This document shows positions 1-64,000 of a stretch of DNA of 64,000 nucleotides, one piece after another. Location: assembly GCF_010993735.1 (NCBI RefSeq), contig NZ_WQNI01000005.1, positions 2,501 through 66,500 of the forward strand. The letters are read 5' to 3'. Below the pieces are notes generated by a model. The model saw only the letters and a program-made list of their open reading frames with translations, was not told the DNA's origin and made no database searches. Origin of the DNA: Chelativorans alearensis. GTDB lineage: Bacteria; Pseudomonadota; Alphaproteobacteria; Rhizobiales; Rhizobiaceae. Numbering within the stretch: the first letter of the stretch is position 1; every line of letters begins with the position of its first letter. Made by a program: the position numbers and the translations under genes.

Positions 1-1346
1 TGAAGAGAGCACAAGAAGCGCCGAACGCCGAAAGGACGGCGGCCGGGCGTCTATTGCCGTTGCAACTGTCCGCGGCCTTCGTTGTCGGCGCCTTGGCAGG
101 CGCCACCGCGTTGGTTCAGCCGGCCTACGCTCAGGATGCAGAGCCGATCCGCGTCGGCGCCTCGCTGCCGCTCACCGGAAACTTTTCCGTCAGCGGCGAG
201 AAGCATGAGCAGGGCTATCAACTCTGCGTCGACTTGATCAACCAGGCCGGCGGTGTTCTCGGCCGCAAGGTCGAGCTGATCATCAGCGACAATCGCTCCG
301 ACACCGAGACCGCCATCAACCAGTACGAGCGCCTGATCAATGTCGAGGATGCCGACATCGTCTTCGGCACCTTCTCCTCCAAGCTCACCTTCCCGGTCTC
401 CTCGGTGGTGGAGCGTTACGGAATGGTCCATCCGGTTCCCGCCGGCGGCGCCCTGCGCATCTGGGAGCAGGGTCTGAAGCACGCCTTCTACTTCCAGCAG
501 AACGCCGCGGAGCTGGTCGGCACGGGCCTGCGCGGCGTTCTGCGCGACCTGGTCGATGAAGCAGGCCGCCCGAAGACAGCCGCCCTCGTCCACGCCGACG
601 ACTTTTTCGCCAACGGCATCGCCGCGGGCTTCCTCGGCGGCAAGGTGGAGGAGCCGGGCAAAGGCGTCATCGCCGATCTCGCGCCCGGCTACCTCGCCGA
701 GCTCGACATCGAAGTGGTTATGGAAGAGCGCTGGCCGGAGGAGGGCTTCTCCGACTGGCTGAACCTTGCCAACTCGATCAAGCAGGCCAATCCCGATCTC
801 GTCATCGGCCTTACGGCCTCGGCCGAGGAGGCGGTGCAGCTTTCCCGCGCCCTGCAGACGCTCAAGGTCAATCCGGGCGTTCTCTATCTCAGCCAGGGCA
901 CCCAGGCCGAGTTCCTAGAGGGCATGGGCGAGGCCTCCGAAGGCGTCATCGTCCACACCTCGTGGCACCCGGCGGTACCCTTCAAGGGAGAGCTCGCCGG
1001 CGAGCCGTTCTCCAACCAGGACTTCATCGCCGCCTTCGAAGATGCCTACAACTACACGCCCGACGAGGACTCGGCGATCCCCTTCGCGCTCTGCCAGGGC
1101 GTCGAGCAGGCGATCCGCGGCACCGAGTCCACCGACAATCAGAAACTGTCGGAGTGGCTGCACGCGCGCACGCCCGAAGAGCCGGTCCGCACCGTCCTCG
1201 GCCCCTTCTCCTGGGACGAGCGGGGCCTGCCCAAGGACCGTACCTTCCTGATGGCGCAGTGGCAGGACGGCGAACTCCGTTTCATCTACCCGACCAACGA
1301 GTTCGAAGGCGTGGCCGAACTCCAGTTCCCGAAGCCCGAGTGGTGA
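1..1346 (+). CDS. ABC transporter substrate-binding protein, branched-chain amino acid/amide type (5' end one base short)
   Basis: Periplasmic solute receptor of the Peripla_BP_6 (LivJ/AmiC) class. The open frame runs to base 1, and bases 1-2 are TG followed by AAG AGA, so the real start is very probably an ATG whose A lies just outside the window. That reading gives a 448-aa protein with a basic N-terminus, a hydrophobic stretch and an AYA-Q cleavage site, typical of a signal peptide. A TTG at 54 would leave a weaker signal. The mature part opens with IRVGASLPLTGNFSVSG, the usual start of this family. It heads a complete operon with two ATPases and two permeases. The ligand cannot be read from sequence; amino acids, amides, urea or aromatic acids are all possible. 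Confidence 0.9.
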   Translation, partial: KRAQEAPNAERTAAGRLLPLQLSAAFVVGALAGATALVQPAYAQDAEPIRVGASLPLTGNFSVSGEKHEQGYQLCVDLINQAGGVLGRKVELIISDNRSDTETAINQYERLINVEDADIVFGTFSSKLTFPVSSVVERYGMVHPVPAGGALRIWEQGLKHAFYFQQNAAELVGTGLRGVLRDLVDEAGRPKTAALVHADDFFANGIAAGFLGGKVEEPGKGVIADLAPGYLAELDIEVVMEERWPEEGFSDWLNLANSIKQANPDLVIGLTASAEEAVQLSRALQTLKVNPGVLYLSQGTQAEFLEGMGEASEGVIVHTSWHPAVPFKGELAGEPFSNQDFIAAFEDAYNYTPDEDSAIPFALCQGVEQAIRGTESTDNQKLSEWLHARTPEEPVRTVLGPFSWDERGLPKDRTFLMAQWQDGELRFIYPTNEFEGVAELQFPKPEW

Positions 1347-1432
1347 TCGGTCACGGGGGCGGGGCCGCTCTGGCGGTCCCGCCCATTCGCTGCCAAAACG
1401 GGAAAACAGAGGCTGAAGGGAGGAGGCGCTGC

Positions 1433-2174
1433 ATGCTCGAAGTGCGCGCACTGGCCAAGCATTTCGGCGGCATCAAGGCCGTCGACAATTGCTCGTTCAC
1501 CGCCGAGACCGGAAAGATCACCGCCCTCATCGGCCCCAACGGTGCCGGCAAGACAACCGCCTTCAACTGCATCAGCCGCACAATGGCCCCGACAGCCGGC
1601 GAAATCCTTCTCGACGGCGAGCGCATCGACCACTTGAAGCCCCATCAGGTGACCCGCAGGGGCCTCTCGCGCACCTTCCAGATCACCCGCAACCTGGAGG
1701 ACCTGACCGTTCTCGAAAACCTCGTCGTCCAGTCCAAGGTCCATGGCTGGCGCGCGCTCTTTGAGCCGGCGATCACGAAGGAGGAGCTGCAGAAGGCCGA
1801 GGAAATCCTCGCCTTCCTCAACATCACGCGGCTGGCATACGAGGAGACGCGCAACCTCTCCTACGGGCAGAAGAAGCTGATGGATTTCGGCGCGCTTCTA
1901 ATGTCCGACCCCAAGATCATCCTGCTCGACGAGCCCGCCGGCGGCGTCAATCCGAGCCTGCTTGCCGAGATCGTCGAGCACATCCGCGCGCTCAACAGGC
2001 GTGGGCTCACCGTGCTCATCGTCGAGCACAATATGGAGCTGGTCATGAGCCTGTCCGACAAGGTGGTGGTGATGGCCCATGGCGAGATCATCGCCGAAGG
2101 CCCGCCGAAGGCGGTCCAGTCCGACCCCAAGGTGCTCGAAGCCTATCTCGGCGGCGCCAATGCGGAGCCTGCCC

Positions 2175-2182
<8 letters not shown>
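1433..2182 (+). CDS. ABC transporter ATP-binding protein, LivG type
   Basis: First of two ATPases that energise the neighbouring importer. The 249-aa product has a Walker A motif (GPNGAGKTT, about residues 36-44), the LivG-type signature LSYGQKKL and a Walker B motif (IILLDEPAGG). The C-terminal tail is characteristic of the BCAA_ABC_TP_C class. I chose the ATG at 1433 because a strong ribosome binding site (GGGAGGAGG) lies just upstream; the frame stays open further upstream, but that part overlaps the binding-protein gene. Its stop overlaps the start of the next ATPase gene by 8 bp, so the two are probably co-translated. The family is certain, the substrate unknown. Confidence 0.93.
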
Positions 2183-2900
<718 letters not shown>

Positions 2901-2916
2901 GGGAGACCGAACACCA

Positions 2917-3798
2917 ATGCTCGCATCCACGCTCCAGGTTCTCATCCTCGGCCTCGCGCTCGGCGGCGTCTACGCGCTGATGGCCTCCGGCCTCACCCTC
3001 ATCTTCGGCGTCATGCGCATCGTCAACCTGGCGCATCCCATCATGATCATCGCCGGCGCCTTCGTCGCCTACTGGCTCTTCCGGCTCTACGGCCTCGACC
3101 CGATCCTGGCCATGCCCATCGCGGCAAGCGTCCTCTTCGTCATCGGCGTCGTGCTCTACAAGCTCGTCTTCGAAAAGGAGGCGGCAAGCGCGAAATACTC
3201 CGAGATGACGGTGCTGCTCACCTTCGCAGTGGCGCTGTGCGCCGACGGCCTGCTCGGCGCCCTCTTTTCCAATACCCAGCGCGTGACCACGCCCGCCTAT
3301 GCCACGGACGCCTTCATCTTCGGCACCGTCTTCATCCCCAAGGGCCAAGCCTATGCCGGCGCCATATCGCTTCTGGTCATTGGCGCCCTCCTCGCCTTCC
3401 TCAATTTCTCGCGCTTCGGCACGGCGATCCGCGCCACCACGCAGAACCGGGCTGCCGCCCAGCTCATGGGCGTCAATGTCGGGCGCGTCTCGCTGATCAC
3501 CTTCGGCATCGGCATCGCGCTTGCGGGGGCGGCCGGCGCGCTGGTCAGCTTCCTCTTCTCATTCTTTCCAGCCAAGCACTGGGAGTGGATCGCCATCCTC
3601 ATGTCGCTGGTCGTGCTCGGCGGCATGGGCAAGCTCATGGGCGCGATCCTCAGCGCCTTCCTGCTTTCCGTCATAGCCGCCTTCGTCGGCACCTATTTCG
3701 GCTCCACCTGGTCGACCATGACCTTTTTCCTCGCCCTCTTCGTGATCCTGCTGGTGAGACCGCAGGGGCTTCTGGGCGACAGACAAGAAGAGGCTTGA
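2917..3798 (+). CDS. ABC transporter permease, LivH type
   Basis: Inner-membrane permease of the branched-chain amino acid/urea class (BPD_transp_2), 293 aa with about eight hydrophobic segments. The N-terminus LILGLALGGVYALMASGLTLIFGVMRIVNLAH is reduced here to its recognisable core GGVYALMASGLTLIFGVM, the hallmark start of LivH proteins. The cytoplasmic loop with RATTQNRAAAQLMGVNV is the expected ATPase-contact region. It should pair with the LivM-type permease that follows after 2 bp and with the two upstream ATPases. A GAGGGAGACC ribosome binding site precedes the ATG. Confidence 0.92.
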   Translation: MLASTLQVLILGLALGGVYALMASGLTLIFGVMRIVNLAHPIMIIAGAFVAYWLFRLYGLDPILAMPIAASVLFVIGVVLYKLVFEKEAASAKYSEMTVLLTFAVALCADGLLGALFSNTQRVTTPAYATDAFIFGTVFIPKGQAYAGAISLLVIGALLAFLNFSRFGTAIRATTQNRAAAQLMGVNVGRVSLITFGIGIALAGAAGALVSFLFSFFPAKHWEWIAILMSLVVLGGMGKLMGAILSAFLLSVIAAFVGTYFGSTWSTMTFFLALFVILLVRPQGLLGDRQEEA

Positions 3799-3800
3799 GA

Positions 3801-4835
3801 ATGGCAACCGAGCTCGGCGTCAGCGACGTTCTGCAAGCGCGCAAGGATTATAACGCCACCCTCGCCTCCGCCGGCCGGCGCGAGCGCGCCACCTGGTTCC
3901 CGCTCGCCCTCCTGACACTGCTGGTACTCCTGCCCGCGCTGCAGATCACCGGCGGCCACAACTACACGCTCCATCTCGTGCTCTACGCGATGATGTATGC
4001 GGCCATGGCCTCGAGCTGGAACATCCTCGGCGGCTACACCGGCTACATCTCGCTCGGCCACAACGTCTTCTTCTGCATCGGCGGCTACGTCTCCGGCATG
4101 ATCCTCGCCTATTTCGGCATCACCTCGCTCATCACCGCCCCCCTCGCCGGCCTTACGGCCGCCGTCGTCGGCTTCGCCGTCGGCCTCATCACGCTCAAGA
4201 TGCGCGGCCCCACCTTCATCATCTCCTCCATCGCGCTCCTCATGGTCGCCCGCATCCTGTTCGATCACTGGCAGTTCGTCGGCGGCTCCAACGGCGTGAC
4301 CCTGCCGCAGATGGACATCCCCGCCCAATGGGCCAAGCTGCCCTACTATTACGGCATGATGGTCGTCTGCGCGCTCACCGTCTGGGCCTCCTACCGCATC
4401 AAGCATTCCAAGTTCGGCCTCGGCCTGCGCGCCATCAGCCAGGACGAGGTGAAGGCCGAGAGCGCCGGCATCGACACGCGTTTCTACAAGGTGCTGGCCT
4501 TCGCCATTTCCGCCTTCTTCGTCGGCATGGCCGGCGCCATCTGGGGCGAGTACATCACGTATCTCCGGCCCAACATCTTTCTGATCATCCTCGTCGCCGC
4601 CAACATGGTGCTGATGTGCATCCTCGGCGGCAAGGGCACGGTGGCCGGCCCCATCGTCGGCGCCGTCGTGCTCATCGCCTTCAACGAGCTATCCGTAACC
4701 TTCTTCGGCGCCAGCGAGATCAACCTCCTGATCACCGGCCTCGTCATGGTGCTGGCGCTGAAATTCTTCCCCGCCGGCATCGTCGGCACCCTTGCCAGGA
4801 AGCGCCGCCTGCCGCGCGTTCTCGACTGGGACTGA
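3801..4835 (+). CDS. ABC transporter permease, LivM type
   Basis: Second permease of the importer, 344 aa. It has the LivM-type core (YAMMYAAMASSWNILGGYTG, then GYISLGHNVFFCIGGY) after an N-terminal cytoplasmic extension of about 45 residues. The contact loop contains GLRAISQDEVKAESAGID, matching the equivalent loop of LivM proteins. The ATG at 3801 was chosen because it follows the LivH stop by 2 bp and a GCTTGAGA purine-rich stretch; the frame is open far upstream, but only as a shadow of LivH. This completes a five-component importer in one transcription unit. Confidence 0.92.
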   Translation: MATELGVSDVLQARKDYNATLASAGRRERATWFPLALLTLLVLLPALQITGGHNYTLHLVLYAMMYAAMASSWNILGGYTGYISLGHNVFFCIGGYVSGMILAYFGITSLITAPLAGLTAAVVGFAVGLITLKMRGPTFIISSIALLMVARILFDHWQFVGGSNGVTLPQMDIPAQWAKLPYYYGMMVVCALTVWASYRIKHSKFGLGLRAISQDEVKAESAGIDTRFYKVLAFAISAFFVGMAGAIWGEYITYLRPNIFLIILVAANMVLMCILGGKGTVAGPIVGAVVLIAFNELSVTFFGASEINLLITGLVMVLALKFFPAGIVGTLARKRRLPRVLDWD

Positions 4836-4899
4836 AGCATTTTGTAGCCAAGTGGGAACACTTGGCGCCCGCACAAATGCGGCAAACAAAGGTACGCCA

Positions 4900-5673
4900 A
4901 TGGCCGAGTTCATCCTCTACAACGCCCCGCAATCGACCTGCAGCCAGCGCGTGCGCTTCGTGCTCAACGCCAAGGGCCTCCCCTTCGAGGAGATCAGGCT
5001 CGACCTCTTCGCCGGCGACCAGCTAAAGCCCGACTATCTGGCGATCAATCCCAACGGCGTCGTCCCAGCGCTGGTGCATGACGGCCGCCCGGTCACCGAT
5101 TCCGCTGTCATCATGGAATATCTGGACGAGCTCTATCCCGAGCCCGCCCCCTTCCGCCCCTCCTCCCTCTACGGCATCGCCCGCATGCGCTCCCTGATGC
5201 GCTATATCGACGAGGTGCCGACCCCGGCGATCCGCGTCCCCTCCTACAACCTCGCCTTCCTGCCGCACTTTAAGGCCATGAGCGAAGAGGAGTTCCTGGC
5301 GCTCGCCGAATCGAAGCCCCTGCGCAAGGAGTTCCTGCTCGCCATGGGCCGCACCGGCTTTCCGGAAAAGGAGATGACCGCCGCCCTCGACCGCCTCGCC
5401 CGCGCGGTCCAGCGCATGGACGAAACCATCGCCGCCTCCGGCGGTCCCTTCCTGATGGGCGAACCCCTCACCCTCCCCGACATCGCCGTCATGCCGGTGA
5501 TCGTCCGCATGGACGACATCGACCTCAACACGATGTGGCAGGACCGCCCCTCGATCCAGCGCTGGCTCGACGCGATCCGCGCCCACCCGGCCTTCCGCCC
5601 CACCTTCTACCATGGCGCGCTTCTGACGGAGAAATACCCGCATCTGGCGAAGCTCAAGAAGGAGAGGGCTTAG
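4900..5673 (+). CDS. glutathione S-transferase family protein
   Basis: A 257-aa protein with the two-domain GST layout. Residues 1-80 form a thioredoxin-like domain with an N-terminal STCSQRVR segment in the glutathione-contact position, the cis-proline context NPNGVVPAL, and DSAVIMEYL. An all-helical domain follows (about 95-240), including the LTLPDIAVMP helix. The gene starts 64 bp after the LivM-type permease, so it may be co-transcribed with the importer. That would suggest a role in processing or detoxifying the imported compound (inference). Substrate and true GST activity are not predictable, since many members are dehalogenases, isomerases or lyases. The ATG at 4900 has a modest AAAGG upstream. 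Confidence 0.85.
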   Translation: MAEFILYNAPQSTCSQRVRFVLNAKGLPFEEIRLDLFAGDQLKPDYLAINPNGVVPALVHDGRPVTDSAVIMEYLDELYPEPAPFRPSSLYGIARMRSLMRYIDEVPTPAIRVPSYNLAFLPHFKAMSEEEFLALAESKPLRKEFLLAMGRTGFPEKEMTAALDRLARAVQRMDETIAASGGPFLMGEPLTLPDIAVMPVIVRMDDIDLNTMWQDRPSIQRWLDAIRAHPAFRPTFYHGALLTEKYPHLAKLKKERA

Positions 5674-5694
5674 GCCGCAATGCCGAGCGCCACT

Positions 5695-5722
5695 CCTCTC
5701 CCCCATCAAAATGGGGGAGAGG
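5695..5722. repeat. palindromic intergenic repeat / possible bidirectional terminator
   Basis: CCTCTCCCCCAT and ATGGGGGAGAGG form a perfect 12-bp stem around the loop CAAA, starting 21 bp after the GST stop codon. It is followed by a GGGCCGCGAAGCGGGTC segment and GGTGAGGGGG, which can pair with the left arm instead. That two-hairpin form is typical of dispersed CTCCCCC-type repeats in Rhizobiales genomes. There is no U-tract, so classical intrinsic termination is uncertain. Confidence 0.7.
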
Positions 5723-6216
5723 TGGGCCGCGAAGCGGGTCGGTGAGGGGGAAATGGCGCCAGCCTCCAAACGGGGATAAAATCTGCGGTCGGAAGCCGCC
5801 AACCCATTGATACCAAACAACCTGCAAACTTTTTTCGCGGGAATCTATCCCCCCTCCCCAGCTCACCCTTAAAATCCACCCCATCGCCCTCACGGGAACC
5901 TTGGTCCGGACCGGGGACACGGGGAGGGCGGCGGAGACCTCTCCCTGCGGGCTGCCGGTGCCCACAGGCAAGAGGGCCCGCGACAGGCCGGCGGTGCCGG
6001 GAGCGCTGGGTGACAGCCTGCGTTGCCGGCATTGCGGAGAAGCCGCAAGGGCTTTTGTTCGGCCCGGCTCACCCCCAATTGGGTGCGGCCGGGAAGGAGA
6101 AAGGCCCGAGTGACCGGCCGACCGTCGGGACAGACTCCGGCGGGGCGCGTTGGACGCGCCTAATTTGAGGTGCCCCCAAAGCGCCTCGTGCGGTGCCGAA
6201 GACGCGCCCCGCTTCC

Positions 6217-6253
6217 CACCCTGAGCTGTGAGCTTGTCGCACAGTCGAAGGGT
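6217..6253. repeat. nested palindrome of the ACCCTGAGC/GTCGAAGGGT type
   Basis: The outer arms ACCCT (6218-6222) and AGGGT (6249-6253) enclose the inner arms CTGTG (6226-6230) and CACAG (6240-6244) around AGCTTGTCG. The sequence resembles the widespread CCCTGAGC...TCGAAGGG intergenic palindromes of alphaproteobacteria. That it is dispersed in this genome is inference. Confidence 0.5.
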
Positions 6254-6337
6254 CAATGGCCAGACGGTGAAAACCGGGCGTGGCGAGGATGATGCGCGCG
6301 CCAACAGCCAAGGGCGATCTTATCCCCGATGGAAAAC

Positions 6338-7312
6338 CTACTCCTCCACCTCCAGCCCCGTCTTCACCGGCTTGTCCTCGCTCACAAGCTTATGCCCCGA
6401 AGCCAGCGCCACCGTCTCGATCAGCGCCGCGAAATCCTTCTGCAGATAGGCCTCCGGGTCCTCCTGCAACATCGCAGCCCCGAAATGGCTCTGCAGCGCC
6501 TCCCGCGTCGTCGCCGTCACCGGCATCGCCACGCCCATCTCGCGCCCGGCCTTCAGACCGAGATCCAGATCCTTCCGCAAAAGCTCCGGCGTGAAGGTCG
6601 TCGTCCAGTCGAGATTGACCAGCGCCGGCGTCTTGTAGCGGGTGAAGATCGAGCCCATCACCGAGTTGTTGATGAACTCCAGAAAGGCATGGCGCGGCAC
6701 GCCGGCTTTCTCCGCCAGGATCGTGATCTCGGCGAGGTTCTGCGTGACAACGCCGAGCAGCACATTGTGGGCGATCTTGCAGATGCGTGCCAGTTCCCCC
6801 TCGCCCACATAGGCCACACCGTTGCCGGCAATCGTCTCCAGATAAGGCCGCACCGTCTCGAAGACGTCCCGGTCGCCCGAGACCACCTGGCTGAGCTTGC
6901 CCGCCTTGACGCACTTGCCGTTGCCGGACACGGGTGCCACCAGGAACGCCGCGCCCGCCTTATCGACGCGTGCGCGGATTTCCTCCGACTGGTCCACGCC
7001 GATGGAGGAGCAGTCGACGAGGATGCGCGGCACCGGGCGTGCTGCACCGTCGATCACGCCGTTCTCGCCGAAATAGACCTGATCCAGATCGTCCCCCGTC
7101 GAGACCATGGTGAACAGGATATCGACGTCCGCAAGATCGGCGGGACGGTCGACGAGCCGGGCGCCCTTCTCGGCCAGCGGCTCGGCCTTGGCCCTTGTGC
7201 GGTTCCAGACATGGACCTCGTAGCCGCGCTTCACCAGGCGCTCGGCCATCGGAAAGCCCATGCGGCCGAGACCGATCCAGCCCAGCCTGTGTTTGTTTTC
7301 CTGCATTGTCAT
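6338..7312 (-). CDS. NAD-binding 3-hydroxyisobutyrate dehydrogenase-family protein
   Basis: A beta-hydroxyacid dehydrogenase of 324 aa. The N-terminal Rossmann fold shows GWIGLGRMGFPMAERL (GxGxMG), followed by the VWNRT segment. The substrate motif region DCSSIGVDQSEEIRA and the family APVSGNGKCVKAG loop follow. The catalytic lysine lies in ICKIAHNVLLG, with its Asn four residues on. The start at 7312 (MTMQENKH) follows a GGAGGGTCT ribosome binding site; an ATG two codons further in is also possible. It is the last gene of a minus-strand operon with a 2-oxoacid dehydrogenase complex. It probably oxidises a 3-hydroxyacid or reduces a semialdehyde in the same catabolic route; the exact substrate is unknown. 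Confidence 0.87.
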   Translation of the reverse strand: MTMQENKHRLGWIGLGRMGFPMAERLVKRGYEVHVWNRTRAKAEPLAEKGARLVDRPADLADVDILFTMVSTGDDLDQVYFGENGVIDGAARPVPRILVDCSSIGVDQSEEIRARVDKAGAAFLVAPVSGNGKCVKAGKLSQVVSGDRDVFETVRPYLETIAGNGVAYVGEGELARICKIAHNVLLGVVTQNLAEITILAEKAGVPRHAFLEFINNSVMGSIFTRYKTPALVNLDWTTTFTPELLRKDLDLGLKAGREMGVAMPVTATTREALQSHFGAAMLQEDPEAYLQKDFAALIETVALASGHKLVSEDKPVKTGLEVEE

Positions 7313-7363
7313 AGACCCTCCGTCAAAGTCTTCATGTCGGGATCGTTCCTGCATGCGCGCCGG

Positions 7364-8692
7364 TCATATTTCCTGGGACCAGTCGCGGGTTTCGATGATT
7401 GCGCGCAAGCGCCCGAGGAAGGCTGCCGAATAGGCGCCGTCGAAGGCACGGTGGTCGAAGGATTGCGCCAGGATGCCGATCAGGCCGACGCCGATGCGGT
7501 CGCCGTCCTCGTCCGATACGACCACCGGCTTCTTCTTCACGCCGTCGGTGGAAAGGATCGCCACCTGCGGCGCGTTGATGATCGGCGCCGTGAACAGCGT
7601 GCCGAACGTGCCGGAATTGGAGAGCGAATAGGTGGCCCCGAAAAGGTCGTCGGCGGTCAGCCTCCCTGCCCGCGCCCGCGCCACCGCCTCGTTGATCGCC
7701 CGGCCAAGACCCACCAGCGTCAAGTCGTCGGCGCCCCTGACGACCGGCACCACAAGTCCGTCATGGTCGAGATCGACCGCGATGCCGAGATGAACGCGCC
7801 GGGCGACCAGCAGGCGGTCGCCGTCGAGCCGCGCATTCACCTGAGGATAGTCGCGGATGGCAAGGCAGGTCGCACGCGCGATGAAGGGCAGATAGGAGAG
7901 CCGAAAGCCCCAGCGCTCCGCGTTCGCCTCATTGGCCCTGCCGCGCACCCGGTCGAGCCGCGTGAAATCCGCCTCGACCGCCTGCACCACATGCGGAACG
8001 GCACGCCAGGCATCCGCCAGATGCTCCGCCGAGCGCTTGCGGATACGGTTGAGCGGGACGACATCGATATCCGGGCCGGTCTCGGCTTGCCCCGGCTCAG
8101 GCTTCGGCTCCCGTGTCTCGACTGGCCTTGCCGGCACGGGCACGCGCGCCGCCTCCACATCCGCCTTGACGACGCGGCGCCTGCCCTGCCTTGCCGCCTC
8201 CTCGGCCAGCATCACGGCATCGAGCCCGGCCTCGGCGATCAGCCGGCGGGCGAGCGGCGTTATCTTCACCCCGTTCGCGGCCTCGGCCTTGCCGTAATTG
8301 CGCTCCGGCGTGCGCACCTCGAAGAAGGGATCGGGCCCGCTATGCCCGTTCATCCTTGCCGCCGGCTCCGATGCCGGGGCGGGCGCCTCGGCAGGCTTGG
8401 TCTCCGCCGCCCGCGGGTCTGCCGTGGCGGCGGTCGCGTCCCCCTTGCCCGCCGGCTCTTTTTCGCCGGCGATGACCGCCACCACGGCGCCCACGGGCGC
8501 TGTCGCGCCCGCACCGACATGGATCTTCTCAAGAACACCGGCGCCCACGGCCTGCACCTCCATCGACACCTTGTCGGTCTCGATCTCGAACAGCACATCG
8601 CCTTCGCAGACCACATCGCCCTCGGCCTTGAACCAGGTGCTGATGGTGCCCTCGCTCACGGTCTCGCCGAGTTGCGGCATGACGACGTCCAT
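7364..8692 (-). CDS. dihydrolipoamide acyltransferase (E2) of a 2-oxoacid dehydrogenase complex
   Basis: E2 core subunit, 442 aa. It has one lipoyl domain with the lipoyl-lysine in EIETDKVSMEV (K41) and a peripheral-subunit-binding domain (KITPLARRLIAEAGLD, about 140-180). The C-terminal catalytic acyltransferase domain ends with QSFDHRAFDGAYSA, containing the active-site DHRxxDG. The ATG at 8692 has GAGG seven bases upstream; a GTG directly before it is the alternative. It is encoded 9 bp after the aldehyde dehydrogenase and downstream of E1 alpha and beta. No E3 (dihydrolipoyl dehydrogenase) is in the operon, so a housekeeping E3 is presumably shared. Acyl specificity (pyruvate, acetoin, branched-chain) is not clear. 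Confidence 0.92.
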   Translation of the reverse strand: MDVVMPQLGETVSEGTISTWFKAEGDVVCEGDVLFEIETDKVSMEVQAVGAGVLEKIHVGAGATAPVGAVVAVIAGEKEPAGKGDATAATADPRAAETKPAEAPAPASEPAARMNGHSGPDPFFEVRTPERNYGKAEAANGVKITPLARRLIAEAGLDAVMLAEEAARQGRRRVVKADVEAARVPVPARPVETREPKPEPGQAETGPDIDVVPLNRIRKRSAEHLADAWRAVPHVVQAVEADFTRLDRVRGRANEANAERWGFRLSYLPFIARATCLAIRDYPQVNARLDGDRLLVARRVHLGIAVDLDHDGLVVPVVRGADDLTLVGLGRAINEAVARARAGRLTADDLFGATYSLSNSGTFGTLFTAPIINAPQVAILSTDGVKKKPVVVSDEDGDRIGVGLIGILAQSFDHRAFDGAYSAAFLGRLRAIIETRDWSQEI

Positions 8693-8701
8693 CACTTCAC
8701 C

Positions 8702-10150
8702 TCACCATTCCGCGGAGACATATTGCGTCTCCAGGAATTCCATCAGCCCCTCGTGCCCGCCCTCGCGTCCGAGGCCGGACTGCTTGACACCGCCGAAGGG
8801 CGCGGCCGCATCGGAGACGAGGCCGCGATTAAGCCCGATCATCCCGAATTCGAGCCGTTCGGCGAGGCCGAGCCCGCGCTTCTGGTCGCGCGTATAGATG
8901 TAGGCGACGAGGCCGTATTCGGTGTCGTTGGCCTTACGCACCACCTCATCCTCGTCGGAAAAACGCTGGAGGGCGGCCACCGGACCGAAGATCTCGTCGC
9001 ACAAGAGCTTCGCCGTATCGGGAACGTCGACAAGCACCGTCGGCGGATAGAAGAAGCCCCTGCCCTCGTGCCGCCTGCCTCCGCAGAGCGCGCGGGCACC
9101 CCTGGCGACCGCGTCCTCCACGAAACCGGCCACCTTGTCGCGCGTATCGGCATTGACCAGCGCGCCCACCTCAGCGCCTTCCAGCCCGTGGCCCATCCTC
9201 ATGGCGCCCATGCGTGCGGCAAGCTTCTCGGCGAATTCATCGTGCACGCTGTCATGCACGTAGAAGCGGTTCGCCGCCGTGCAGGCCTCGCCCATATTGC
9301 GCATCTTGGCGACGAGCGCCCCCTCAACCGCCGCGTCGATATCCCCATCGGCGCAGACGATGAAGGGCGCGTTGCCCCCCAGCTCCATCGCCGGCTTGAC
9401 GATATTGTCGGCAGCGCTCTTCAAAAGCGTGCGGCCGACCGCCGTCGAACCGGTGAACGAGACCACCCGCACCCGCGGGTCGTGCAGCATGGCATCGGCC
9501 ACGGCGCCCGAAGCGCGCGAGGGAAGCGCGTTGACGACACCCGCCGGCACCCCCGCCTCCTCCAGCACCTCCATCAGCGCCAGCATGGTGAGCGGCGTTT
9601 CCGAGGCCGGCTTGATGACGACGGTGCATCCCGCCGCCAGCGCCGGCCCGATCTTCCGCGTGCCCATGGCAGCCGGGAAGTTCCACGGCGTGATGAGAAG
9701 CGCCACGCCCGCCGGCTTGTGATGCGCCAGGATGCGCGCGCCGGAGGCCGGCGCATGCATCACCTGACCGATGTTGCGCACCGCTTCTTCCGCGTACCAG
9801 CGGAAGAACTCCGCCGCATAGGCCATCTCGCCCAGGGAATCGGCGAGCGACTTGCCGTTCTCGAGCGTCATCAGCCGGGCGAAACGCCCCTTCTCGCGGG
9901 TCAGTATGTCGAAGGCCCGGCGCAGGATTTCCGCACGCTCGCGCGGCTTCCTCGCCGCCCATCCGGCAAAGGCCGCACTGGCCGCCTCGACCGCCGCGAT
10001 CGCGTCCTCCACCGTGCCGTTGGCGACATCGGCAATCTTTTCTTCCCGTGCGGGATCGTAGACCGGAAAGGTGCCCCCGTCGGAAGCCTCGCGCCATTGG
10101 CCGCCGATGTAGAGCCCGCTCGCGAGGCTGGAGGGGATTTCATGCTTCAT
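8702..10150 (-). CDS. NAD(P)-dependent succinate-semialdehyde dehydrogenase family protein
   Basis: Aldehyde dehydrogenase superfamily member, 482 aa, closest in pattern to GabD-type succinate-semialdehyde dehydrogenases. It shows ITPWNFPAAMGTRKIGPAL, the catalytic glutamate in MELGGNAPFIVC and the nucleophilic cysteine in GEACTAANRFYVH. The C-terminal segment EIFGPVAALQRF...SGLGREGGHEG is also typical. It lies between E1 beta and E2, an unusual position for an aldehyde dehydrogenase in a 2-oxoacid dehydrogenase operon. It probably converts a semialdehyde made by another enzyme of the pathway to a carboxylate or acyl product (inference). Confidence 0.9.
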   Translation of the reverse strand: MKHEIPSSLASGLYIGGQWREASDGGTFPVYDPAREEKIADVANGTVEDAIAAVEAASAAFAGWAARKPRERAEILRRAFDILTREKGRFARLMTLENGKSLADSLGEMAYAAEFFRWYAEEAVRNIGQVMHAPASGARILAHHKPAGVALLITPWNFPAAMGTRKIGPALAAGCTVVIKPASETPLTMLALMEVLEEAGVPAGVVNALPSRASGAVADAMLHDPRVRVVSFTGSTAVGRTLLKSAADNIVKPAMELGGNAPFIVCADGDIDAAVEGALVAKMRNMGEACTAANRFYVHDSVHDEFAEKLAARMGAMRMGHGLEGAEVGALVNADTRDKVAGFVEDAVARGARALCGGRRHEGRGFFYPPTVLVDVPDTAKLLCDEIFGPVAALQRFSDEDEVVRKANDTEYGLVAYIYTRDQKRGLGLAERLEFGMIGLNRGLVSDAAAPFGGVKQSGLGREGGHEGLMEFLETQYVSAEW

Positions 10151-10168
10151 CGTGAACCTCCTCCGTCC

Positions 10169-11146
10169 TCACGCCATTGCCCGGCGCACGCGCTCGGCGA
10201 TGCGCTCGGGCGTCGGCAGGACGATGTCTTCCAGATTGTCGGCCGCCGGCAGCGGGATATGCGGCGTCGTGATGCGCACCACCGGGCCGTCGAGATCGTA
10301 GAACGCCTCGTCGGCCACGATGGAGGCGATCTCCGCCCCCCACCCGCACAGACGCGGGTTCTCCTCGACGGTGAAGAGCCGCCCCGTCTTCGCCACCGAA
10401 GAAAGAATGGTCCGTGTGTCGAGCGGCACGAGCGAGCGCACGTCGATCACCTCGGCATCGATGCCATGCTCGGCCTTCAGCCTTTCGGCAGCCTCAAGCG
10501 CGCGCGGCACCATCAGCGCCAGCGCCAGGATGGTGGCATTGCTGCCCGCACGCACCACCTTCGCCGTGCCGAGCCGGTCGAGGATCTCCCCGTCCGGCAC
10601 CTCCCCCTTCGAGCCGTAGAGCGACTTGTGCTCGAAGAAGATCACCGGATCGGGATCGCGCACCGCCGCCGCCAGAAGCCCGATCACGTCCACTGGCGAA
10701 GAAGGCGCGACCACCTTCAGCCCCGGGATCATCATCGCCCAGTTCTCGACGGACTGGGAGTGCTGCGCGCCGAAGCGCGAGCCTGCGCCATTGCCGGTCC
10801 GCACCACCAGCGGACACTGGAGCTGGCCATTCGACATGTAGCGGGACTTCGGGAACTCGTTGGCGATATAGTCGAAGCACACGGCAAGGAAGTCGGAGAA
10901 CATGATCTCCGCAATCGGCCGCAGCCCCGTCATCGCCGCCCCCATGGCCGCGCCCAGGATCGCCTGCTCGGAGATCGGCGTATCGCGCACGCGTTTCGGC
11001 CCGAACTGCTCGTAAAGCCCCACCGTCGCCTTGAACACCCCGCCGGCCTTGGCGACGTCCTCGCCCAGGAAGACGACCCGTTCGTCCCGCTCCAGCTCCT
11101 GCGCGATGCCGCGCGCCACCGCTTCTCGATAGGTCAGTTCCGCCAT
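10169..11146 (-). CDS. 2-oxoacid dehydrogenase E1 component, beta subunit
   Basis: Transketolase-like pyrimidine-binding and C-terminal domains in 325 aa, as in PdhB/AcoB/BkdB. The glutamate that activates thiamine diphosphate is in DTPISEQAILG, and FSDFLAVCFDYIANEFPK is the usual subunit-contact helix. The C-terminal half carries VIDVRSLVPLDTRTI and VEENPRLCGWGAEI. It overlaps the E1 alpha gene by 13 bp, so the heterotetramer subunits are made together. Together with E1 alpha and the downstream E2 it should oxidatively decarboxylate a 2-oxoacid or cleave an acetoin-like compound. Confidence 0.93.
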   Translation of the reverse strand: MAELTYREAVARGIAQELERDERVVFLGEDVAKAGGVFKATVGLYEQFGPKRVRDTPISEQAILGAAMGAAMTGLRPIAEIMFSDFLAVCFDYIANEFPKSRYMSNGQLQCPLVVRTGNGAGSRFGAQHSQSVENWAMMIPGLKVVAPSSPVDVIGLLAAAVRDPDPVIFFEHKSLYGSKGEVPDGEILDRLGTAKVVRAGSNATILALALMVPRALEAAERLKAEHGIDAEVIDVRSLVPLDTRTILSSVAKTGRLFTVEENPRLCGWGAEIASIVADEAFYDLDGPVVRITTPHIPLPAADNLEDIVLPTPERIAERVRRAMA

Positions 11147-12159
11147 GCCCAGCCCCCGTCGGCATAAACGTCGGTCGCAAGAATCTCATCCGGCGGCGGC
11201 GGTGCGGCCTTGCAGGCCTCCGTCGCGGCGTCCACCTTCGCCTTGCTCTCCCGCTCGATGGCGGCGATCTCTTTTTCGGAAAAGCCGAACTCGGAAAGCC
11301 GCGCCCGGTAGACTTTCACCGGATCCCGCTCCAGCCATTTCTCCAGCTCCCCTTCCGGCCGATATTTGCCGGGGTCGGCGCGCGAATGGCCTGAGTGGCG
11401 GTAGGTCTTGCACTCGATCAGCGACGGCCCCTCGCCGGCCCGTGCCCTGGCAAAGGCGGCCTCAGCCGCGCGATAGACCGCGTCCGCGTCGTTGCCGTCG
11501 ACCAGGATGCTTTCAAGCCCGTAGGCGGAGGCGCGGTCGGCGGCCGGATTCTCCACCGCCGTCACCTCGCCGATGGGCGTGTATTCCATGTAGAGGTTGT
11601 TCTCGCAGCAAAAGACCACCGGCAGCTTCCAGACGGCGGCGAAGTTCAGCGCCTCGTGAAAGGCACCGATATTGGTCGTCCCATCACCGAAGAAGCAGAC
11701 CGACACATCGTCATGGCCGAGATACTGCGCCCGCCACGCCGCTCCACAGGCAATCGGCAGATGCGCGCCGATGATGGCGTAGGAGCCCATCACGCCGTGG
11801 TCGACGGAGGTCAGGTGCATCGACCCGCCCTTGCCGCGCATCAGCCCGTTGTCGCGCTGCATGAGCTCGCCCAGCACCGCCTCCATGTCGACGCCACGCG
11901 CCAGTGTGTGCGCATGTCCGCGATAGGTGCAGAACGACTTGTCCCCTTCCTTCATGGCCACCGCGAACCCCGCCGCAATCGCCTCCTGGCCGAGCGACAG
12001 GTGGCTCGTCCCCTTGACGAGGTTCTGCAGGAACAGGTCGTAGGCCCGCTTCTCGAAATCGCGGATCTCCACCTGGCGCCGGTAAAGATCGAGCCGCGTC
12101 TCGGGCGCGATATCGTCGTTGACGCGGGCGGCCGCGCCTGGCTTCTGGCGCACATTCAT
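11134..12159 (-). CDS. 2-oxoacid dehydrogenase E1 component, alpha subunit
   Basis: Thiamine-diphosphate-binding E1 alpha subunit, 341 aa. The TPP/Mg motif reads GDGTTNIGAFHEALNFAA and ends near CENN. The loop that in regulated enzymes carries phosphorylation sites reads YRHSGHSRADPGKYRP. The N-terminal part (LDLYRRQVEIRDFEKRAYDLF, then HLSLGQEAIAAGF) is typical. It is 39 bp downstream of the M24-family gene and overlaps E1 beta by 13 bp. The pattern fits both pyruvate dehydrogenase-like and acetoin dehydrogenase-like E1 alpha; context favours a dedicated catabolic complex. Confidence 0.93.
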   Translation of the reverse strand: MNVRQKPGAAARVNDDIAPETRLDLYRRQVEIRDFEKRAYDLFLQNLVKGTSHLSLGQEAIAAGFAVAMKEGDKSFCTYRGHAHTLARGVDMEAVLGELMQRDNGLMRGKGGSMHLTSVDHGVMGSYAIIGAHLPIACGAAWRAQYLGHDDVSVCFFGDGTTNIGAFHEALNFAAVWKLPVVFCCENNLYMEYTPIGEVTAVENPAADRASAYGLESILVDGNDADAVYRAAEAAFARARAGEGPSLIECKTYRHSGHSRADPGKYRPEGELEKWLERDPVKVYRARLSEFGFSEKEIAAIERESKAKVDAATEACKAAPPPPDEILATDVYADGGWAWRN

Positions 12160-12198
12160 CGGGCGCTCTCCTCGTTCTTCAAAGCAGGCCGTCCGGCT

Positions 12199-13515
12199 TC
12201 AGTAGCGGTTGGCGATGGGCAGTTCCTCGGCGGGGAAGCGGGAGATCACCTCGCACCCCGTATCGGTCACCACCACCTCCTCCTCGATGCGCGCCGCCGA
12301 ATAGCCGTCGGTGGCCGGGCAGTAGGTCTCCAGCGCGAAGACCATGCCGGTCTTGATCTCCATCGGGTTGTCCAGCGAGACGAGGCGGGAGATGATGGGC
12401 CGCTCGTGCAGCGCCAGCCCAAGCCCGTGGCCGAACTGCAATCCGAATGCAGCCATCTCGGAGGGGAAGCCGAATTCCTCCGCCTTCGGCCAGACATTCG
12501 CCACGGTGTCGGTGGAAACACCCGGCCTGATGAGCGCGATCGCCGCGTCCAGCCACTCCCGGCACTTCACATAGGCATCCCGCTGCACCGGCGTCGCACG
12601 GCCGACATTGAAGGTGCGGTAGTAGCAGGTGCGGTAGCCCTGGTACGACTGCAGGATGTCGAAGAAGGCCTGGTCGCCGGGGCGGATCAGCCGGTCGGTG
12701 AAATTGTGCGGATGCGGATTGCAGCGCTCGCCGGCGATCGCGTTGATCGCCTCAACGTCGTCCGAGCCCATCTCGTAGAGCATCTTGTTGGCCGCAGCCA
12801 CGATGTCGTTCTCGCGCACGCCCGGCTTCAGCTCCTCCCAGATCATATGATAGACGCCGTCCACCATCGCGGCGGCTTGGTTCAAGAGCACGATCTCATC
12901 GATGTTCTTGATCTCGCGCGCGTCCAGCATGACCTGCTGGCCGTCGACGACGTCGAGCCCCGCTCTCTGCAGCTCGAAGAGCATCGCCGTCTCAGTGATA
13001 TCCACACCGACGGGCAAATCCGCCACGCCGGCCTGGCGCAGGAGGTCCGCGATCTCCTCCGCATGTGCCTTCATCAGCCCCACCGCGGGCGGCACCGTGC
13101 CGCGCATGCCCAGCATGCCGGCGCGGAAGTGGCTTTCAGGCATCCAGTCGCAATAGAGCCGGTGATGCACCGCGGCCGAGCCGAAATCCCACAGCACCGG
13201 TTCATTGTCGCCGGCGAGCAGAGCGAAGCGGCACAGCTTGTCGCGCTCCCATTCGCCGATCTTGGTGGAGGTCACGTAGCGGATATTGTTGACGTCGAAG
13301 AGCAGCAGCGCGCCGCACTTTGAATTCTTCAACGCCTGACGCGCCCTGGCCAGCCGATAGGCATGCATGCGGCGGTGGTCGACGCGCACCTCGAAGTCGA
13401 CGCTCATATGGCCGGGAGCGGGGATCGCCCGGTCCCAGCGCCAGTTGGGCGCCAGCGCCTCTCTCAGCGCAGCTCCCACATCGATCTCACGCGGTTGCAG
13501 GATATGTTCGTTCAT
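12199..13515 (-). CDS. M24 (creatinase/aminopeptidase P/DddP-like) family protein with an incomplete metal site
   Basis: First gene of the dehydrogenase operon, 438 aa. It has an N-terminal creatinase-like domain (about 50-200, with LLFDVNNIRYVTS) and a C-terminal pita-bread domain (about 210-425). Of the five M24 metal ligands I can place Asp286 (FFDIL), His363 (FGHGLGLALH), Glu396 (ALETYC) and Glu411/412 (RIEEEVVV). The second aspartate, expected about 11 residues after Asp286, falls in RTCYYRTF, which has none. The enzyme may therefore bind one metal or work without metal, as creatinase does. The length and layout recall DddP-type DMSP lyases as well as Xaa-Pro peptidases, so the reaction is open. 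Confidence 0.8.
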   Translation of the reverse strand: MNEHILQPREIDVGAALREALAPNWRWDRAIPAPGHMSVDFEVRVDHRRMHAYRLARARQALKNSKCGALLLFDVNNIRYVTSTKIGEWERDKLCRFALLAGDNEPVLWDFGSAAVHHRLYCDWMPESHFRAGMLGMRGTVPPAVGLMKAHAEEIADLLRQAGVADLPVGVDITETAMLFELQRAGLDVVDGQQVMLDAREIKNIDEIVLLNQAAAMVDGVYHMIWEELKPGVRENDIVAAANKMLYEMGSDDVEAINAIAGERCNPHPHNFTDRLIRPGDQAFFDILQSYQGYRTCYYRTFNVGRATPVQRDAYVKCREWLDAAIALIRPGVSTDTVANVWPKAEEFGFPSEMAAFGLQFGHGLGLALHERPIISRLVSLDNPMEIKTGMVFALETYCPATDGYSAARIEEEVVVTDTGCEVISRFPAEELPIANRY

Positions 13516-13606
13516 CGCCTCCTCCTCCCGGTTCGGCGTTCATTGAGGTATGGCCGTCACCGGTGATGCGTGCCGCTGATGTCTTTTCCCAGCACTGTGT
13601 GGCTGG

Positions 13607-13620
13607 TGCAATCGTTTGCA
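13607..13620. promoter_or_regulatory. LacI-family operator, site 1 (upstream of the M24-E1-E2 operon)
   Basis: TGCAATCGTTTGCA is a near-perfect palindrome with the central CG typical of LacI-family operators. It lies 92 bp upstream of the M24 gene start, in the divergent region shared with the LacI-type regulator gene. The identical 14-mer recurs at 20809-20822 before the TRAP operon. Binding is inferred. Confidence 0.7.
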
Positions 13621-13747
13621 CATAACCATCATCGATGCACGGTGTCAATCGCAAGATCGGACATGCGGCTCACGTTCGCCTTTCCCGCCGTCGAGAGGCC
13701 CGCTCTTCCGGATTGGGCCCAACCGACGCACCCCCGCTCCGTGCATT

Positions 13748-13761
13748 TGAAAACGTTTGCA
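13748..13761. promoter_or_regulatory. LacI-family operator variant, site 2 (upstream of the regulator gene)
   Basis: TGAAAACGTTTGCA matches site 1 in its right half (CGTTTGCA) and is a weaker palindrome around ACGT. It lies 54 bp before the LacI-type regulator start, a position suited to autoregulation. Binding is inferred from similarity and location. Confidence 0.55.
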
Positions 13762-13814
13762 CGAAACGGTATTCTGGCCGGAGTTCGTTTGATTCCGGAG
13801 CCGCACCAGCCACC

Positions 13815-14906
13815 ATGCAGAAGACGTCCATCAAGAAACGCGTGACGCTCAAGGACGTTGCCAATGCGGTAGGGGTCCATGTCTCGACGGTTTCCCGCGC
13901 GCTCGATCCGCGCACGCGGCATCTCATCACGCCGGAGGTGGCCGAGCAGATATTGAAAGCGAGCGAGCGGCTCGACTACCGCCAGAACGCGGCCGCCTAT
14001 TCGCTCAAGACCAATCGCACGCGCACCATCGGCGTCGTCGTGCCCGACATCACCAACCCCGTGTTCCCGCCGATCATCCGCGGTGTGGAGGATGCGCTGG
14101 CAAGCCGCGGCTACGTCGCCATCCTCGGCAACACCGATGGCGACATGCGCCGCGAGACCGGCCTTGTCGAAACCTTCCGCTCGCGCGGCGTCGACGGGCT
14201 GATCCTGGCGAGCGTCGAGCGCGAGGACGCCGCCGTCTCCAAGCTGGCCGCCGAGGGGTTGCCGGTCATCACCGTCAACCGGCGGGTGGACGACAGCACC
14301 GTGGCCTCCGTCGTCAACGACGAGGCGGAAGGCATCCGCCGGGTGCTCACCCATCTCGTCTCGCTCGGCCACCGGCGGGTGGCCAACATCGCGGGCCCCC
14401 AGTCCCTGTCGACGGGCGCCGCGCGTTATGCCGGCTTCGAAAAGTACCGCGGGCCGATGGGGCTTGCCGACGATCGCGGCCTCGTCGTTTTCGCCAACGC
14501 CTTCAACGAGGCGGAGGGTGAGCGCTGCGTGGAGGAGCTTTTGGCGAGCGGCGCCGAGTTCACGGCCATTGTCTGCTCGAACGACCGGCTGGCGGTCGGC
14601 GCCATCGCCGCGCTTTCCCGGCACGGCCGGCGCTGCCCGGAGGATGTGTCGGTGACCGGCTACAACGACATGCCGATGGTGGAGCGGATGCAGCCACCCC
14701 TCACCACCATCCGCATCCAGTCCAACAAGGTCGGCTTCGAGGCAGGACAGCTTCTGGTGCAGATGATCGAGCGCCCGCCCGGCGAATACGTGGCGGAACA
14801 TATCGTGCTCCCCATCGAACTGATCGTCCGCGGCTCGACCCGCGCCATCCACGCCCCGAACGGGCAAGACGGGGACACGGCTAAACCGCGCGTCCGCCCC
14901 CTCTAG
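13815..14906 (+). CDS. LacI family transcriptional regulator (catabolic locus)
   Basis: Repressor-type regulator, 363 aa. The N-terminal helix-turn-helix reads VTLKDVANAVGVHVSTVSRAL (about residues 9-29, broken here as VTLKDVANAVGVHVSTVS then RAL), followed by the hinge and a periplasmic-binding-protein-like sensor domain (IGVVVPDITNPVFPPIIRG onward). The ATG at 13815 was chosen because it places the HTH at the N-terminus; the frame is open upstream but overlaps the operator region. It is divergent from the M24-E1-E2 operon, with two operator-like palindromes between them. I infer that it controls that operon, itself, and the TRAP-amidohydrolase operon. Its stop codon lies inside the left terminus of a 122-bp inverted-repeat element. 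Confidence 0.92.
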   Translation: MQKTSIKKRVTLKDVANAVGVHVSTVSRALDPRTRHLITPEVAEQILKASERLDYRQNAAAYSLKTNRTRTIGVVVPDITNPVFPPIIRGVEDALASRGYVAILGNTDGDMRRETGLVETFRSRGVDGLILASVEREDAAVSKLAAEGLPVITVNRRVDDSTVASVVNDEAEGIRRVLTHLVSLGHRRVANIAGPQSLSTGAARYAGFEKYRGPMGLADDRGLVVFANAFNEAEGERCVEELLASGAEFTAIVCSNDRLAVGAIAALSRHGRRCPEDVSVTGYNDMPMVERMQPPLTTIRIQSNKVGFEAGQLLVQMIERPPGEYVAEHIVLPIELIVRGSTRAIHAPNGQDGDTAKPRVRPL

Positions 14907-15024
14907 TGGTGCGATCCTGACAGATGGTACCCATCTGTCAGGGCAAATCGCCCCACCAGATCAATAGCTTGTGGGCTGACTTATCCAAACAGATGGGTAC
15001 CATCTGTTTGGGTCAGACCACTAG
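14903..15024. repeat. 122-bp MITE-like inverted-repeat element
   Basis: The ends are CTAGTGGT (14903-14910) and ACCACTAG (15017-15024). Inside are two hairpins: one spans 14918-14940 (arms TGACAGATG/CATCTGTCA) and one spans 14985-15011 (arms CCAAACAGATGG/CCATCTGTTTGG, loop GTA). Their 17-base cores are exact reverse complements of each other, so the whole element is one large inverted repeat containing smaller ones. No coding capacity. The TAG stop of the LacI-type gene is within the left terminus. Confidence 0.75.
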
Positions 15025-15026
15025 AA

Positions 15027-15127
15027 GCAATTCCAGGAAAAGTGGGAACCGGTTTTCCGTCCGGAATTGCGGCAAGATAAAAGGTTAGATCGTTTCGCCG
15101 TTTCCATGAAATGGTGAAATGATCTAG
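15027..15127. repeat. dispersed Rhizobiales-type intergenic repeat (GCAATTCC...GGAATTGC family)
   Basis: GCAATTCC (15027-15034) pairs with GGAATTGC (15063-15070), with GGAAAA/TTTTCC inside. A second hairpin follows, with the imperfect arms GATCGTTTCGCCGTTTC and GAAATGGTGAAATGATC, ending in CTAG at 15127. I recognise the pattern as an abundant short intergenic repeat of Rhizobiales. It immediately follows the 122-bp element and ends 21 bp before the hydrolase gene. Confidence 0.65.
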
Positions 15128-15148
15128 CTCGGCAACAGGAACCCTCCC

Positions 15149-16207
15149 ATGGCCGCTACGGAAAACCGCCTCATGGAAGTCGCCGGCCACTGGCTGCCGC
15201 GCATGGAGGTGGCCGGCATCCCCTCGACCACGGCGAAGGCAGTGATGGAGGCTGCCGGCACCTGGGAGAATTGGTGCCGCGCCTGGACCGCTGAAGGCGA
15301 ACGCCACCGGGCCGCTGGAGAAGAAGCCCTGTCTCTCGGCCGTCGCGTGACAGCGGGCGAGGCCTTTGCCCGCGCGAGCTTGTTCTATCACTTCGCACAA
15401 TTCATGTTCTTCGACGACATCGCCCAGAAGAACGCGGCAGCCCGCGCAAAGTGCGAAGCCTATGCGCGGGCATTGCCGATGCTCGATCCGCCGGGCGAAA
15501 TTCTGTCGATCCCTTTCGAAGGCGGTGTCATCCGGGCGGCGCTACGCAAGCCGGTGCGCGGCACCGCACCCTACCCTCTCGCCATTCTCATCCCCGGCTC
15601 CGACTCCACGAAGGAGGAGTTTCCGGCGCTCGAAGCGCATTTCCTGAAACGCGGCCTTGCGACGCTGTCGGTCGACGGGCCGGGTCAGGGCGAAGGCCGC
15701 AGCCTCGGGCCGCTCAGGGCGGATATCGGCCCCGCGCTCGCCGCCGTTGTCGAACACGTTCATGGCGTGCCCGGAATTGCCGACGGCATCGCGCTGGTGG
15801 GCATGGCCTTCGGCGGCCACCTGGCGCTGCGAGCTGCCGGTGCCGTACCCGGCCTGAAGGCCGTGGTCTCCATCAACGGCTTTCACGATCTGGCGGCCAT
15901 GTGGCCAGGTTTCCCGCCGGTCTACCGTGACAACATGACCTACGCACTCGGCGCCGCCGACATGGAAGAGGCGGCGGAGCGGGCGCGCGCCTTCACCCTT
16001 GCGGGCACCCTTCCAGCCTCCTGCCCGATGCTCGTCATCCACGGCGGCAAGGACCGCATCTTTCCACCGGGAGAAGCCGAGCGCTGCGCTGCCTGGGCGG
16101 GCGGTGCGGAGCTCGTGATTTACCCGGATGGCAATCACGTCTGCAACAATATTGCTTGGGCCTATCGCCCTATGGCCGCCGACTTTGCTGCCGAGAAACT
16201 GACCTGA
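15149..16207 (+). CDS. alpha/beta hydrolase-fold protein lacking the nucleophilic serine
   Basis: A 352-aa protein resembling the DHPON-hydrolase/FrsA type: a helical N-terminal lid (about 1-115), then an alpha/beta hydrolase core (about 120-350). The core has ILIPGSDSTKEEF, where the oxyanion loop is expected, and SVDGPGQGEGRS. The nucleophile elbow, normally GxSxG, reads VGMAFGGH, placing Ala220 where serine belongs. The acid (Asp302 in GGKDRIFP) and the base (His330 in DGNHVCNN) are retained. It may use water-mediated or lyase chemistry, or be non-catalytic. It lies between the two arms of the catabolic locus, convergent with the amidohydrolase gene. Confidence 0.8.
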   Translation: MAATENRLMEVAGHWLPRMEVAGIPSTTAKAVMEAAGTWENWCRAWTAEGERHRAAGEEALSLGRRVTAGEAFARASLFYHFAQFMFFDDIAQKNAAARAKCEAYARALPMLDPPGEILSIPFEGGVIRAALRKPVRGTAPYPLAILIPGSDSTKEEFPALEAHFLKRGLATLSVDGPGQGEGRSLGPLRADIGPALAAVVEHVHGVPGIADGIALVGMAFGGHLALRAAGAVPGLKAVVSINGFHDLAAMWPGFPPVYRDNMTYALGAADMEEAAERARAFTLAGTLPASCPMLVIHGGKDRIFPPGEAERCAAWAGGAELVIYPDGNHVCNNIAWAYRPMAADFAAEKLT

Positions 16208-16240
16208 CCAGCCGCCTCTTGCGCTCCATTACGCCCCTCT

Positions 16241-17596
16241 TCAGCTTTGGGCACCGCGGAATTCGGTGAGAATTCGCGCACCGGAAGCGGCAAGCTCGTC
16301 CGCGCGGCGGTCAAGGTCGGCCGCAAGCAGCCGCCCTGCCCGCTTGCGGACAACGCCGTCCACCATGACCGTGTCGACATTGGCCGGTCCGGCCTGCAAC
16401 ACGATGGAGGCGACCGGGTCGTTGACTGGATATAGCCCATGGGCGCGCGTATCGAGCAGCGCGATGTCGGCCGCCTTACCCGGTACGAGCGAGCCGACGC
16501 GGTGGTCCATGCCGGCCATGCGGGCGCCATCGATCGTCGCCCAGCGCAGCGCCTCGGCACTGGAGACGGTGATTGCCTCCGGCCCGGCCCCCATGGCCGC
16601 GATAGCATCGAGGTTGTCGAGCAGGCGCTGGCATTGCAGTGTCATGCGCGCCACGGTGAACATGTCGCTCGACATGGCCGACTCGATGTCGGAGCCGATC
16701 GAGACCGGCGCGCCAAGCGCCCGCAGCCGCCCCGTCAGCGGCCGGCCGAAGCCCATCTGCATCTCCACCTCCGCCGTCACCGTGAAGGAGACGCCGTTGG
16801 AGACGAGGAGGGAAAGCTGTTCGTCGCTGAGGATGTTGGCGTGAACGACATTGATATGGCGCCCCAGCAGCCCCTCCGCCGCCAGCCGCTCGAAACCGTC
16901 CGGGACCATGAAGCCGCCGCTCACATGCATGCTGGCGACAAGGCCGAGTTCGCGGGCGAGCCGGAAGTCTGCGAGGCAGACCTCGTGCACCGACATGCCG
17001 GGACCGAGGATGGCAAGCCCGAGGGTGACCAGCCCATCGTCGCTTGAAAGCCGCTCACGGCGCACCCGCTCGACCTCCGCGCGCGGCAGCGGGATCTCGC
17101 TGAAATGTCTCTGGCCGGTCTTGGGATCGGGCTTGGGCGAGCCGTGCAGGAAAAGTGCGCGGATGCCGCTATTCCGAAGCGCATCGATGGCGGCATCCGT
17201 GTGCTCGGGTGTGGGATTGTTGTGGCACCAGTCGACAAGCGTCGTGGTGCCCGCGTTGAGCTGGGCATGGGCGCCCATGAGATTGGCGATGTAGATGTCC
17301 TGCGGCCGGAAATGCGTGGCCAGCCCCGCATGCATGGCCCGCAGATATTCCTTGATCGTCCAGTCGGCGGCGATCCCGCGCAATCCCGTCTGCCAGGTGT
17401 GCAAGTGCGCGTTGACGAAGCCCGGCATGACGATCATGCCGGCGGCATCGATCACCTCGCCCACCTCTTCCACCTCCAGCCTTGGTGCGAGGGCGGCAAT
17501 GCGGCCCCGCTCCACCAGAAGGTCTCCGGGCGCCAGTATCCTTCCCTTCTCGTCCATGGTGACGATTGTGCCGCCCTTGATGAGAATGCGGGACAT
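16241..17596 (-). CDS. amidohydrolase family protein (ATZ/TRZ, cytosine deaminase-like)
   Basis: Metal-dependent hydrolase or deaminase of 451 aa. A small beta-sandwich (residues 1-60, 370-420) frames a TIM barrel. The HxH metal site is in VMPGFVNAHLHTWQTG; further ligand candidates are His in SMHVSGG, His in VVHANILSD and Asp in SIGSDIESAMSSDMF. The pattern belongs to the SsnA/chlorohydrolase/guanine deaminase branch, which removes amino, chloro or similar groups from heterocycles or nucleosides. It is the last gene of the TRAP operon, 14 bp after the permease, so it probably acts on the imported compound. The substrate is not identifiable. Confidence 0.87.
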   Translation of the reverse strand: MSRILIKGGTIVTMDEKGRILAPGDLLVERGRIAALAPRLEVEEVGEVIDAAGMIVMPGFVNAHLHTWQTGLRGIAADWTIKEYLRAMHAGLATHFRPQDIYIANLMGAHAQLNAGTTTLVDWCHNNPTPEHTDAAIDALRNSGIRALFLHGSPKPDPKTGQRHFSEIPLPRAEVERVRRERLSSDDGLVTLGLAILGPGMSVHEVCLADFRLARELGLVASMHVSGGFMVPDGFERLAAEGLLGRHINVVHANILSDEQLSLLVSNGVSFTVTAEVEMQMGFGRPLTGRLRALGAPVSIGSDIESAMSSDMFTVARMTLQCQRLLDNLDAIAAMGAGPEAITVSSAEALRWATIDGARMAGMDHRVGSLVPGKAADIALLDTRAHGLYPVNDPVASIVLQAGPANVDTVMVDGVVRKRAGRLLAADLDRRADELAASGARILTEFRGAQS

Positions 17597-17610
17597 GGAT
17601 GGGCCTCCGG

Positions 17611-19563
17611 CTAAAGAAGGAAGAGCGCGATGGCGGGGAAGGCCATCAGGATGAGCGTGACCGCCACCATGACGATCACGAAGGGGAAGGCGCCGGTGAA
17701 GATATCATGAAGGGACGCGAAGCCGGGCGGCAGCGTGCCCTTCACCACGAAGACGGAAAGCCCGAAGGGCGGCGTCAGAAGCCCGATCTCCACGCCGATC
17801 ACCGTGACCACGCCGAACCAGACCGGATCGCCGCCGAAGGCCGCCACCACCGGCAGCACGATGGGCAGGATGATCAGCATGATGGAGACCGAATCCAGGA
17901 TCATGCCGAGCAGGATCAGGATCACGAGATAGACGACGAGGAAGCCCATGAAGCCGAGATTAAGGGCGGCAAGGGCGGCGGTCATCTGCATGGGGATGGT
18001 GGAAAGTGTCAGCATGCGGCCATAGAGATTGGCGGCGATGATCAGGAACAGGATGCCGGCGGCGATGTAGCCCGTCTCCAGCACGACCCGGCCGATCTCC
18101 TTCAGGCCGAGCTTGCGCCGGGCAAAGCCGACGATGAAGGCGCCGAGGGCACCTACGGCCCCCGCCTCCGTCGCGGTAAAAACGCCGGCATAGATCCCGC
18201 CCATCACGACAGCGACGATGGCCACCACGGGCGCCAGCCGCCGCGCCATCTCCGCCGCCGGCATGCCCTCCGCCGCAACCGGCTTGGGCGTTCCGACAAA
18301 GCGGGGAAACCAGGTAGCCAGCGCCACGTTGAGCGCCGCGAAGGCCGAGGCGAGAAGAAGCCCCGGCACGATCGCCGCGATGAACAGCTTGCCGACCGAG
18401 ACCTCCGCCAGGAGCCCGTAGATGATGAGAAGCAGGCTCGGCGGGATGAGCATCCCCAAGACCGAGCTTCCCGTCACCACGCCGACCGCGAAACGCGGCG
18501 TATATCCGCTCTCGATCATCGGCGGCACGGCGATGCGGCTGAAGACCGCCGCGGACGCGATCGAGCTGCCGGTGATCGAGGCAAAGATGGCGTTGGCGGC
18601 GACGGTGGCCATGCCGAGCCCGCCGCGCACCCGCCGCAGGAGGTGGACGGCGACCTGGAAGGCGTCGCGGCCGGCATCGGCCCGGTCGAGCACCAGCCCC
18701 ATCAGCACGAAGAGCGGCACCACCCCGAACTCGTAGGAACGGATCGCGCCGCCGGCGGCAATCCCGAGCGCATTCTGGGCGATGGCCGGGTTGTGCCGCA
18801 CCAGCCACAGGCCGAGAAAGGAAAGCGCCAGAAGCGCAAAGGCGATCGGCATGCCGAGCGTGACCGCCACCAGAAGGCCGGCGAGCGAGACGATGCCGAT
18901 CCAGACCGGCGACAGGGTCAGGGTGAAATTCAGGATGAGAAAGGCAGCGACGGCACCGACGAAAATCGCGATCGGCAGGAGATCGCGCGACAACGCCGGC
19001 TCCCCCGGCGCCGGCCGCCGCAGGGCGCCCAAAAGGCCAGAACCGGACAGGAGAGCCCGCCGGCCGGCCTCGACGAATGCCACGGCACAGCCGGCCACCA
19101 CGGCGAACTTGAAGGGCCAGACCGTGATTTGATAGGCGCCGACGGCGCCGCTGAACTCACCCGAATGATAGGACTTCACGAGATAGCGCCACAGCCAGGA
19201 GAGCGCTGCGGCAAGGATCGCGGCCGCCGCGGCGAAGAAGACCAGCTCCATCGTGCGCGCCAGATGAGGCCGCTTTTCCTGCCAGGCGCCGATGAGGAAA
19301 TCCGCCCGCACCAGCCGCCCGCCGCCGATGGTGCTGCCAAGCTGGAGGAACACGCACGCCACGATGGTGAGCGCCACGATATCGCTCACACCGTTGATCG
19401 GCCTTAACAAGAAAAAACGCATGCCGATGTCGGCCACGATCAGAAGCATCAGCCCGACCAGGGCCGAGGAGGCGACGGCGGAAAGCACGAGCGGGACGGC
19501 CTGCCAGGTGCGCCCGAAAACAGAAGGGGCGGCGGCTCGTTCTGTCGCTGTGTTTTCGGCCAT
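17611..19563 (-). CDS. TRAP transporter permease, fused DctQ-DctM type
   Basis: A 650-aa inner-membrane protein that joins the small (DctQ, about residues 20-190, four hydrophobic segments) and large (DctM, about 215-650, twelve or so segments) TRAP subunits. The large part carries the family patterns GMPIAFALLALSFLGLW, ASITGSSIASAAVFSRIAVP and GSSVLGMLIPPSLLLIIYG, plus EIGLLTPPFGLSVFVVKG near the end. The ATG at 19563 gives MAENTATERA; a GTG 15 codons upstream is possible. With the binding protein 78 bp upstream it forms a sodium- or proton-driven high-affinity importer for a carboxylate-type compound. Confidence 0.92.
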   Translation of the reverse strand: MAENTATERAAAPSVFGRTWQAVPLVLSAVASSALVGLMLLIVADIGMRFFLLRPINGVSDIVALTIVACVFLQLGSTIGGGRLVRADFLIGAWQEKRPHLARTMELVFFAAAAAILAAALSWLWRYLVKSYHSGEFSGAVGAYQITVWPFKFAVVAGCAVAFVEAGRRALLSGSGLLGALRRPAPGEPALSRDLLPIAIFVGAVAAFLILNFTLTLSPVWIGIVSLAGLLVAVTLGMPIAFALLALSFLGLWLVRHNPAIAQNALGIAAGGAIRSYEFGVVPLFVLMGLVLDRADAGRDAFQVAVHLLRRVRGGLGMATVAANAIFASITGSSIASAAVFSRIAVPPMIESGYTPRFAVGVVTGSSVLGMLIPPSLLLIIYGLLAEVSVGKLFIAAIVPGLLLASAFAALNVALATWFPRFVGTPKPVAAEGMPAAEMARRLAPVVAIVAVVMGGIYAGVFTATEAGAVGALGAFIVGFARRKLGLKEIGRVVLETGYIAAGILFLIIAANLYGRMLTLSTIPMQMTAALAALNLGFMGFLVVYLVILILLGMILDSVSIMLIILPIVLPVVAAFGGDPVWFGVVTVIGVEIGLLTPPFGLSVFVVKGTLPPGFASLHDIFTGAFPFVIVMVAVTLILMAFPAIALFLL

Positions 19564-19641
19564 GCGCTTCGGCTCGCTGTAGGCGGGGTTCGCGATCCGA
19601 CCGGGCACGGCCGGATCACGCGAGTGCTTTCGGCGGCAGTT

Positions 19642-20715
19642 CTAGATATTGCCGTCCCAGTCGCGCAGCGGCTTGCCGCCTCTGGCGCGGACGGTAGCCA
19701 TGAACTCCTTCATGATCTCGCGCGCCGGGATGCCGTCGGCCTCACCGGCCTCGACCCAGTTGCGGCCGAGATCGGGCATCATGCTCACCCACTCCAGCCG
19801 CTGCTCCTGCGGCATCTTGGCAATCGTGGCGCCTTCCTCCTTCATCGCCTGGATGGCACTCGCCTGGCGCTCCTCGATCAGCCGGGCGTTCTCGGTGGAA
19901 TACTCCATGCCGAGTTCGGTCAGCACCTCCTGAACATCCTGTGGCAGCGTGTCCCAGGTGGCTCGGCTCACGCCGAAGCCTCCGAAGGTGAGCGGGCCCG
20001 TATCCACCAGCGTCACGAACGGCGCAACCTCGTGGATCTTGAGTGGATAGGCGCCGGTGGCGATCAGGATGGAACCGTCGCCGACGCCGGTCTGGAGCTG
20101 CGAATACTGCGCCGGCAGGCCCGTCGAGACGAGGGTGGCGCCGGTCGGCTCGATCCAGGGCGCACAGACCGGAACGCCGAGGATCTTCAGGCCCTTGAGA
20201 TCGGAAAGCTGCTCGATCGGCTTCTTGGTGAAGAGGTGATAGCCGTCCGAAACGCACGCCCCGAGAAAGACGATGCCGTTGGCCTCCCACTCGGCCTTCA
20301 TGGCCGCATTCTTGGCATTGAGCTCGTTCATCACGTCCACCGCCTGCTGCACGCCGCTGGTGGCAAATGGCGTCGAGTACATGATGTTCTGCAGCGGCAG
20401 GGCGGATGGTTCCCACAAAGCCCCGATCCAGCCCATGTCGGTCAATTGCTGGCTAACGGCTTCCAGCGTGTCCTCGAAGCCGTAGAGCGAGCCGCCGAAG
20501 GCCTCGGTCCAGTTGATCCGATGGCTGCTCCCCCGCTCCTCCAGCATCCGGTTCGAGCGTTCCACGATCACAGTCTTGAGCGGCGCCACCCAGGGGATGG
20601 CCAGCGGATGGCTGGAGGAGATCGTCAGATTGATGACCTCCTGCCCGAAAGCCGCGCGTGCCGGCAGTGCGGCGGCTGCGGCGGTAATCAGAATGGTGCG
20701 TCTGGAAATCAGCAT
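19642..20715 (-). CDS. TRAP transporter substrate-binding protein (DctP family)
   Basis: Periplasmic receptor, 357 aa. The N-terminus MLISRRTILITAAAAALPARAAFG-Q is a signal peptide with a twin-arginine-like SRRTI start; it is written here only as its key parts, SRR and the AFG-Q cleavage region. The mature domain shows the DctP pattern, including GGSLYGFEDTLEAVSQQLTD and the DLKGLKILGVPVCAP segment with the conserved binding region. It is the first gene of the operon TRAP receptor, TRAP permease, amidohydrolase. A LacI-type operator lies 94 bp upstream. Its ligand is probably a carboxylate or related small molecule. Confidence 0.92.
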   Translation of the reverse strand: MLISRRTILITAAAAALPARAAFGQEVINLTISSSHPLAIPWVAPLKTVIVERSNRMLEERGSSHRINWTEAFGGSLYGFEDTLEAVSQQLTDMGWIGALWEPSALPLQNIMYSTPFATSGVQQAVDVMNELNAKNAAMKAEWEANGIVFLGACVSDGYHLFTKKPIEQLSDLKGLKILGVPVCAPWIEPTGATLVSTGLPAQYSQLQTGVGDGSILIATGAYPLKIHEVAPFVTLVDTGPLTFGGFGVSRATWDTLPQDVQEVLTELGMEYSTENARLIEERQASAIQAMKEEGATIAKMPQEQRLEWVSMMPDLGRNWVEAGEADGIPAREIMKEFMATVRARGGKPLRDWDGNI

Positions 20716-20784
20716 CGGTCTCCTCCCTGGCTGCTGCTGCTATGCAACGAGCCTCCTCCGATCGAGCAAGCGCTCCCCAAGAAC

Positions 20785-20823
20785 CTTCTACCGCACGAGT
20801 TATTGAAATGCAATCGTTTGCAT
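20785..20823 (-). promoter_or_regulatory. TRAP operon promoter with LacI-family operator (site 3)
   Basis: TGCAATCGTTTGCA at 20809-20822, extended to ATGCAATCGTTTGCAT at 20808-20823, is identical to site 1 at 13607. On the minus strand TTGCAT (20813-20808) could be a -35 element, 17 bp from TAGAAG (20790-20785) as a -10. The operator would then cover the -35, consistent with repression. The operator is well supported, the promoter hexamers only weakly. Confidence 0.65.
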
Positions 20824-20902
20824 TCACTTGCGCAAAGCGCGGCATCGGGATCGACCGTCACGGGGTGGCAGCGGCATCCTCTATTGCATCGCAACATACC
20901 TC

Positions 20903-20944
20903 TTGACTGTACCAACTGGACGGTATATGTACCGTCTGGACGGT
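20903..20944 (+). promoter_or_regulatory. promoter and TetR-type operator of the RND efflux operon
   Basis: TTGACT (20903-20908) and TATGTA (20926-20931), 17 bp apart, form a plausible sigma-70 promoter. Overlapping the -10 are GACGGTA-TATG-TACCGTC (20919-20936) and ACCGTC-TG-GACGGT (20931-20944), two linked palindromes sharing the ACCGTC unit. A TetR-family gene starts about 95 bp downstream, so this is its likely operator and implies autorepression. Confidence 0.65.
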
Positions 20945-21039
20945 TAAGTAAGAACCAGCGCCGAATTGACCTCCCAAGTCTTTTGCATTCCGGGAATGCG
21001 GCACCTGACATTGGCCGCATTCCCGGACGGGCACACGGA

Positions 21040-21636
21040 ATGATGAGTGAAATGATGAGCGAACCGACCACCACGACGACGCGGACAGACAAGCGCACCT
21101 CGAATTCCCGCGAGGAGATCCTGGACGCAGCGCAACGCATCGTGAAGCGCGACGGCGCCGCCCATCTGACGATCGACGGCGTGGCGCGCGAAGCGGGCCT
21201 CAGCAAGGGCGGCGTGCTCTACAATTTCCCCAACAAGGAACGCCTGCTCAAGGGCATGCTCGACCGGATGCTTGAGAACTCGATCGCGCTGATTGAGGCC
21301 TTTCGCGAAGAATTCGCCGATTGCCCCAATCCCACGCTGAGGGCCATCATCAAGACAACGGCGAATAAGGAGTGTCTCGATCCGGCCCTAAACAGAGCCA
21401 TCCTGGCCGTGGCGGCGGAAGACCCCGAAATGATCGCTCCCCTCCAGGCAGAACTTGCGAAGCGTTGGGAACAGGTTCGACAGGAGTGCACGGATCGGGA
21501 CATGGCTGCCCTTTTGTGGGCCGCGGCCGACGGTCTCATGTTCCACGCTCTTCTCGATATCGGCGTCTTCCCGCCGGAAAAGCGGGCCGAACTTCTCGAA
21601 AAACTCGACGAACTGGCTGCAACCACCCTTAAGTAG
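21040..21636 (+). CDS. TetR family transcriptional regulator of the adjacent RND pump
   Basis: A 198-aa repressor with an N-terminal TetR HTH domain (SREEILDAAQRIVKRDGAAHL, shown in part, then TIDGVAREAGLSKGGVLYNF and PNKERLLKGM) and a helical ligand domain. It resembles regulators that use GVLYNFPNKE instead of the commoner ALYYHF. Four ATGs cluster at the start (21040, 21043, 21052, 21055) and none has a clear ribosome binding site; 21040 is taken. The membrane-fusion protein gene follows after 10 bp and the pump after that, so the three form one autoregulated operon. Confidence 0.9.
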   Translation: MMSEMMSEPTTTTTRTDKRTSNSREEILDAAQRIVKRDGAAHLTIDGVAREAGLSKGGVLYNFPNKERLLKGMLDRMLENSIALIEAFREEFADCPNPTLRAIIKTTANKECLDPALNRAILAVAAEDPEMIAPLQAELAKRWEQVRQECTDRDMAALLWAAADGLMFHALLDIGVFPPEKRAELLEKLDELAATTLK

Positions 21637-21646
21637 GATAGGTCCC

Positions 21647-22705
21647 ATGTCCGCATTTAATCGTTCCGGCGCGCTTGCGCTGGCCGCCCTTATTCTTGCC
21701 GCCTGCTCGGAAAGCGAGGCCAACAAGGCCGCGGAACCGCCGGTCCAGACCGTGGCGATCGAGCCGGTCTCACAATCCGCCGCGCTCGGCGCGCGCAATT
21801 TCGTCGGCCGGCTGGCGCCGGTCAGCACGGTGGACGTCTCCTTCCGCGTCGGCGGTGAACTGATCGAGATGCCGGTCAGCGAAGGCACGAAGATCGAGAA
21901 GGGCGCCCTTCTGGCCGCCCTCGACCCAACCGATTACGAGCTTGCACTGCGCCAGGCAAAGCTCTCCGCCGAACTCGCCAAGGCAGATTTCGAGCGCAAG
22001 GAAAAGCTGCTTGGCAGCAATTCCATTTCGCGTTCCGTCTTCGACCAATCGGAGACCGACTATGAGTTGAAGAAGGTGGCAGCCGAGAACGCATTGCGCG
22101 ATCTTTCCGATACCACGATCGAAGCCCCCTTCGATGCGCTGATCACGCGCCGCCTGACCGACGCCTACACCAACGTGCAAGCCGGCCAGGAGGTCCTGCG
22201 CATCCAGGACATCAGCGAGTTCCGCGTCAAGATTTCCGTGCCGGAAGACGTTCTCCGGCTGGTCAACGATCCCGACCTTATCGAGGCCGAGGCGGCGATC
22301 CCTGGGACGGACAAGCGCTACCCGCTCGAATATCGCGAGCATAACACCGAGGCCGACGCCGTCGCCCAGACCTACGAGGTAACCTTCGGCATGGCACCGC
22401 CGAGCGACGTCAATCTCCTGCCCGGGATGACCGTCTCCGTCGCCGTCAACAGCGTGGCGCCGCAATCCCAAGAGGTCTATTCCGTGCCCATCGCCGCGGT
22501 CGACACCCGTGCTGACGGCGCCTTTCGCGTCTGGGTCTACAACACTGAAACTGGCGCGGTCAGTCCGCGCGAAGTGGAGATCGGGACGCTCGTCAGCGAC
22601 CGCGTGCCGGTACTTTCGGGCCTCAATATCGGCGAATTCGTCGTGGCCGCAGGCGGGCAGCTCCTGCGCGAGGGCATGATCGTACATCCGATGGGCGCGT
22701 TCTGA
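21647..22705 (+). CDS. RND efflux system periplasmic adaptor (HlyD/AcrA family) lipoprotein
   Basis: Membrane-fusion protein, 352 aa. The N-terminus ends in the lipobox LAAC (ALILAACSES), so it is probably lipid-anchored in the inner membrane. It has the split lipoyl-type domain (VDVSFRVGGELIEMPVSEGT and APFDALITRRLTDAYTNVQ, shown in pieces), an alpha-helical hairpin (about 100-145) and the beta-barrel domain with LRIQDISEFRVKISVPED. It begins 10 bp after the TetR gene and is followed by the RND pump. It should bridge pump and outer-membrane channel; no TolC-type gene is adjacent. Confidence 0.92.
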   Translation: MSAFNRSGALALAALILAACSESEANKAAEPPVQTVAIEPVSQSAALGARNFVGRLAPVSTVDVSFRVGGELIEMPVSEGTKIEKGALLAALDPTDYELALRQAKLSAELAKADFERKEKLLGSNSISRSVFDQSETDYELKKVAAENALRDLSDTTIEAPFDALITRRLTDAYTNVQAGQEVLRIQDISEFRVKISVPEDVLRLVNDPDLIEAEAAIPGTDKRYPLEYREHNTEADAVAQTYEVTFGMAPPSDVNLLPGMTVSVAVNSVAPQSQEVYSVPIAAVDTRADGAFRVWVYNTETGAVSPREVEIGTLVSDRVPVLSGLNIGEFVVAAGGQLLREGMIVHPMGAF

Positions 22706-22752
22706 CGGACAGAGCCACCCCAAACCTTTCATACAATTAAAGAATTCACGCC

Positions 22753-25700
22753 ATGAACATTGCGCGTCTCGCCATCGCACGCCCGATCTATACCTGGATG
22801 ATCGTCCTCCTCTGCCTCCTGGGCGGGCTCTGGGGCCTGAGCAGCGTCGGCCGCCTGGAGGACCCGGCCTTCACCATCAAGCAGGCTGTCGTCGTGACGC
22901 CTTATCCGGGTGCCACCGCAGAGGAGGTCGAGCAGGAAGTCACCGAGGTTCTCGAATCGGCCGTCCAACAGATGCCGCAGCTCGATTTCGTGACGTCGAA
23001 GTCGACGCCCGGCATGTCCCAGCTCGAGGTGGAGATCAAGTCGACCTACGATGGCTCCGAAATCCCGCAGATCTGGGACGAGTTGCGCCGCAAGATCAAC
23101 GACGCCCGTTCCTCGCTGCCGAGCGGGGCCGGTCCTTCGGTCGTCAATGACGATTTCGGCGATGTGTTCGGCCTCTTCTACGCCGTCACCGCGCCTGGCT
23201 TCTCCGACGCCGACAGGCGCGACATCGCAACCTTCCTGCGTCGCGAGCTTCTGACCGTAGCCAACGTGGCAAAGGTCACGACGGCGGGCGAGCCGACGGA
23301 GACGATCTATATCGAGATATCCAACGAGCGCCTTGCCCGTTTCGGCATTCCCGTTTCCCAGGTGCTTTCCACCATCCAGAGCGAGAATGCCGTGGAAAAT
23401 GCCGGTGCGGTGCGGATAGGCGACCGCCACGTGCGCATCTCCATGCAGCCTTCCTTCGATTCTGTAGCGGCGATCGAGGCGCTCAGGGTCGGCCGGCCCG
23501 GCACGACCGAGCAGATCAGCCTGCTCGACGTGGCGAAGGTGGTACGCGCGCCCACCGAGGTGCCCGACGAGCTGATCCGCTTCCACGGCGAGGAGGCCTT
23601 TACGCTCGCTGTCGCCGGCGTGGCCGACGCCAATATCGTCGAGATCGGCCAGGCAGTCGATGCAAAGCTTGCCGAGCTCTCCGCGCGCATTCCGCTCGGC
23701 GTCGAGATCAATCCCATCTATCAGCAACATGTCGTGGTGGACCAGGCCATCAATGATTTCATGGTGAACCTGGCCATGTCGGTCGCCATCGTCATCGGCG
23801 TGCTGTGCATCTTCATGGGCTGGCGCGTCGGCATCGTCGTCGGCGGCACGCTGCTCCTGACGGTGCTGGGGACGGTGTTTTTCATGGGCGTCTTCGGCAT
23901 CGAGATGGAGCGCATCTCGCTCGGCGCCCTCATCATCGCCATGGGCATGCTGGTCGACAACGCCATCGTGATCGCCGAAGGTATGCTCATCAACATGCAA
24001 AGGGGCATGAACGCCGAAGCTGCCGCCGACGATGCCGCCAAGCGCACGCAGATTCCACTCCTGGGCGCCACCGTCATCGGCATCATGGCCTTCGCCGGCA
24101 TAGGGCTGTCCCCCGACGCCACGGGCGAGTTCCTCTTCTCTCTTTTTGCCGTCATCGGCATATCGCTTTTGTTGAGCTGGATTCTCGCCATCACGGTCAC
24201 GCCGCTCTTCGGCCATTACCTGCTGAAGACCGGAACGGGCTCGGCCGACGACGACCCTTATCGCGGGCCGATCTACGGCGCCTACCGCGCTGTCCTGCGG
24301 GGCGCTCTGCGCGTGCGCGGGCTCACCGTCGTTGCACTCATCCTTCTGACGGGCGCGTCCTTCTACGGTTTCGGCCTGGTGAAGCAACAGTTCTTCCCCG
24401 ATTCCAACACGCCGCTCTTCTACGTCAACTACGTCCTGCCGCAGGGCTCCGACATCCGCGCCACGGCGCGCGACATGGACGAGATCGAAGAGATCATCAA
24501 GGACAAGCCCGGCGTGACGGCCGTCGCCAGCTTCATCGGCCGGGGCGCCAGCCGCTTCATGCTCACCTATGCGCCCGAGCAGCCCAACACGGCCTATGGC
24601 CAGTTCATCGTCGAGATGGAGGAACGCGACCAGATCGACGCGTTGGCTGCCGAGCTGCGCGAGGAGCTGGGGCAGAAATACCCGAGCGCCGAGATCCGCA
24701 CCGAGCGGCTGGTCTTCGGCCCCGGCGGTGGGGCCAAGGTGGAAGCGCGCTTCTCGGGCAACGATCCGGCCGTGCTGCGCCGCCTCGCCGACGAGGCCAT
24801 CGCTATCATGCACCGCAGCGGCACGCTCATGGACATCCGTCACAACTGGCGTCAGCGCGAACTCGTCATCGCGCCCGAGATCAACGAGGAGCGCGCGCGT
24901 ATTTCCGGTGTCAGCCGAGCCGATGTGGCCGAGACGCTTGCCTTCGCCACAACCGGCGTCCAGGCCGGCACCTATCGCGAAAGCGATCGGGCGATCCCCA
25001 TCGTGGCGCGCCCGCCGGCCGAGGAGCGGCTCGATGTCGGGCGCCTGCAGGACCGGCTGGTATGGAGCTCCGGCGAAAACGCCTATGTGCCGATCACCCA
25101 GATCGTCACCAGCTTCGAGACCGTTCCGCAGGAGGTGCTCATTCGCCGCCGCAACCGGGTGCGCACGCTCACCGTCCAGGCCGAGCCGATAGCCGGCCTG
25201 ACGCCGACCGACGCGCTGGGCAGCGTGCGCGCATCGATCGAGGCTCTGCCCCTGCCCACCGGCTACCAGCTCGAATGGGGCGGAGAGTACGAGAATTCGC
25301 GCGACGCGCAGCAGTCGCTGGGCAGCCAGCTGCCGCTCAGCTTCCTCGTCATGCTGGTCATTTCGGTATTGCTGTTCGGCAAGATCCGCCAGCCGCTCAT
25401 CATCTGGCTGGTCGTGCCGATGGCCGTGTGCGGCGTGGTCGCCGGCCTTCTGTTCACCGGCCTGCCATTCAGCTTCACCGCGCTGCTCGGACTTTTGAGC
25501 CTGTCGGGCATGCTGATGAAGAACGGCATCGTGCTCGTCGACGAGATCGATGCGCAGATCGCCTCGGGCATCGTGCCGGAAACGGCAGTCGTGGATGCCA
25601 GCGTGAGCCGTCTGCGGCCCGTCTTCCTGGCGGCCGTCACCACCGTGCTTGGCATGATCCCGCTTCTGCCCGACGCCTTCTTCGCGTCCATGGCGGTGAC

Positions 25701-25848
25701 CATCATGGGCGGGCTTGCCTTTGCCACCTTGCTCACCTTGATCGCCGTGCCGGTGCTCTACGCGCTATTCTTCCGCATCCGCCTCGGCAGTGCGCCGAAG
25801 GGGGAGGAAGTGGAAAGCGAAGCACTTATCGTCGGAGAGGCAGCCTAG
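22753..25848 (+). CDS. RND efflux transporter inner-membrane subunit (AcrB/HAE1-like)
   Basis: A 1031-aa proton-driven pump with the usual two-fold repeat: one transmembrane helix, a large periplasmic domain and six helices in each half. The fourth helix carries GMLVDNAIVIAEG, where the AcrB proton-relay pair Asp-Asp is Asp-Asn. The tenth-helix region keeps LLMKNGIVLVDEID with the conserved lysine. The N-terminus IARLAIARPIYTWMIV and the PYPGATAEEVEQEV segment are typical. Drug, heavy-metal or other cargo cannot be deduced. There is no clear ribosome binding site; the gap to the adaptor gene is 47 bp. Confidence 0.93.
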   Translation: MNIARLAIARPIYTWMIVLLCLLGGLWGLSSVGRLEDPAFTIKQAVVVTPYPGATAEEVEQEVTEVLESAVQQMPQLDFVTSKSTPGMSQLEVEIKSTYDGSEIPQIWDELRRKINDARSSLPSGAGPSVVNDDFGDVFGLFYAVTAPGFSDADRRDIATFLRRELLTVANVAKVTTAGEPTETIYIEISNERLARFGIPVSQVLSTIQSENAVENAGAVRIGDRHVRISMQPSFDSVAAIEALRVGRPGTTEQISLLDVAKVVRAPTEVPDELIRFHGEEAFTLAVAGVADANIVEIGQAVDAKLAELSARIPLGVEINPIYQQHVVVDQAINDFMVNLAMSVAIVIGVLCIFMGWRVGIVVGGTLLLTVLGTVFFMGVFGIEMERISLGALIIAMGMLVDNAIVIAEGMLINMQRGMNAEAAADDAAKRTQIPLLGATVIGIMAFAGIGLSPDATGEFLFSLFAVIGISLLLSWILAITVTPLFGHYLLKTGTGSADDDPYRGPIYGAYRAVLRGALRVRGLTVVALILLTGASFYGFGLVKQQFFPDSNTPLFYVNYVLPQGSDIRATARDMDEIEEIIKDKPGVTAVASFIGRGASRFMLTYAPEQPNTAYGQFIVEMEERDQIDALAAELREELGQKYPSAEIRTERLVFGPGGGAKVEARFSGNDPAVLRRLADEAIAIMHRSGTLMDIRHNWRQRELVIAPEINEERARISGVSRADVAETLAFATTGVQAGTYRESDRAIPIVARPPAEERLDVGRLQDRLVWSSGENAYVPITQIVTSFETVPQEVLIRRRNRVRTLTVQAEPIAGLTPTDALGSVRASIEALPLPTGYQLEWGGEYENSRDAQQSLGSQLPLSFLVMLVISVLLFGKIRQPLIIWLVVPMAVCGVVAGLLFTGLPFSFTALLGLLSLSGMLMKNGIVLVDEIDAQIASGIVPETAVVDASVSRLRPVFLAAVTTVLGMIPLLPDAFFASMAVTIMGGLAFATLLTLIAVPVLYALFFRIRLGSAPKGEEVESEALIVGEAA

Positions 25849-25920
25849 GGCTTGGCGTGAAGCGGCAACAAGGAACCGCCGCATCACCGCAATGATCCGT
25901 CGCAACCCCGATTACATGAA

Positions 25921-25947
25921 GCCCCGCTTGCCCGAGCCAAGCGGGGC
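25921..25947. terminator. probable bidirectional transcription terminator
   Basis: GCCCCGCTTG and CAAGCGGGGC form a perfect 10-bp stem around a 7-base loop (CCCGAGC), between the converging RND pump gene and the 148-aa unknown gene. No long U-tract follows, so strength is uncertain, but location and stability fit a terminator. Confidence 0.65.
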
Positions 25948-25958
25948 CATGCATCTTC

Positions 25959-26405
25959 TCATGCAGTAAAGCCAAACAAACGCCAGATCGCCTGCCTCAC
26001 ACTTACACCGGTTTCCTTCCGTGCCACACAGCGGCGCAGACCTCTGGCCACGGCCCTGCCGGTCATCCTTCCAAGATAGTGGCAATCGCAAAGAAGGCGA
26101 TGCGCCTCGAACTCGCTCAGGCCAAAGAAATCCATGGCATCGCCGAGCCCGTCGCTCTTCAGCCCCTCTTCGCGCAGTACCTGGTCATTGAACGCAATGG
26201 TCAGTGGCGTATTCACGTCCCTGTAGTCCCTGCGCGCCGCCGGAGACAGATATTCGATCTGTCTTAAAGCGTTTAATGGCCCGCCATGGCTTTCGAGAAG
26301 CGCGGCCCAGCGCTCGATACGCTCTCGCCGCGACATGCACGGCTTCTGCAGCATCGGATATACCTTGGCGGCAGCCGCGATTTCCTGCGGAGTCTGGTGT
26401 TTCAT
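25959..26405 (-). CDS. conserved-looking protein of unknown function
   Basis: A 148-aa soluble, basic protein that I do not recognise. The ATG at 26405 is well supported by GGAGGAAACC directly upstream; an earlier in-frame ATG lacks this. The sequence is mostly helical, with an MSRRERIERWAALLESHGG segment, a Leu/Tyr-rich middle and an EFEAHRLLCDCHYLGRMTG segment. The latter has two close cysteines and two histidines that might bind metal (inference). The C-terminus is Arg-rich. It converges on the RND operon and lies upstream (in its own direction) of nothing but the terminator hairpin. The dodecin gene behind it has the same orientation, with a 214-bp gap. Confidence 0.65.
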   Translation of the reverse strand: MKHQTPQEIAAAAKVYPMLQKPCMSRRERIERWAALLESHGGPLNALRQIEYLSPAARRDYRDVNTPLTIAFNDQVLREEGLKSDGLGDAMDFFGLSEFEAHRLLCDCHYLGRMTGRAVARGLRRCVARKETGVSVRQAIWRLFGFTA

Positions 26406-26619
26406 GGTTTCCTCCGTACGATGATCAACCACGCCCTAGAACATCGCAGTTAGAGCGCTGTTCGTGCTCCGACAGATGCCCGCCCGGCGCGGCCGCGATC
26501 ACGTTTTATGTCAGCCGATCCAGTGTGGAGATCGTGGGCTCCCCCGACCGGGTTGACCGGTAGGCGCAGAAGCAGACCCGACAGGTGAAAATGCCTCGCC
26601 GGCCGGAGCCGGTGAAGCA

Positions 26620-26823
26620 CTAATCCTCCAGTACGAACGTGACGAGCAGGTTGACCCGATATGCGGCCACCTTGCCGTTCTGGATCTCGACGTTCTGATC
26701 TTTCACCCAGGCGCTTTCGATGTTGCGCAGTGTCTTGGAGGCTCGCTCGATACCCTGTTTCACTGCATCGTCGAAGCTGTTGGAAGAGGTCGCTGATATT
26801 TCGGTAACGCGCGCAATGCTCAT
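26620..26823 (-). CDS. dodecin family protein (flavin-binding)
   Basis: A 67-aa protein of typical dodecin length. Characteristic parts are the N-terminal VTEISATSSNSFDDAVKQGI strand-helix, the tryptophan in ESAWVKDQNVEI that stacks on the flavin, and the C-terminal YRVNLLVTFVLED strand. Dodecins assemble into hollow dodecamers that store or buffer FMN, riboflavin or coenzyme A. GGAGG lies just before the ATG at 26823. It stands alone; the 187 bp between it and the 148-aa gene show only weak hairpins. Confidence 0.93.
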   Translation of the reverse strand: MSIARVTEISATSSNSFDDAVKQGIERASKTLRNIESAWVKDQNVEIQNGKVAAYRVNLLVTFVLED

Positions 26824-26924
26824 GCTGTCCTCCCACGGTAAGATGATCCGTGGAGAACGCCGGCATCATGCGATTGTTCCGGCGCCTTCCCGCGGGCATG
26901 CGCCTCATCGGGTGAGAATGCCGA

Positions 26925-27683
26925 TCAGGCGTTTCGCCTCAGCAGATAGGTGTCCATGATCCACCCTTTGCGCAAACGCGCATCCTCGCGTGTCTCGACA
27001 ATGCGGTCGCCCACCTCGGACAGGGCGCCGGCGATGATGATTTCGTCTTGTGAGCCGAGATAGGCACCCCAGAAGATGCTGAACTTATCCTGATCGAGTG
27101 TGCGGAAGGCCATGTCGCCGTCGAGCACGACGACAGCACTGTCCGCGTTTTCGGGAAAGCCGTCTTTGAGCCTGCGCCCGGTGGTGACGTGGACCGGGTT
27201 GCCCACCGTGTTCAGCGCGATGCCGTGGCTCGCCGTAAGCGCCTGAATGCTGGTGATCCCGGGAATAACCTCGCGCTCGAAGGGAAATCCAGCCGTATCG
27301 CCCAGGCGGTCGAGGATGCGCAGCGTGCTGTCGTAGAGCGAAGGATCGCCCCAGACGAGGAAGGCGACGGTGCCAGCCTCGCCCGTGTGCTCGAGGATCA
27401 GGTCGCGATAGGTCGCGGCGATCGCGCTGTGCCAGTCGGCAACGCGCTTCTCATAGGACGGTTCCTTTTCGTCGCGGACCGGCAGGTCGAACTCGACCAG
27501 CCTCGTCTCAGGATTGGAAAGATACCGCCGGCAGATATCACGCCGCAGCTCGGCGAGATCTTCCTTGGCGGCGCCCTTGCGCGGCACCAGCACGATGTCG
27601 GCGCGGTTGAGCGCGTTGATCGCCTGCACGGTCATGTGCTCGGGGTTGCCGGTACCGATGCCGATGACGAGAAGCTTCCGCAT
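26925..27683 (-). CDS. cobF: precorrin-6A synthase (deacetylating)
   Basis: Methyltransferase of the aerobic cobalamin pathway. It methylates C-1 of precorrin-5 with loss of the acetyl group as acetate, giving precorrin-6A. The 252-aa protein has the tetrapyrrole-methylase fold, starting LLVIGIGTGNPEHMTVQAIN, with WGDPSLYDSTLRI in the SAM-binding loop and EVIPGITSIQALTASHGIAL. The ATG at 27683 follows GAGGAA with 7-base spacing; longer upstream reading merges with cobT. It is the distal gene of the leftward cob run, 11 bp after cobT. CobF is a marker of the oxygen-dependent route. Confidence 0.95.
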   Translation of the reverse strand: MRKLLVIGIGTGNPEHMTVQAINALNRADIVLVPRKGAAKEDLAELRRDICRRYLSNPETRLVEFDLPVRDEKEPSYEKRVADWHSAIAATYRDLILEHTGEAGTVAFLVWGDPSLYDSTLRILDRLGDTAGFPFEREVIPGITSIQALTASHGIALNTVGNPVHVTTGRRLKDGFPENADSAVVVLDGDMAFRTLDQDKFSIFWGAYLGSQDEIIIAGALSEVGDRIVETREDARLRKGWIMDTYLLRRNA

Positions 27684-27694
27684 GGTCGTGTTCC

Positions 27695-28708
27695 TCATCC
27701 CCCGGATACGCCTGCCTCGGCAAAGGTCGCCATGCCGTTGTGGCAGGCGAGTGCGGCGCGCAGGATGGAAATCGCCACGGCGGCACCGGATCCCTCCCCG
27801 AGGCGCATGCCGAGGTCGAGCAGCGGGCGAAGGCCGAGCTCCGCCAGCACCTTTCCGTGCGCCGCCTCGGCCGAGACGTGGCCGGCAAGCGCGTGCGCCA
27901 GCCCACCGGTCTCCAGCCTGGCCAGCGGCGCAACCGCCGCGGTGCAGACAAAGCCATCGATCAGGAGGGGAATGCGTTTGCGGCGCGCACCGAGTGCGGC
28001 ACCGAACATCGCCGCAAGCTCGCGGCCGCCAACGAGGCGCAGCGCGGACAGCGGGTCGGCCAGTGCGCCCGCGTGGCAGGCAAGTGCCGCATCCACCGCA
28101 TCGGCCTTCCTTTTCACCCCGGCATCGTCGACACCGCTGCCGCGTCCCACCCACCGCGCGCCACCGCCGCCGAACAGCGCGGCCACCACCGCCGCTGCCG
28201 CCGTGGTGTTGCCGATGCCCATCTCACCGAGGCAGACGAGGTCTGCCTCGGCGGGCACCGCCTGGTATCCCGTCCGCACGGCGTCCGCGAATTCGGCATC
28301 CGACATGGCGGGCTCGCAGGTGAAATCGCCGGTCGGACGGTCGACCTCGAGCGGCACGACGCTCAGCCTCGCGCCGGCGGCTTGGGCAAGCTGGTTGATC
28401 GCCGCGCCACCGGCGGCGAAATTGGCGACCATCTGCTGCGTGACCTCGCTGGGGAAGGCGGAAACCCCGCGCGCCACGACACCGTGCGATCCCGCGAAGA
28501 CGAGGATATCCACCGTCTTGAGTGCGGGTTGGGCGCGGCCCTGCCATTGCGCGAGGAAAACCGCGATCTCCTCCAGGCGGCCAAGGCTGCCGGGCGGCTT
28601 CGTCAGCGTACCCTGCCTTTCGGCGGCGGCGCGCGCGGCGTCCACATCGCCGTCCGGCAGCCCCCGGCAGGCGGCGCGGATTGCATCGGTCGACGAGAGG
28701 TCCGTCAT
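27695..28708 (-). CDS. cobT: nicotinate-nucleotide--dimethylbenzimidazole phosphoribosyltransferase
   Basis: Makes alpha-ribazole 5'-phosphate from nicotinate mononucleotide and 5,6-dimethylbenzimidazole for the lower loop of cobalamin. The 337-aa product shows TKPPGSLGRLEEIAVFLA at the N-terminus, FAGSHGVVARGVSAFPSEV, the GEMGIGNTTAAAAV loop and the catalytic glutamate region near the C-terminal GMRLGEGSGAAVA. In Pseudomonas denitrificans nomenclature this enzyme is CobU; it is not the chelatase subunit called CobT there. The ATG is preceded by GGAGAAAAG. It lies between cobS and cobF. Confidence 0.95.
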   Translation of the reverse strand: MTDLSSTDAIRAACRGLPDGDVDAARAAAERQGTLTKPPGSLGRLEEIAVFLAQWQGRAQPALKTVDILVFAGSHGVVARGVSAFPSEVTQQMVANFAAGGAAINQLAQAAGARLSVVPLEVDRPTGDFTCEPAMSDAEFADAVRTGYQAVPAEADLVCLGEMGIGNTTAAAAVVAALFGGGGARWVGRGSGVDDAGVKRKADAVDAALACHAGALADPLSALRLVGGRELAAMFGAALGARRKRIPLLIDGFVCTAAVAPLARLETGGLAHALAGHVSAEAAHGKVLAELGLRPLLDLGMRLGEGSGAAVAISILRAALACHNGMATFAEAGVSGG

Positions 28709-28718
28709 CTTTTCTCCT

Positions 28719-29486
28719 TCAGACGAGCATTGCGGAAGCGGTTACGAGGACGGCGGCCTCGCCCCCTTGCTGAAGCGCGCCCAGCACGTCTCCGGTCTGG
28801 CCGCCGATCTGGCGGCGGCAGAGCCGCTCCAGAACCAGGAACCAGACCGCGAGAAGCACGGCCGACAGCAACGCGAGGAACGGTCCAGTAAGAACGAGAA
28901 AGAAGCCGCCGATCGCAAGCGCCGCGAAGGCAACCGGCGCCTCGACACGGCCAATCCTTGCGGAAAGGCCGTCCCCGCGCGCGGGCGGCACGCGCATCAT
29001 GAAAAGCGGCATCAGCGCCCGCGAAGCGGCATGGGCGGCCACCAGCACCAGAAGCGCGGCAAAGCTCCCAGCGCCCACAAGCGCAGCAAGTGCGGCCCAG
29101 CGCGCAAGCACGGTGACGATCAGGACCAGCACTCCGTAGGTGCCGACACGCGAGTCGCGCATGATGTCGAGCTTCTCGTCGCGGTTCCTTCCACCGCCGA
29201 AGCCGTCCGCCACATCGGCAAGCCCATCCTCGTGCAGCGCTCCCGTTGCCAGCATTCCGGCACCCAGCGCGGCAGCCGCCGCGACCGGGGCCGGAGCTCC
29301 GGCCAAAACGACCGTCCACAAGACCCCGCCGGAAACCAACCCTACGACCGCACCCGCAACGGGCGCCGCCCATTGCGCGGCGGCAAACGAGGCGACCGTC
29401 GCGGAAAACGGCAGGCGCGTATAGAAGCCGATGCAAGCCTTGGCGTCGGCGGCAAGCCTCCGCGTGTGGGCTGCTTCGCCCTTCAT
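28719..29486 (-). CDS. cobS: adenosylcobinamide-GDP ribazoletransferase (cobalamin synthase)
   Basis: Integral membrane enzyme, 255 aa, that joins adenosylcobinamide-GDP with alpha-ribazole(-phosphate), the last assembly step. The signature ALHEDGLADVADGFGGGRNRDEKLDIMRDSRVG (positions about 83-115; core HEDGLADVADG) is present, along with several hydrophobic segments. It corresponds to CobV in P. denitrificans naming. Its ATG overlaps the cobB stop by 4 bp and cobT follows after 10 bp, so these genes are translationally linked. Confidence 0.94.
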   Translation of the reverse strand: MKGEAAHTRRLAADAKACIGFYTRLPFSATVASFAAAQWAAPVAGAVVGLVSGGVLWTVVLAGAPAPVAAAAALGAGMLATGALHEDGLADVADGFGGGRNRDEKLDIMRDSRVGTYGVLVLIVTVLARWAALAALVGAGSFAALLVLVAAHAASRALMPLFMMRVPPARGDGLSARIGRVEAPVAFAALAIGGFFLVLTGPFLALLSAVLLAVWFLVLERLCRRQIGGQTGDVLGALQQGGEAAVLVTASAMLV

Positions 29487-30802
29487 GCGCCGCCCCGCGC
29501 GATGGCATGGAAATAGGTGCCGGTGACAAGGCCACGCCGGCCGCCGGAAGGTCCGAGCGCATTTCCGATCGCATCGGCAAGCTCGGCCAGCGGCTCGTCC
29601 GCGCCATGTTCGATCAGCCGGGAATAGTGGAACTCGTGCCCGCGCACCGTCTCTCCGGCTTGCCCTAGAGGACAGTCGGAGAGGAGCCGCGCCTCCCGGT
29701 AGCCCAGATTGATCTTGCGCCGCGCGAAGCTCGTCCCATGGCCGAGCAGTCCGATCATTTCATGGCTGGCGCCGTCCGCATCCTCCAGCACCTTGCCCAG
29801 AACCATGTAGCCGCCGCATTCTCCATGGACCGGTCCGGTTTCCGCGAACCGGCGGAGTGCCTGCTTGAAGCCAGACGCAGCGGTCAGCCTGCCCGCGTGG
29901 AGCTCGGGATAGCCACCCGGTAGCCAGCAGGCGTCGCAAGAAGGATCCGGGCCTTCGTCGGCCAGAGGTGAGAAGGCGACAAGCTCTGCACCCGCCCCGC
30001 GCCATTGCCGCGCGACATGAGGATAGACGAAGGAGAAGGCTGCATCCTGGGCAATGGCGATACGCTGGCCGGGCGGCGGGAGGTGATACCCGGTTGCACC
30101 CGGTGCCACCTCTACGGGGGATACCGTCTGCAGGATCGCATCGAGATCCAGAGACTTCTCCATGATGTCGGCCAGCCGCTCGATGAAGCCTTCCAGAGCC
30201 GCGTGTTCGCTTGCCTGCACCAGCCCCAGATGCCGTTCCGGCAGCGCCATGTCCGGGTTGCGATGGATCGCGCCGAGAACCGGGATAGCCCTTGCCTCGA
30301 TCGCCTCCCGCGCCTGCCGCTCGTGCCGCTCGCTTGCCGCCTGGTTGAGCACGACACCCGCAATGCGCACGCCGGCATCGAAGGTGGCAAAGCCATGGGC
30401 AACGGCGGCAGCGGTTTGCGACTGGCCCGAAACGTCGAGCACCAGCAGAACGGGCAGACCATAGCGCCGGGCGAGATCGGCGGCAGCACCCGTGCGGCCG
30501 GCGGGGGTACGCACGCCATCGAACAGGCCCATGGCGCTTTCGATGAGGAGCATGTCGGCGTCCTCCGCCTGCCTTGCCAGCAGGCTGTCGAGCAGGCCGG
30601 GCGCCATCGCCCAGCTATCGAGATTGACCCCTGCCCTGCCCGTGGCGGCGGCATGGAAGCCGGGGTCGATGTAGTCGGGACCGGACTTGGCGCCCGCGAC
30701 AGCGAGCCCACGGCGCCTCAGCGCCCGCATGAGCCCGATGGTCACGCTGGTCTTGCCGGAGCCGGAGCGCGGAGCGCCGATGATGAGGCCGCGGGCGGTC
30801 AT
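29483..30802 (-). CDS. cobB: cobyrinate a,c-diamide synthase (hydrogenobyrinate a,c-diamide synthase)
   Basis: ATP- and glutamine-dependent amidase for the a and c side chains of hydrogenobyrinate, the form that CobN-type chelatases then metallate. The 439-aa protein has an N-terminal P-loop domain (GLIIGAPRSGSGKTSVTIGL) with KSGPDYIDPGFH. The C-terminal class I glutamine amidotransferase domain has the nucleophilic cysteine in HGECGGYMVLG and the His in GHEFHYSRL. It overlaps cobA and cobS by 4 bp each. Length and motifs are complete. Confidence 0.95.
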   Translation of the reverse strand: MTARGLIIGAPRSGSGKTSVTIGLMRALRRRGLAVAGAKSGPDYIDPGFHAAATGRAGVNLDSWAMAPGLLDSLLARQAEDADMLLIESAMGLFDGVRTPAGRTGAAADLARRYGLPVLLVLDVSGQSQTAAAVAHGFATFDAGVRIAGVVLNQAASERHERQAREAIEARAIPVLGAIHRNPDMALPERHLGLVQASEHAALEGFIERLADIMEKSLDLDAILQTVSPVEVAPGATGYHLPPPGQRIAIAQDAAFSFVYPHVARQWRGAGAELVAFSPLADEGPDPSCDACWLPGGYPELHAGRLTAASGFKQALRRFAETGPVHGECGGYMVLGKVLEDADGASHEMIGLLGHGTSFARRKINLGYREARLLSDCPLGQAGETVRGHEFHYSRLIEHGADEPLAELADAIGNALGPSGGRRGLVTGTYFHAIARGGA

Positions 30803-31602
30803 ACCGTCGTTCCTTCCCCGCGCGGCCTGAGCAGCGTTTCACGAACGGTGACGATGTCCCCCACCACGATCAGTGCCGGAGAACCGAAGTCCTCCTCCCG
30901 CGCCCGCCGCGGAATATCGCCAAGCGTGCCGACGAGCGCCTTTTCATCGGCGGTCGTCGCCGACATGAGAACGGCGGCGGGAGTGCTTGCATCAAGACCG
31001 CCCGCAATGAGCGCCGCTGCGATCCTGTCGAGATTGCTCATGCCCATGTAGATGACGATCGGCTGCCCGGTCCTTGCCAGTGTCGCCCAGTCGAGATCGT
31101 CCGGCGTGCCGGCGGCATGGCCGGTGGCAAGGATCACCGCCTTGTTGACACCGCGCAGCGTTGCCGGGATGCGTGCCGCCGCCAGCGCGCCGAAGGCCGA
31201 GGTGACACCTGGAAGGAAGCGAAAGGGGACACCCGCATGGGCGAGCGCCAACGCCTCCTCGCCGCCACGTCCGAACGTATTGGGATCACCGCCCTTGAGG
31301 CGAAGCACGCGCCGGCCCGACCGGGCCTCGCCGATCATCAGGCGATTGATCTCCTCCTGCGGCGTGGAGGGTTTACCCCCACGCTTGCCGACGAAGAAAT
31401 GCTCCGCCTCCCCTGCCGCCCGAAGCGCGGCGGGATCGATCAGCGCATCGTAGATCACGACATCCGCGAGGCTGAGGGCCGAGATCACCTCCAACGTCAG
31501 ACAGCCGAGCCCTCCCGGCCCCGCGCCCGCGAGCCAGACATGACCCGGCTCGAAAGGCATCGGCTCGAAAGGCAGCCGCGTTATGGCATCGGCAAGGCTC
31601 AT
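30799..31602 (-). CDS. cobA: uroporphyrinogen-III C-methyltransferase
   Basis: Entry enzyme of the corrin branch. It methylates C-2 and C-7 of uroporphyrinogen III to precorrin-2 with SAM. The 267-aa product has [20 protein letters not shown], the [10 protein letters not shown] segment, [16 protein letters not shown] and [16 protein letters not shown], all diagnostic of the SUMT family. The ATG at 31602 overlaps the cobM stop by 4 bp. No siroheme-type dehydrogenase domain is fused, so it is a dedicated CobA rather than CysG. It sits mid-operon, after cobM. Confidence 0.95.
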
Positions 31603-32363
31603 GAAGGGTCGCGCCCCCGGAAACGTCGCTGGTAATGGGCGTCGTAGAGCGCGCTTTCGCGAAAACCCTCCGCCGAAAGGCCCCGCCCCACGAACACCAT
31701 CGCCGTGCGGTCGATGGGATCCTTCGCCACTTCCGCCTCGATCGTGGCTAGGGTGCCGCGCACGATGCGCTCGTCCGGCCAGGTCGCGCGCGCCACGATG
31801 ACCACCGGGCAATCCGGTCCATAGAGCGGAGCAAGCTCTTCCACGATACGGTCGAGCGCGTGGATGGCCAGATGAATGGCGAGTGTGGCGCCCGTGCGCC
31901 CGAACGCCTCCAACCGCTCCCCTTCGGGCATCCTGGAGGCGCGGCCGGAAATGCGCGTCAGCACCAGGCTCTGCGCGACTTCCGGAATGGTGAGCTCGCG
32001 CCCGAGTGCGGCGGCGGCGGCGGCGAAGGCCGGCACACCCGGCGTAAGCGTATAGGGAATGCCATGCCGCTCCAGCCGCCTGATCTGCTCGGCCACCGCA
32101 CTCCAGACCGACAGATCGCCCGAGTGGAGCCGCGTCGCCTCGAGCCCGGCTTCATGAGCGGCCAAGTACTCGGCCTCGATCTCGTCGAGCGACATGGGCG
32201 CGGTGTCGATGAGGCGCGCATCGCGCGAGCAGTGGGAAAGAAGCTCCGCCGGCACGATAGAGCCGGCATAAAGGCAGACAGGGCAACGGGCGAGAAGATC
32301 GCGTCCCCTGACCGTGATGAGGTCGGCGGCACCGGGGCCGGCGCCGATGAAATGTACTGTCAT
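31599..32363 (-). CDS. cobM: precorrin-4 C11-methyltransferase
   Basis: Adds the C-11 methyl group to precorrin-4, giving precorrin-5. The 254-aa tetrapyrrole methylase has [33 protein letters not shown] and the CobM-type [20 protein letters not shown] followed by [13 protein letters not shown]. It overlaps cobE upstream and cobA downstream by 4 bp each. The family assignment is firm. Confidence 0.95.
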
Positions 32364-32764
32364 ACCTGGTCCTTACTTTGCGCGATGGCGCATGTGACAT
32401 TGCCGGTTGCGATGCGCGGGCCCAAGAGCCGGCTACCCTTGCCGGCCGCCGCCAAGGCCGCAGCCTCCGAAACGGAGGCGACACCCGTTGCCGCGAGCGA
32501 GGCGTCGGAGCGCGTGAGGCAGCCTGCCGAGGCGCGTTTCAAATCGTCTCGCGGAACAGCGATAAGAGGGATGCTGAGCGCCTTCGCAGCCGCAACGATA
32601 CCCGCCTCGTCCACCTTGAAGGCGGCGGTGGCGAGGGCATCGAGCCTCGGCGTGTCCGCCTCCCCACACCACCCCTGCAGGAATGAGGCGGAGCATGCCT
32701 CCACGGCCGCAAGAACCTCGCCCGCCGCAACACCCGTCCTGCACCCGATGCCCGCCACCCTCAT
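32360..32764 (-). CDS. cobE: cobalamin biosynthesis protein CobE (CbiG C-terminal domain-like)
   Basis: A small 134-aa protein of the CobE/CbiG_C family. It has the characteristic [20 protein letters not shown] at the N-terminus and an [11 protein letters not shown] segment in the middle. CobE is needed in the aerobic pathway, but its exact reaction is unsettled; the related CbiG domain opens the ring-A lactone in the anaerobic pathway. I chose the ATG at 32764 because it overlaps the cobL stop in an ATGA, as in the neighbouring gene junctions. The frame opens 15 codons earlier without support. Confidence 0.9.
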
Positions 32765-34002
32765 GGCTTCACCCATCTCCACTGGGTCACAGGGATGGCC
32801 GGGCGCCACCCGGTCATACCGCCGATGGGGGCAGCGCGGGAGAGCGCAATCCTCGTTAGATCCCCACCGAGGCGCGCATGAAGCCGCAGGAGCACGGCTT
32901 CCATCTCCAGCGTCACAGCGTTGGCGATCAGCCGTCCGCCAGGATCGAGCGCCGCGATGGCGGCATCCGCCACGCCCGCGTCACTTCCGCCACCGCCGAT
33001 GAAGATCGCATCCGGTGCAGGCAACCCGCCGAGCGCCGCCGGCGCCATGCCTTCGACGATGCGAAGGTCCGGCACACCGAGCGCGCGGGAATTGCGGCAG
33101 AGACGCTCGGCGCGCTCCGGAACCGCCTCGACGGCGATGGCGCGCATGGAGGAATGGGCCAGCATCCATGCGATGGCAATCGAGCCCGAGCCGGCGCCGA
33201 TGTCCCACAGCATCTCCCCACGCCGCGGCGCAAGTGCCGAAAGCGTCAACGCCCGGATTTCGCGCTTGGTGATCTGCCCGTCATGCTCGAAAGCCGCATC
33301 GGGAAGGCTGGCCGAAAGCGGCAGGACGCGCGCATCTTCCGAAGCAGATACCTCTATCGCCACGACGTTTAGCGGATTGAAGGAAGCATCCCCCATCGCC
33401 TCGGCCAGGAAGGTGCCGGACCACTCCCGCCGCCCGCCCAGCGCCTCTAACACATGGATACGCGAGGTGCCGAAGCCTTCACGCGCAAGGAGGGCGGCAA
33501 CCGCCTTCGGGCCGTCGCCATCGGAAGTGAGCGCGATTATGCGGCGGCCGGGATGAAGGAGCGGCAGGATCAGTTCCACCGGCCGGCCATGCAGCGAGAC
33601 GGTCTCGACCTCCTGAAGCGCCCATCCGAGCCGGGACGCTGCGAGGCTGAAGGCCGATGGCGCGGGCACCACCTGCATCTCATCGGCATCGACATGGCGC
33701 GCAAGCGTCGCCCCCACGCCGAAATGGAACGGGTCGCCCGAGGCAAGAACGCAGACCCTGCGGCCGCGCAGGCGAACGATATCCGTCATCGCGCTATCGA
33801 AAGGCACGGGCCATGGCCGCGCCTCGCCGCATATCAGTTCCCGCCCCAGATCGAGATGCCGCCGCCCGCCGAAAACGAATTCGGCCTTGGCAACGAGCTG
33901 CCGCGCCACCGGGCTCAGCCCCTCCGCCCCGTCCTCGCCGATGCCGACGATTGCAAGCCACTTTCCCGTTGCGCCAGGTGCCGTCCCTTCCCTAGATGGC
34001 AT
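32761..34002 (-). CDS. cobL: precorrin-6Y C5,15-methyltransferase (decarboxylating)
   Basis: Bifunctional enzyme, 413 aa, that methylates C-5 and C-15 and decarboxylates the C-12 acetate, giving precorrin-8X. The CbiE-like N-terminal domain (about 10-210; AIVGIGEDGAEGLSPVA, ASGDPFHFGVGATLARH) is fused to a CbiT-like C-terminal Rossmann methyltransferase (about 230-410; ALTLSALAPRRGEMLWDIGAGSGS, core LWDIGAGSGSIAIAWM). The ATG at 34002 has GAGGG six bases upstream. That start codon shares two bases with the start of cobK on the other strand. Confidence 0.94.
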   Translation of the reverse strand: MPSREGTAPGATGKWLAIVGIGEDGAEGLSPVARQLVAKAEFVFGGRRHLDLGRELICGEARPWPVPFDSAMTDIVRLRGRRVCVLASGDPFHFGVGATLARHVDADEMQVVPAPSAFSLAASRLGWALQEVETVSLHGRPVELILPLLHPGRRIIALTSDGDGPKAVAALLAREGFGTSRIHVLEALGGRREWSGTFLAEAMGDASFNPLNVVAIEVSASEDARVLPLSASLPDAAFEHDGQITKREIRALTLSALAPRRGEMLWDIGAGSGSIAIAWMLAHSSMRAIAVEAVPERAERLCRNSRALGVPDLRIVEGMAPAALGGLPAPDAIFIGGGGSDAGVADAAIAALDPGGRLIANAVTLEMEAVLLRLHARLGGDLTRIALSRAAPIGGMTGWRPAIPVTQWRWVKP

Positions 34003-34774
34003 GATGAACCCTCGGCACGTTCTCATTCTCGGTGGCACCGGCGAAGCGCGCCGGCTCGCCGAAACGCTCGTTCAGGAAGGCGAGCTGCGCGTTACCCTCT
34101 CGCTGGCCGGCCGCACCGCCAGCCCGCTTATGCAGGCCGGCGACGTGCGCCGCGGCGGCTTCGGCGGGGCGGAGGGTCTTGCGCGGTATATCCGCAAAAA
34201 CGGCATCGGCATCCTGCTCGACGCCACGCATCCCTTCGCCGCCCGCATTTCGGAGAACGCCGCGCGTGCGGCGAAGCGGGCGGCGGTACCGCTCGTTTCC
34301 CTGGAGCGCCCCCCTTGGCATGCCGTCGAGGGCGACCATTGGATCGAGGCTGGAAACACTGCCGAGGCAGCCAAGCTCCTCGGGGAAGAGCCGCGCACGG
34401 TGTTCCTCGCCATCGGCCGGCAGGAACTCGCTCCCTTCGCGGCGCGTCCCCAGCACTCCTACATCGTGCGCAGCGTCGATCCCGTGGAGCCCGCCGCCGC
34501 GCCCGCCAACGCGCGCTTCATCCACGAGCGCGGCCCCTTCGACGAGGCGGCTGAGCGAGCGTTGCTTGAGAACAACGGCGTCGAGATCGTCGTTGCCAAG
34601 AACAGCGGCGGCGATGCGACCTACGGCAAGATCGCTGCCGCGCGGTCGCTGGGCCTGCCGATCGTCATGGTGCGCCGCCCGCGCCCGCCTGCAAGCGGCG
34701 CGGTGGCCACTGTGGAAGAAGCGATGGAGCGCATCCGTCATCTCGCCTGCCTCCCGGCCGAGCGTGGGGAATAG
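34001..34774 (+). CDS. cobK: precorrin-6A reductase
   Basis: NADPH-dependent reduction of precorrin-6A to precorrin-6B (dihydro form). The 257-aa protein starts HVLILGGTGEARRLAETL and shows LLDATHPFAARISENA, LERPPWHAVEGDHW and the C-terminal VAKNSGGDATYGKIAAARSL, which are diagnostic of CobK. It is the only plus-strand gene inside the leftward cob run. Its start (34001, or the next ATG at 34004) abuts the cobL start head to head, and its last 37 bp overlap the end of cobJ tail to tail. The whole gene is thus antisense to any cobJ-cobL read-through transcript. No strong ribosome binding site is visible. Confidence 0.93.
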   Translation: MMNPRHVLILGGTGEARRLAETLVQEGELRVTLSLAGRTASPLMQAGDVRRGGFGGAEGLARYIRKNGIGILLDATHPFAARISENAARAAKRAAVPLVSLERPPWHAVEGDHWIEAGNTAEAAKLLGEEPRTVFLAIGRQELAPFAARPQHSYIVRSVDPVEPAAAPANARFIHERGPFDEAAERALLENNGVEIVVAKNSGGDATYGKIAAARSLGLPIVMVRRPRPPASGAVATVEEAMERIRHLACLPAERGE

Positions 34775-35502
34775 ACGAGCGGCGGCCGGCCCTCGCGCGC
34801 AACGACACGCGTCTCCGCCGAGCCCACGATGACACACGTCGCCATGTCCGCCTGATCGGAGCGCGCCTCGCCCAGCGTCGTGACCGTCATGCGTTCATCG
34901 GGCCGGCCGGCGGCACGGCCGAAGATGACGGGCGTGGCTGGAGCAAGAATTTCCCGCAAGATCTCGAACGCCCGCCCGAGCTGCCACGGCCGCGCACGGC
35001 TCACGGGGTTGTAGAAGGCGAGCACGAAACCCGCTCCCGCCGCGGCCCGCAGCCGCGCCTCGATCAGCTCCCACGGCTTCAGGTTGTCCGACAGGGACAT
35101 GGCGCAGAAGTCATGGCCGAGCGGCGCGCCCGTGCGAGCGGCTACGGCGAGCATGGCCGTGACGCCGGGCACCACGCGAAACTCGATCTCGCGCCATGCG
35201 AGAGGGCCTGCTTCGATCGCCTCGCAAACGGCAGCGGCCATGGCAAAGATACCGGCATCCCCTCCCGAGACCACGGCCACACTCCGGCCGGATGCCGCCA
35301 TATCGAGCGCCGCGCCGGCGCGCGAAAGCTCCTCCCGGTTGTCGGAAGCATGGCGCGTCTGGCCGGGCGCAAGCTCGAGCCGGTCGAGATAGGGCGCGTA
35401 GCCGAAGAAGTCGCTCGCCTCTATAAGGGCGGCGCGCGCCTCCGGCGTCATCTGGTCCGGGCTGCCGGGGCCGAGGCCCACCACCACGATCCTGCCGCTC
35501 AT
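34738..35502 (-). CDS. cobJ: precorrin-3B C17-methyltransferase
   Basis: Ring-contracting methyltransferase, 254 aa. It methylates C-17 of precorrin-3B, giving precorrin-4. It has IVVVGLGPGSPDQMTPEAR, FFGYAPYLDRL, VVSGGDAGIFAMAAAVCEA and VVPGVTAMLAVAARTGAPLG, then FCAMSLSDNLKPWE, typical of CobJ/CbiH. It overlaps cobI by 4 bp and its 3' end overlaps the convergent cobK gene by 37 bp. The family is certain. Confidence 0.95.
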   Translation of the reverse strand: MSGRIVVVGLGPGSPDQMTPEARAALIEASDFFGYAPYLDRLELAPGQTRHASDNREELSRAGAALDMAASGRSVAVVSGGDAGIFAMAAAVCEAIEAGPLAWREIEFRVVPGVTAMLAVAARTGAPLGHDFCAMSLSDNLKPWELIEARLRAAAGAGFVLAFYNPVSRARPWQLGRAFEILREILAPATPVIFGRAAGRPDERMTVTTLGEARSDQADMATCVIVGSAETRVVAREGRPPLVYSPRSAGRQAR

Positions 35503-36224
35503 GGCCTATCCCTCCAGCCCGGAACCAATACGATGGAGAAATAGGCGGCCTCGTCGTCCACCTTGTCCGCAAGCCGCACCGTAGCCATGGCCGCCATGGT
35601 GCCGCGCTCCACGAAGATGGCTTCGCCGAGCCTGCCCGTCGCCTGAAGCGCGCGGCGGATCTTTGCGAGATTTCGCCCCACCTTCATGATGACGCAGGCC
35701 TCAGCATCATCGAGCCGGCGCTGAAGCTCGGTCTCCGGCAGCGTTCCCGGCAATACCGAAAGCACGTCGTCGCCTTGCACGATGGGCAGGCCCACGGCCG
35801 ACCAGCAGCCCGACATTGCCGTAATGCCGGCGATCACCTCCGTCGGATAGCGGCCGGCCAGCCGCACATGCAGATGCATATAGGAGCCGTAAAACAGCGG
35901 GTCGCCCTCGCTCAGGACGGCAACGGTGCGCCCGGCCGCCAGATGCGCCTCCACGGCCTCCGCCGCCTCCTCATAGAAGCAGGAGATGGCCTCGCCATAG
36001 GCCGGTGCACTTTTCGCAATTTCGGTCGTCACGGGGTAAAGCAGCGGCAATTCGACCACATCCGCGCGCATATGCGCGGCGACGATGGCGCGCGCATTGC
36101 TGCCGTTGCCGCGCTTTGCGAAATGCGCCACCACGTCAGCCGCGCGGAGCGCCTTCACCGCCTTCAGCGTAAGAAGCTCCGGATCGCCCGGCCCGGTGCC
36201 GACGCCGATCAACCGCCCGCTCAT
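35499..36224 (-). CDS. cobI: precorrin-2 C20-methyltransferase
   Basis: Methylates C-20 of precorrin-2 to precorrin-3A. The 241-aa protein has LIGVGTGPGDPELLTLKAVK, the Cob/CbiL-type LLYPVTTEIAKSAPAY segment, VLSEGDPLFYGSYMHLHVRL and VIAGITAMSGCWSAVGLPIV. The ATG at 36224 overlaps the cobH stop by 4 bp; the longer frame upstream belongs to a cobH shadow. It stands in the expected order cobG-cobH-cobI-cobJ. Confidence 0.95.
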   Translation of the reverse strand: MSGRLIGVGTGPGDPELLTLKAVKALRAADVVAHFAKRGNGSNARAIVAAHMRADVVELPLLYPVTTEIAKSAPAYGEAISCFYEEAAEAVEAHLAAGRTVAVLSEGDPLFYGSYMHLHVRLAGRYPTEVIAGITAMSGCWSAVGLPIVQGDDVLSVLPGTLPETELQRRLDDAEACVIMKVGRNLAKIRRALQATGRLGEAIFVERGTMAAMATVRLADKVDDEAAYFSIVLVPGWRDRP

Positions 36225-36850
36225 ATACCCGCCCTCGCCAACGCATTCACCGCCGCCGCCGTCATGGCACTGCCGCCGAGCCGCCCCCGCACGATGGCGA
36301 AGGGAACGCCGTGGCCGCCTGCCGCCAGCGCCTCCTTCGATTCCGCCGCACCCACGAAGCCGACCGGCATACCGATAATCGCCGCAGGCCTCGGCGCCCC
36401 CGCTTCGAGCATGTCGAGCAGGTGGAAAAGCGCCGTCGGCGCATTGCCGATGGCGACCACCGCGCCTTCGAGACGCTCCCGCCAAAGTTCGAGTGCAGCG
36501 GCCGAGCGCGTATTGCCGATCCTACCGGCAATCTCGGGCGTGCGCGGATCACGCAGCGTGCAAAGCACCTCGTTCCCGGCCGGCAGGCGCGCGCGCGTGA
36601 TGCCGTGCACCACCATTTCGGCATCGCAAAAGATCGGTGCGCCGGCCGCCAGCGCTGCCCGCGCCGCCTCCACGAAGTCCGGAGAGAAGGCGAAATCGCG
36701 CGCAGCCTCGACCAGCCCGCAGGCATGGATCATGCGCACCGCCACATCCGCCTGCGCCACGGAAAAGCGCGAAAGGTCCGCCTCCGCCCGGATAATGGCG
36801 AAGGATTTCTCGTAGATGGCCGTGCCGTCGCGGATGTAGTCGGTTGTCAT
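36221..36850 (-). CDS. cobH: precorrin-8X methylmutase
   Basis: Moves the C-11 methyl group to C-12, forming hydrogenobyrinate. The 209-aa product has YIRDGTAIYEKSFAIIRAEA, the catalytic-histidine region ARMIHACGLVEA in this protein's form VRMIHACGLVEA, and IFCDAEMVVHGI. A C-terminal AIIGMPVGFVGAAESKEAL segment follows. Four-base overlaps with cobG and cobI indicate coupled translation. Confidence 0.95.
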   Translation of the reverse strand: MTTDYIRDGTAIYEKSFAIIRAEADLSRFSVAQADVAVRMIHACGLVEAARDFAFSPDFVEAARAALAAGAPIFCDAEMVVHGITRARLPAGNEVLCTLRDPRTPEIAGRIGNTRSAAALELWRERLEGAVVAIGNAPTALFHLLDMLEAGAPRPAAIIGMPVGFVGAAESKEALAAGGHGVPFAIVRGRLGGSAMTAAAVNALARAGI

Positions 36851-38100
36851 GGGCGTTGCCTGAATTGTTCCTCGGCCAGCTCGGAAAGCAGGGCCTTGAG
36901 ATCGGATGGGATGGCGGTGCCGTCGGCGCTGATCTCAAAGCCGCCCTCGACACCCATCAGCGTCACCGAAGCGCGGGAGGGGCGGGCGCACTGCTTGCCG
37001 CAGCCCGAAAGATGCAGTTGGTAGTCGCCGCCGAGCAGGTCCGGCCGGCTTGCGACGATCCTGTCGGCGAGGTGCCTTGTGGCCAGATGAGCAGAGGCAC
37101 AGGCGGGTTTACCCGCGCAAACGGCGATGGAAAGGCGCGGATCGCCGGGCTTGGCGATGAGACCCAAGCGTTCGGCGGCGGTAAAAAGCGCCGAGTCCTC
37201 ATGTTCCCACACGCCCGGGACGATCAGGCCCCTGCCGCGCGCGAGGCACACGTCTCTCTCTTCGCCGAGGACTTCTGCAAAGGCGGAAAGTGCGCCACCT
37301 TCGATCTGCCCATAGGCCAGTGCGAACCCCCTCGCCCACCCCCCGCCGACAAGCGCGAACCGGCCCACCGGCGAGTGCATGGGTTCCATTGGCACAACGC
37401 CGGGCACCGGTTCGCGGCCCGCAACCTTTGCCAACACCGCATCGGAGAGATCGCGCGCCCGCGCTTCGACGCCGCGTTCGGCAACGGCTTCCAGGATACG
37501 GACGGCAGTATCAACTGCATCGGCCTGCGCGAAACGGCCCAGTTCGCGCGCGGTGGCAGAAGTACCGCCAACGCGAAGGAGCCATGTGACGGCACTCTCT
37601 TCAGAGAAAGCTGCCTCACCGGAAACCTCTGCACCAGCCACAGCTTCCAACTTCACATCCGCAAGCATCTCGCGAAGCCCCAGGACTCCACCACCATCGA
37701 CGGTCACCGAAACCTTCGGCCCCAGCCGCTGACTCAGCCCCAGCGATTCACATCGCGCCCAAATCTCGCGGGCAAGCCCACGCGGGTCGGCAACTCCGCT
37801 CACCTCCAGCCCGGCAAGTGGGCTGATATCGATCGGCAGTCCCGAGCGCACCTTTATCCCCAGCGCCTCCACCGCGACGCCAAGCGCGACCGCGCTCTCC
37901 TCCGTCAGTCCCCGCACCTGCAGGCTGCCGCGCGCGGTGATCTCCAGAATACCGTTGCCGAGCCTCTCCGCCGCTCGTGCAAGCCCCGCCAGTTGGCGCC
38001 CGGAAAGATGGCCTCCCACCGGGTTGAGACGGGCGAGCAGGCCGTCGCCGGTCTGCATCGGCGCGGAAAGCGAGGGGCAGGCGCCGCGGCGAAGGCTCAC
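36847..38100 (-). CDS. cobG: precorrin-3B synthase (oxygen-dependent monooxygenase)
   Basis: Ferredoxin-like nitrite/sulfite-reductase family enzyme, 417 aa, that hydroxylates precorrin-3A with oxygen and forms the ring-A lactone; it is the defining aerobic-pathway enzyme. Two ferredoxin-like half domains are visible (NPVGGHLSGRQLAGLARAAE; MHSPVGRFALVGGGWARG). The iron-sulfur cysteines lie in AVCAGKPACASAH and LSGCGKQCARPSRA. ATGA overlaps join it to cobN upstream and cobH downstream. Its presence indicates aerobic cobalamin synthesis. Confidence 0.94.
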   Translation of the reverse strand: MSLRRGACPSLSAPMQTGDGLLARLNPVGGHLSGRQLAGLARAAERLGNGILEITARGSLQVRGLTEESAVALGVAVEALGIKVRSGLPIDISPLAGLEVSGVADPRGLAREIWARCESLGLSQRLGPKVSVTVDGGGVLGLREMLADVKLEAVAGAEVSGEAAFSEESAVTWLLRVGGTSATARELGRFAQADAVDTAVRILEAVAERGVEARARDLSDAVLAKVAGREPVPGVVPMEPMHSPVGRFALVGGGWARGFALAYGQIEGGALSAFAEVLGEERDVCLARGRGLIVPGVWEHEDSALFTAAERLGLIAKPGDPRLSIAVCAGKPACASAHLATRHLADRIVASRPDLLGGDYQLHLSGCGKQCARPSRASVTLMGVEGGFEISADGTAIPSDLKALLSELAEEQFRQRP

Positions 38101-41100
38101 GCGACTTCCTCCTGCCTGCGTGCTTCGGCGATCAATTCCGCAAGGCCGTCGTCCACTGCATTGCGGCGCGGGTGCCAGAGGCCGCGCCGGCGCGCATCGG
38201 CAAAGCGCTCGGCAATGGCGCGAAGCGCGGTTGGGTTTTCCCGGAAGAGGAAGTCGCGCACCCGTTCGTCTTCCAGATAGGCGGCGTGAACCGCCTCGAT
38301 CAGTGCGCCGGGGATCGCGTTCGTCGTCTCGGCGAAGCCGACGAGGCGATCGACGGTCTCGGCAAACTCGGCCGCCCCACGCGGCCCATGCCGTAACTGG
38401 CCTGCGATGAAGCGCGGGTTGAGCGCGCGGGCCCGCACGGCGCGCGTAACGGCGGACGCCAGCGAGCGGGCGCGCGGACGCTCGGGATCCGTCGTATCGA
38501 GCACGACGAGATCTGCCTTGCCGCCAAGTGCTGCAAGTGCCGCGGAAAAGCCGCCGATGAAGGCCACGTCGGCGGAACCCTCAAGGATGTCGCGGCCAGG
38601 ATCGTCGCCTGTATGCACCAGAAGATCGGCCCCGCCGACGCGCTCCGCGAAGGCACCGGGCGCCGCCCGCCCCTCTCCTTCCGCCCCGCCGAAAACGTGG
38701 GAGGCGGCTTCGAGATAGGCCTCGCCAAGTTCCGAACGGTCCTGCCAGTCGCCACGTGCAAGACGCTCCTCGATACCCGCGCCGTAAGTGCCGGGGGCGG
38801 AGCCGAAAATACGCGCCGGCACCCTCCCCTCGCTGCGGCCGGCGGCAGCAAGCGGGTTTTCGTCCTGCGCCTCGTCGCGTGCGGCGACGGCGGCAACGGC
38901 GGCATCGATCAAGGTGATCTGTGTCGGGAACATGTCGCGGAACAGCCCTGAGATGCGCCAGGTAACATCGATGCGCGGGCGACCGATGGCGGCAGGCGGC
39001 AGCACCTCGATGCCGGTCACGCGCCCGGTGGCGGCGTCCCATTGCGGGCGGCAGCCCATCAGCGCCAGGCCTTGCGCGATCTCTTCGCCCCCCGTGCGCA
39101 GGCTGGCGCTGCCCCACAGGTCGAGCACCAGCGCGCGCGGATAGTCGCCATGCTCCTGCAAATATGCCCGCACGATCTCGTCGGCGGCGGTCGTGCCGAG
39201 CGCCACGGCGGTAGGCGTCGGCAGCGTGCGCGGGTCGGCGGTGAAAAGGTTGCGGCCCGTGGGCAGCACATCGGTCCGGCCGCGCGACGGCGCGCCCGAC
39301 GGTCCCGGCGGCACCCGCTTGCCGTCCAGCGCGGCGATGAAGGCGTTACGTTCGCGTTCCGCGCTCTCGACCCGCAGCGGATCGGCTTCGCCGTCGGCCG
39401 CACGGCCGTAGATGTGAAGCCCGTCCTTGATAGCGAAATCCTTGAGGTCGCAGAGCCACGCATCGATGCGCAGCAGCGCTGCTTCCGGGTCGTCCCCCTC
39501 GTCGACACCGGCCTCGCGGGCGAGACCGGTGTTCCGCGCCGTCTCAACGATCAACCCTGCCAGCCGGCCGCGGCGGCGGCGGTCGAGGCCGTCGGCCTGC
39601 GCATATTCGTCGACCAGGCGCTCCAACGCCTGCTGCTCATCGCTCAAGCCGGCACCGACCAGCGGCGGCGTCAGGTGACCCAGCGTCACGGCGGCGATCC
39701 GCCGCTTTGCCTGCGCCGCCTCGCCCGGATTGCTGACGATGAAGGGGTAGACCACCGGCAGCGGACCAGCCACGAGCTCAGGGAAACAAGCGCCGCTCAA
39801 GGCCACTGCCTTGCCCGGCAGCCATTCCAGCGTCCCATGCGCGCCCAGATGGACAAGGGCGTGGCAGCCCAGCTCCTCGCGCAGCCACAGACCGAAAGCG
39901 ATAAGCGGATGGCCGGGCGGCAGCACCGGATCGTGATAGTCCGCCCTGCGATCCGCGGAGCGGCCACGATCGGGTGCAAAAGCGATGGTGACGTTGCCGA
40001 AGCGCGCCGCGCGGAAACAAAAATCCTCGCCCCCCGGCACGCCCCAGGCGCTCTCCACCGCGTTGCGCGCCTCCCGCGGCAGGTGTGCGAAGGCGGCGGC
40101 ATAATCTTCGGCGGTAATGCCGGCCTTCTCACGCTCCAGAAGGCGCATCAGGGCGCGCGGCGTCTCGGGAATATCCTCCACCCGATACCCTTCCGCCTTC
40201 AGGTCGTGCAGCATGGCAATGGCGCTTTGCGGTACGTCGAGCCCGACCGCATAGCCGCTGCGCCCCGTTGCGGCCGGATAATCCGGCAGGATGATGGCGA
40301 TGCGCCGCCCCGCGCGTGGCGTGGATTGCAGTCTCAGAAATGCAGCTAGCCGTTCGGCCACCTGCGCCACCCGATCCGGCTCCGGCCGGTTGACCTGCAG
40401 GCTGACCGCCAATGCCGGGTCCAGCGCCTGTCTGTCCTTGAAGGAGATCGCCCCGGCCAGGATGCGGCCGTCGAGCTCCGGCAGCACCACATGCATGGCG
40501 AGATCGGCGGGCGCCATGCCACGCTGGCCGCCCTCCCAGGCCTCGCGCCGGGTTGTCGCGACGGCTACCTGGAAGACCGGCAGGCCGAGCCGCTCGAAGA
40601 GGCTTTCTTCCTCGCCTTCAATGCCGCTCGCAAAGGCGGTGGTCGTGATGAGAGCTGCGGGCCGCAACGCCTCTACCGCCTCGTCCAGAAGCTGCCGGGC
40701 GGACGCATCGCGCAGCGTGGAGACGAAAACCGGTACCGCCAGAACGCCCTTCTCGTCCAGCGCACGGACAAGCGCATCGATTGGCGCCACATCGTTGGCC
40801 AGCAGCATGGAGCGGTAGAAAAGCACCGGCACGACCGGCCGGCCCGACGCCGCCAGCGACCGATAGTGCGCCAACCCGGTGACACCTTGGCCCGGCGCAT
40901 AGTATCCTGCGCGCGCCAGCGGCCGCGCCTCGCCCACCGCAATGTCGCGGCCGGCAAGACGCGCCATATGGCGCACGAAAAGCGCCATGTTCTCGGGCCC
41001 GCCCTCACGGAACAGGCCGAGCAGGGTTTCGTAAGTCTCCCCGCGAACCGTCGAAAGCGCGGCAAGCCGCTCGTCGCCCTCGCGGCATTCGCCGGGGAGC

Positions 41101-41438
41101 AGAATGAGCGCAATGCCACGCTCGCGCGCAACCGCCGCCAGCCTGTCGCAGCCGTAGCGCCACCAGTCGTAGCCGCCGAGGACGCGCGCCGCCACGACCT
41201 TCGCCTGGGAAGCCACGCCGTCGACCCACAGATCGACCGACATGGGGTGGCGCAGGTCGCCGAGCGCGGCGAGCCGCAGCGAGGGCAACGTTTCCCGGCC
41301 CGCCTTCCACGCCGCCGCAATCCCCGCCAGGTCGCTGTCGGTAAACGACAGCGCGACCATCTCCGCCGGCGTCTGGCGAAGGTCTACCGGCTCGATCAGA
41401 TCTTCGAGCGAGGCGGAACTGGTGGCGAGGATATGCAT
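38097..41438 (-). CDS. cobN: cobaltochelatase large subunit
   Basis: ATP-dependent cobalt chelatase subunit that holds hydrogenobyrinate a,c-diamide, 1113 aa. Recognisable BchH/CobN parts are LLPGECREGDERLAALS near residue 115, LVHLGAHGTLEWLPGKAVAL, DGLHIYGRAADGE, FGSAPGTYGAGIEERLARGD and GRDILEGSADVAFIGGFSAA. It is about 100-150 residues shorter than many rhizobial CobN proteins as I remember them, but both ends look natural. The two partner subunits (CobS/CobT chelatase AAA pair) are not in this window. It starts 4 bp after cobW and overlaps cobG by 4 bp. Confidence 0.95.
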   Translation of the reverse strand: MHILATSSASLEDLIEPVDLRQTPAEMVALSFTDSDLAGIAAAWKAGRETLPSLRLAALGDLRHPMSVDLWVDGVASQAKVVAARVLGGYDWWRYGCDRLAAVARERGIALILLPGECREGDERLAALSTVRGETYETLLGLFREGGPENMALFVRHMARLAGRDIAVGEARPLARAGYYAPGQGVTGLAHYRSLAASGRPVVPVLFYRSMLLANDVAPIDALVRALDEKGVLAVPVFVSTLRDASARQLLDEAVEALRPAALITTTAFASGIEGEEESLFERLGLPVFQVAVATTRREAWEGGQRGMAPADLAMHVVLPELDGRILAGAISFKDRQALDPALAVSLQVNRPEPDRVAQVAERLAAFLRLQSTPRAGRRIAIILPDYPAATGRSGYAVGLDVPQSAIAMLHDLKAEGYRVEDIPETPRALMRLLEREKAGITAEDYAAAFAHLPREARNAVESAWGVPGGEDFCFRAARFGNVTIAFAPDRGRSADRRADYHDPVLPPGHPLIAFGLWLREELGCHALVHLGAHGTLEWLPGKAVALSGACFPELVAGPLPVVYPFIVSNPGEAAQAKRRIAAVTLGHLTPPLVGAGLSDEQQALERLVDEYAQADGLDRRRRGRLAGLIVETARNTGLAREAGVDEGDDPEAALLRIDAWLCDLKDFAIKDGLHIYGRAADGEADPLRVESAERERNAFIAALDGKRVPPGPSGAPSRGRTDVLPTGRNLFTADPRTLPTPTAVALGTTAADEIVRAYLQEHGDYPRALVLDLWGSASLRTGGEEIAQGLALMGCRPQWDAATGRVTGIEVLPPAAIGRPRIDVTWRISGLFRDMFPTQITLIDAAVAAVAARDEAQDENPLAAAGRSEGRVPARIFGSAPGTYGAGIEERLARGDWQDRSELGEAYLEAASHVFGGAEGEGRAAPGAFAERVGGADLLVHTGDDPGRDILEGSADVAFIGGFSAALAALGGKADLVVLDTTDPERPRARSLASAVTRAVRARALNPRFIAGQLRHGPRGAAEFAETVDRLVGFAETTNAIPGALIEAVHAAYLEDERVRDFLFRENPTALRAIAERFADARRRGLWHPRRNAVDDGLAELIAEARRQEEVA

Positions 41439-41442
41439 CGTT

Positions 41443-42480
41443 TCATGCCGCCAGAAGCTTCTCGACCGCCGCCCTGTCGAGGCCCTTGAGGCCGATGACG
41501 ACGAGGCGCGTCGACGGCGTTTCCTCAGCCTTCCAGGGGCGGTCGTAGTGATGCGTCACGCGCGGGCCGACCGCCTGGACGAGAAGCCGCATCGGCTTGC
41601 CTTCCACATGCGCGAAGCCCTTCAGGCGCAGCACGTTTTCCGCTTCCGCCGCGAGAGCCACCTTGCGCGCCAACTCATCGGGATTGGCGACCGCCGGCAG
41701 CTCGATGACGAAACTGTCGAAATCGTCATGTTCGTGGTCGAGCACGCCGTCATGATGGGTCTTGCGGTTCTCGATATCGTCCTCGACGGCAAGGCCGAGG
41801 CCGAGAAGGACGCCCGGATCGACATTGCCGTTCATCCCGTGCACGACCTTGACGGCATCCGAGAGGTGCTCGGCCATCGCGCCCATGGCCCGGGCAAGCG
41901 CCTGCTCGTCCAGAAGATCCGCCTTGGACAGGATGACGAGATCGGCGCAGGCGACCTGATCCTCGAACACCTCCTCGACCGGGTCGTCGTGGTCGAGCGA
42001 CGCGTCGGCGGCGCGCTGCCGCTCCAGCGCCTCCATATCGGCCGCAACCTTTCCGCCCGCCAGCGCTGACCCATCCACGACCGCCACCACGCCGTCGACG
42101 GTGACGCGGTTTTTCACGTTCGGCCAGTTGAAGGCCTGCACCAGCGGCTTGGGCAGCGCCAGGCCGGAGGTCTCGATCAGGATGTGATCGACCTTGGGCT
42201 CGCGCGACAGGATCTTGTCGAGCGCCGGCACGAAATCGTCGGCTACCGTGCAGCAGATGCAGCCGTTGGCGAGTTCAACGACGTCATCGTCCGCACAGCC
42301 TTCGATGCCGCAGTTCCTCAGGATCTCACCGTCGATGCCGACGTCGCCGAACTCGTTGACGATGATGGCGATGCGCTTCCCGTTCGCACGCTCCAGCACG
42401 TTGCGGATAAGGGTCGTCTTGCCGGCCCCCAGAAAGCCGGTCACGACGGTACAGGGAACGCGGTCGAACGAAACGGTCAT
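41443..42480 (-). CDS. cobW: CobW family GTP-binding metallochaperone
   Basis: G3E-family GTPase, 345 aa, thought to deliver cobalt to the chelatase. The P-loop is in VTGFLGAGKTTLIRNVL, the metal-binding CxCC motif in ANGCICCTVADDF, and the guanine-specificity element in ILSKADLLDE. A C-terminal CobW_C domain (about 235-340) includes a histidine/aspartate-rich HHDGVLDHEHDDFD insertion that could hold extra metal. GGAGGTCCC precedes the ATG, which overlaps the preceding DUF1636 stop. Position in the B12-riboswitch operon next to cobN supports a cobalt role. Confidence 0.94.
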   Translation of the reverse strand: MTVSFDRVPCTVVTGFLGAGKTTLIRNVLERANGKRIAIIVNEFGDVGIDGEILRNCGIEGCADDDVVELANGCICCTVADDFVPALDKILSREPKVDHILIETSGLALPKPLVQAFNWPNVKNRVTVDGVVAVVDGSALAGGKVAADMEALERQRAADASLDHDDPVEEVFEDQVACADLVILSKADLLDEQALARAMGAMAEHLSDAVKVVHGMNGNVDPGVLLGLGLAVEDDIENRKTHHDGVLDHEHDDFDSFVIELPAVANPDELARKVALAAEAENVLRLKGFAHVEGKPMRLLVQAVGPRVTHHYDRPWKAEETPSTRLVVIGLKGLDRAAVEKLLAA

Positions 42481-42914
42481 GGGACCTCCTTCAGGCTGTC
42501 GGTTGTGGGGATGCGGGCGATGAGGCCGCGCTTCAGCGACTCCGGCCGCTGCCGAAACGGCATGAAACCGTCGCTCGAATTGGCGAAGAGTTCGGCCCCG
42601 GCGACAAGATCCGGCCCGCTGTGAGGCTCAAGCTCGCCGAAGACATAGCTCCACGAGCCCTCGCGCAGGATCGCCGCGCTTAAGCCCCGCTTGCAGTTGC
42701 CGAGGCAGGCGACCTGGCGCACGCGCACACCGGCGCCTTCCGCGGCTTCCACCGTGCTCCTGGCAAGCAATGCGCCGGGACGCGGCAGGTCTTCGGGATC
42801 GGTGGGGCGGCGGCAGGAACTGCACACGACGACGGTGACCGGACTGATTCGGTCGGCATCGCCGGAAGCGTCTATTGAGAGGGAGTCCGCCCGATCTGGT
42901 AAGCCGTCAGCCAA
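42477..42914 (-). CDS. DUF1636 protein, thioredoxin-like (2Fe-2S) ferredoxin-type
   Basis: First gene after the leftward cobalamin riboswitch, overlapping cobW by 4 bp. The 145-aa product has CSSC in VVVCSSCRRPTD and CLGNC in VACLGNCKRGL, the four-cysteine spacing of thioredoxin-like 2Fe-2S ferredoxins; this family often accompanies cobW/cobN. The open frame continues upstream into the riboswitch, so that part is not protein. I propose a TTG start at 42914, which has AAAGGA seven bases upstream; a GTG at 42920 and a GTG just before the first cysteine are alternatives. Its function in cobalt insertion is unproven. Confidence 0.75.
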   Translation of the reverse strand: MADGLPDRADSLSIDASGDADRISPVTVVVCSSCRRPTDPEDLPRPGALLARSTVEAAEGAGVRVRQVACLGNCKRGLSAAILREGSWSYVFGELEPHSGPDLVAGAELFANSSDGFMPFRQRPESLKRGLIARIPTTDSLKEVP

Positions 42915-42961
42915 GGTCACGTCCTTTGCCCGGGTCACCCGCCGGGCGGTCAGGATTAAGT

Positions 42962-43150
42962 TTCGTGACGGCAGGTCTCCTGGCTTACGGATCGTCGCCC
43001 TGCCGCCGCCTTCCCGAAGCACCCGGCTTCAGTGGCGTGTGGCGGAGAGCTCTCCGACTACAGTTGCGGGGACAGCTGCGGAATTGCCCGAAGGCGCACC
43101 GCATTCCCTCTTAGCTCCCACCCTGGCGGATGGAAGACCGTCGCCGACCA
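42962..43150 (-). promoter_or_regulatory. cobalamin riboswitch controlling DUF1636-cobW-cobN-cobG...
   Basis: Read on the minus strand it has the conserved AGCTGTCCCCGCAACTGTA core, CCACTG, GGGAAGGC and the B12 box AGCCAGGAGACCTGCC, in the right order. A closing stem GACGG/CCGTC is also visible. It lies in the leader of the large leftward cob operon. Boundaries are approximate. High adenosylcobalamin should reduce expression (established for this class). Confidence 0.93.
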
Positions 43151-43178
43151 TTTAGAGGGGCAGCGGCTATGCTGTCAA
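43151..43178 (-). promoter_or_regulatory. promoter of the leftward cob operon
   Basis: On the minus strand TTGACA (43178-43173) is a perfect -35, followed after 16 bp by TCTAAA (43156-43151) as -10. Transcription would start just before the riboswitch. Position and the perfect -35 make this likely. Confidence 0.65.
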
Positions 43179-43229
43179 CGCAGGATAATTTCGTCTTGTC
43201 CCGGCGCGCATTTCGTTTAAGGTCGGCCC

Positions 43230-43411
43230 TGTCGTCGGTTCCCTTCGGGGACGAAAAGAGGGAACGTGGTAAGGGCTTTTTTTGCCCCGATCCGCGGCTG
43301 CCCCCGCAACTGTGAGCGGCGAGCTTGCGCCCAAGAGCCACTGAAGCATTTCGCTTCGGGAAGGCGGGCCAAGTGAAGACCCGCGAGCCAGGAGACCTGC
43401 CTACGACGAGA
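43230..43411 (+). promoter_or_regulatory. cobalamin riboswitch controlling cbtB-cbtA-cobU-cobO
   Basis: On the plus strand GGCTGCCCCCGCAACTGTGA, AGCCACTG, GGGAAGGCGGG and the B12 box AGCCAGGAGACCTGCC follow in order, with the closing stem GTCGTCGG/CTACGACGA. It precedes the CbtB gene by about 45 bp. The leftward riboswitch lies only about 80 bp away, transcribed in the opposite direction. I could not assign its promoter with confidence. Confidence 0.93.
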
Positions 43412-43454
43412 CGAAACCGCAAGAGCCCTCGGGTGGAGGGCAGAGGATCTGAAC

Positions 43455-43631
43455 ATGACCACATCCACGACCTTTGGCGCGCTCGAATCCGCAAAATCGC
43501 GCGTTCTCCCGCTTCTCATGACCGGGCTGCTCGGCGTCTTCATCATCGCCGTTTCCGGCTTTGCGCAGATGGACGTCGTCCACAACGCCGGACACGACTA
43601 TCGCCACTCCATGGCTTTCCCCTGCCACTAG
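43455..43631 (+). CDS. cbtB: CbtB, small subunit of a predicted cobalt transporter
   Basis: A 58-aa membrane protein. After a short polar N-terminus there is one transmembrane helix (about residues 17-38). The histidine-rich tail VVHNAGHDYRHSMAFPCH ends in the family's H-x-x-x-H/RH...PCH pattern. CbtB and CbtA form a B12-regulated candidate cobalt importer family. It stands directly behind the rightward cobalamin riboswitch and 119 bp before cbtA. GAGGATCTGAAC precedes the ATG. Confidence 0.88.
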   Translation: MTTSTTFGALESAKSRVLPLLMTGLLGVFIIAVSGFAQMDVVHNAGHDYRHSMAFPCH

Positions 43632-43699
43632 ATCACGCCCCCTGCTGACCGCTGTTTCGCTGCCGCGATTCGTCTGGTCACGACTTGCATGATCCATGA

Positions 43700-43721
43700 C
43701 CGAAAGGCCGCCGCCTTTCGG
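43700..43721. repeat. intercistronic hairpin between cbtB and cbtA
   Basis: CCGAAAGGC and GCCTTTCGG form a perfect 9-bp stem with the loop CGCC, 30 bp before cbtA. It is followed by ACCAAAAAC rather than a U-tract, so it is more likely an mRNA-processing or stabilising structure than a terminator. Confidence 0.45.
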
Positions 43722-43750
43722 ACCAAAAACTTCAAGCAGAGGTCGAATCC

Positions 43751-44485
43751 ATGTCAATTTTCAGAAACGCGATGTTCCTTGCCGCCATCGCCGGGCTTTT
43801 CGCCGGCATCGTCATGACGGGGCTGCAAAGCTTCTTCACCGTTCCACTGATCCTTCAGGCCGAAACCTACGAAGCCGCCGCGCCCGCCCATGATCACGGC
43901 GCCCACGATCACGGCGAAGGCGTAGCTGCCGACCACCACCACGACGAAGAGGCCTGGGCGCCGGCTGACGGAGCGGAGCGCACCTTCTACACCGTCCTTG
44001 CCAACGTTGTGACGGGTATCGGCTTCGGTCTGCTGCTTGTCGCCGTCTCTGAGATGGCCGGCGGCATTGCGGGCTGGCGGCAAGGCGTCCTCTGGGGCTT
44101 TGCCGGCTTTGCCGTCTTCACGCTGGCGCCGGGGCTCGGCCTGCCTCCGGAACTCCCCGCCATGCCGGCGGCCGACCTTTTCGCGAGGCAGGTATGGTGG
44201 ATCGCCACGGTCGGCGCCACGGCGGCCGGACTTGCCCTGATCGTGTTCGGCCGTTCGGTGTTGCTCGCCGTGCTGGGCGTTGCGTTGATCGTGGCGCCGC
44301 ACGCCGTCGGCGCACCACAGCCGGGAACCCACGAGACGCCGGTTCCGGCAGACCTGCACCAGCGCTTCGTGGTGGCCGTGACGGTCACCAACCTCCTGTT
44401 CTGGCTGGTGCTTGGTGCCGCAATGGGCTTCGTGCGCGCACGGTTTTCCGGCCCCATCGGCACACCGCAGAACAGCCTTGCCTGA
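43751..44485 (+). CDS. cbtA: CbtA family predicted cobalt transporter subunit
   Basis: A 244-aa inner-membrane protein with about five to six hydrophobic segments, starting FLAAIAGLFAGIVMTGLQSF. Between the first and second helix lies a periplasmic histidine/aspartate-rich loop (HDHGAHDHGEGVAADHHHDE, residues about 47-66), a likely metal-capture site. Further family patterns are GIGFGLLLVAVSEM and WGFAGFAVFTLAPGLGLPPELP. With CbtB it should supply cobalt for the CobN chelatase. Control by the cobalamin riboswitch upstream supports this. Confidence 0.92.
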   Translation: MSIFRNAMFLAAIAGLFAGIVMTGLQSFFTVPLILQAETYEAAAPAHDHGAHDHGEGVAADHHHDEEAWAPADGAERTFYTVLANVVTGIGFGLLLVAVSEMAGGIAGWRQGVLWGFAGFAVFTLAPGLGLPPELPAMPAADLFARQVWWIATVGATAAGLALIVFGRSVLLAVLGVALIVAPHAVGAPQPGTHETPVPADLHQRFVVAVTVTNLLFWLVLGAAMGFVRARFSGPIGTPQNSLA

Positions 44486-44993
44486 CGGCCGCCAATTGAC
44501 CTTCGTCCTCGGCGGGACGCGCTCCGGCAAGAGCCGCCACGCCGAGGCGCTGGTGGCAGCCTCTGCGCCGCCGTGGACCTACATCGCCACGGCAGAGGCC
44601 TTCGACGCGGAAATGCAGGCGCGGATCGCCGAGCATCGCGCCCGGCGCGACGAGCGCTGGACGGTGCTCGAAGCGCCGCTGGAGCTTGCGGAGGCTCTTG
44701 CAGGAACCGCTGAGGGAGAGCCGGTTCTGGTGGATTGCCTGACGCTGTGGCTGACCAACGTGATGCTCGCTGGAGATGACATAGAGGCGAAATGCCGGCA
44801 GCTGGCCAAGGTTCTCAAGCGCCCGCGCGGGCCCTGGGTCCTCGTTTCCAATGAGGTCGGCCTTGGCATCGTACCGGACAATGCGATGGCGAGGCAATTC
44901 CGGGACGCGGCGGGCAAACTCAACCAGATGGTGGCGGCAGAGGCCGACAGCGTCGTCTTCATGGTTGCCGGCCTACCGATGAAGGTGAAGTGA
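44478..44993 (+). CDS. cobU: adenosylcobinamide kinase / adenosylcobinamide-phosphate guanylyltransferase
   Basis: Bifunctional nucleotide-loop enzyme (CobU; CobP in P. denitrificans). It phosphorylates adenosylcobinamide and then adds GMP. The P-loop is FVLGGTRSGKSRHAEAL at the N-terminus, and VLVDCLTLWLTNVML and VSNEVGLGIVPDNAMARQFRD are diagnostic. The product is 171 aa if it starts at the TTG at 44478, which overlaps the cbtA end. A second TTG at 44496 would give a shorter N-terminus closer to the family norm, and neither has a strong ribosome binding site, so translation is probably coupled to cbtA. Confidence 0.9.
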   Translation: MPDGRQLTFVLGGTRSGKSRHAEALVAASAPPWTYIATAEAFDAEMQARIAEHRARRDERWTVLEAPLELAEALAGTAEGEPVLVDCLTLWLTNVMLAGDDIEAKCRQLAKVLKRPRGPWVLVSNEVGLGIVPDNAMARQFRDAAGKLNQMVAAEADSVVFMVAGLPMKVK

Positions 44994-44994
44994 C

Positions 44995-45609
44995 ATGCGC
45001 GAGATCGAAGACCGTGAAGCCGAACGCCATAAGGCCAAGATGGCCAAACGCAAGGCCGTGCAGGATGCCGAGGTGGCGGACAAAAACGTCGAAAAGGGTC
45101 TCCTGATCGTCAATACAGGCCCCGGCAAGGGCAAGTCCACCGCCGCCTTCGGCCTGGCGCTCCGTATGCTCGGCCACGGCCGGCGCGTCGGCATCGTGCA
45201 GTTCATCAAGGGCGCCTGGCATACCGGCGAGAAGGACGCGCTCAAGCGCTTCGGCGATCAGGTGGAGTGGCATTCGATGGGCGAAGGCTTCACCTGGGAA
45301 ACGCAGGATCTCAAGCGTGACATCGCGGCCGCGAAGCGGGCGTGGCAGAAGGCGCTGGAACTGATGGCGGAGCCCTCTTTCGGCCTCGTCATCCTCGACG
45401 AGCTCAACATCGCGCTGCGCTACGACTATCTCGATCTGGACGCGGTGGTGGCGGCACTCAAGGGGCGAAGAGCGGGTCTCCACGTGGTGGTGACCGGCCG
45501 CAACGCCAAGCCCCAACTCGTCGAAGCCGCCGATCTGGTGACCGAGATGGGACAGGTGAAGCACCACTTCTCCGCCGGCGTGAAGGCGCAGAAGGGTGTC
45601 GAGTTCTAG
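44995..45609 (+). CDS. cobO: cob(I)yrinic acid a,c-diamide adenosyltransferase
   Basis: Transfers the 5'-deoxyadenosyl group from ATP to reduced cobalt corrinoids. The 204-aa product has a charged N-terminal extension (MREIEDREAERHKAKMAKRK), a P-loop in NTGPGKGKSTAAFGLALR, QFIKGAWHTGEKDAL, and the CobA/CobO pattern VILDELNIALRYDYLD. It ends with GQVKHHFSAGVKAQKGVEF. It begins one base after the cobU stop and is the last gene of the rightward riboswitch operon, converging with cbiB after 17 bp. Confidence 0.95.
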   Translation: MREIEDREAERHKAKMAKRKAVQDAEVADKNVEKGLLIVNTGPGKGKSTAAFGLALRMLGHGRRVGIVQFIKGAWHTGEKDALKRFGDQVEWHSMGEGFTWETQDLKRDIAAAKRAWQKALELMAEPSFGLVILDELNIALRYDYLDLDAVVAALKGRRAGLHVVVTGRNAKPQLVEAADLVTEMGQVKHHFSAGVKAQKGVEF

Positions 45610-45626
45610 CCACCCCCACAGGCTCA

Positions 45627-46595
45627 TCAGCCATGCAGGAAGAGAAGCCCCGCCACGACGCCCAAGAGCGCGATCAGAATTGCATCGGCAGCCCAATAGA
45701 GGCGCAGCGCGCGGCGGATGTCGGCTGCCATGGCCTCGCGCCGCCCGCCCTCACCCATCAGCGCGTCGTCGACCAGCACACCACCATAGTTGCGCGGCCC
45801 CGCGAGTGCCAGCCCCAGCGCACCGGCCATGGCGGCCTCCGGCCACCCGGCGTTGGGCGAACGGTGCCGCCCCGCGTCGTGCCGCACGGCGCTCCACGCC
45901 TTCGCCGGAGAACCCGCCCCCGTAACCCACGCCGCTGCCACGATCAGCAGTGCCGACAGACGCGAAGCGGGCAAGTTTACAAGGTCGTCGAAGCGCGCCG
46001 CCGCCCAGCCAAAGGCCTCGTGCCGCGGCGTGCGATGGCCGATCATGCTGTCGGCGGTGTTGACGGCCTTGTAGGAGAGCACGCCCGGCAGCCCAAAAAC
46101 CGCCAGCCAGAAAGCCGGCGCCACCACGCCGTCGGAGAAGTTTTCGGCAAGGCTCTCGATGGCCGCGCGGGAGACACCTGCCTCATCAAGCACCGCAGTG
46201 TCGCGGCCGACGATCATCGAGACTGCCTGGCGCCCGGCTTCCAGCCCCCCGGTCTCGAGCGCCGATGCAACGGCCGCAACGTGCGAGGCAAGGCTGCGCT
46301 GGGCGATGAGCGAACTGGCCAAGAGCGCAGTGACAAGGAGGCCGGCACCGGCGCCCAGCAGCGATTGCAGCGCCCACCCAACCCCACCCGCGACCGCCAC
46401 CAGGACGCAGAGAGCCACCACGCCACCGGCACGGCGGCTTCGCAACCTCCAATCCTGCCGGTTGAGCGTCCGGTCGAGAATGCCGATCAGCCGGCCCACC
46501 CACGTTACCGGATGGCCGACCGCTCGAAACAGGCGATCCGGATAACCGAGCGCCAGTTCGATCACGAGCGACAGGAAGGCTAGAAGAACGAACAT
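45627..46595 (-). CDS. cbiB: adenosylcobinamide-phosphate synthase
   Basis: Membrane enzyme (CbiB; CobD in P. denitrificans) that attaches aminopropanol or its phosphate to adenosylcobyrate. The 322-aa product starts FVLLAFLSLVIELALGYPDR, with PVTWVGRLIGILDRTLN, SLIAQRSLASHVAAVASALE, MIVGRDTAVLDEAGVSRAAI and SLAENFSDGVVAPAFW, all family patterns. Several transmembrane helices are apparent. Its start codon shares two bases with the start of the divergent cobC gene; neither has an obvious ribosome binding site. Confidence 0.94.
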   Translation of the reverse strand: MFVLLAFLSLVIELALGYPDRLFRAVGHPVTWVGRLIGILDRTLNRQDWRLRSRRAGGVVALCVLVAVAGGVGWALQSLLGAGAGLLVTALLASSLIAQRSLASHVAAVASALETGGLEAGRQAVSMIVGRDTAVLDEAGVSRAAIESLAENFSDGVVAPAFWLAVFGLPGVLSYKAVNTADSMIGHRTPRHEAFGWAAARFDDLVNLPASRLSALLIVAAAWVTGAGSPAKAWSAVRHDAGRHRSPNAGWPEAAMAGALGLALAGPRNYGGVLVDDALMGEGGRREAMAADIRRALRLYWAADAILIALLGVVAGLLFLHG

Positions 46596-47640
46596 GGCAT
46601 TGCTGAAGGACGATCCCGCAAAGGAAGTGACCGATCACGGCGGCAGTCTTTTGCGCGCGGAGGCGCTTTTCCCCGGCGCACCGAAGCCCTGGCTCGATCT
46701 TTCCACGGGCATCAATCCGCATCCCTATCCGCTTTCAGATATATCCGCCAGCGCCTTCCAGCGCCTGCCGGAGCAAGCGCAGCTGCAAGCCCTCGTGGAT
46801 GCCGCCGCCGAAGCCTACGGCGCGCCTGACGCTATGAACGTCGTCGCCGCACCTGGCACGCAGATCCTTCTGCCTTTGGTGGCGGGCCTCATCGCCGGGG
46901 GCAAGGCGGCCGTGCTGTCGCCCACCTATGCCGAGCACAGGCGCGCTTCTGCCATTGCCGGGCACGATGTGGCCGAGGTCTCCGATTTCACGGCACTCTA
47001 CGACGCTGACCTCGCCGTCGTCGTCAACCCGAACAATCCCGACGGCCGGATCATCACGCGCACCGAGCTCCTGTATCTGGCCGCGCATATGCGGGCGAAG
47101 GGCGGCCTTCTGGTGGTCGACGAGGCCTTCATGGATGTCGGGCCGCGCACGGAGGCACTCGACGGCGACCTTGAGGCCGGCGCCTTTGTCGTTCTGCGCT
47201 CCTTCGGCAAGTTCTTCGGGCTCGCCGGCATCAGGCTCGGCTTTGCCCTTGCCGCCCAGCCCATCGCCGACATCCTGCGAGCCCGCCTCGGCCCCTGGGC
47301 GGTCAGCGGGCCGGCGCTTAAAATCGGCCAGCGCGCCCTTGCCGATCTCCCATGGCAGGCGGAAATGCGCGAGCGCCTCGCCCGGCAAGCATTGGATCTC
47401 GATACGCTGCTGGCTGAAAACGGCCTCGCCGCTGCCGGCGGCACGCCGCTCTTCCGTTTCCTGCGGACGGTTCAGGCGGCAAGCCTCTTCCGGTCGCTCG
47501 GTGAGGATGGGATCCTGGTGCGCAATTTCCGTGCTGATCCACACGCACTGCGTATAGGATTGCCGGGAGGGGACGGAGAATTCGACCGGCTGGCGCAATC
47601 GCTCCACCGCTGGCGGAAAGCCGCAGGACAACAGCAATGA
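46594..47640 (+). CDS. cobC: threonine-phosphate decarboxylase-like aminotransferase (CobC)
   Basis: PLP enzyme, 348 aa, of the CobC (P. denitrificans)/CobD (Salmonella) type. It makes (R)-1-aminopropan-2-ol phosphate from threonine phosphate for the corrin side chain. It has HGGSLLRAEALFPGAPKPWL with DLSTGINPHPYP, the NPNNPDGRI segment, the acidic VVDEAFMDVGPR and the PLP-lysine in VVLRSFGKFFGLAGIRLGF (core SFGKFFGLAG). It is divergent from cbiB with overlapping starts, and its stop overlaps the phosphatase gene by 4 bp. Confidence 0.92.
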   Translation: MALLKDDPAKEVTDHGGSLLRAEALFPGAPKPWLDLSTGINPHPYPLSDISASAFQRLPEQAQLQALVDAAAEAYGAPDAMNVVAAPGTQILLPLVAGLIAGGKAAVLSPTYAEHRRASAIAGHDVAEVSDFTALYDADLAVVVNPNNPDGRIITRTELLYLAAHMRAKGGLLVVDEAFMDVGPRTEALDGDLEAGAFVVLRSFGKFFGLAGIRLGFALAAQPIADILRARLGPWAVSGPALKIGQRALADLPWQAEMRERLARQALDLDTLLAENGLAAAGGTPLFRFLRTVQAASLFRSLGEDGILVRNFRADPHALRIGLPGGDGEFDRLAQSLHRWRKAAGQQQ

Positions 47641-48143
47641 TCCACGTCACGCCCCTTTCCCAGCTTGCAGCAACGCTGGAAGCGACCAACGCGACCCATC
47701 TCATCTCGCTTCTTTCCCTTGAGGCCGAGCCTCCGCGGCCCGCCCATCTCGACCCGTCCTGCTGCCTGCACATCGCCATGCACGATATTGTCGAGGAAAT
47801 GCCGGGGCTGGTCGCGCCGTCGCGGGCGCATGTTGAAACGCTCCTCGACTTCGCCCATTCCTGGGACCGCACGGCGCCGATGGTGGTGCATTGCCATGCC
47901 GGTATCAGCCGCTCGACAGCCGCCGCCTATTCCATCGCCGCTGCACTCCAGCCCGACCATGACGAGATGGAGCTTGCCCGGGAACTCCGCCGCCGCGCGC
48001 CGTCCGCCACGCCCAACATCCGCATCGTCTCCTTCGCCGACCAGATCCTTGGCCGGCGCGGCCGCATGGTCGAAGCAATCCGCGCCATCGGCCGGGGTGC
48101 GGAAGCCTACGAGGGAACGCCTTTCCTCTTGGATATCCGTTGA
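47637..48143 (+). CDS. dual-specificity/tyrosine phosphatase-like protein coupled to cobC
   Basis: A 168-aa cysteine-dependent phosphatase. The CX5R signature reads HCHAGISRSTAAAYSI (Cys86, Arg92), and an upstream Asp (Asp50 in IAMHDIVEE) is placed as the general acid. Its ATG overlaps the cobC stop in an ATGA, and it is the last gene of the cobalamin cluster. No classical alpha-ribazole phosphatase (histidine-phosphatase type) is seen in the window, so this enzyme might remove phosphate from alpha-ribazole phosphate or cobalamin 5'-phosphate (inference). A protein phosphatase role remains possible. Confidence 0.85.
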   Translation: MIHVTPLSQLAATLEATNATHLISLLSLEAEPPRPAHLDPSCCLHIAMHDIVEEMPGLVAPSRAHVETLLDFAHSWDRTAPMVVHCHAGISRSTAAAYSIAAALQPDHDEMELARELRRRAPSATPNIRIVSFADQILGRRGRMVEAIRAIGRGAEAYEGTPFLLDIR

Positions 48144-48194
48144 TGGACGCCGATGCCGGTCAGGCGCCCGCCGCAATCGAGGCTTGAAGGGGGG

Positions 48195-48887
48195 CTATTC
48201 CTGCGGTGGCGCCCAGCGTTTGCGGGCATAAAGCTCGACCATCCACCCGGCCTCCCGGGCGATGGCATCGACGTTGGAGGCCGGGCCTTCCGTCGCCATC
48301 TCGTCGGCCGCCAAAATAGCCTCGGCGATCAGATGCGCGGCAATTTCGAGTTCCTCCTCCGGCGCCGCGTGCACCCCCCGTCCGCGCAGGCCGTCGCGGA
48401 TAATAGCGGCGAGCCGCGTCCGAAACGTCATACGGATGTCGCGCAGCATCGGCACGGCGCGCATGGCCCGCATGATCCAGATCCCCCCGGGCCTGCCCTG
48501 CGTGATCTTGTTCAGCTGCTTCAGAACCTCGGCGATCTCGCCCGCCGCCTCGGGAAAAGCCTCATCGGCATCCGCCCGCTCCTGCCACAACCCTTCCACC
48601 GCTTCCAGCTGCGCCGTCGTCAACCGGCGGGCAAGTTCCGCAAGGATGGCGTATTTGTTGGGAAACCAGCGGTAAAGCGCCGGTGGCGTCATCCCCGCCC
48701 GTTCGCAGATCATGTTGGTCGAAAGCCGCTCGACCCCCACCTCACCCAGCAGCCAGCCAGTCACGTCGAGAATGGTCTCGAACGTGCTTTTCGCGCGCTT
48801 CTGCGACGGTTGCAGCTTGGCCTCGAGCTGCGTGGCTTTGCGAACAGGCGCACGACGGCGACTTGATCGCTTCCGTGGCGTTTTCAA
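48195..48887 (-). CDS. TetR family transcriptional regulator with a basic N-terminal tail
   Basis: A 230-aa regulator. Its TetR HTH domain (TFETILDVTGWLLGEVGVER, then LSTNMICERAGMTPPALYRWFPNKYAILAELA) begins only after about 35 residues rich in Arg/Lys/Ser (KTPRKRSSRRRAPVRK...). I favour the TTG at 48887, which has GGTGAG with suitable spacing. An ATG at 48971 would add 28 unlikely residues. It is divergent from the SLT lipoprotein gene with 239 bp between them. What it controls is unknown; its 3' end faces the phosphatase gene. Confidence 0.8.
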   Translation of the reverse strand: MKTPRKRSSRRRAPVRKATQLEAKLQPSQKRAKSTFETILDVTGWLLGEVGVERLSTNMICERAGMTPPALYRWFPNKYAILAELARRLTTAQLEAVEGLWQERADADEAFPEAAGEIAEVLKQLNKITQGRPGGIWIMRAMRAVPMLRDIRMTFRTRLAAIIRDGLRGRGVHAAPEEELEIAAHLIAEAILAADEMATEGPASNVDAIAREAGWMVELYARKRWAPPQE

Positions 48888-48939
48888 TATCTTCTCACCC
48901 CCAAGCGCATTACACCCCGTGCAATGCACAACCCTGCGT

Positions 48940-48963
48940 GGATGGATGTCATTTTTACCATCC
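48940..48963. promoter_or_regulatory. inverted repeat upstream of the TetR-type gene
   Basis: GGATGG and CCATCC, separated by 12 bp, lie about 55-75 bp before the proposed TTG start, in the divergent region. It could be the regulator's own operator. Support is limited to symmetry and position; the rest of the 239-bp region shows nothing clear. Confidence 0.3.
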
Positions 48964-49126
48964 CTATGCAAGCGCTAGATGCCTGCACGGGATGCCTGTG
49001 CGATCGGCAAAAGCCCGGTACCCACCGCTTCCGTCACCCAGGTGCCTATCCGCGTGTCGGCCTCTTCCAGCCGATTCCGGTGCCGCGGTTAGAAATTGTT
49101 AGAATTTTACGGGTTATGGCCAGCGC

Positions 49127-49708
49127 ATGATGCGTGCCATAATGATCGCCGTTGTGCTTCTGGCGCTTGGCGGCTGTGCCTCCACGCCAGGAAACATCAA
49201 CAATCTCTGTTCCGTGTTCGACCAGAAGGATGGTTGGTTCGGCGGCTGGTATAGCGACGCCAAACGCGCCGAGCGCCAGTACGGCGTGCCGGTTCCCGTG
49301 CTGATGGCAACCATCCGCACCGAGTCCGGCTTCAAGGCCAATGCCAGGCCCCCGCGTAAAAAGCTGCTCGGCTTCGTTCCCTGGAAGCGCCCCTCCAGCG
49401 CCTATGGCTACTCCCAGGCCCTCGACGGCACCTGGGATCGCTATCGGCGCGAAACCGGCAGGCGGGGCGCCCGCCGTGGTGATTTCGCCGACGCGGTGGA
49501 CTTCGTCGGCTGGTACCACCGCCAGAGCCACCACAAGAACGGCATCGCGCTCGACGACACCTACAATCTCTATCTGGCATACTACGCCGGTCACGCCGGC
49601 TACTCCCGCGGCGCCTGGCGCAACAACGCACACATGAAGAAAGCCGCCGGCAGGGCGGCCGCCAAGGCGAACGACTACGCCTACCAGATGCAACGCTGCG
49701 GACGGTAG
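49127..49708 (+). CDS. SLT-domain (lytic transglycosylase-like) lipoprotein
   Basis: A 193-aa lipoprotein: hydrophobic signal ending in the lipobox LGGC (Cys17), then a compact SLT-like domain. The catalytic glutamate candidate is Glu66 in MATIRTESGFKANARPP, followed by SSAYGYSQALDGTWDRYRRE and YNLYLAYYAGHAGYSRG, which match the SLT core (GxxQ, AYNAG-like AYYAG). It would cleave peptidoglycan glycan strands from the membrane. It is a single-gene unit with an intrinsic terminator about 45 bp after its stop. Confidence 0.87.
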   Translation: MMRAIMIAVVLLALGGCASTPGNINNLCSVFDQKDGWFGGWYSDAKRAERQYGVPVPVLMATIRTESGFKANARPPRKKLLGFVPWKRPSSAYGYSQALDGTWDRYRRETGRRGARRGDFADAVDFVGWYHRQSHHKNGIALDDTYNLYLAYYAGHAGYSRGAWRNNAHMKKAAGRAAAKANDYAYQMQRCGR

Positions 49709-49752
49709 GCGCGGCCGCATTCGAAAGCCGCGGTCACCTTCACATCCAATCG

Positions 49753-49772
49753 AGGGGGCATTCGCCCCTTTT
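49753..49772 (+). terminator. intrinsic terminator after the SLT lipoprotein gene
   Basis: AGGGGGC-ATTC-GCCCCTT forms a stem of about 7 bp (one G-U pair) with a 4-base loop, running into TTTT. It lies 44 bp downstream of the stop codon, which fits Rho-independent termination. Confidence 0.75.
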
Positions 49773-49887
49773 CACCACCCCTTCCCGCCTTGGGCAGGTG
49801 GACGACGGGGTGCGAAGAGGGCAACATGCAAACGGACACATACACAGGACCCGGTAAAGAGGTAGTCGGGAAAGGGAGGAGATTTCG

Positions 49888-51165
49888 ATGTTGAGGAAGA
49901 CGACCCTGGCGGCCGCGCTTGCCGCGGCGGCATCGTTCAGTGCCGTAGCCTACGCGCAGGACCCCGTAGAGCTTCGCTTCATGTGGTACTCCGACGGCAA
50001 CGAAGGCGATGTCATGGCCGATCTTCTGTCCCGGTTCGAGGAGGAGAACCCGGACATCAAGGTCGTGCTCGACAACGTCGCCTACGCCGTCATCCGCGAC
50101 CAGCTTCCCGTGCAGTTGGAGGCGGGCCAGGGACCGGATCTGGCGCGCGTCACCACGCTGAAGGACCTTGCCCCGCACTGGCTCGACCTGCGCGACCTCG
50201 TTGAGGACCCCTCCTATTGGGAGGAGAATTTCGGCAATTATCTCGACTGGATGCGGCCGCAAGGCAGCGACATGATCCCTGGCTATATGACGCAACTCAC
50301 CGTCACCGGGCCCTTCGTCAACCGCACGCTTTTCGAGCAGGCGGGCGTGGAGCTGCCGGGCGAGGACGCCACCTGGGACGAATGGGCCGAAGCGGTCAAG
50401 AAGGTCGCCGAGGACCAGGACATCCCGATCCCGCTCGCCATGGACCGCTCCGGCCACCGCTTCACCGGGCCGGCCATCTCCATGGGAGCAGGGTTCATCG
50501 GCGAGGACGGCATGCCGGCAGTCATCGACGACGGTTTCAAAGCCATGGCCGAGCGGATCGCCCAGTGGCACGAGGACGGCACCATGTCGCCGGAGATCTG
50601 GGGCAGCGTGTCGGGCACGACCTATCGCGGCGCCAACGAGGAGTTCGCCAACGCCGAAGTCGTCATGTACTACTCCGGCTCCTGGCAGATCGGCCAGTTC
50701 GCCGAAACCATCGGCGACGCCTTCGACTGGGCAGCCGTTCCGAACCCCTGCGGCCCGGCGGCCTGCACCGGCCTTCCCGGCGGCGCCGGTGTGGTCGGCA
50801 TCAAGTACACGGAGCATCCCGAAGAGGTCGCCCGCCTCATGGACTGGCTGGCGAGCGAGCCGGTGCTGAAAGAGTTTTACGAGCGCACGCTCTTCCTGCC
50901 CGGCCATGCAGGGCTCACCGAAGCCGGTCTGGACTACCAGTCCGATAATCCGAACGTGAAGGAATCGCTCGATACCTTCGTCGGCGCTGTCGGCAACCTT
51001 GCGCCGCTCGCCAATCGCATGCCGGCCTGGGAGTGGGCGAACGTCACCTACTTCGCCATCATCGGCCGCCTCGGCCAGGTGGTCGCCGGCGAGCTTTCGC
51101 TGGAGGATGCGTATAGCCGCATCGAGGATGACATCGCGCAACAGATCGAGGAGGCGCAGCGGTAA
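49888..51165 (+). CDS. sugar ABC transporter substrate-binding protein (family 1), first system
   Basis: Extracellular solute-binding protein, 425 aa, of the MalE/UgpB class. It has a signal peptide ending AVAYA-Q (residues about 1-23). The mature start VELRFMWYSDGNEGDVMADLLSRFEEENPDI is represented by its core RFMWYSDGN and the AxxxFEEENPDIKV pattern. GGAGGAGATTTCG precedes the ATG. It heads a MalF-MalG-MalK-type set. The linked AnmK-like kinase and GH127 enzyme point to an oligosaccharide or glycoside, but the ligand is unknown. Confidence 0.92.
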   Translation: MLRKTTLAAALAAAASFSAVAYAQDPVELRFMWYSDGNEGDVMADLLSRFEEENPDIKVVLDNVAYAVIRDQLPVQLEAGQGPDLARVTTLKDLAPHWLDLRDLVEDPSYWEENFGNYLDWMRPQGSDMIPGYMTQLTVTGPFVNRTLFEQAGVELPGEDATWDEWAEAVKKVAEDQDIPIPLAMDRSGHRFTGPAISMGAGFIGEDGMPAVIDDGFKAMAERIAQWHEDGTMSPEIWGSVSGTTYRGANEEFANAEVVMYYSGSWQIGQFAETIGDAFDWAAVPNPCGPAACTGLPGGAGVVGIKYTEHPEEVARLMDWLASEPVLKEFYERTLFLPGHAGLTEAGLDYQSDNPNVKESLDTFVGAVGNLAPLANRMPAWEWANVTYFAIIGRLGQVVAGELSLEDAYSRIEDDIAQQIEEAQR

Positions 51166-51242
51166 GGACGGCCGGGTGTATCGAGGCGTGATCGCGGTTT
51201 GGCCCCCTCTCCTGCAGGTTCGGCCTGGGCCCCCTTGAAGCT

Positions 51243-52274
51243 ATGACAGTCGAAACGCGCCAAGGGATCGCCGGCGGCGGGCATTTTGCCAGTTTGCTGC
51301 TCGCACCCCTCCGCTGGGCGATGAACCTCATAGACCGCCCGATGAGCTTTGTGCAGCGGCGCTTTGGGCTCGGCGGCGTGGCGGCCACGTTTCTCGCGCC
51401 CAATATGCTTGTCTTCGGCATCTTCGTGCTGTTCCCGATGACGCTCAACGTCGCCTACTCCTTCACCGGCGGCGGAGCGCTGTTCCTCAACAACCGGGTT
51501 TTCGTCGGTACGCTGCAATACGAGACGCTGCTTGCCTGCCGCGATTTTCTCGACGCCGCCTCCTGCCGCGAGGATCGCTTCTGGCGCGCCGTCGGCAACA
51601 CCGGCTTTTTCGTCGTCGTGCAGGTGACCGCACTTGTGCTGGTCTCGCTTGCCACGGCCCTCGTGCTCAACCGCGAGATGCGGGCGCGCGGCTTCTGGCG
51701 CGCTGTCTTCTTCTTCCCCGTGCTCCTGTCGCCGGTGGTCGTGGCGCTGATCTGGAAGTGGATCCTGCAGAGGAACGGCCTCCTGAATGCTGCCCTTTTA
51801 GAGCTGGGCTTCGAGCCGGTCCTGTGGCTGGTCAACCGCGGCTGGGCGATGTTCTGGGCCATTTTCCTGTCCATCTGGGCGCATCTCGGCTTCTACACGC
51901 TCATTCTGCTCGCCGGCCTGCAGGCGATCCCGCGCGACCTCTACGAGGCGGCCGAGATGGACGGCGCGCCGCGCTGGCGGGTGCTCACCCGCATCACGCT
52001 GCCGCTTCTGTGGCCCAACATGGTCGTCGTCATTCTGCTGGCGCTGATCCGCGCCGTGCAGGTCTTCGACGAGGTCTTTGTGCTCACCGGCGGCGGCCCC
52101 GGCACGGCGACCCTCTTCCTGGTCCAGTACATCTACGAGACCGGCCTTGCCCAGCAGGTGCGCAATCTGGGGCTGGCCTCCGCCGCCTCCATCCTCATGG
52201 CCGTCGTGCTGATCGTGCTGACGCTGATCCAGCTTCTTGCCTCGGCCTGGCGCGAGCGGAAGGAGCAGCGATGA
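51243..52274 (+). CDS. sugar ABC transporter permease, MalF type, first system
   Basis: A 343-aa inner-membrane permease with an N-terminal cytoplasmic extension of about 45 residues and six transmembrane helices (FLAPNMLVFGIFVLFPMTLN, then others). The EAA loop is in EAAEMDGAPRWRVLTRITLP, the contact site for the MalK-type ATPase. The periplasmic loop after helix 1 contains two cysteines (LLACRDFLDAASCRED) that could form a disulfide. It begins 77 bp after the binding protein and overlaps the MalG-type gene by 4 bp. Confidence 0.92.
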   Translation: MTVETRQGIAGGGHFASLLLAPLRWAMNLIDRPMSFVQRRFGLGGVAATFLAPNMLVFGIFVLFPMTLNVAYSFTGGGALFLNNRVFVGTLQYETLLACRDFLDAASCREDRFWRAVGNTGFFVVVQVTALVLVSLATALVLNREMRARGFWRAVFFFPVLLSPVVVALIWKWILQRNGLLNAALLELGFEPVLWLVNRGWAMFWAIFLSIWAHLGFYTLILLAGLQAIPRDLYEAAEMDGAPRWRVLTRITLPLLWPNMVVVILLALIRAVQVFDEVFVLTGGGPGTATLFLVQYIYETGLAQQVRNLGLASAASILMAVVLIVLTLIQLLASAWRERKEQR

Positions 52275-53323
52275 GCGGGATTGCCACCTTCCTCACCCGC
52301 CGGCGCGGTGGCGCTTCCTGGCACTTCACCGACGTGCTGGCCTGGATCTGGCTTGTGGCCGGGCTTCTGCTGATGTTCGGGCCGGTCGTCTGGCTCGGCC
52401 TTTCCTCCTTCAAGACCCGCGCGGCCTTGAGCGAGTTCCCGCCGACGCTGCTGCCCTACGAGACGGCGATGGTGCACGTCGAAGGCTTCGACGAGCCGCT
52501 GCCGCTCTACCGGGTGATGATGGAGGACGGCGAGGAGCGCCTGCTGGTTCAGGTCCGCCGCATCGGCACGGTGGCGCAAATGGCGGATCCGGAAGCGCCC
52601 GAGGAGATCATCCGCGTGCCGCTTGCCGCCCGCCAGCCGGTGCGCGAGATCAAGCTTGCGACGGAAAACTATTCGACCCCGTTCAAGCGCTACAACTTCC
52701 TGCGCTATTTCTACAACTCCGTCTTCGTGACGGTGGTGGCGACGATCATCACGCTCATCTTCAACTCCATGGCCGCCTTCGCGCTGTCCAAATACGAGTT
52801 CAAGGGCCGCACGGCCGTGCTCGCCATCATCCTTGCCACGCTGATGGTGCCGCTTTCGGTGATCATCATCCCGCTGTTCTCGGTCATCAACGGGCTCAAC
52901 CTCTTCAACAGCCTGTGGGGCGTGATCCTGCCCACGGTGGCCACCCCCACCGGCGTCTTCCTTCTGCGCCAATACATGCTGACCATCCCCGATGAGCTAT
53001 TGGAGGCCGCTCGCATGGATCATGCCTCCGAATGGAAGATCTACTGGCGCATCGTCCTGCCGCTCGCCATGCCGGCGGTGGCCGTGCTTGCCATCTTCTC
53101 GGTCATGTGGCGGTGGAACGACTTTCTCTGGCCGCTGATCGTGCTGTCCGACCAGGAGCTCTACACCCTGCAGGTGGGCCTCAACTCCTTCCAGGGCGAA
53201 CTTAACGTGCAATGGCACTACGTCCTGGCGATGACGGTGGTCAGCATGCTGCCGGTCGTGGTGATCTTCGCCTTCCTGCAGCGCTTCATCACCTCCGGTA
53301 TCGCATCGACGGGCATCAAATAG
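52271..53323 (+). CDS. sugar ABC transporter permease, MalG type with an enlarged periplasmic loop, first system
   Basis: A 350-aa partner permease. After helix 1 (about 22-46) there is a hydrophilic segment of about 95 residues (47-142, including VEGFDEPLPLYRVMMEDGEE) that ordinary MalG-like proteins of about 280 aa lack. Five further helices follow, with the EAA loop EAARMDHASEWKIYWRIVLP. The large loop may recognise the binding protein or substrate, as in maltose-type permeases with insertions (inference). The start overlaps the MalF-type gene by 4 bp. Confidence 0.91.
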   Translation: MSGIATFLTRRRGGASWHFTDVLAWIWLVAGLLLMFGPVVWLGLSSFKTRAALSEFPPTLLPYETAMVHVEGFDEPLPLYRVMMEDGEERLLVQVRRIGTVAQMADPEAPEEIIRVPLAARQPVREIKLATENYSTPFKRYNFLRYFYNSVFVTVVATIITLIFNSMAAFALSKYEFKGRTAVLAIILATLMVPLSVIIIPLFSVINGLNLFNSLWGVILPTVATPTGVFLLRQYMLTIPDELLEAARMDHASEWKIYWRIVLPLAMPAVAVLAIFSVMWRWNDFLWPLIVLSDQELYTLQVGLNSFQGELNVQWHYVLAMTVVSMLPVVVIFAFLQRFITSGIASTGIK

Positions 53324-53333
53324 GCCGCGGCAC

Positions 53334-54431
<1,098 letters not shown>

Positions 54432-54519
54432 GTGGGTTACCCCCACCACCGCATCGCTCCCGATAGGGAAAGCCGCTAAGCTCCTCGCCAAAATCTCGCA
54501 CAAAAGGAGAAACGGACAG

Positions 54520-55659
54520 ATGCAGCCAGTGTGGGCCATCGGCCTGATGACCGGAACCGTTCTCGACGGCAACATCGACATCGCGGCGATCAAGACGGAT
54601 GGCGAACGGATCGAGGCGTTCGGGCCGTGGGCGCTCGCGCCCTACCCCGCCGGAATGCGCGAATTGCTGGCCGAAACGCTGCAAGCCGCCCGTGCGTGGG
54701 GCTTCGAGGGACCGGAGCCGGCGATCTTCCGCGAGGCGGAGATCGTGCTCAGCGAGGCGCAGGCTCATGCAGTGAAGGCGTTTCTGGAAGAGCACGGCTT
54801 TCAGCCCGCCGACATCGCGGCGGTGGGCTTTCACGGGCAGACCGTTCTGCATGTTGCGCCGGAGGGCGGCAGGCCCGGGCGGACACGGCAATTGGGGGAC
54901 GGCGCGCGGATGGCGGCGATCGTCGGCACCGACGTGGTCTACGATTTCCGCTCCGCCGACGTGGCGGTCGGCGGCCATGGGGCACCGCTTGCGCCGATCT
55001 ACCACAAGGCAATGCTCGAGAAGATCGGCGCGGGGCCCGATACCGCCATCCTCAACCTCGGCGGCGTGGCGAACATCACCTGGTGCGACGGCGAGCGGCT
55101 GGTCGCCTTCGACACCGGACCGGCCAGCGCCCCGCTCAACGACTGGATCGCCCGGCACGATGCAGGCGCCATGGACCGGGACGGAAAAATCGCCGCCGGC
55201 GGCACGGTGGACGAGGAGCGGCTGCGGGCGCTCCTGGAGCATCCGTTCCTTGCCGCCCCCTTTCCGAAGTCGCTTGACCGGTTCGACTTTCCAGCCGCGA
55301 TGGCCGACGGGCTCACGCTTGCCGATGGCGCGGCAACGCTGACGGCCTTCACCGCCGGCGCCGTCGGCAAGGCGCTCGACCTGTTGCCGCGGAGGCCCGA
55401 GCGGCTCGTCGTTTGCGGCGGCGGCCGCAGGAACCCGCTCATGATGCGGGAGATCGGCAGGCGGGCCGGCGTGGAGGCGCTCCCAGCGGAGAGCGTTGGC
55501 CTGCGCGGCGACGCGGTGGAGGCGGAGTGCTTTGCCTATCTGGCGGTCCGCTCCCTGCGCGGGCTGCCATACAGTTTTCCACAGACGACCGGCGTGCGCG
55601 CGCCGCAGTCCGGCGGCGTTCTGGCGCCGGCGGCGCCAGTCAGCACCGGCTCCACCTGA
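54520..55659 (+). CDS. anhydro-N-acetylmuramic acid kinase (AnmK)-like sugar kinase
   Basis: A 379-aa kinase of the AnmK/ASKHA fold. The first loop reads [20 protein letters not shown], versus MSGTSLDGVD in classical Anm[39 protein letters not shown] and the aspartate-containing [13 protein letters not shown] are the expected further motifs. [11 protein letters not shown] replaces the usual CGGGxxN. The altered substrate loop suggests a specialised paralogue, possibly for another anhydro-sugar or for the sugar brought in by the adjacent ABC systems. AAAAGGAGA lies before the ATG. Confidence 0.87.
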
Positions 55660-55664
55660 ACAGT

Positions 55665-55678
55665 CCCCTTTCAAGGGG
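55665..55678. repeat. short hairpin after the AnmK-like gene
   Basis: CCCCTT-TC-AAGGGG is a 6-bp stem five bases after the AnmK-like stop codon, without a U-tract. It may slow ribosomes or polymerase or protect the message; termination is uncertain. Confidence 0.35.
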
Positions 55679-55761
55679 CCTCCCAGCCCTTGTGGAAACA
55701 CTTCCGGAAAAGCCTCGCCAGGTCCCTTGCAATCGGCCTTGTCTCATGCCACCTTCATAAA

Positions 55762-55777
55762 AGGAAAAGGTTTTCCT
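55762..55777. promoter_or_regulatory. palindrome AGGAAAA-GG-TTTTCCT before the second sugar ABC system
   Basis: A perfect 7-bp inverted repeat with a 2-base centre, in the 224-bp gap ahead of the second binding-protein gene. It could be an operator for an internal promoter that lets the second system be expressed separately. No confident -35/-10 pair was found; it could equally be a weak attenuator. Confidence 0.35.
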
Positions 55778-55883
55778 AATTGGCGATATCAGCGGGAGGA
55801 GCCGCGGCCAGCGGAAGGGGAACCAGTTCCTGCCGCGGAGCATGGCGGGCTCCGTGGCCGGTTCCGCGATATGGGAGGAAATC

Positions 55884-57146
55884 ATGAGAATGTTGAACGC
55901 CCGGCGTGTCGGGGCTGCCCTGCTGGCCACGGCGACGGCCGCCTTTATGACCGGCACGGTCTTCGCCCAGGAGATGACCATGTGGGTGCGCGACGGCACC
56001 GCGGCCAATGCCGGCAAGGTGCTCGTCGACCTTTGGAACGAGAGCCGCCCGGACAACCGCATCGAGCTGACCGTCATCCCCAATCTGCAGATGGTGACCA
56101 AGCTCGCCACCAGCATCGCCGCCGGCGAACCGCCGGACCTGATCTCGCTCGATCTCATCTACATGCCGGACTTCATGAAGGCAGACTCGCTCGTCGACAT
56201 CTCCGACGAGGCTGCCGAAAACCCCAACTTCGACAAGGTGATCGACGCCTACAAAGACATTTCCTCCTACGAGGGCCGCACCTATGGTACCGGCTTCGCG
56301 CCGGACGTCTCGGTCATCGCCTGGAACAAAGACCTGTTCCGTAAGGCCGGCCTCGACCCGGAGAAGCCGCCGCGCACGATCTACGAAATTCACGAGATGG
56401 CGAAGAAGATCGCCGCCCTTGGCGACGACACCTACGGCTTCTACTTCGCCGGCTCCTGCCCGGGCTGCAACATCTTCGTCACCTCGCCTTTGATGGTCGC
56501 CGGCGGCGCCAAGATACTGCCGCGCGACGGCGAGGATACCGCGCTCGAGGGTGAAGCGGTCAAGGAGGTGCTTCAGGTCTACCGCGACATGTGGACCGAG
56601 GGCCTGGTGCCGGAGAGCGCGGAGACCGACAACGGGGCGAATTTCGTCTCCGGCTTCACCAACGGCAATGTCGGCATCGCCGGCACGGGCGGCTTCGTCA
56701 TTCCTTTGATGGAGTCGGACTTCCCCGACCTCGATTACGGCGTAGCCCTGCTGCCGGGCCTTGAGGAAGGCCAGGTCTCGGGCTTTGTGGGCGGCGACAC
56801 CATCGCCATACCGCGCGGCTCCAAGAACGAGGAACTGGCGCGCGAGTTCATCAATTGGGTGCTCACCGACGAGGCCCAGTTGGAAGGGCTGGCCAAGAAC
56901 GGCATCCTGCCCGTGCGCGCCGATCTCGCCACCGACAACAAGTATTTCGCGAACCAGCCGAAGGTGCAGGTGACGGCGGAAGCGCTCAAGGTGGGCTATG
57001 TGCCGTGGGTCTTCCATTTCGCCGACATGGTGAATTCGGACGCAAGCCCCTGGATCAACATGCTGCAGCGCGCGGTGTTCGACGGCGAGATCGACGAGGC
57101 CATCGAGGAAGCGCGCGAGAGGATGATCGAGATCGCGGGAGAGTAG
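55884..57146 (+). CDS. sugar ABC transporter substrate-binding protein (family 1), second system
   Basis: A 420-aa periplasmic receptor with a signal peptide (RMLNARRVGAALLATATA in part, cleavage near VFA-Q) and the family 1 binding-protein fold, with LVDLWNESRPDNRIELTVIP at the start and GGDTIAIPRGSKNEELAREF near the C-terminal third. A CPGCN pair of cysteines (SCPGCNIFVTSP) may form a disulfide. The ATG at 55884 follows GGAGGAAATC; an earlier in-frame ATG lacks that. It belongs with the two permeases that follow. Confidence 0.92.
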   Translation: MRMLNARRVGAALLATATAAFMTGTVFAQEMTMWVRDGTAANAGKVLVDLWNESRPDNRIELTVIPNLQMVTKLATSIAAGEPPDLISLDLIYMPDFMKADSLVDISDEAAENPNFDKVIDAYKDISSYEGRTYGTGFAPDVSVIAWNKDLFRKAGLDPEKPPRTIYEIHEMAKKIAALGDDTYGFYFAGSCPGCNIFVTSPLMVAGGAKILPRDGEDTALEGEAVKEVLQVYRDMWTEGLVPESAETDNGANFVSGFTNGNVGIAGTGGFVIPLMESDFPDLDYGVALLPGLEEGQVSGFVGGDTIAIPRGSKNEELAREFINWVLTDEAQLEGLAKNGILPVRADLATDNKYFANQPKVQVTAEALKVGYVPWVFHFADMVNSDASPWINMLQRAVFDGEIDEAIEEARERMIEIAGE

Positions 57147-57251
57147 CAGAGCATCCGCTTGGGAGGTGTTCGGCGAAAGCAGGAAACACACCGATACCGG
57201 CGCCCCGTGGCGCCGGCATCAAAGAGTTTGAGAACACAAGAACCGGGACCA

Positions 57252-58127
57252 ATGTACGCCAACTCCAGCAGATATGTCGGGCTCCTGTTCATGACGCCGG
57301 CCCTCCTGTTCGTGGCCGTGTTCGTGCTCTATCCGCTGGCGCATCTCGTCTATACGTCCATGACCGACGCCTCGCTGCTCGGCGGCGGCGAGTTCGTAGG
57401 GCTGGAGAATTACGTCAAGGCCTTCTCCGACAGGGGCTTCTGGCGCTCGCTCTGGTTCACGGTCAGCTACACGCTCTACATCACGCCGGTGCTGATGGGG
57501 CTGGGCTTCCTCGCCGCGCTTCTGACCACCGAAAACACCCGGCTCAAGCAGGTCACGCGCGGCGCGATCTTTCTGCCTGTGGTCATCGGCCTTGCCACCT
57601 CAAGCTTCATCTGGCTGTGGCTGTTCGACCAGCAGGTGGGCCTGTTCAACAGGCTCTTGGTCGATTTCGGCATCCTCGACAAGCCGCTGGTGTGGTTCCG
57701 CAAGGCCGACCTTGGCCAGCTTGCCGTCATCATCTCGGTGACGTGGAAGATCGTCGGCTTCGGCATGATCCTGATGGTCGCCGGCATCCAGTCCATCGGT
57801 GACGACCTTATCGAGGCGGCGATGATCGACGGCGCCAGCTACTGGCAACGCGTGCGCCGCATCATCCTGCCGCTCGCCGCCCGCAGCATCCTGCTGGCGA
57901 CGCTCATCAGCGCCATCGGCTCGATGCTCGCCTTCGACCAGTTCTACATCATGACCGGCGGCGCGCCGCGCGGGCAGACCTTCACCTCGGTCTACTGGAT
58001 TTACCAGAACTCGTTCGTCTACTTCAAACTTGGCTACGGCAGCGCGCTGTCGCTCATCCTGATGGTGATCATCATGGCGGGTGCGGCTGTCCAGATCGCG
58101 CTGACCAGCCGGAAAGGATCTTCGTGA
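57252..58127 (+). CDS. sugar ABC transporter permease, MalF type, second system
   Basis: A 291-aa permease with six transmembrane helices (RYVGLLFMTPALLFVAVFVL at the N-terminus) and the EAA loop EAAMIDGASYWQRVRRIILP. The ATG at 57252 gives the expected short N-terminus; the frame is open for 31 codons upstream without a start signal. It is 105 bp behind the binding protein and shares a GTGA overlap with the next permease. Confidence 0.92.
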   Translation: MYANSSRYVGLLFMTPALLFVAVFVLYPLAHLVYTSMTDASLLGGGEFVGLENYVKAFSDRGFWRSLWFTVSYTLYITPVLMGLGFLAALLTTENTRLKQVTRGAIFLPVVIGLATSSFIWLWLFDQQVGLFNRLLVDFGILDKPLVWFRKADLGQLAVIISVTWKIVGFGMILMVAGIQSIGDDLIEAAMIDGASYWQRVRRIILPLAARSILLATLISAIGSMLAFDQFYIMTGGAPRGQTFTSVYWIYQNSFVYFKLGYGSALSLILMVIIMAGAAVQIALTSRKGSS

Positions 58128-59011
58128 GCGACATCCCCCTCGAAAGAGGCGCTGTCAGCGTCTCCACCCGCAGGGTCGGCACCAGGTTGCCGGCGCGGGT
58201 GATCGTGGCTCTGATCTGCTGGCTGGTGATCGCCATCATGGCCTGGCCGCTGGTGATGTCCTTCCTCGCCTCCTTCAAGCCGGAGGCGGAGGTGACCGCC
58301 GTGCCGCCGGACTACCTGCCGCATTCCTTCAGCCTGCAAAGCTATCTGAAGGTCTACGGATACCAGGCCGGCCTCCCCACCTACCTGTTCAACTCCTTCA
58401 TGGTGGCCTTCCTGACCATCGTCTTCTGCCTCGCCCTTGCCGTGCCAGCGGGCTATGGGCTGGCGCGCTTCCATGTGCCGTTCAAGGAGGTGCTGTTCCT
58501 CGTCCTGCTCGCCAGCATGATGATCCCCTATCAGGCGCTTTTGACCCCGCTCTTCCTGATGTTCACCAAGCTGGGACTGACCAACAACCATGTCGGCCTG
58601 GCGATCATCCATACGATCCTGCAACTGCCCTTCAGCGTCTACGTGATGCGCAACGCCTTCGAGGGCATCCCGCGCGAACTGGAGGAAGCGGCGATCGTCG
58701 ACGGGTGCAGCCCCTTGCAGATCCTCGGCCGCATCTTCATGCCGCTGGCGATGCCCGGCATGGTAACGGTCTCGCTGTTCGCCTTCATCATGAGCTGGAA
58801 TGAGTTCCTCGCCGCCCTCATCTTCATGAGCAAGGAGACCGCCTTCACGCTGCCGGTGCTGCTCACCGGCGTGATCGACAGCTTCTACGGCTCCGTCTCC
58901 TGGGGCCCGCTGCAGGCGGGCGTCGTCGTCTCCGTCATCCCCTGCATCGCCATCTACTTCCTCCTGCAGCGCTACTACGTCTCCGGTTTCCTGAGCGGCG
59001 CGGTGAAATAG
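58124..59011 (+). CDS. sugar ABC transporter permease, MalG type, second system
   Basis: A 295-aa permease of normal MalG length. The GTG start at 58124 lies behind GGAAAGGATCTTC and overlaps the preceding stop by 4 bp. The EAA loop is EEAAIVDGCSPLQILGRIFM and the C-terminus is YYVSGFLSGAVK, typical of the family. No ATPase follows, so this system probably borrows the MalK-type protein encoded at 53334-54431. Confidence 0.92.
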   Translation: MSDIPLERGAVSVSTRRVGTRLPARVIVALICWLVIAIMAWPLVMSFLASFKPEAEVTAVPPDYLPHSFSLQSYLKVYGYQAGLPTYLFNSFMVAFLTIVFCLALAVPAGYGLARFHVPFKEVLFLVLLASMMIPYQALLTPLFLMFTKLGLTNNHVGLAIIHTILQLPFSVYVMRNAFEGIPRELEEAAIVDGCSPLQILGRIFMPLAMPGMVTVSLFAFIMSWNEFLAALIFMSKETAFTLPVLLTGVIDSFYGSVSWGPLQAGVVVSVIPCIAIYFLLQRYYVSGFLSGAVK

Positions 59012-59019
59012 GCGCCGCA

Positions 59020-60117
59020 ATGGGAGATCGAGCCAAACCCATGGACCGCGACCCGGAAGACGGCCGCCAGCAGCGCCGGGAGGGCCCCACTATCCGCGAC
59101 GTGGCGCGCATGGCCAACGTCAGCATCGGCACGGTCTCCAAGGCGCTCAACAACAACGGCAGCCTGAAGGCCGAGACGCGGGAGCGCATCGTCGCCGCGG
59201 CCAACGCGCTCGGCTTCCGCCCCAACAGCCTGGCCCAGAGCCTGCACCGGCGGCACAGCTTTACCGTCGGGCTGATCTCCAACGACAGCTTCGGCCGCTT
59301 CACCATGCCGATCGCCGAGGGCCTGGAGGCCTGCCTGGCGGACCGGCAGATCGCCGTCTTCATGTGCAACGCCACCGACGATCCGGAGCGCGAACGCCAG
59401 CATGTGGAGCAGCTTCTGGGAAAGCGGGTCGATGGCGTTGTGGTCACCGCGCGCCGCGCCGACCGCCGGCCGGGGCTCGACGGCGCGCTGCGCGGGCTGC
59501 CGGTCATCTATGTGTTCTCCCAGTCTGACGACCCCGATGCCGTGTGCCTGCTGCCGGACGACGAGGGCGGTGCACGCACGGCGGTCGAGCATCTGATCGG
59601 GCTCGGGCGCAAGCGCATCGCCCACATCACCGGGCCGGAGCGCTTCGAGGCCGTGCGCCTGCGCCGCGACGGATATCGCCAGGCGCTGGCGGCAGCGGGG
59701 CTTGCGGAAGGCGAAGGCTACTACCTGAGCGGCGAATGGTCGGAGAAATGGGGCTACGACGCGGCAGCGCAGCTCTTCGCCCCCGGCCGCCAGCCGCCGG
59801 ACGCGCTTTTCTGCGGCAACGACCAGATCGCCCGCGGCGCCGCCGACGCGCTGCGCGAGCGCGGTATTGCCGTGCCCGAGGACGTCGCCATCGTCGGCTT
59901 CGACAACTGGAACGTGATGACCGAAGCAAGCCGCCCGCCGCTCACCAGCGTCGACCTCAATCTCCGCGCGCTCGGCCGTGAAGCCGGCCGCCGCCTGATC
60001 GCCATGATCGACGGTGCACCGATGCGGGGCGTCAGCCGGCTGCCGTGCACGCTGGTGATCCGCCAATCCTGCGGCGCTAGAACCGACACTCAAACGGGAA
60101 CGGAAGACCATGCGTAA
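59020..60117 (+). CDS. LacI family transcriptional regulator (sugar block)
   Basis: A 365-aa regulator whose HTH (TIRDVARMANVSIGTVSKAL, about residues 24-43) follows a polar extension of about 20 residues. The sensor domain begins SFTVGLISNDSFGRFTMPIA and ends with VDLNLRALGREAGRRLIAM. It starts 8 bp after the second MalG-type permease and overlaps the GH127 gene by 8 bp, so it is embedded in the operon it probably controls. There is no clear ribosome binding site at 59020; an ATG seven codons later is an alternative start. Confidence 0.9.
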   Translation: MGDRAKPMDRDPEDGRQQRREGPTIRDVARMANVSIGTVSKALNNNGSLKAETRERIVAAANALGFRPNSLAQSLHRRHSFTVGLISNDSFGRFTMPIAEGLEACLADRQIAVFMCNATDDPERERQHVEQLLGKRVDGVVVTARRADRRPGLDGALRGLPVIYVFSQSDDPDAVCLLPDDEGGARTAVEHLIGLGRKRIAHITGPERFEAVRLRRDGYRQALAAAGLAEGEGYYLSGEWSEKWGYDAAAQLFAPGRQPPDALFCGNDQIARGAADALRERGIAVPEDVAIVGFDNWNVMTEASRPPLTSVDLNLRALGREAGRRLIAMIDGAPMRGVSRLPCTLVIRQSCGARTDTQTGTEDHA

Positions 60118-62008
60118 ATACACACCGGCCAGATTCACGGATGTCAAACTCACCGGCACCTTCTGGCGCGAGCGGCTCGACACGGTGCTCGCGCGCACCG
60201 TGCCCAGTCAGCACCGCCAGTTGGCCGCGCATGGCATCCTTGAATCGCTGAAGCTGCCGAAGCCCGTGCCCCCCGTCTCCATCCCGCCCAACCGGCACAA
60301 TTTCACCACGCAGATCTTCTGGGATTCCGATGTCGGCAAGTGGATCGAGGTGGCAAGCTATGCGCTCGCCCACAAGCGCGATGCCGAGATCGAGGCGCGG
60401 ATCGACGCCATCGTCGAGGATCTGGCCAAGGCCCAGCTTCCCGACGGTTACCTGAGCTGCTGGTACATCCAGCGCGAATTGGAGAACCGCTGGACCAACC
60501 TCAGGGACAATCACGAGCTCTACAATGCCGGCCATCTGCTGGAGGGCGCCATCGCCTACTACCAGGCGACCGGCCGCCGCCGCTTCCTCGATATCATGGA
60601 GCGCTATCTCGACCACATATCCGATGTCTTCGGCACCGGCCCCGGCCAGAAGCGCGGCTACCCCGGCCACCCGGAGATCGAGCTGGCGCTGGTCAAGCTC
60701 TATCATCTCACAGGCGACAAGCGCCGCCTCGACCTTGCCGCCTACTTCGTCAACGAGCGGGGGGCAGAGCCTAACTATTTCGACATCGAGGCCGAAGCGC
60801 GCGGCGACAACCACTACTGGGCGGGAACGCACGAATACTCCCAGTCGCACAAGCCGGTGCGCGAGCAGGACAAGGCCGTCGGCCACGCCGTGCGCGCCAT
60901 GTATCTCTATACGGCCATGGCCGATCTCGCCGCCGAGCTCGACGACGCGGCGCTGAAAAAGGCTTGCGAGCGGTTGTGGGAGGACATCACCACCAAGCGG
61001 ATGTACGTGACCGCCGGCGTCGGCCCCTCCGCCCATAACGAGGGCTTCACCAAGGATTACGACCTGCCAAACGACACGGCCTACGCGGAGACCTGCGCCT
61101 CCGTCGCCCTCATCCTGTGGGCGCAGCGCATGCTCAACCTCGACCTCGAAGGTAAGTACGCCGACACGCTCGAACTCGCCCTCTTCAACGGCGCCCTGAC
61201 GGGACTGAGCCGCGACGGCGAGCACTATTTCTACGACAATCCGCTGGAAAGCGACGGCAGCCACACGCGCTGGACCTGGCACCCCTGCCCGTGCTGCACC
61301 ATGAACGCCTCGCGCCTGATCGCCTCCGTCAGCGGCTATTTCTATGCCACCAGCGCGGACTCCCTCATCGTGCATCTTTACGGCGGCACCGAGACCACAC
61401 TCGATGTCGCGGGCACCAGGGTCGGCGTCGTGGAGGAAAGCGACTATCCCTGGTCCGGCGCTGTCTCCATCACGCTCACTCCCGAAGCCGAGGCCGAATT
61501 CGGTCTCAAGCTGCGCATCCCCGGCTGGGCGCGCGGCGCGCGGGCAAAGGTGAACGGCGAGACGGTCGATGTCTCGGCGGGTACCGTCAACGGCTATTTA
61601 GATATCCGCCGGCGCTGGGCCAAGGGCGACCGCGTCGAACTCGACCTGCCCATGCAGCCCGAACGCGTCTACGCCAACCCGCAGGTTACCGCAGATTTCG
61701 GGCGCGTGGCGCTGAAGCGCGGACCCCTGGTCTATTGCCTGGAGCATGCCGACAACCCCGACATCCCCGTCCGGCAGACACGCCTGCCACGCAGCGCCGA
61801 GGTGCGGGCAGTGGCACGGGAAGACCTTTTCGACGGCGTGACGCTGCTCACCGCCGAGGGAAAGGCCATCGGCAGCGACTGGCACGACACCCTTTACCGC
61901 ACCGACCCGCCCGAGGAACGACCGGCAACACTGACAGCCATTCCGTATTTCCTATGGAACAATCGCGGACCCGGTCCGATGCAGGTGTGGGTCGGGGACG
62001 AAGCATAG
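60110..62008 (+). CDS. glycoside hydrolase family 127 protein (beta-L-arabinofuranosidase-like)
   Basis: A 632-aa cytoplasmic glycosidase without a signal peptide. It has an (alpha/alpha)6 barrel (about 1-420) and C-terminal beta domains. The residues that build the zinc-thiolate active site of GH127 enzymes are present: Glu327 and Cys329 in YAETCASVAL, and Cys395 and Cys396 in HPCPCCTMNA (Cys395 as candidate nucleophile). Glu311 sits where the acid/base is expected. It overlaps the LacI-type gene by 8 bp and closes the sugar block. Being intracellular, it would split an imported short glycoside. Confidence 0.92.
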   Translation: MRKYTPARFTDVKLTGTFWRERLDTVLARTVPSQHRQLAAHGILESLKLPKPVPPVSIPPNRHNFTTQIFWDSDVGKWIEVASYALAHKRDAEIEARIDAIVEDLAKAQLPDGYLSCWYIQRELENRWTNLRDNHELYNAGHLLEGAIAYYQATGRRRFLDIMERYLDHISDVFGTGPGQKRGYPGHPEIELALVKLYHLTGDKRRLDLAAYFVNERGAEPNYFDIEAEARGDNHYWAGTHEYSQSHKPVREQDKAVGHAVRAMYLYTAMADLAAELDDAALKKACERLWEDITTKRMYVTAGVGPSAHNEGFTKDYDLPNDTAYAETCASVALILWAQRMLNLDLEGKYADTLELALFNGALTGLSRDGEHYFYDNPLESDGSHTRWTWHPCPCCTMNASRLIASVSGYFYATSADSLIVHLYGGTETTLDVAGTRVGVVEESDYPWSGAVSITLTPEAEAEFGLKLRIPGWARGARAKVNGETVDVSAGTVNGYLDIRRRWAKGDRVELDLPMQPERVYANPQVTADFGRVALKRGPLVYCLEHADNPDIPVRQTRLPRSAEVRAVAREDLFDGVTLLTAEGKAIGSDWHDTLYRTDPPEERPATLTAIPYFLWNNRGPGPMQVWVGDEA

Positions 62009-62015
62009 ACGGCAG

Positions 62016-62043
62016 CGCCGTGCGTTCCTTTGGACGCACGGCG
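62016..62043. terminator. probable terminator of the sugar block
   Basis: CGCCGTGCGT and ACGCACGGCG form a perfect 10-bp stem with an 8-base loop, 8 bp after the GH127 stop, between converging genes. There is no T-run, so it is a strong hairpin but an unproven terminator. Confidence 0.6.
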
Positions 62044-62077
62044 GGGAGATACCGGCACCACGCGGTGTCCCCTTGCC

Positions 62078-62479
62078 TCAAGGCTTGGGGTCGGCCTGCA
62101 GATAGGCAATCACGTTGGCGAGATCCTCATCGTTCTTGAGGCCGGCGAAAGCCATTTTGCCTTGCGGGACGACTGCCTTCGGATCACGCAGATATTCAGT
62201 CAGGTTCTCCTCGTTCCAGACGAGTCCTTCCTCGCCCAGCTCTTTCATGTTCGGGGAGTAGCGCGACTGGTACGATTCCAGCGTGCCGGCGGTACGGCCG
62301 ACGACGCCGAGCAGGGACGGGCCGACCTTGTTCCTGTCCGTCTCTGCCTCGTGGCAGGCTCGGCACTTGTTGAACACCGTCTTTCCGGCGGCCGGGTCGC
62401 CCTCTTGGGCCAGTGCCGGAATCGGGGCCAGCACGGCGATGGCAAGGCCAATCCGAACGCATTGGGATATCGATTTCAT
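62078..62479 (-). CDS. class I cytochrome c
   Basis: A 133-aa periplasmic c-type cytochrome. The signal peptide ends PALA-Q (residues 1-24). The haem site is Cys39-Arg-Ala-Cys-His43 and the axial methionine is Met109 in PQGKMAFAG. The layout (GKTVFNKCRACHEAE, NKVGPSLLGVVGRTAG, IAYLQ at the end) is that of cytochrome c2/c550-type electron carriers. It is divergent from the oxidase subunit II gene, and could donate electrons to that oxidase (inference). A GGAGG sequence lies before the ATG at 62479. Confidence 0.94.
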   Translation of the reverse strand: MKSISQCVRIGLAIAVLAPIPALAQEGDPAAGKTVFNKCRACHEAETDRNKVGPSLLGVVGRTAGTLESYQSRYSPNMKELGEEGLVWNEENLTEYLRDPKAVVPQGKMAFAGLKNDEDLANVIAYLQADPKP

Positions 62480-63073
62480 GAGGAACCTCCTCCCTCTCGC
62501 TCGCCGGCACGCATCCAGCGGCGCAATCGCCTCCCCATGCGTTTATCCTGTTGCCCCTCCCCGGCCCCAACAATGGGCAAATTGTCGCAGGCTCCTGTGA
62601 CATAAGGCCGCGAATCCGGCAACCGAGCGGCGCCGCCCGCCGCATCAGACGGGAATGAGGCCGAAGCCGATCAACAGCAGTATCACCACAGAAAGCGCGA
62701 CCAAGAACGAGGTTTTGGCGTCCATCGCACGACCTCCCGGACGGAATCGAAGGCATCTCGGCAGCATCCGAACATGCCGGCTTGCCTAACTTTCCACAGG
62801 TTACAGAAGAACAACCGCCGGCGCTAGCATTGTGCAGCAGCGTGTTCGACGTGCGGTCTCTAAAAAGCATGAGAAGACGCAAGTTAAGCCAAGTCAGCCG
62901 GCAAGGCGTCAACAGAAAAAGCCGAAGAAAGCGCTGTTGCCCAGGGCGTCGAAATCTTCCAACCAATCACAGGTGCGCTGGCCGCCTCTGGATATTCGCG
63001 ACCGTTTCAGGCTAATATGCCGCCGGCTTCCTGAGGAAGGAGAGGTTCTCCAGGAGGCCGGGAGGGACGGAGA
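62480..63073. other. 594-bp intergenic region between cytochrome c and oxidase subunit II
   Basis: It holds one supported short gene (62645-62725, minus strand). Two plus-strand frames (62782-63015 and 62832-63089) are Arg/Lys-rich and lack ribosome binding sites, so I do not accept them as genes. GGAAGGAG near 63036 and GGAGG near 63050 belong to the oxidase leader. No convincing promoter hexamers were found. Confidence 0.6.
62645..62725 (-). CDS. 26-residue predicted membrane peptide
   Basis: A very short open frame with a strong ribosome binding site (GGGAGG, seven bases before the ATG at 62725) and a TGA at 62645. The product begins MDAKTS, then consists almost wholly of one transmembrane helix rich in Val, Leu and Ile, and ends FGLIPV. 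I do not recognise a family. Single-helix peptides of this size are common accessory subunits of terminal oxidases, and this one lies between a cytochrome c gene and coxB, although on the opposite strand to coxB. It could be co-transcribed with the cytochrome c gene 165 bp downstream. Confidence 0.5.
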   Translation of the reverse strand: MDAKTSFLVALSVVILLLIGFGLIPV

Positions 63074-63901
63074 ATGGCCGTCGCATTGATACTCGTTCTT
63101 GTGGTCCTGGGCTCGATATTGTTCCATATCTTGAGCCCATGGTGGTGGACGCCCATCGCGTCCAACTGGGGCTATATCGACGATACGCTCATCATCACCT
63201 TCTGGATTACAGGAGCCGTCTTTAGCGCGGTGATCCTGTTCATGGCCTACTGCGTCTTCCGTTTCCGCCACAAGGAGGGCGCCAAGGCGGCCTACCAGCC
63301 CGAGAGCAAGCGGCTGGAATGGTGGCTCACCGTGGTGACGGCGGTGGGCGTTGCGGCGATGCTGGCGCCGGGCCTTTACGTCTGGTCGCAGTTCGTCACC
63401 GTACCCGACGACGCTACCGAGGTCGAGGTGGTCGGCCAGCAATGGCAATGGAACTTCCGGCTACCCGGTGAGGACGGCAAGCTCGGCAAGTCCGACAACC
63501 GGCTTGTCACTTTCGAGAACCCGCTGGGCATCGATCCGGAAGATCCTGCCGGTCAGGACGACATCGTCATCGAAGCGGCCGACCTGCACCTGCCCATCGA
63601 CAAGCCGGTGAAGATGCTGCTGCGCTCGATCGACGTGCTGCATGATTTCTACGTGCCCGAGTTCCGCGCCAAGATGGACATGGTGCCGGGCATGGTCACC
63701 TATTTCTGGTTCACTCCGACGAAGACGGGCACATTCGAGGCGCTTTGCGCCGAGCTGTGCGGCTCGGGCCACGCCTATATGCGCGGCATCGTCATGGTGG
63801 ACAGCGAAGAGGACTACCAGGCTTGGCTTGAAGGGCAGTCGACCTTCGCCGAGTTGACGGACGCCCGCCAGGTAGGCGCGGCGGAGGGGGCCGGGCCTTG
63901 A
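63074..63901 (+). CDS. cytochrome c oxidase subunit II
   Basis: CuA-containing subunit of a haem-copper oxidase, 275 aa. A hydrophobic N-terminal segment (2-20) is followed by two membrane helices (about 37-62 and 84-106). The QWQWNF aromatic strand and the CuA ligands follow: His190 in DVLHDFYVPEF and Cys225, Glu227, Cys229, His233 and Met236 in CAELCGSGHAYM. No C-terminal cytochrome c domain is fused, so a separate cytochrome c must donate electrons. GGGAGGGACGGAGA lies before the ATG. It is followed by the probable subunit I gene. Confidence 0.95.
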   Translation: MAVALILVLVVLGSILFHILSPWWWTPIASNWGYIDDTLIITFWITGAVFSAVILFMAYCVFRFRHKEGAKAAYQPESKRLEWWLTVVTAVGVAAMLAPGLYVWSQFVTVPDDATEVEVVGQQWQWNFRLPGEDGKLGKSDNRLVTFENPLGIDPEDPAGQDDIVIEAADLHLPIDKPVKMLLRSIDVLHDFYVPEFRAKMDMVPGMVTYFWFTPTKTGTFEALCAELCGSGHAYMRGIVMVDSEEDYQAWLEGQSTFAELTDARQVGAAEGAGP

Positions 63902-63983
63902 GACGGGAGACGGCTTAACAGCATGCTCCGGCGATGCCGGCAAAAGGCCGGGACTCGCGGGAAGGTTTTGAGGAGGTGAAGCG

Positions 63984-64000
63984 ATGGTCGATGCCACACC
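63984..64000 (+). CDS. start of the next gene, probably cytochrome c oxidase subunit I (truncated by window end)
   Basis: Only the first codons (ATG GTC GAT GCC ACA, M-V-D-A-T) are in the window. An excellent ribosome binding site (GAGGAGGTGAAGCG) precedes the ATG. Subunit I normally follows subunit II, so this is the likely product; sequence evidence for the identity is lacking. Confidence 0.5.

Follow-up and report, generated by a model that had tools for sequence, protein, structure and literature searches.

The locus examined here raises the question of whether two catabolic operons of Chelativorans alearensis are controlled together by the LacI-family gene that lies between them and, if so, what kind of compound they serve. 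The window analysed is a stretch of 64,000 nucleotides (positions 2,501 to 66,500 of contig NZ_WQNI01000005.1), and all coordinates are counted from its first letter. An initial annotation had tied both operons and the regulator into one regulon and one pathway on account of three related palindromes. The features concerned are the following.

60..5673, plus strand: HAAT-type ABC transporter operon (binding protein, two ATPases, two permeases, GST-like protein), linked to the locus by conserved linkage
6338..7306, minus strand: 3-hydroxyisobutyrate / tartronate-semialdehyde reductase-type dehydrogenase, last gene of operon A
7364..8695, minus strand: E2 acyltransferase with lipoyl domain, operon A (profile match)
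8702..10150, minus strand: aldehyde dehydrogenase, nearest to the succinate-semialdehyde type, operon A (profile match)
10169..11146, minus strand: 2-oxoacid dehydrogenase E1 beta, operon A (profile match)
11134..12159, minus strand: 2-oxoacid dehydrogenase E1 alpha, operon A (profile match)
12199..13515, minus strand: M24-family hydrolase, first gene of operon A (profile match; nearest NCBIfam model DddP, far under its cut-off)
13607..13620, minus strand: operator 1, TGCAAACGATTGCA towards M24, abutting the expected −10 position; a like site stands 5′ of M24 orthologues
13643..13648, minus strand: hexamer TTGACA, a perfect −35-like box 5′ of operator 1, spotted by eye
13747..13775, plus strand: predicted LacI promoter TTGAAA-17-TATTCT (promoter scan), its −35 overlapping operator 2
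13748..13761, plus strand: operator 2, TGAAAACGTTTGCA, 5′ of the LacI gene; an equal site is present in L030 and L031
13815..14906, plus strand: LacI-family regulator, 363 aa, divergent from operon A; recognition helix GVHVSTVSRALDP, Asn284 in GYND
15149..16207, plus strand: FrsA-like alpha/beta hydrolase, following LacI on the same strand; best solved match 2,6-dihydroxypseudooxynicotine hydrolase
16241..17596, minus strand: amidohydrolase (PRK08204 subfamily), last gene of operon B (profile match)
17611..19563, minus strand: fused TRAP permease DctQM, operon B (profile match)
19642..20715, minus strand: TRAP solute-binding protein DctP, first gene of operon B (profile match)
20809..20822, minus strand: operator 3, TGCAAACGATTGCA towards DctP; the scan detected no sigma-70-like promoter

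Operon A had been described as an M24-E1-E2 operon; those genes are present, and the description is to be extended by the aldehyde dehydrogenase and the hydroxyisobutyrate/tartronate-semialdehyde-type reductase.

The 14-mer TGCAATCGTTTGCA stands in identical form at 13607-13620 and 20809-20822, and a search of the 5.70-Mb genome (36 contigs) returned exactly these two places, the ones reported in the initial annotation. The variant site TGAAAACGTTTGCA at 13748-13761, 5′ of the LacI gene, was likewise confirmed. Each of the three operators lies in non-coding DNA, at a spacing of 91 bp from the M24 start codon (13515) for operator 1, 53 bp from the LacI ATG (13815) for operator 2 and 93 bp from the DctP start (20715) for operator 3. 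TGCAATCGTTTGCA is an imperfect palindrome with a CG centre, in which six of the seven pairs are symmetric, and operators 1 and 3 are oriented alike relative to their own operons. The promoter scan found one promoter at the LacI gene (shuffle mean 0.2), and the presence of operator 2 at its −35 box suggests autoregulation. At operon A, the TTGACA hexamer (13648-13643, minus strand) would place the −10 and the start of the M24 promoter at operator 1; this promoter was not reported by the scan, and the −10 at a spacing of 17-18 (TTATGT/TATGTG) is weak.

We consider it very probable that these elements form an autoregulated LacI repressor regulon, in which three operators control operons A and B for their joint induction, likely by a substrate that is not a sugar. 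We infer binding, repression, release by an effector and a single pathway along the following lines. LacI would bind the 14-bp CG-centred TGCAANCGNTTGCA, or a site with one mismatch to it, at the three places. Without effector, it would repress three targets: the lacI promoter, through the operator that overlaps the −35 box; operon A (M24-E1-ALDH-E2-reductase), through the operator at the position expected for the −10 and the start; and operon B (DctP-DctQM-amidohydrolase). The inducer would be either a small molecule that enters via the TRAP system, the HAAT-type ABC system or both, or an early product of its breakdown. On its binding, LacI would leave the operators, and uptake, the hydrolytic reactions of amidohydrolase and M24, and oxidative decarboxylation together with removal of the aldehyde would be induced jointly. 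An uncharacterised catabolic locus thus becomes a testable unit, with a regulator, exact operators, two transporters and the enzymes that these possibly feed.

The initial annotation had also argued that an exact 14-bp match is unlikely by chance. This does not hold alone, since the window contains 121 exact direct 14-mer repeat pairs (46 ± 9 in 100 shuffles), and the argument is therefore valid only together with position and conservation. Three of the repeat pairs in the window are at least 6/7 palindromic; shuffled sequences contain 0.53 such pairs on average, and 42 of 100 contain one or more. When the window was scanned loosely, with up to three mismatches allowed, eight matches were obtained, which is not above chance (mean 4.5; eight or more in 11 of 100 shuffles). 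Across the genome, the degenerate TGCAANCGNTTGCA occurs exactly at four places and at 13 with up to one mismatch, compared with four for the reversed pattern at the same tolerance. Ten of the 13 places lie beyond the three operators, four inside genes and six outside them by a simple gene model; the two remaining exact places are 5′ of a LuxR-type gene and 5′ of an OsmC-like gene, which are not catabolic operons.

Conservation was followed through 397 genomes of the order, with orthologues accepted at E 1e-150 for M24 and E 1e-90 for DctP, weaker matches staying outside the counts, and with gene limits taken from tblastn and a simple codon model. M24 orthologues are present in 39 of these genomes, at 40 places, 11 of which carry a site with up to one mismatch within 500 bp upstream. 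The presence of the regulator was counted at two thresholds. At E ≤ 1e-60, which leaves out the paralogues of the own genome (best 7e-45), the LacI type is found in 15 of the 39 M24 genomes, and sites stand at 11 of 16 M24 places with it and at none of the 24 others (Fisher p = 2e-6, kinship ignored). At E ≤ 1e-100 the figures are 8 of 8 and 3 of 32 (p = 2e-6, again with kinship ignored). Five LacI-positive M24 places have no site within 500 bp, two of them in G335 and one each in G392, G560 and G673. The G392 site is found instead 5′ of a reductase gene that precedes M24. Within 1.5 kb of the LacI gene, sites are present in G392, G335 and G560 and absent in G673. Small genomes (0.9-1.6 Mb) of one family have kept M24 and E1, and have neither the site nor this LacI.

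In the footprinting that the initial annotation had proposed as a check, operators precede orthologous operons in relatives: in C. salis and C. xinjiangense, whose LacI proteins are 97% and 99% identical to the regulator, respectively, and in genomes of other families. When 30 sites, hand-picked for matching, were aligned with 8-bp flanks, conservation dropped outside the 14 bp. In eight relatives the exact pattern was found at 27 places, in seven of the eight genomes, and the reversed pattern at none; the eighth genome, G054, contains the LacI and no exact site. By manual count, 15 of the 27 adjoin homologues of regulon genes, while the other 12 are near genes for different transporters or amidohydrolases, a further LacI gene or unrelated genes. 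The regulon reading withstands both refuting conditions set by the initial annotation: operators do precede the orthologous operons in relatives, and the exact motif is not widespread in the own genome, with two exact copies of the 14-mer and four of TGCAANCGNTTGCA, although in the relatives those 12 sites lie elsewhere.

DctP orthologues (E ≤ 1e-90) are rarer, being found in nine of the 397 genomes, at ten places. At six of these places a site was found within 1,500 bp; in one case it is 1,076 bp away, 5′ of the preceding gene. Five genomes contain both M24 and DctP, namely the own genome, G313, G392, G413 and G500, and in all five sites stand before both operons. In two cases the site precedes a leading gene: on the M24 side in G392, and on the TRAP side in G313, where it is 5′ of an enoyl-CoA hydratase-type gene that precedes DctP. 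The DctP-side site carries one mismatch in G500 and G392. In G413 an identical 14-mer is found 5′ of M24, the reductase and DctP, with the two operons on two different contigs; the reductase gene has its own operator in G413, G500 and G313.

The HAAT-type ABC operon (60-5673) is probably a further member of the regulon, to judge by conserved linkage; the DNA 5′ of it is masked in the own genome. Its orthologues belong to the clusters of G313, G413, G574 and G515, and sites stand 5′ of the orthologous operon in G313 (two) and in L058.

The strongest alternative is that a shared regulator serves two separate substrates, the operons answering to a common signal, such as a shared breakdown product, and not forming one pathway. 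This is unlikely in our estimation, though it deserves serious weight. At this locus C. xinjiangense (L030) lacks DctP and DctQM, and only ~56 codons of the amidohydrolase remain; the deletion break reaches the operator, and both operator and operon A are intact. In the corresponding genome, G281, the best DctP elsewhere is only 41% identical. The TRAP genes are therefore dispensable for keeping operon A. Moreover, 34 of the 39 M24 genomes lack such a DctP at E ≤ 1e-90, and in G500 each operon adjoins its own LacI paralogue. Since the operator type is the same across the subfamily, the two operons in G413 and G500, which have two such LacI proteins, may answer to different paralogues. Against separate substrates, M24 is also present in five of the six genomes whose DctP reaches 53% identity or more (p = 4e-5, uncorrected), and the operator type accompanies both operons wherever both are present. 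The claim of one regulon is thus upheld by sites that are conserved before both operons and that track the LacI, whereas one pathway is less secure, given the TRAP loss in C. xinjiangense and the many M24 genomes without such a DctP.

Returning to a single repressor regulon, its sign of control could in principle be otherwise, with the LacI protein acting as an activator or a dual regulator. The scan recognised no promoter before DctP against which operator 3 could be placed; operator 2, however, overlaps the −35 of lacI and operator 1 the expected start region of operon A, positions which are typical for repression. We hold activation improbable, and repression at all three sites is the simplest reading.

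Marginally less probable still is that another LacI-family paralogue binds the sites, or that they are general LacI-type sites, and that the neighbouring LacI regulates something else. The genome has 20 LacI-family matches, the regulator included, and we take the TGCAANCGNTTGCA consensus to resemble known LacI-family operators. The other 19 matches, however, are at most 33% identical to the regulator, the M24 sites track this LacI type, and the LacI gene itself has a site. Binding by another own paralogue was rejected on the nine of the 19 that were aligned, all of which have different recognition helices.

That the repeats arose by chance or by shared ancestry of non-functional DNA, as the abundance of exact 14-mer pairs and the loose scan might suggest, can be dismissed as extremely improbable, because the sites form conserved islands across families with differing flanks and the reversed pattern is absent from the eight relatives (exact) and from 216 kb of plasmid regions.

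What, then, does the presumed repressor sense? It has the architecture of its family, with PF00356 at 32.8 bits (cut-off 27) and PF00532/PF13377 above cut-off. All 20 LacI matches among the NCBIfam models are under cut-off, RbsR scoring 220 against 382 and GntR 205.5 against 400. The regulator is thus like RbsR, GntR, CcpA and PurR, its best NCBIfam and PDB sequence matches, in domain architecture, and unlike them in scores and at one residue of the effector domain. The Asp of the GYxD motif grips the ligand in LacI (D274) and PurR (D275). It is present in four of the best five PDB matches shown, RbsR included, whereas residue 284 of the regulator (GYND) is Asn, so that the Asp expected of a carbohydrate sensor is replaced. 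Asn is also found in all 37 relatives aligned, which are not all independent, and in none of the nine own paralogues aligned, eight of which have Asp. The recognition helix divides the proteins in the same way, the motif ST[VA]SRAL being shared by all 22 relatives compared and missing from all nine own paralogues aligned. A few more distant plasmid relatives depart from this motif.

The genes point the same way as the residue. No genes of sugar transport or sugar catabolism are seen in the regulon, which consists of TRAP, HAAT-type ABC, M24, amidohydrolase and 2-oxoacid dehydrogenase genes. A non-sugar effector is therefore likely, and the substrate would most likely be an amide or a compound derived from an aromatic or N-heterocyclic ring. 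Among solved structures, DctP is nearest to 4n6d, 4nap and 4pgn, the last two of which presumably bind D-tryptophan and indole pyruvate; a literature search on the ligands of these two found nothing. Among more specific candidates, DMSP and ectoine were rejected, as M24 is far under the respective NCBIfam cut-offs; a creatine-like substrate is supported by no more than a weak PDB match of M24.

In mechanism, the locus resembles the local regulons of the family. It combines a LacI helix-turn-helix and a periplasmic-binding-protein-like effector domain with a CG-centred even palindrome, a conserved footprint and an operator before the regulator's own gene. In the main text of a survey of LacI regulons (Ravcheev et al., 2014; PMC4052901), more than 75% of sites lie 140 to 30 bp before the start, sites have a central CG and 72% of regulators are autoregulated. 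Sites at 53-93 bp, autoregulation and the pairing of transporter with catabolic genes agree with this description (PMC4052901). The core of 14 bp is shorter than the motifs of 16-22 nt in the survey text, and the genes are not sugar genes, whereas 176 of 182 groups with known pathways there concern carbohydrates, which speaks against a non-sugar effector; the words 'aromatic', 'TRAP' and 'dioxygenase' are absent from that main text (PMC4052901). An ordinary LacI mechanism with unusual content is well supported in silico.

Related regulators are also encoded on plasmids, where matching records number 23 for LacI, 26 for M24 and eight for DctP; 12 of the LacI and four of the M24 records were examined, the Streptomyces record via its LacI match. 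The operator type (up to one mismatch) is present in 11 of the 12 LacI regions, with 27 matches in 216,117 bp and none for the reversed pattern; the Streptomyces region has no match at one mismatch in 25 kb. The clusters of Rhizobium, Shinella, Bosea, Skermanella and Cupriavidus share the LacI subfamily (43-53%) and the operator type with the own locus and, in the stretches read, carry ring-cleavage genes where the latter has M24/E1/E2. An intradiol/catechol-type dioxygenase lies within the same 17-21 kb in seven of the nine annotated LacI regions; L172, L178 and L180 are without annotation, and so count for the motif and not for the dioxygenase. Accompanying genes in the dioxygenase regions are SDR, BKACE, cupin and TRAP, TTT or HAAT-type transporters in varying combination. 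Of the two remaining annotated regions, that of R. bangladeshense has an FAD monooxygenase, BKACE and an amidohydrolase, and the second belongs to Streptomyces sp. YIM 121038.

It is about an even bet, in our judgement, that these proteins form an undescribed LacI subfamily, found in Alpha- and Betaproteobacteria and represented in Streptomyces by a relative of 44% identity, and marked by a recognition helix of typically GVHxSTxSRALxP, by the pocket motif G[YFH]ND and by the operator TGCAANCGNTTGCA. With Asn in place of Asp, its members would sense intermediates of aromatic or N-heterocyclic ring breakdown and control interchangeable modules (M24/E1/E2, intradiol dioxygenase/BKACE, TRAP, HAAT-type ABC, amidohydrolases). 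A literature search for such a regulon, or for a link between LacI and ring cleavage, returned none by title and start of abstract. If such a non-sugar subfamily exists, its operator could serve to locate, in many bacteria, unlinked genes of so far unknown pathways for ring degradation, and the exchange of Asp for Asn would offer a concrete test of a shift of the LacI sensor from sugars to other ligands.

The plasmid cluster of Streptomyces sp. YIM 121038 shares LacI (44%), M24 (65%), E1/E2, a succinate-semialdehyde dehydrogenase, a reductase and a binding protein with the Chelativorans locus, and differs from it by a flavin-dependent (LLM) monooxygenase and a flavin reductase.

The gap between the LacI gene and the alpha/beta hydrolase gene that follows it on the same strand holds a MITE-like repeat. 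This element of ~120 bp has inverted arms of 58 nt each that are 78% complementary, and its edge contains the LacI stop codon. The gap measures about 242 bp in the window, compared with about 128 and 56 bp in two Chelativorans relatives. Near-full-length copies occupy at least 30 places genome-wide (its own place counted) among the 40 candidates scored out of 127. A second repeat in the same gap, found by eye, is absent from the computed listing that gave the arms of the first, and is of a kind common in rhizobia. A further set of repeats, also found by eye, lies before a TetR-type gene.

14902-15025, MITE-like repeat
15030-15126, second palindromic intergenic repeat, AGCAATTCC...GGAATTGC, then GATCGTTTC...GAAATGATC
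20900-20945, palindromic ACCGTCCAG/ACGGT repeats upstream of the TetR-type gene 21040-21636

The repeats at 20900-20945 are likely to be a TetR operator; the TetR-type gene precedes efflux-like genes, as named by reading rather than by family search.

Perfect TGCAANCGNTTGCA sites were also seen before OsmC-domain genes in two different genomes, namely the own genome (L061, G000:C35:159093-159106) and a relative in the same order (L145:5004, G313), which may be a coincidence.

On a Paenarthrobacter ureafaciens plasmid (L169), an M24 relative (55%) stands with HAAT-type ABC genes in the same order and alongside RidA, cupin and flavin reductase, gene company that hints at an N-heterocyclic substrate. 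M24-E1-E2-ALDH operons (M24 77-78%) on Phaeobacter (L168) and Pacificitalea (L167) plasmids have genes for a sugar-type ABC transporter and for ThuA as neighbours, and a LacI is not among the genes annotated in either stretch; these surroundings argue mildly against a strictly ring-derived substrate.

Finally, in C. xinjiangense (L030:12285-12470) a deletion has fused a 3′ remnant of the amidohydrolase gene to an intact TRAP operator, which is thereby orphaned.
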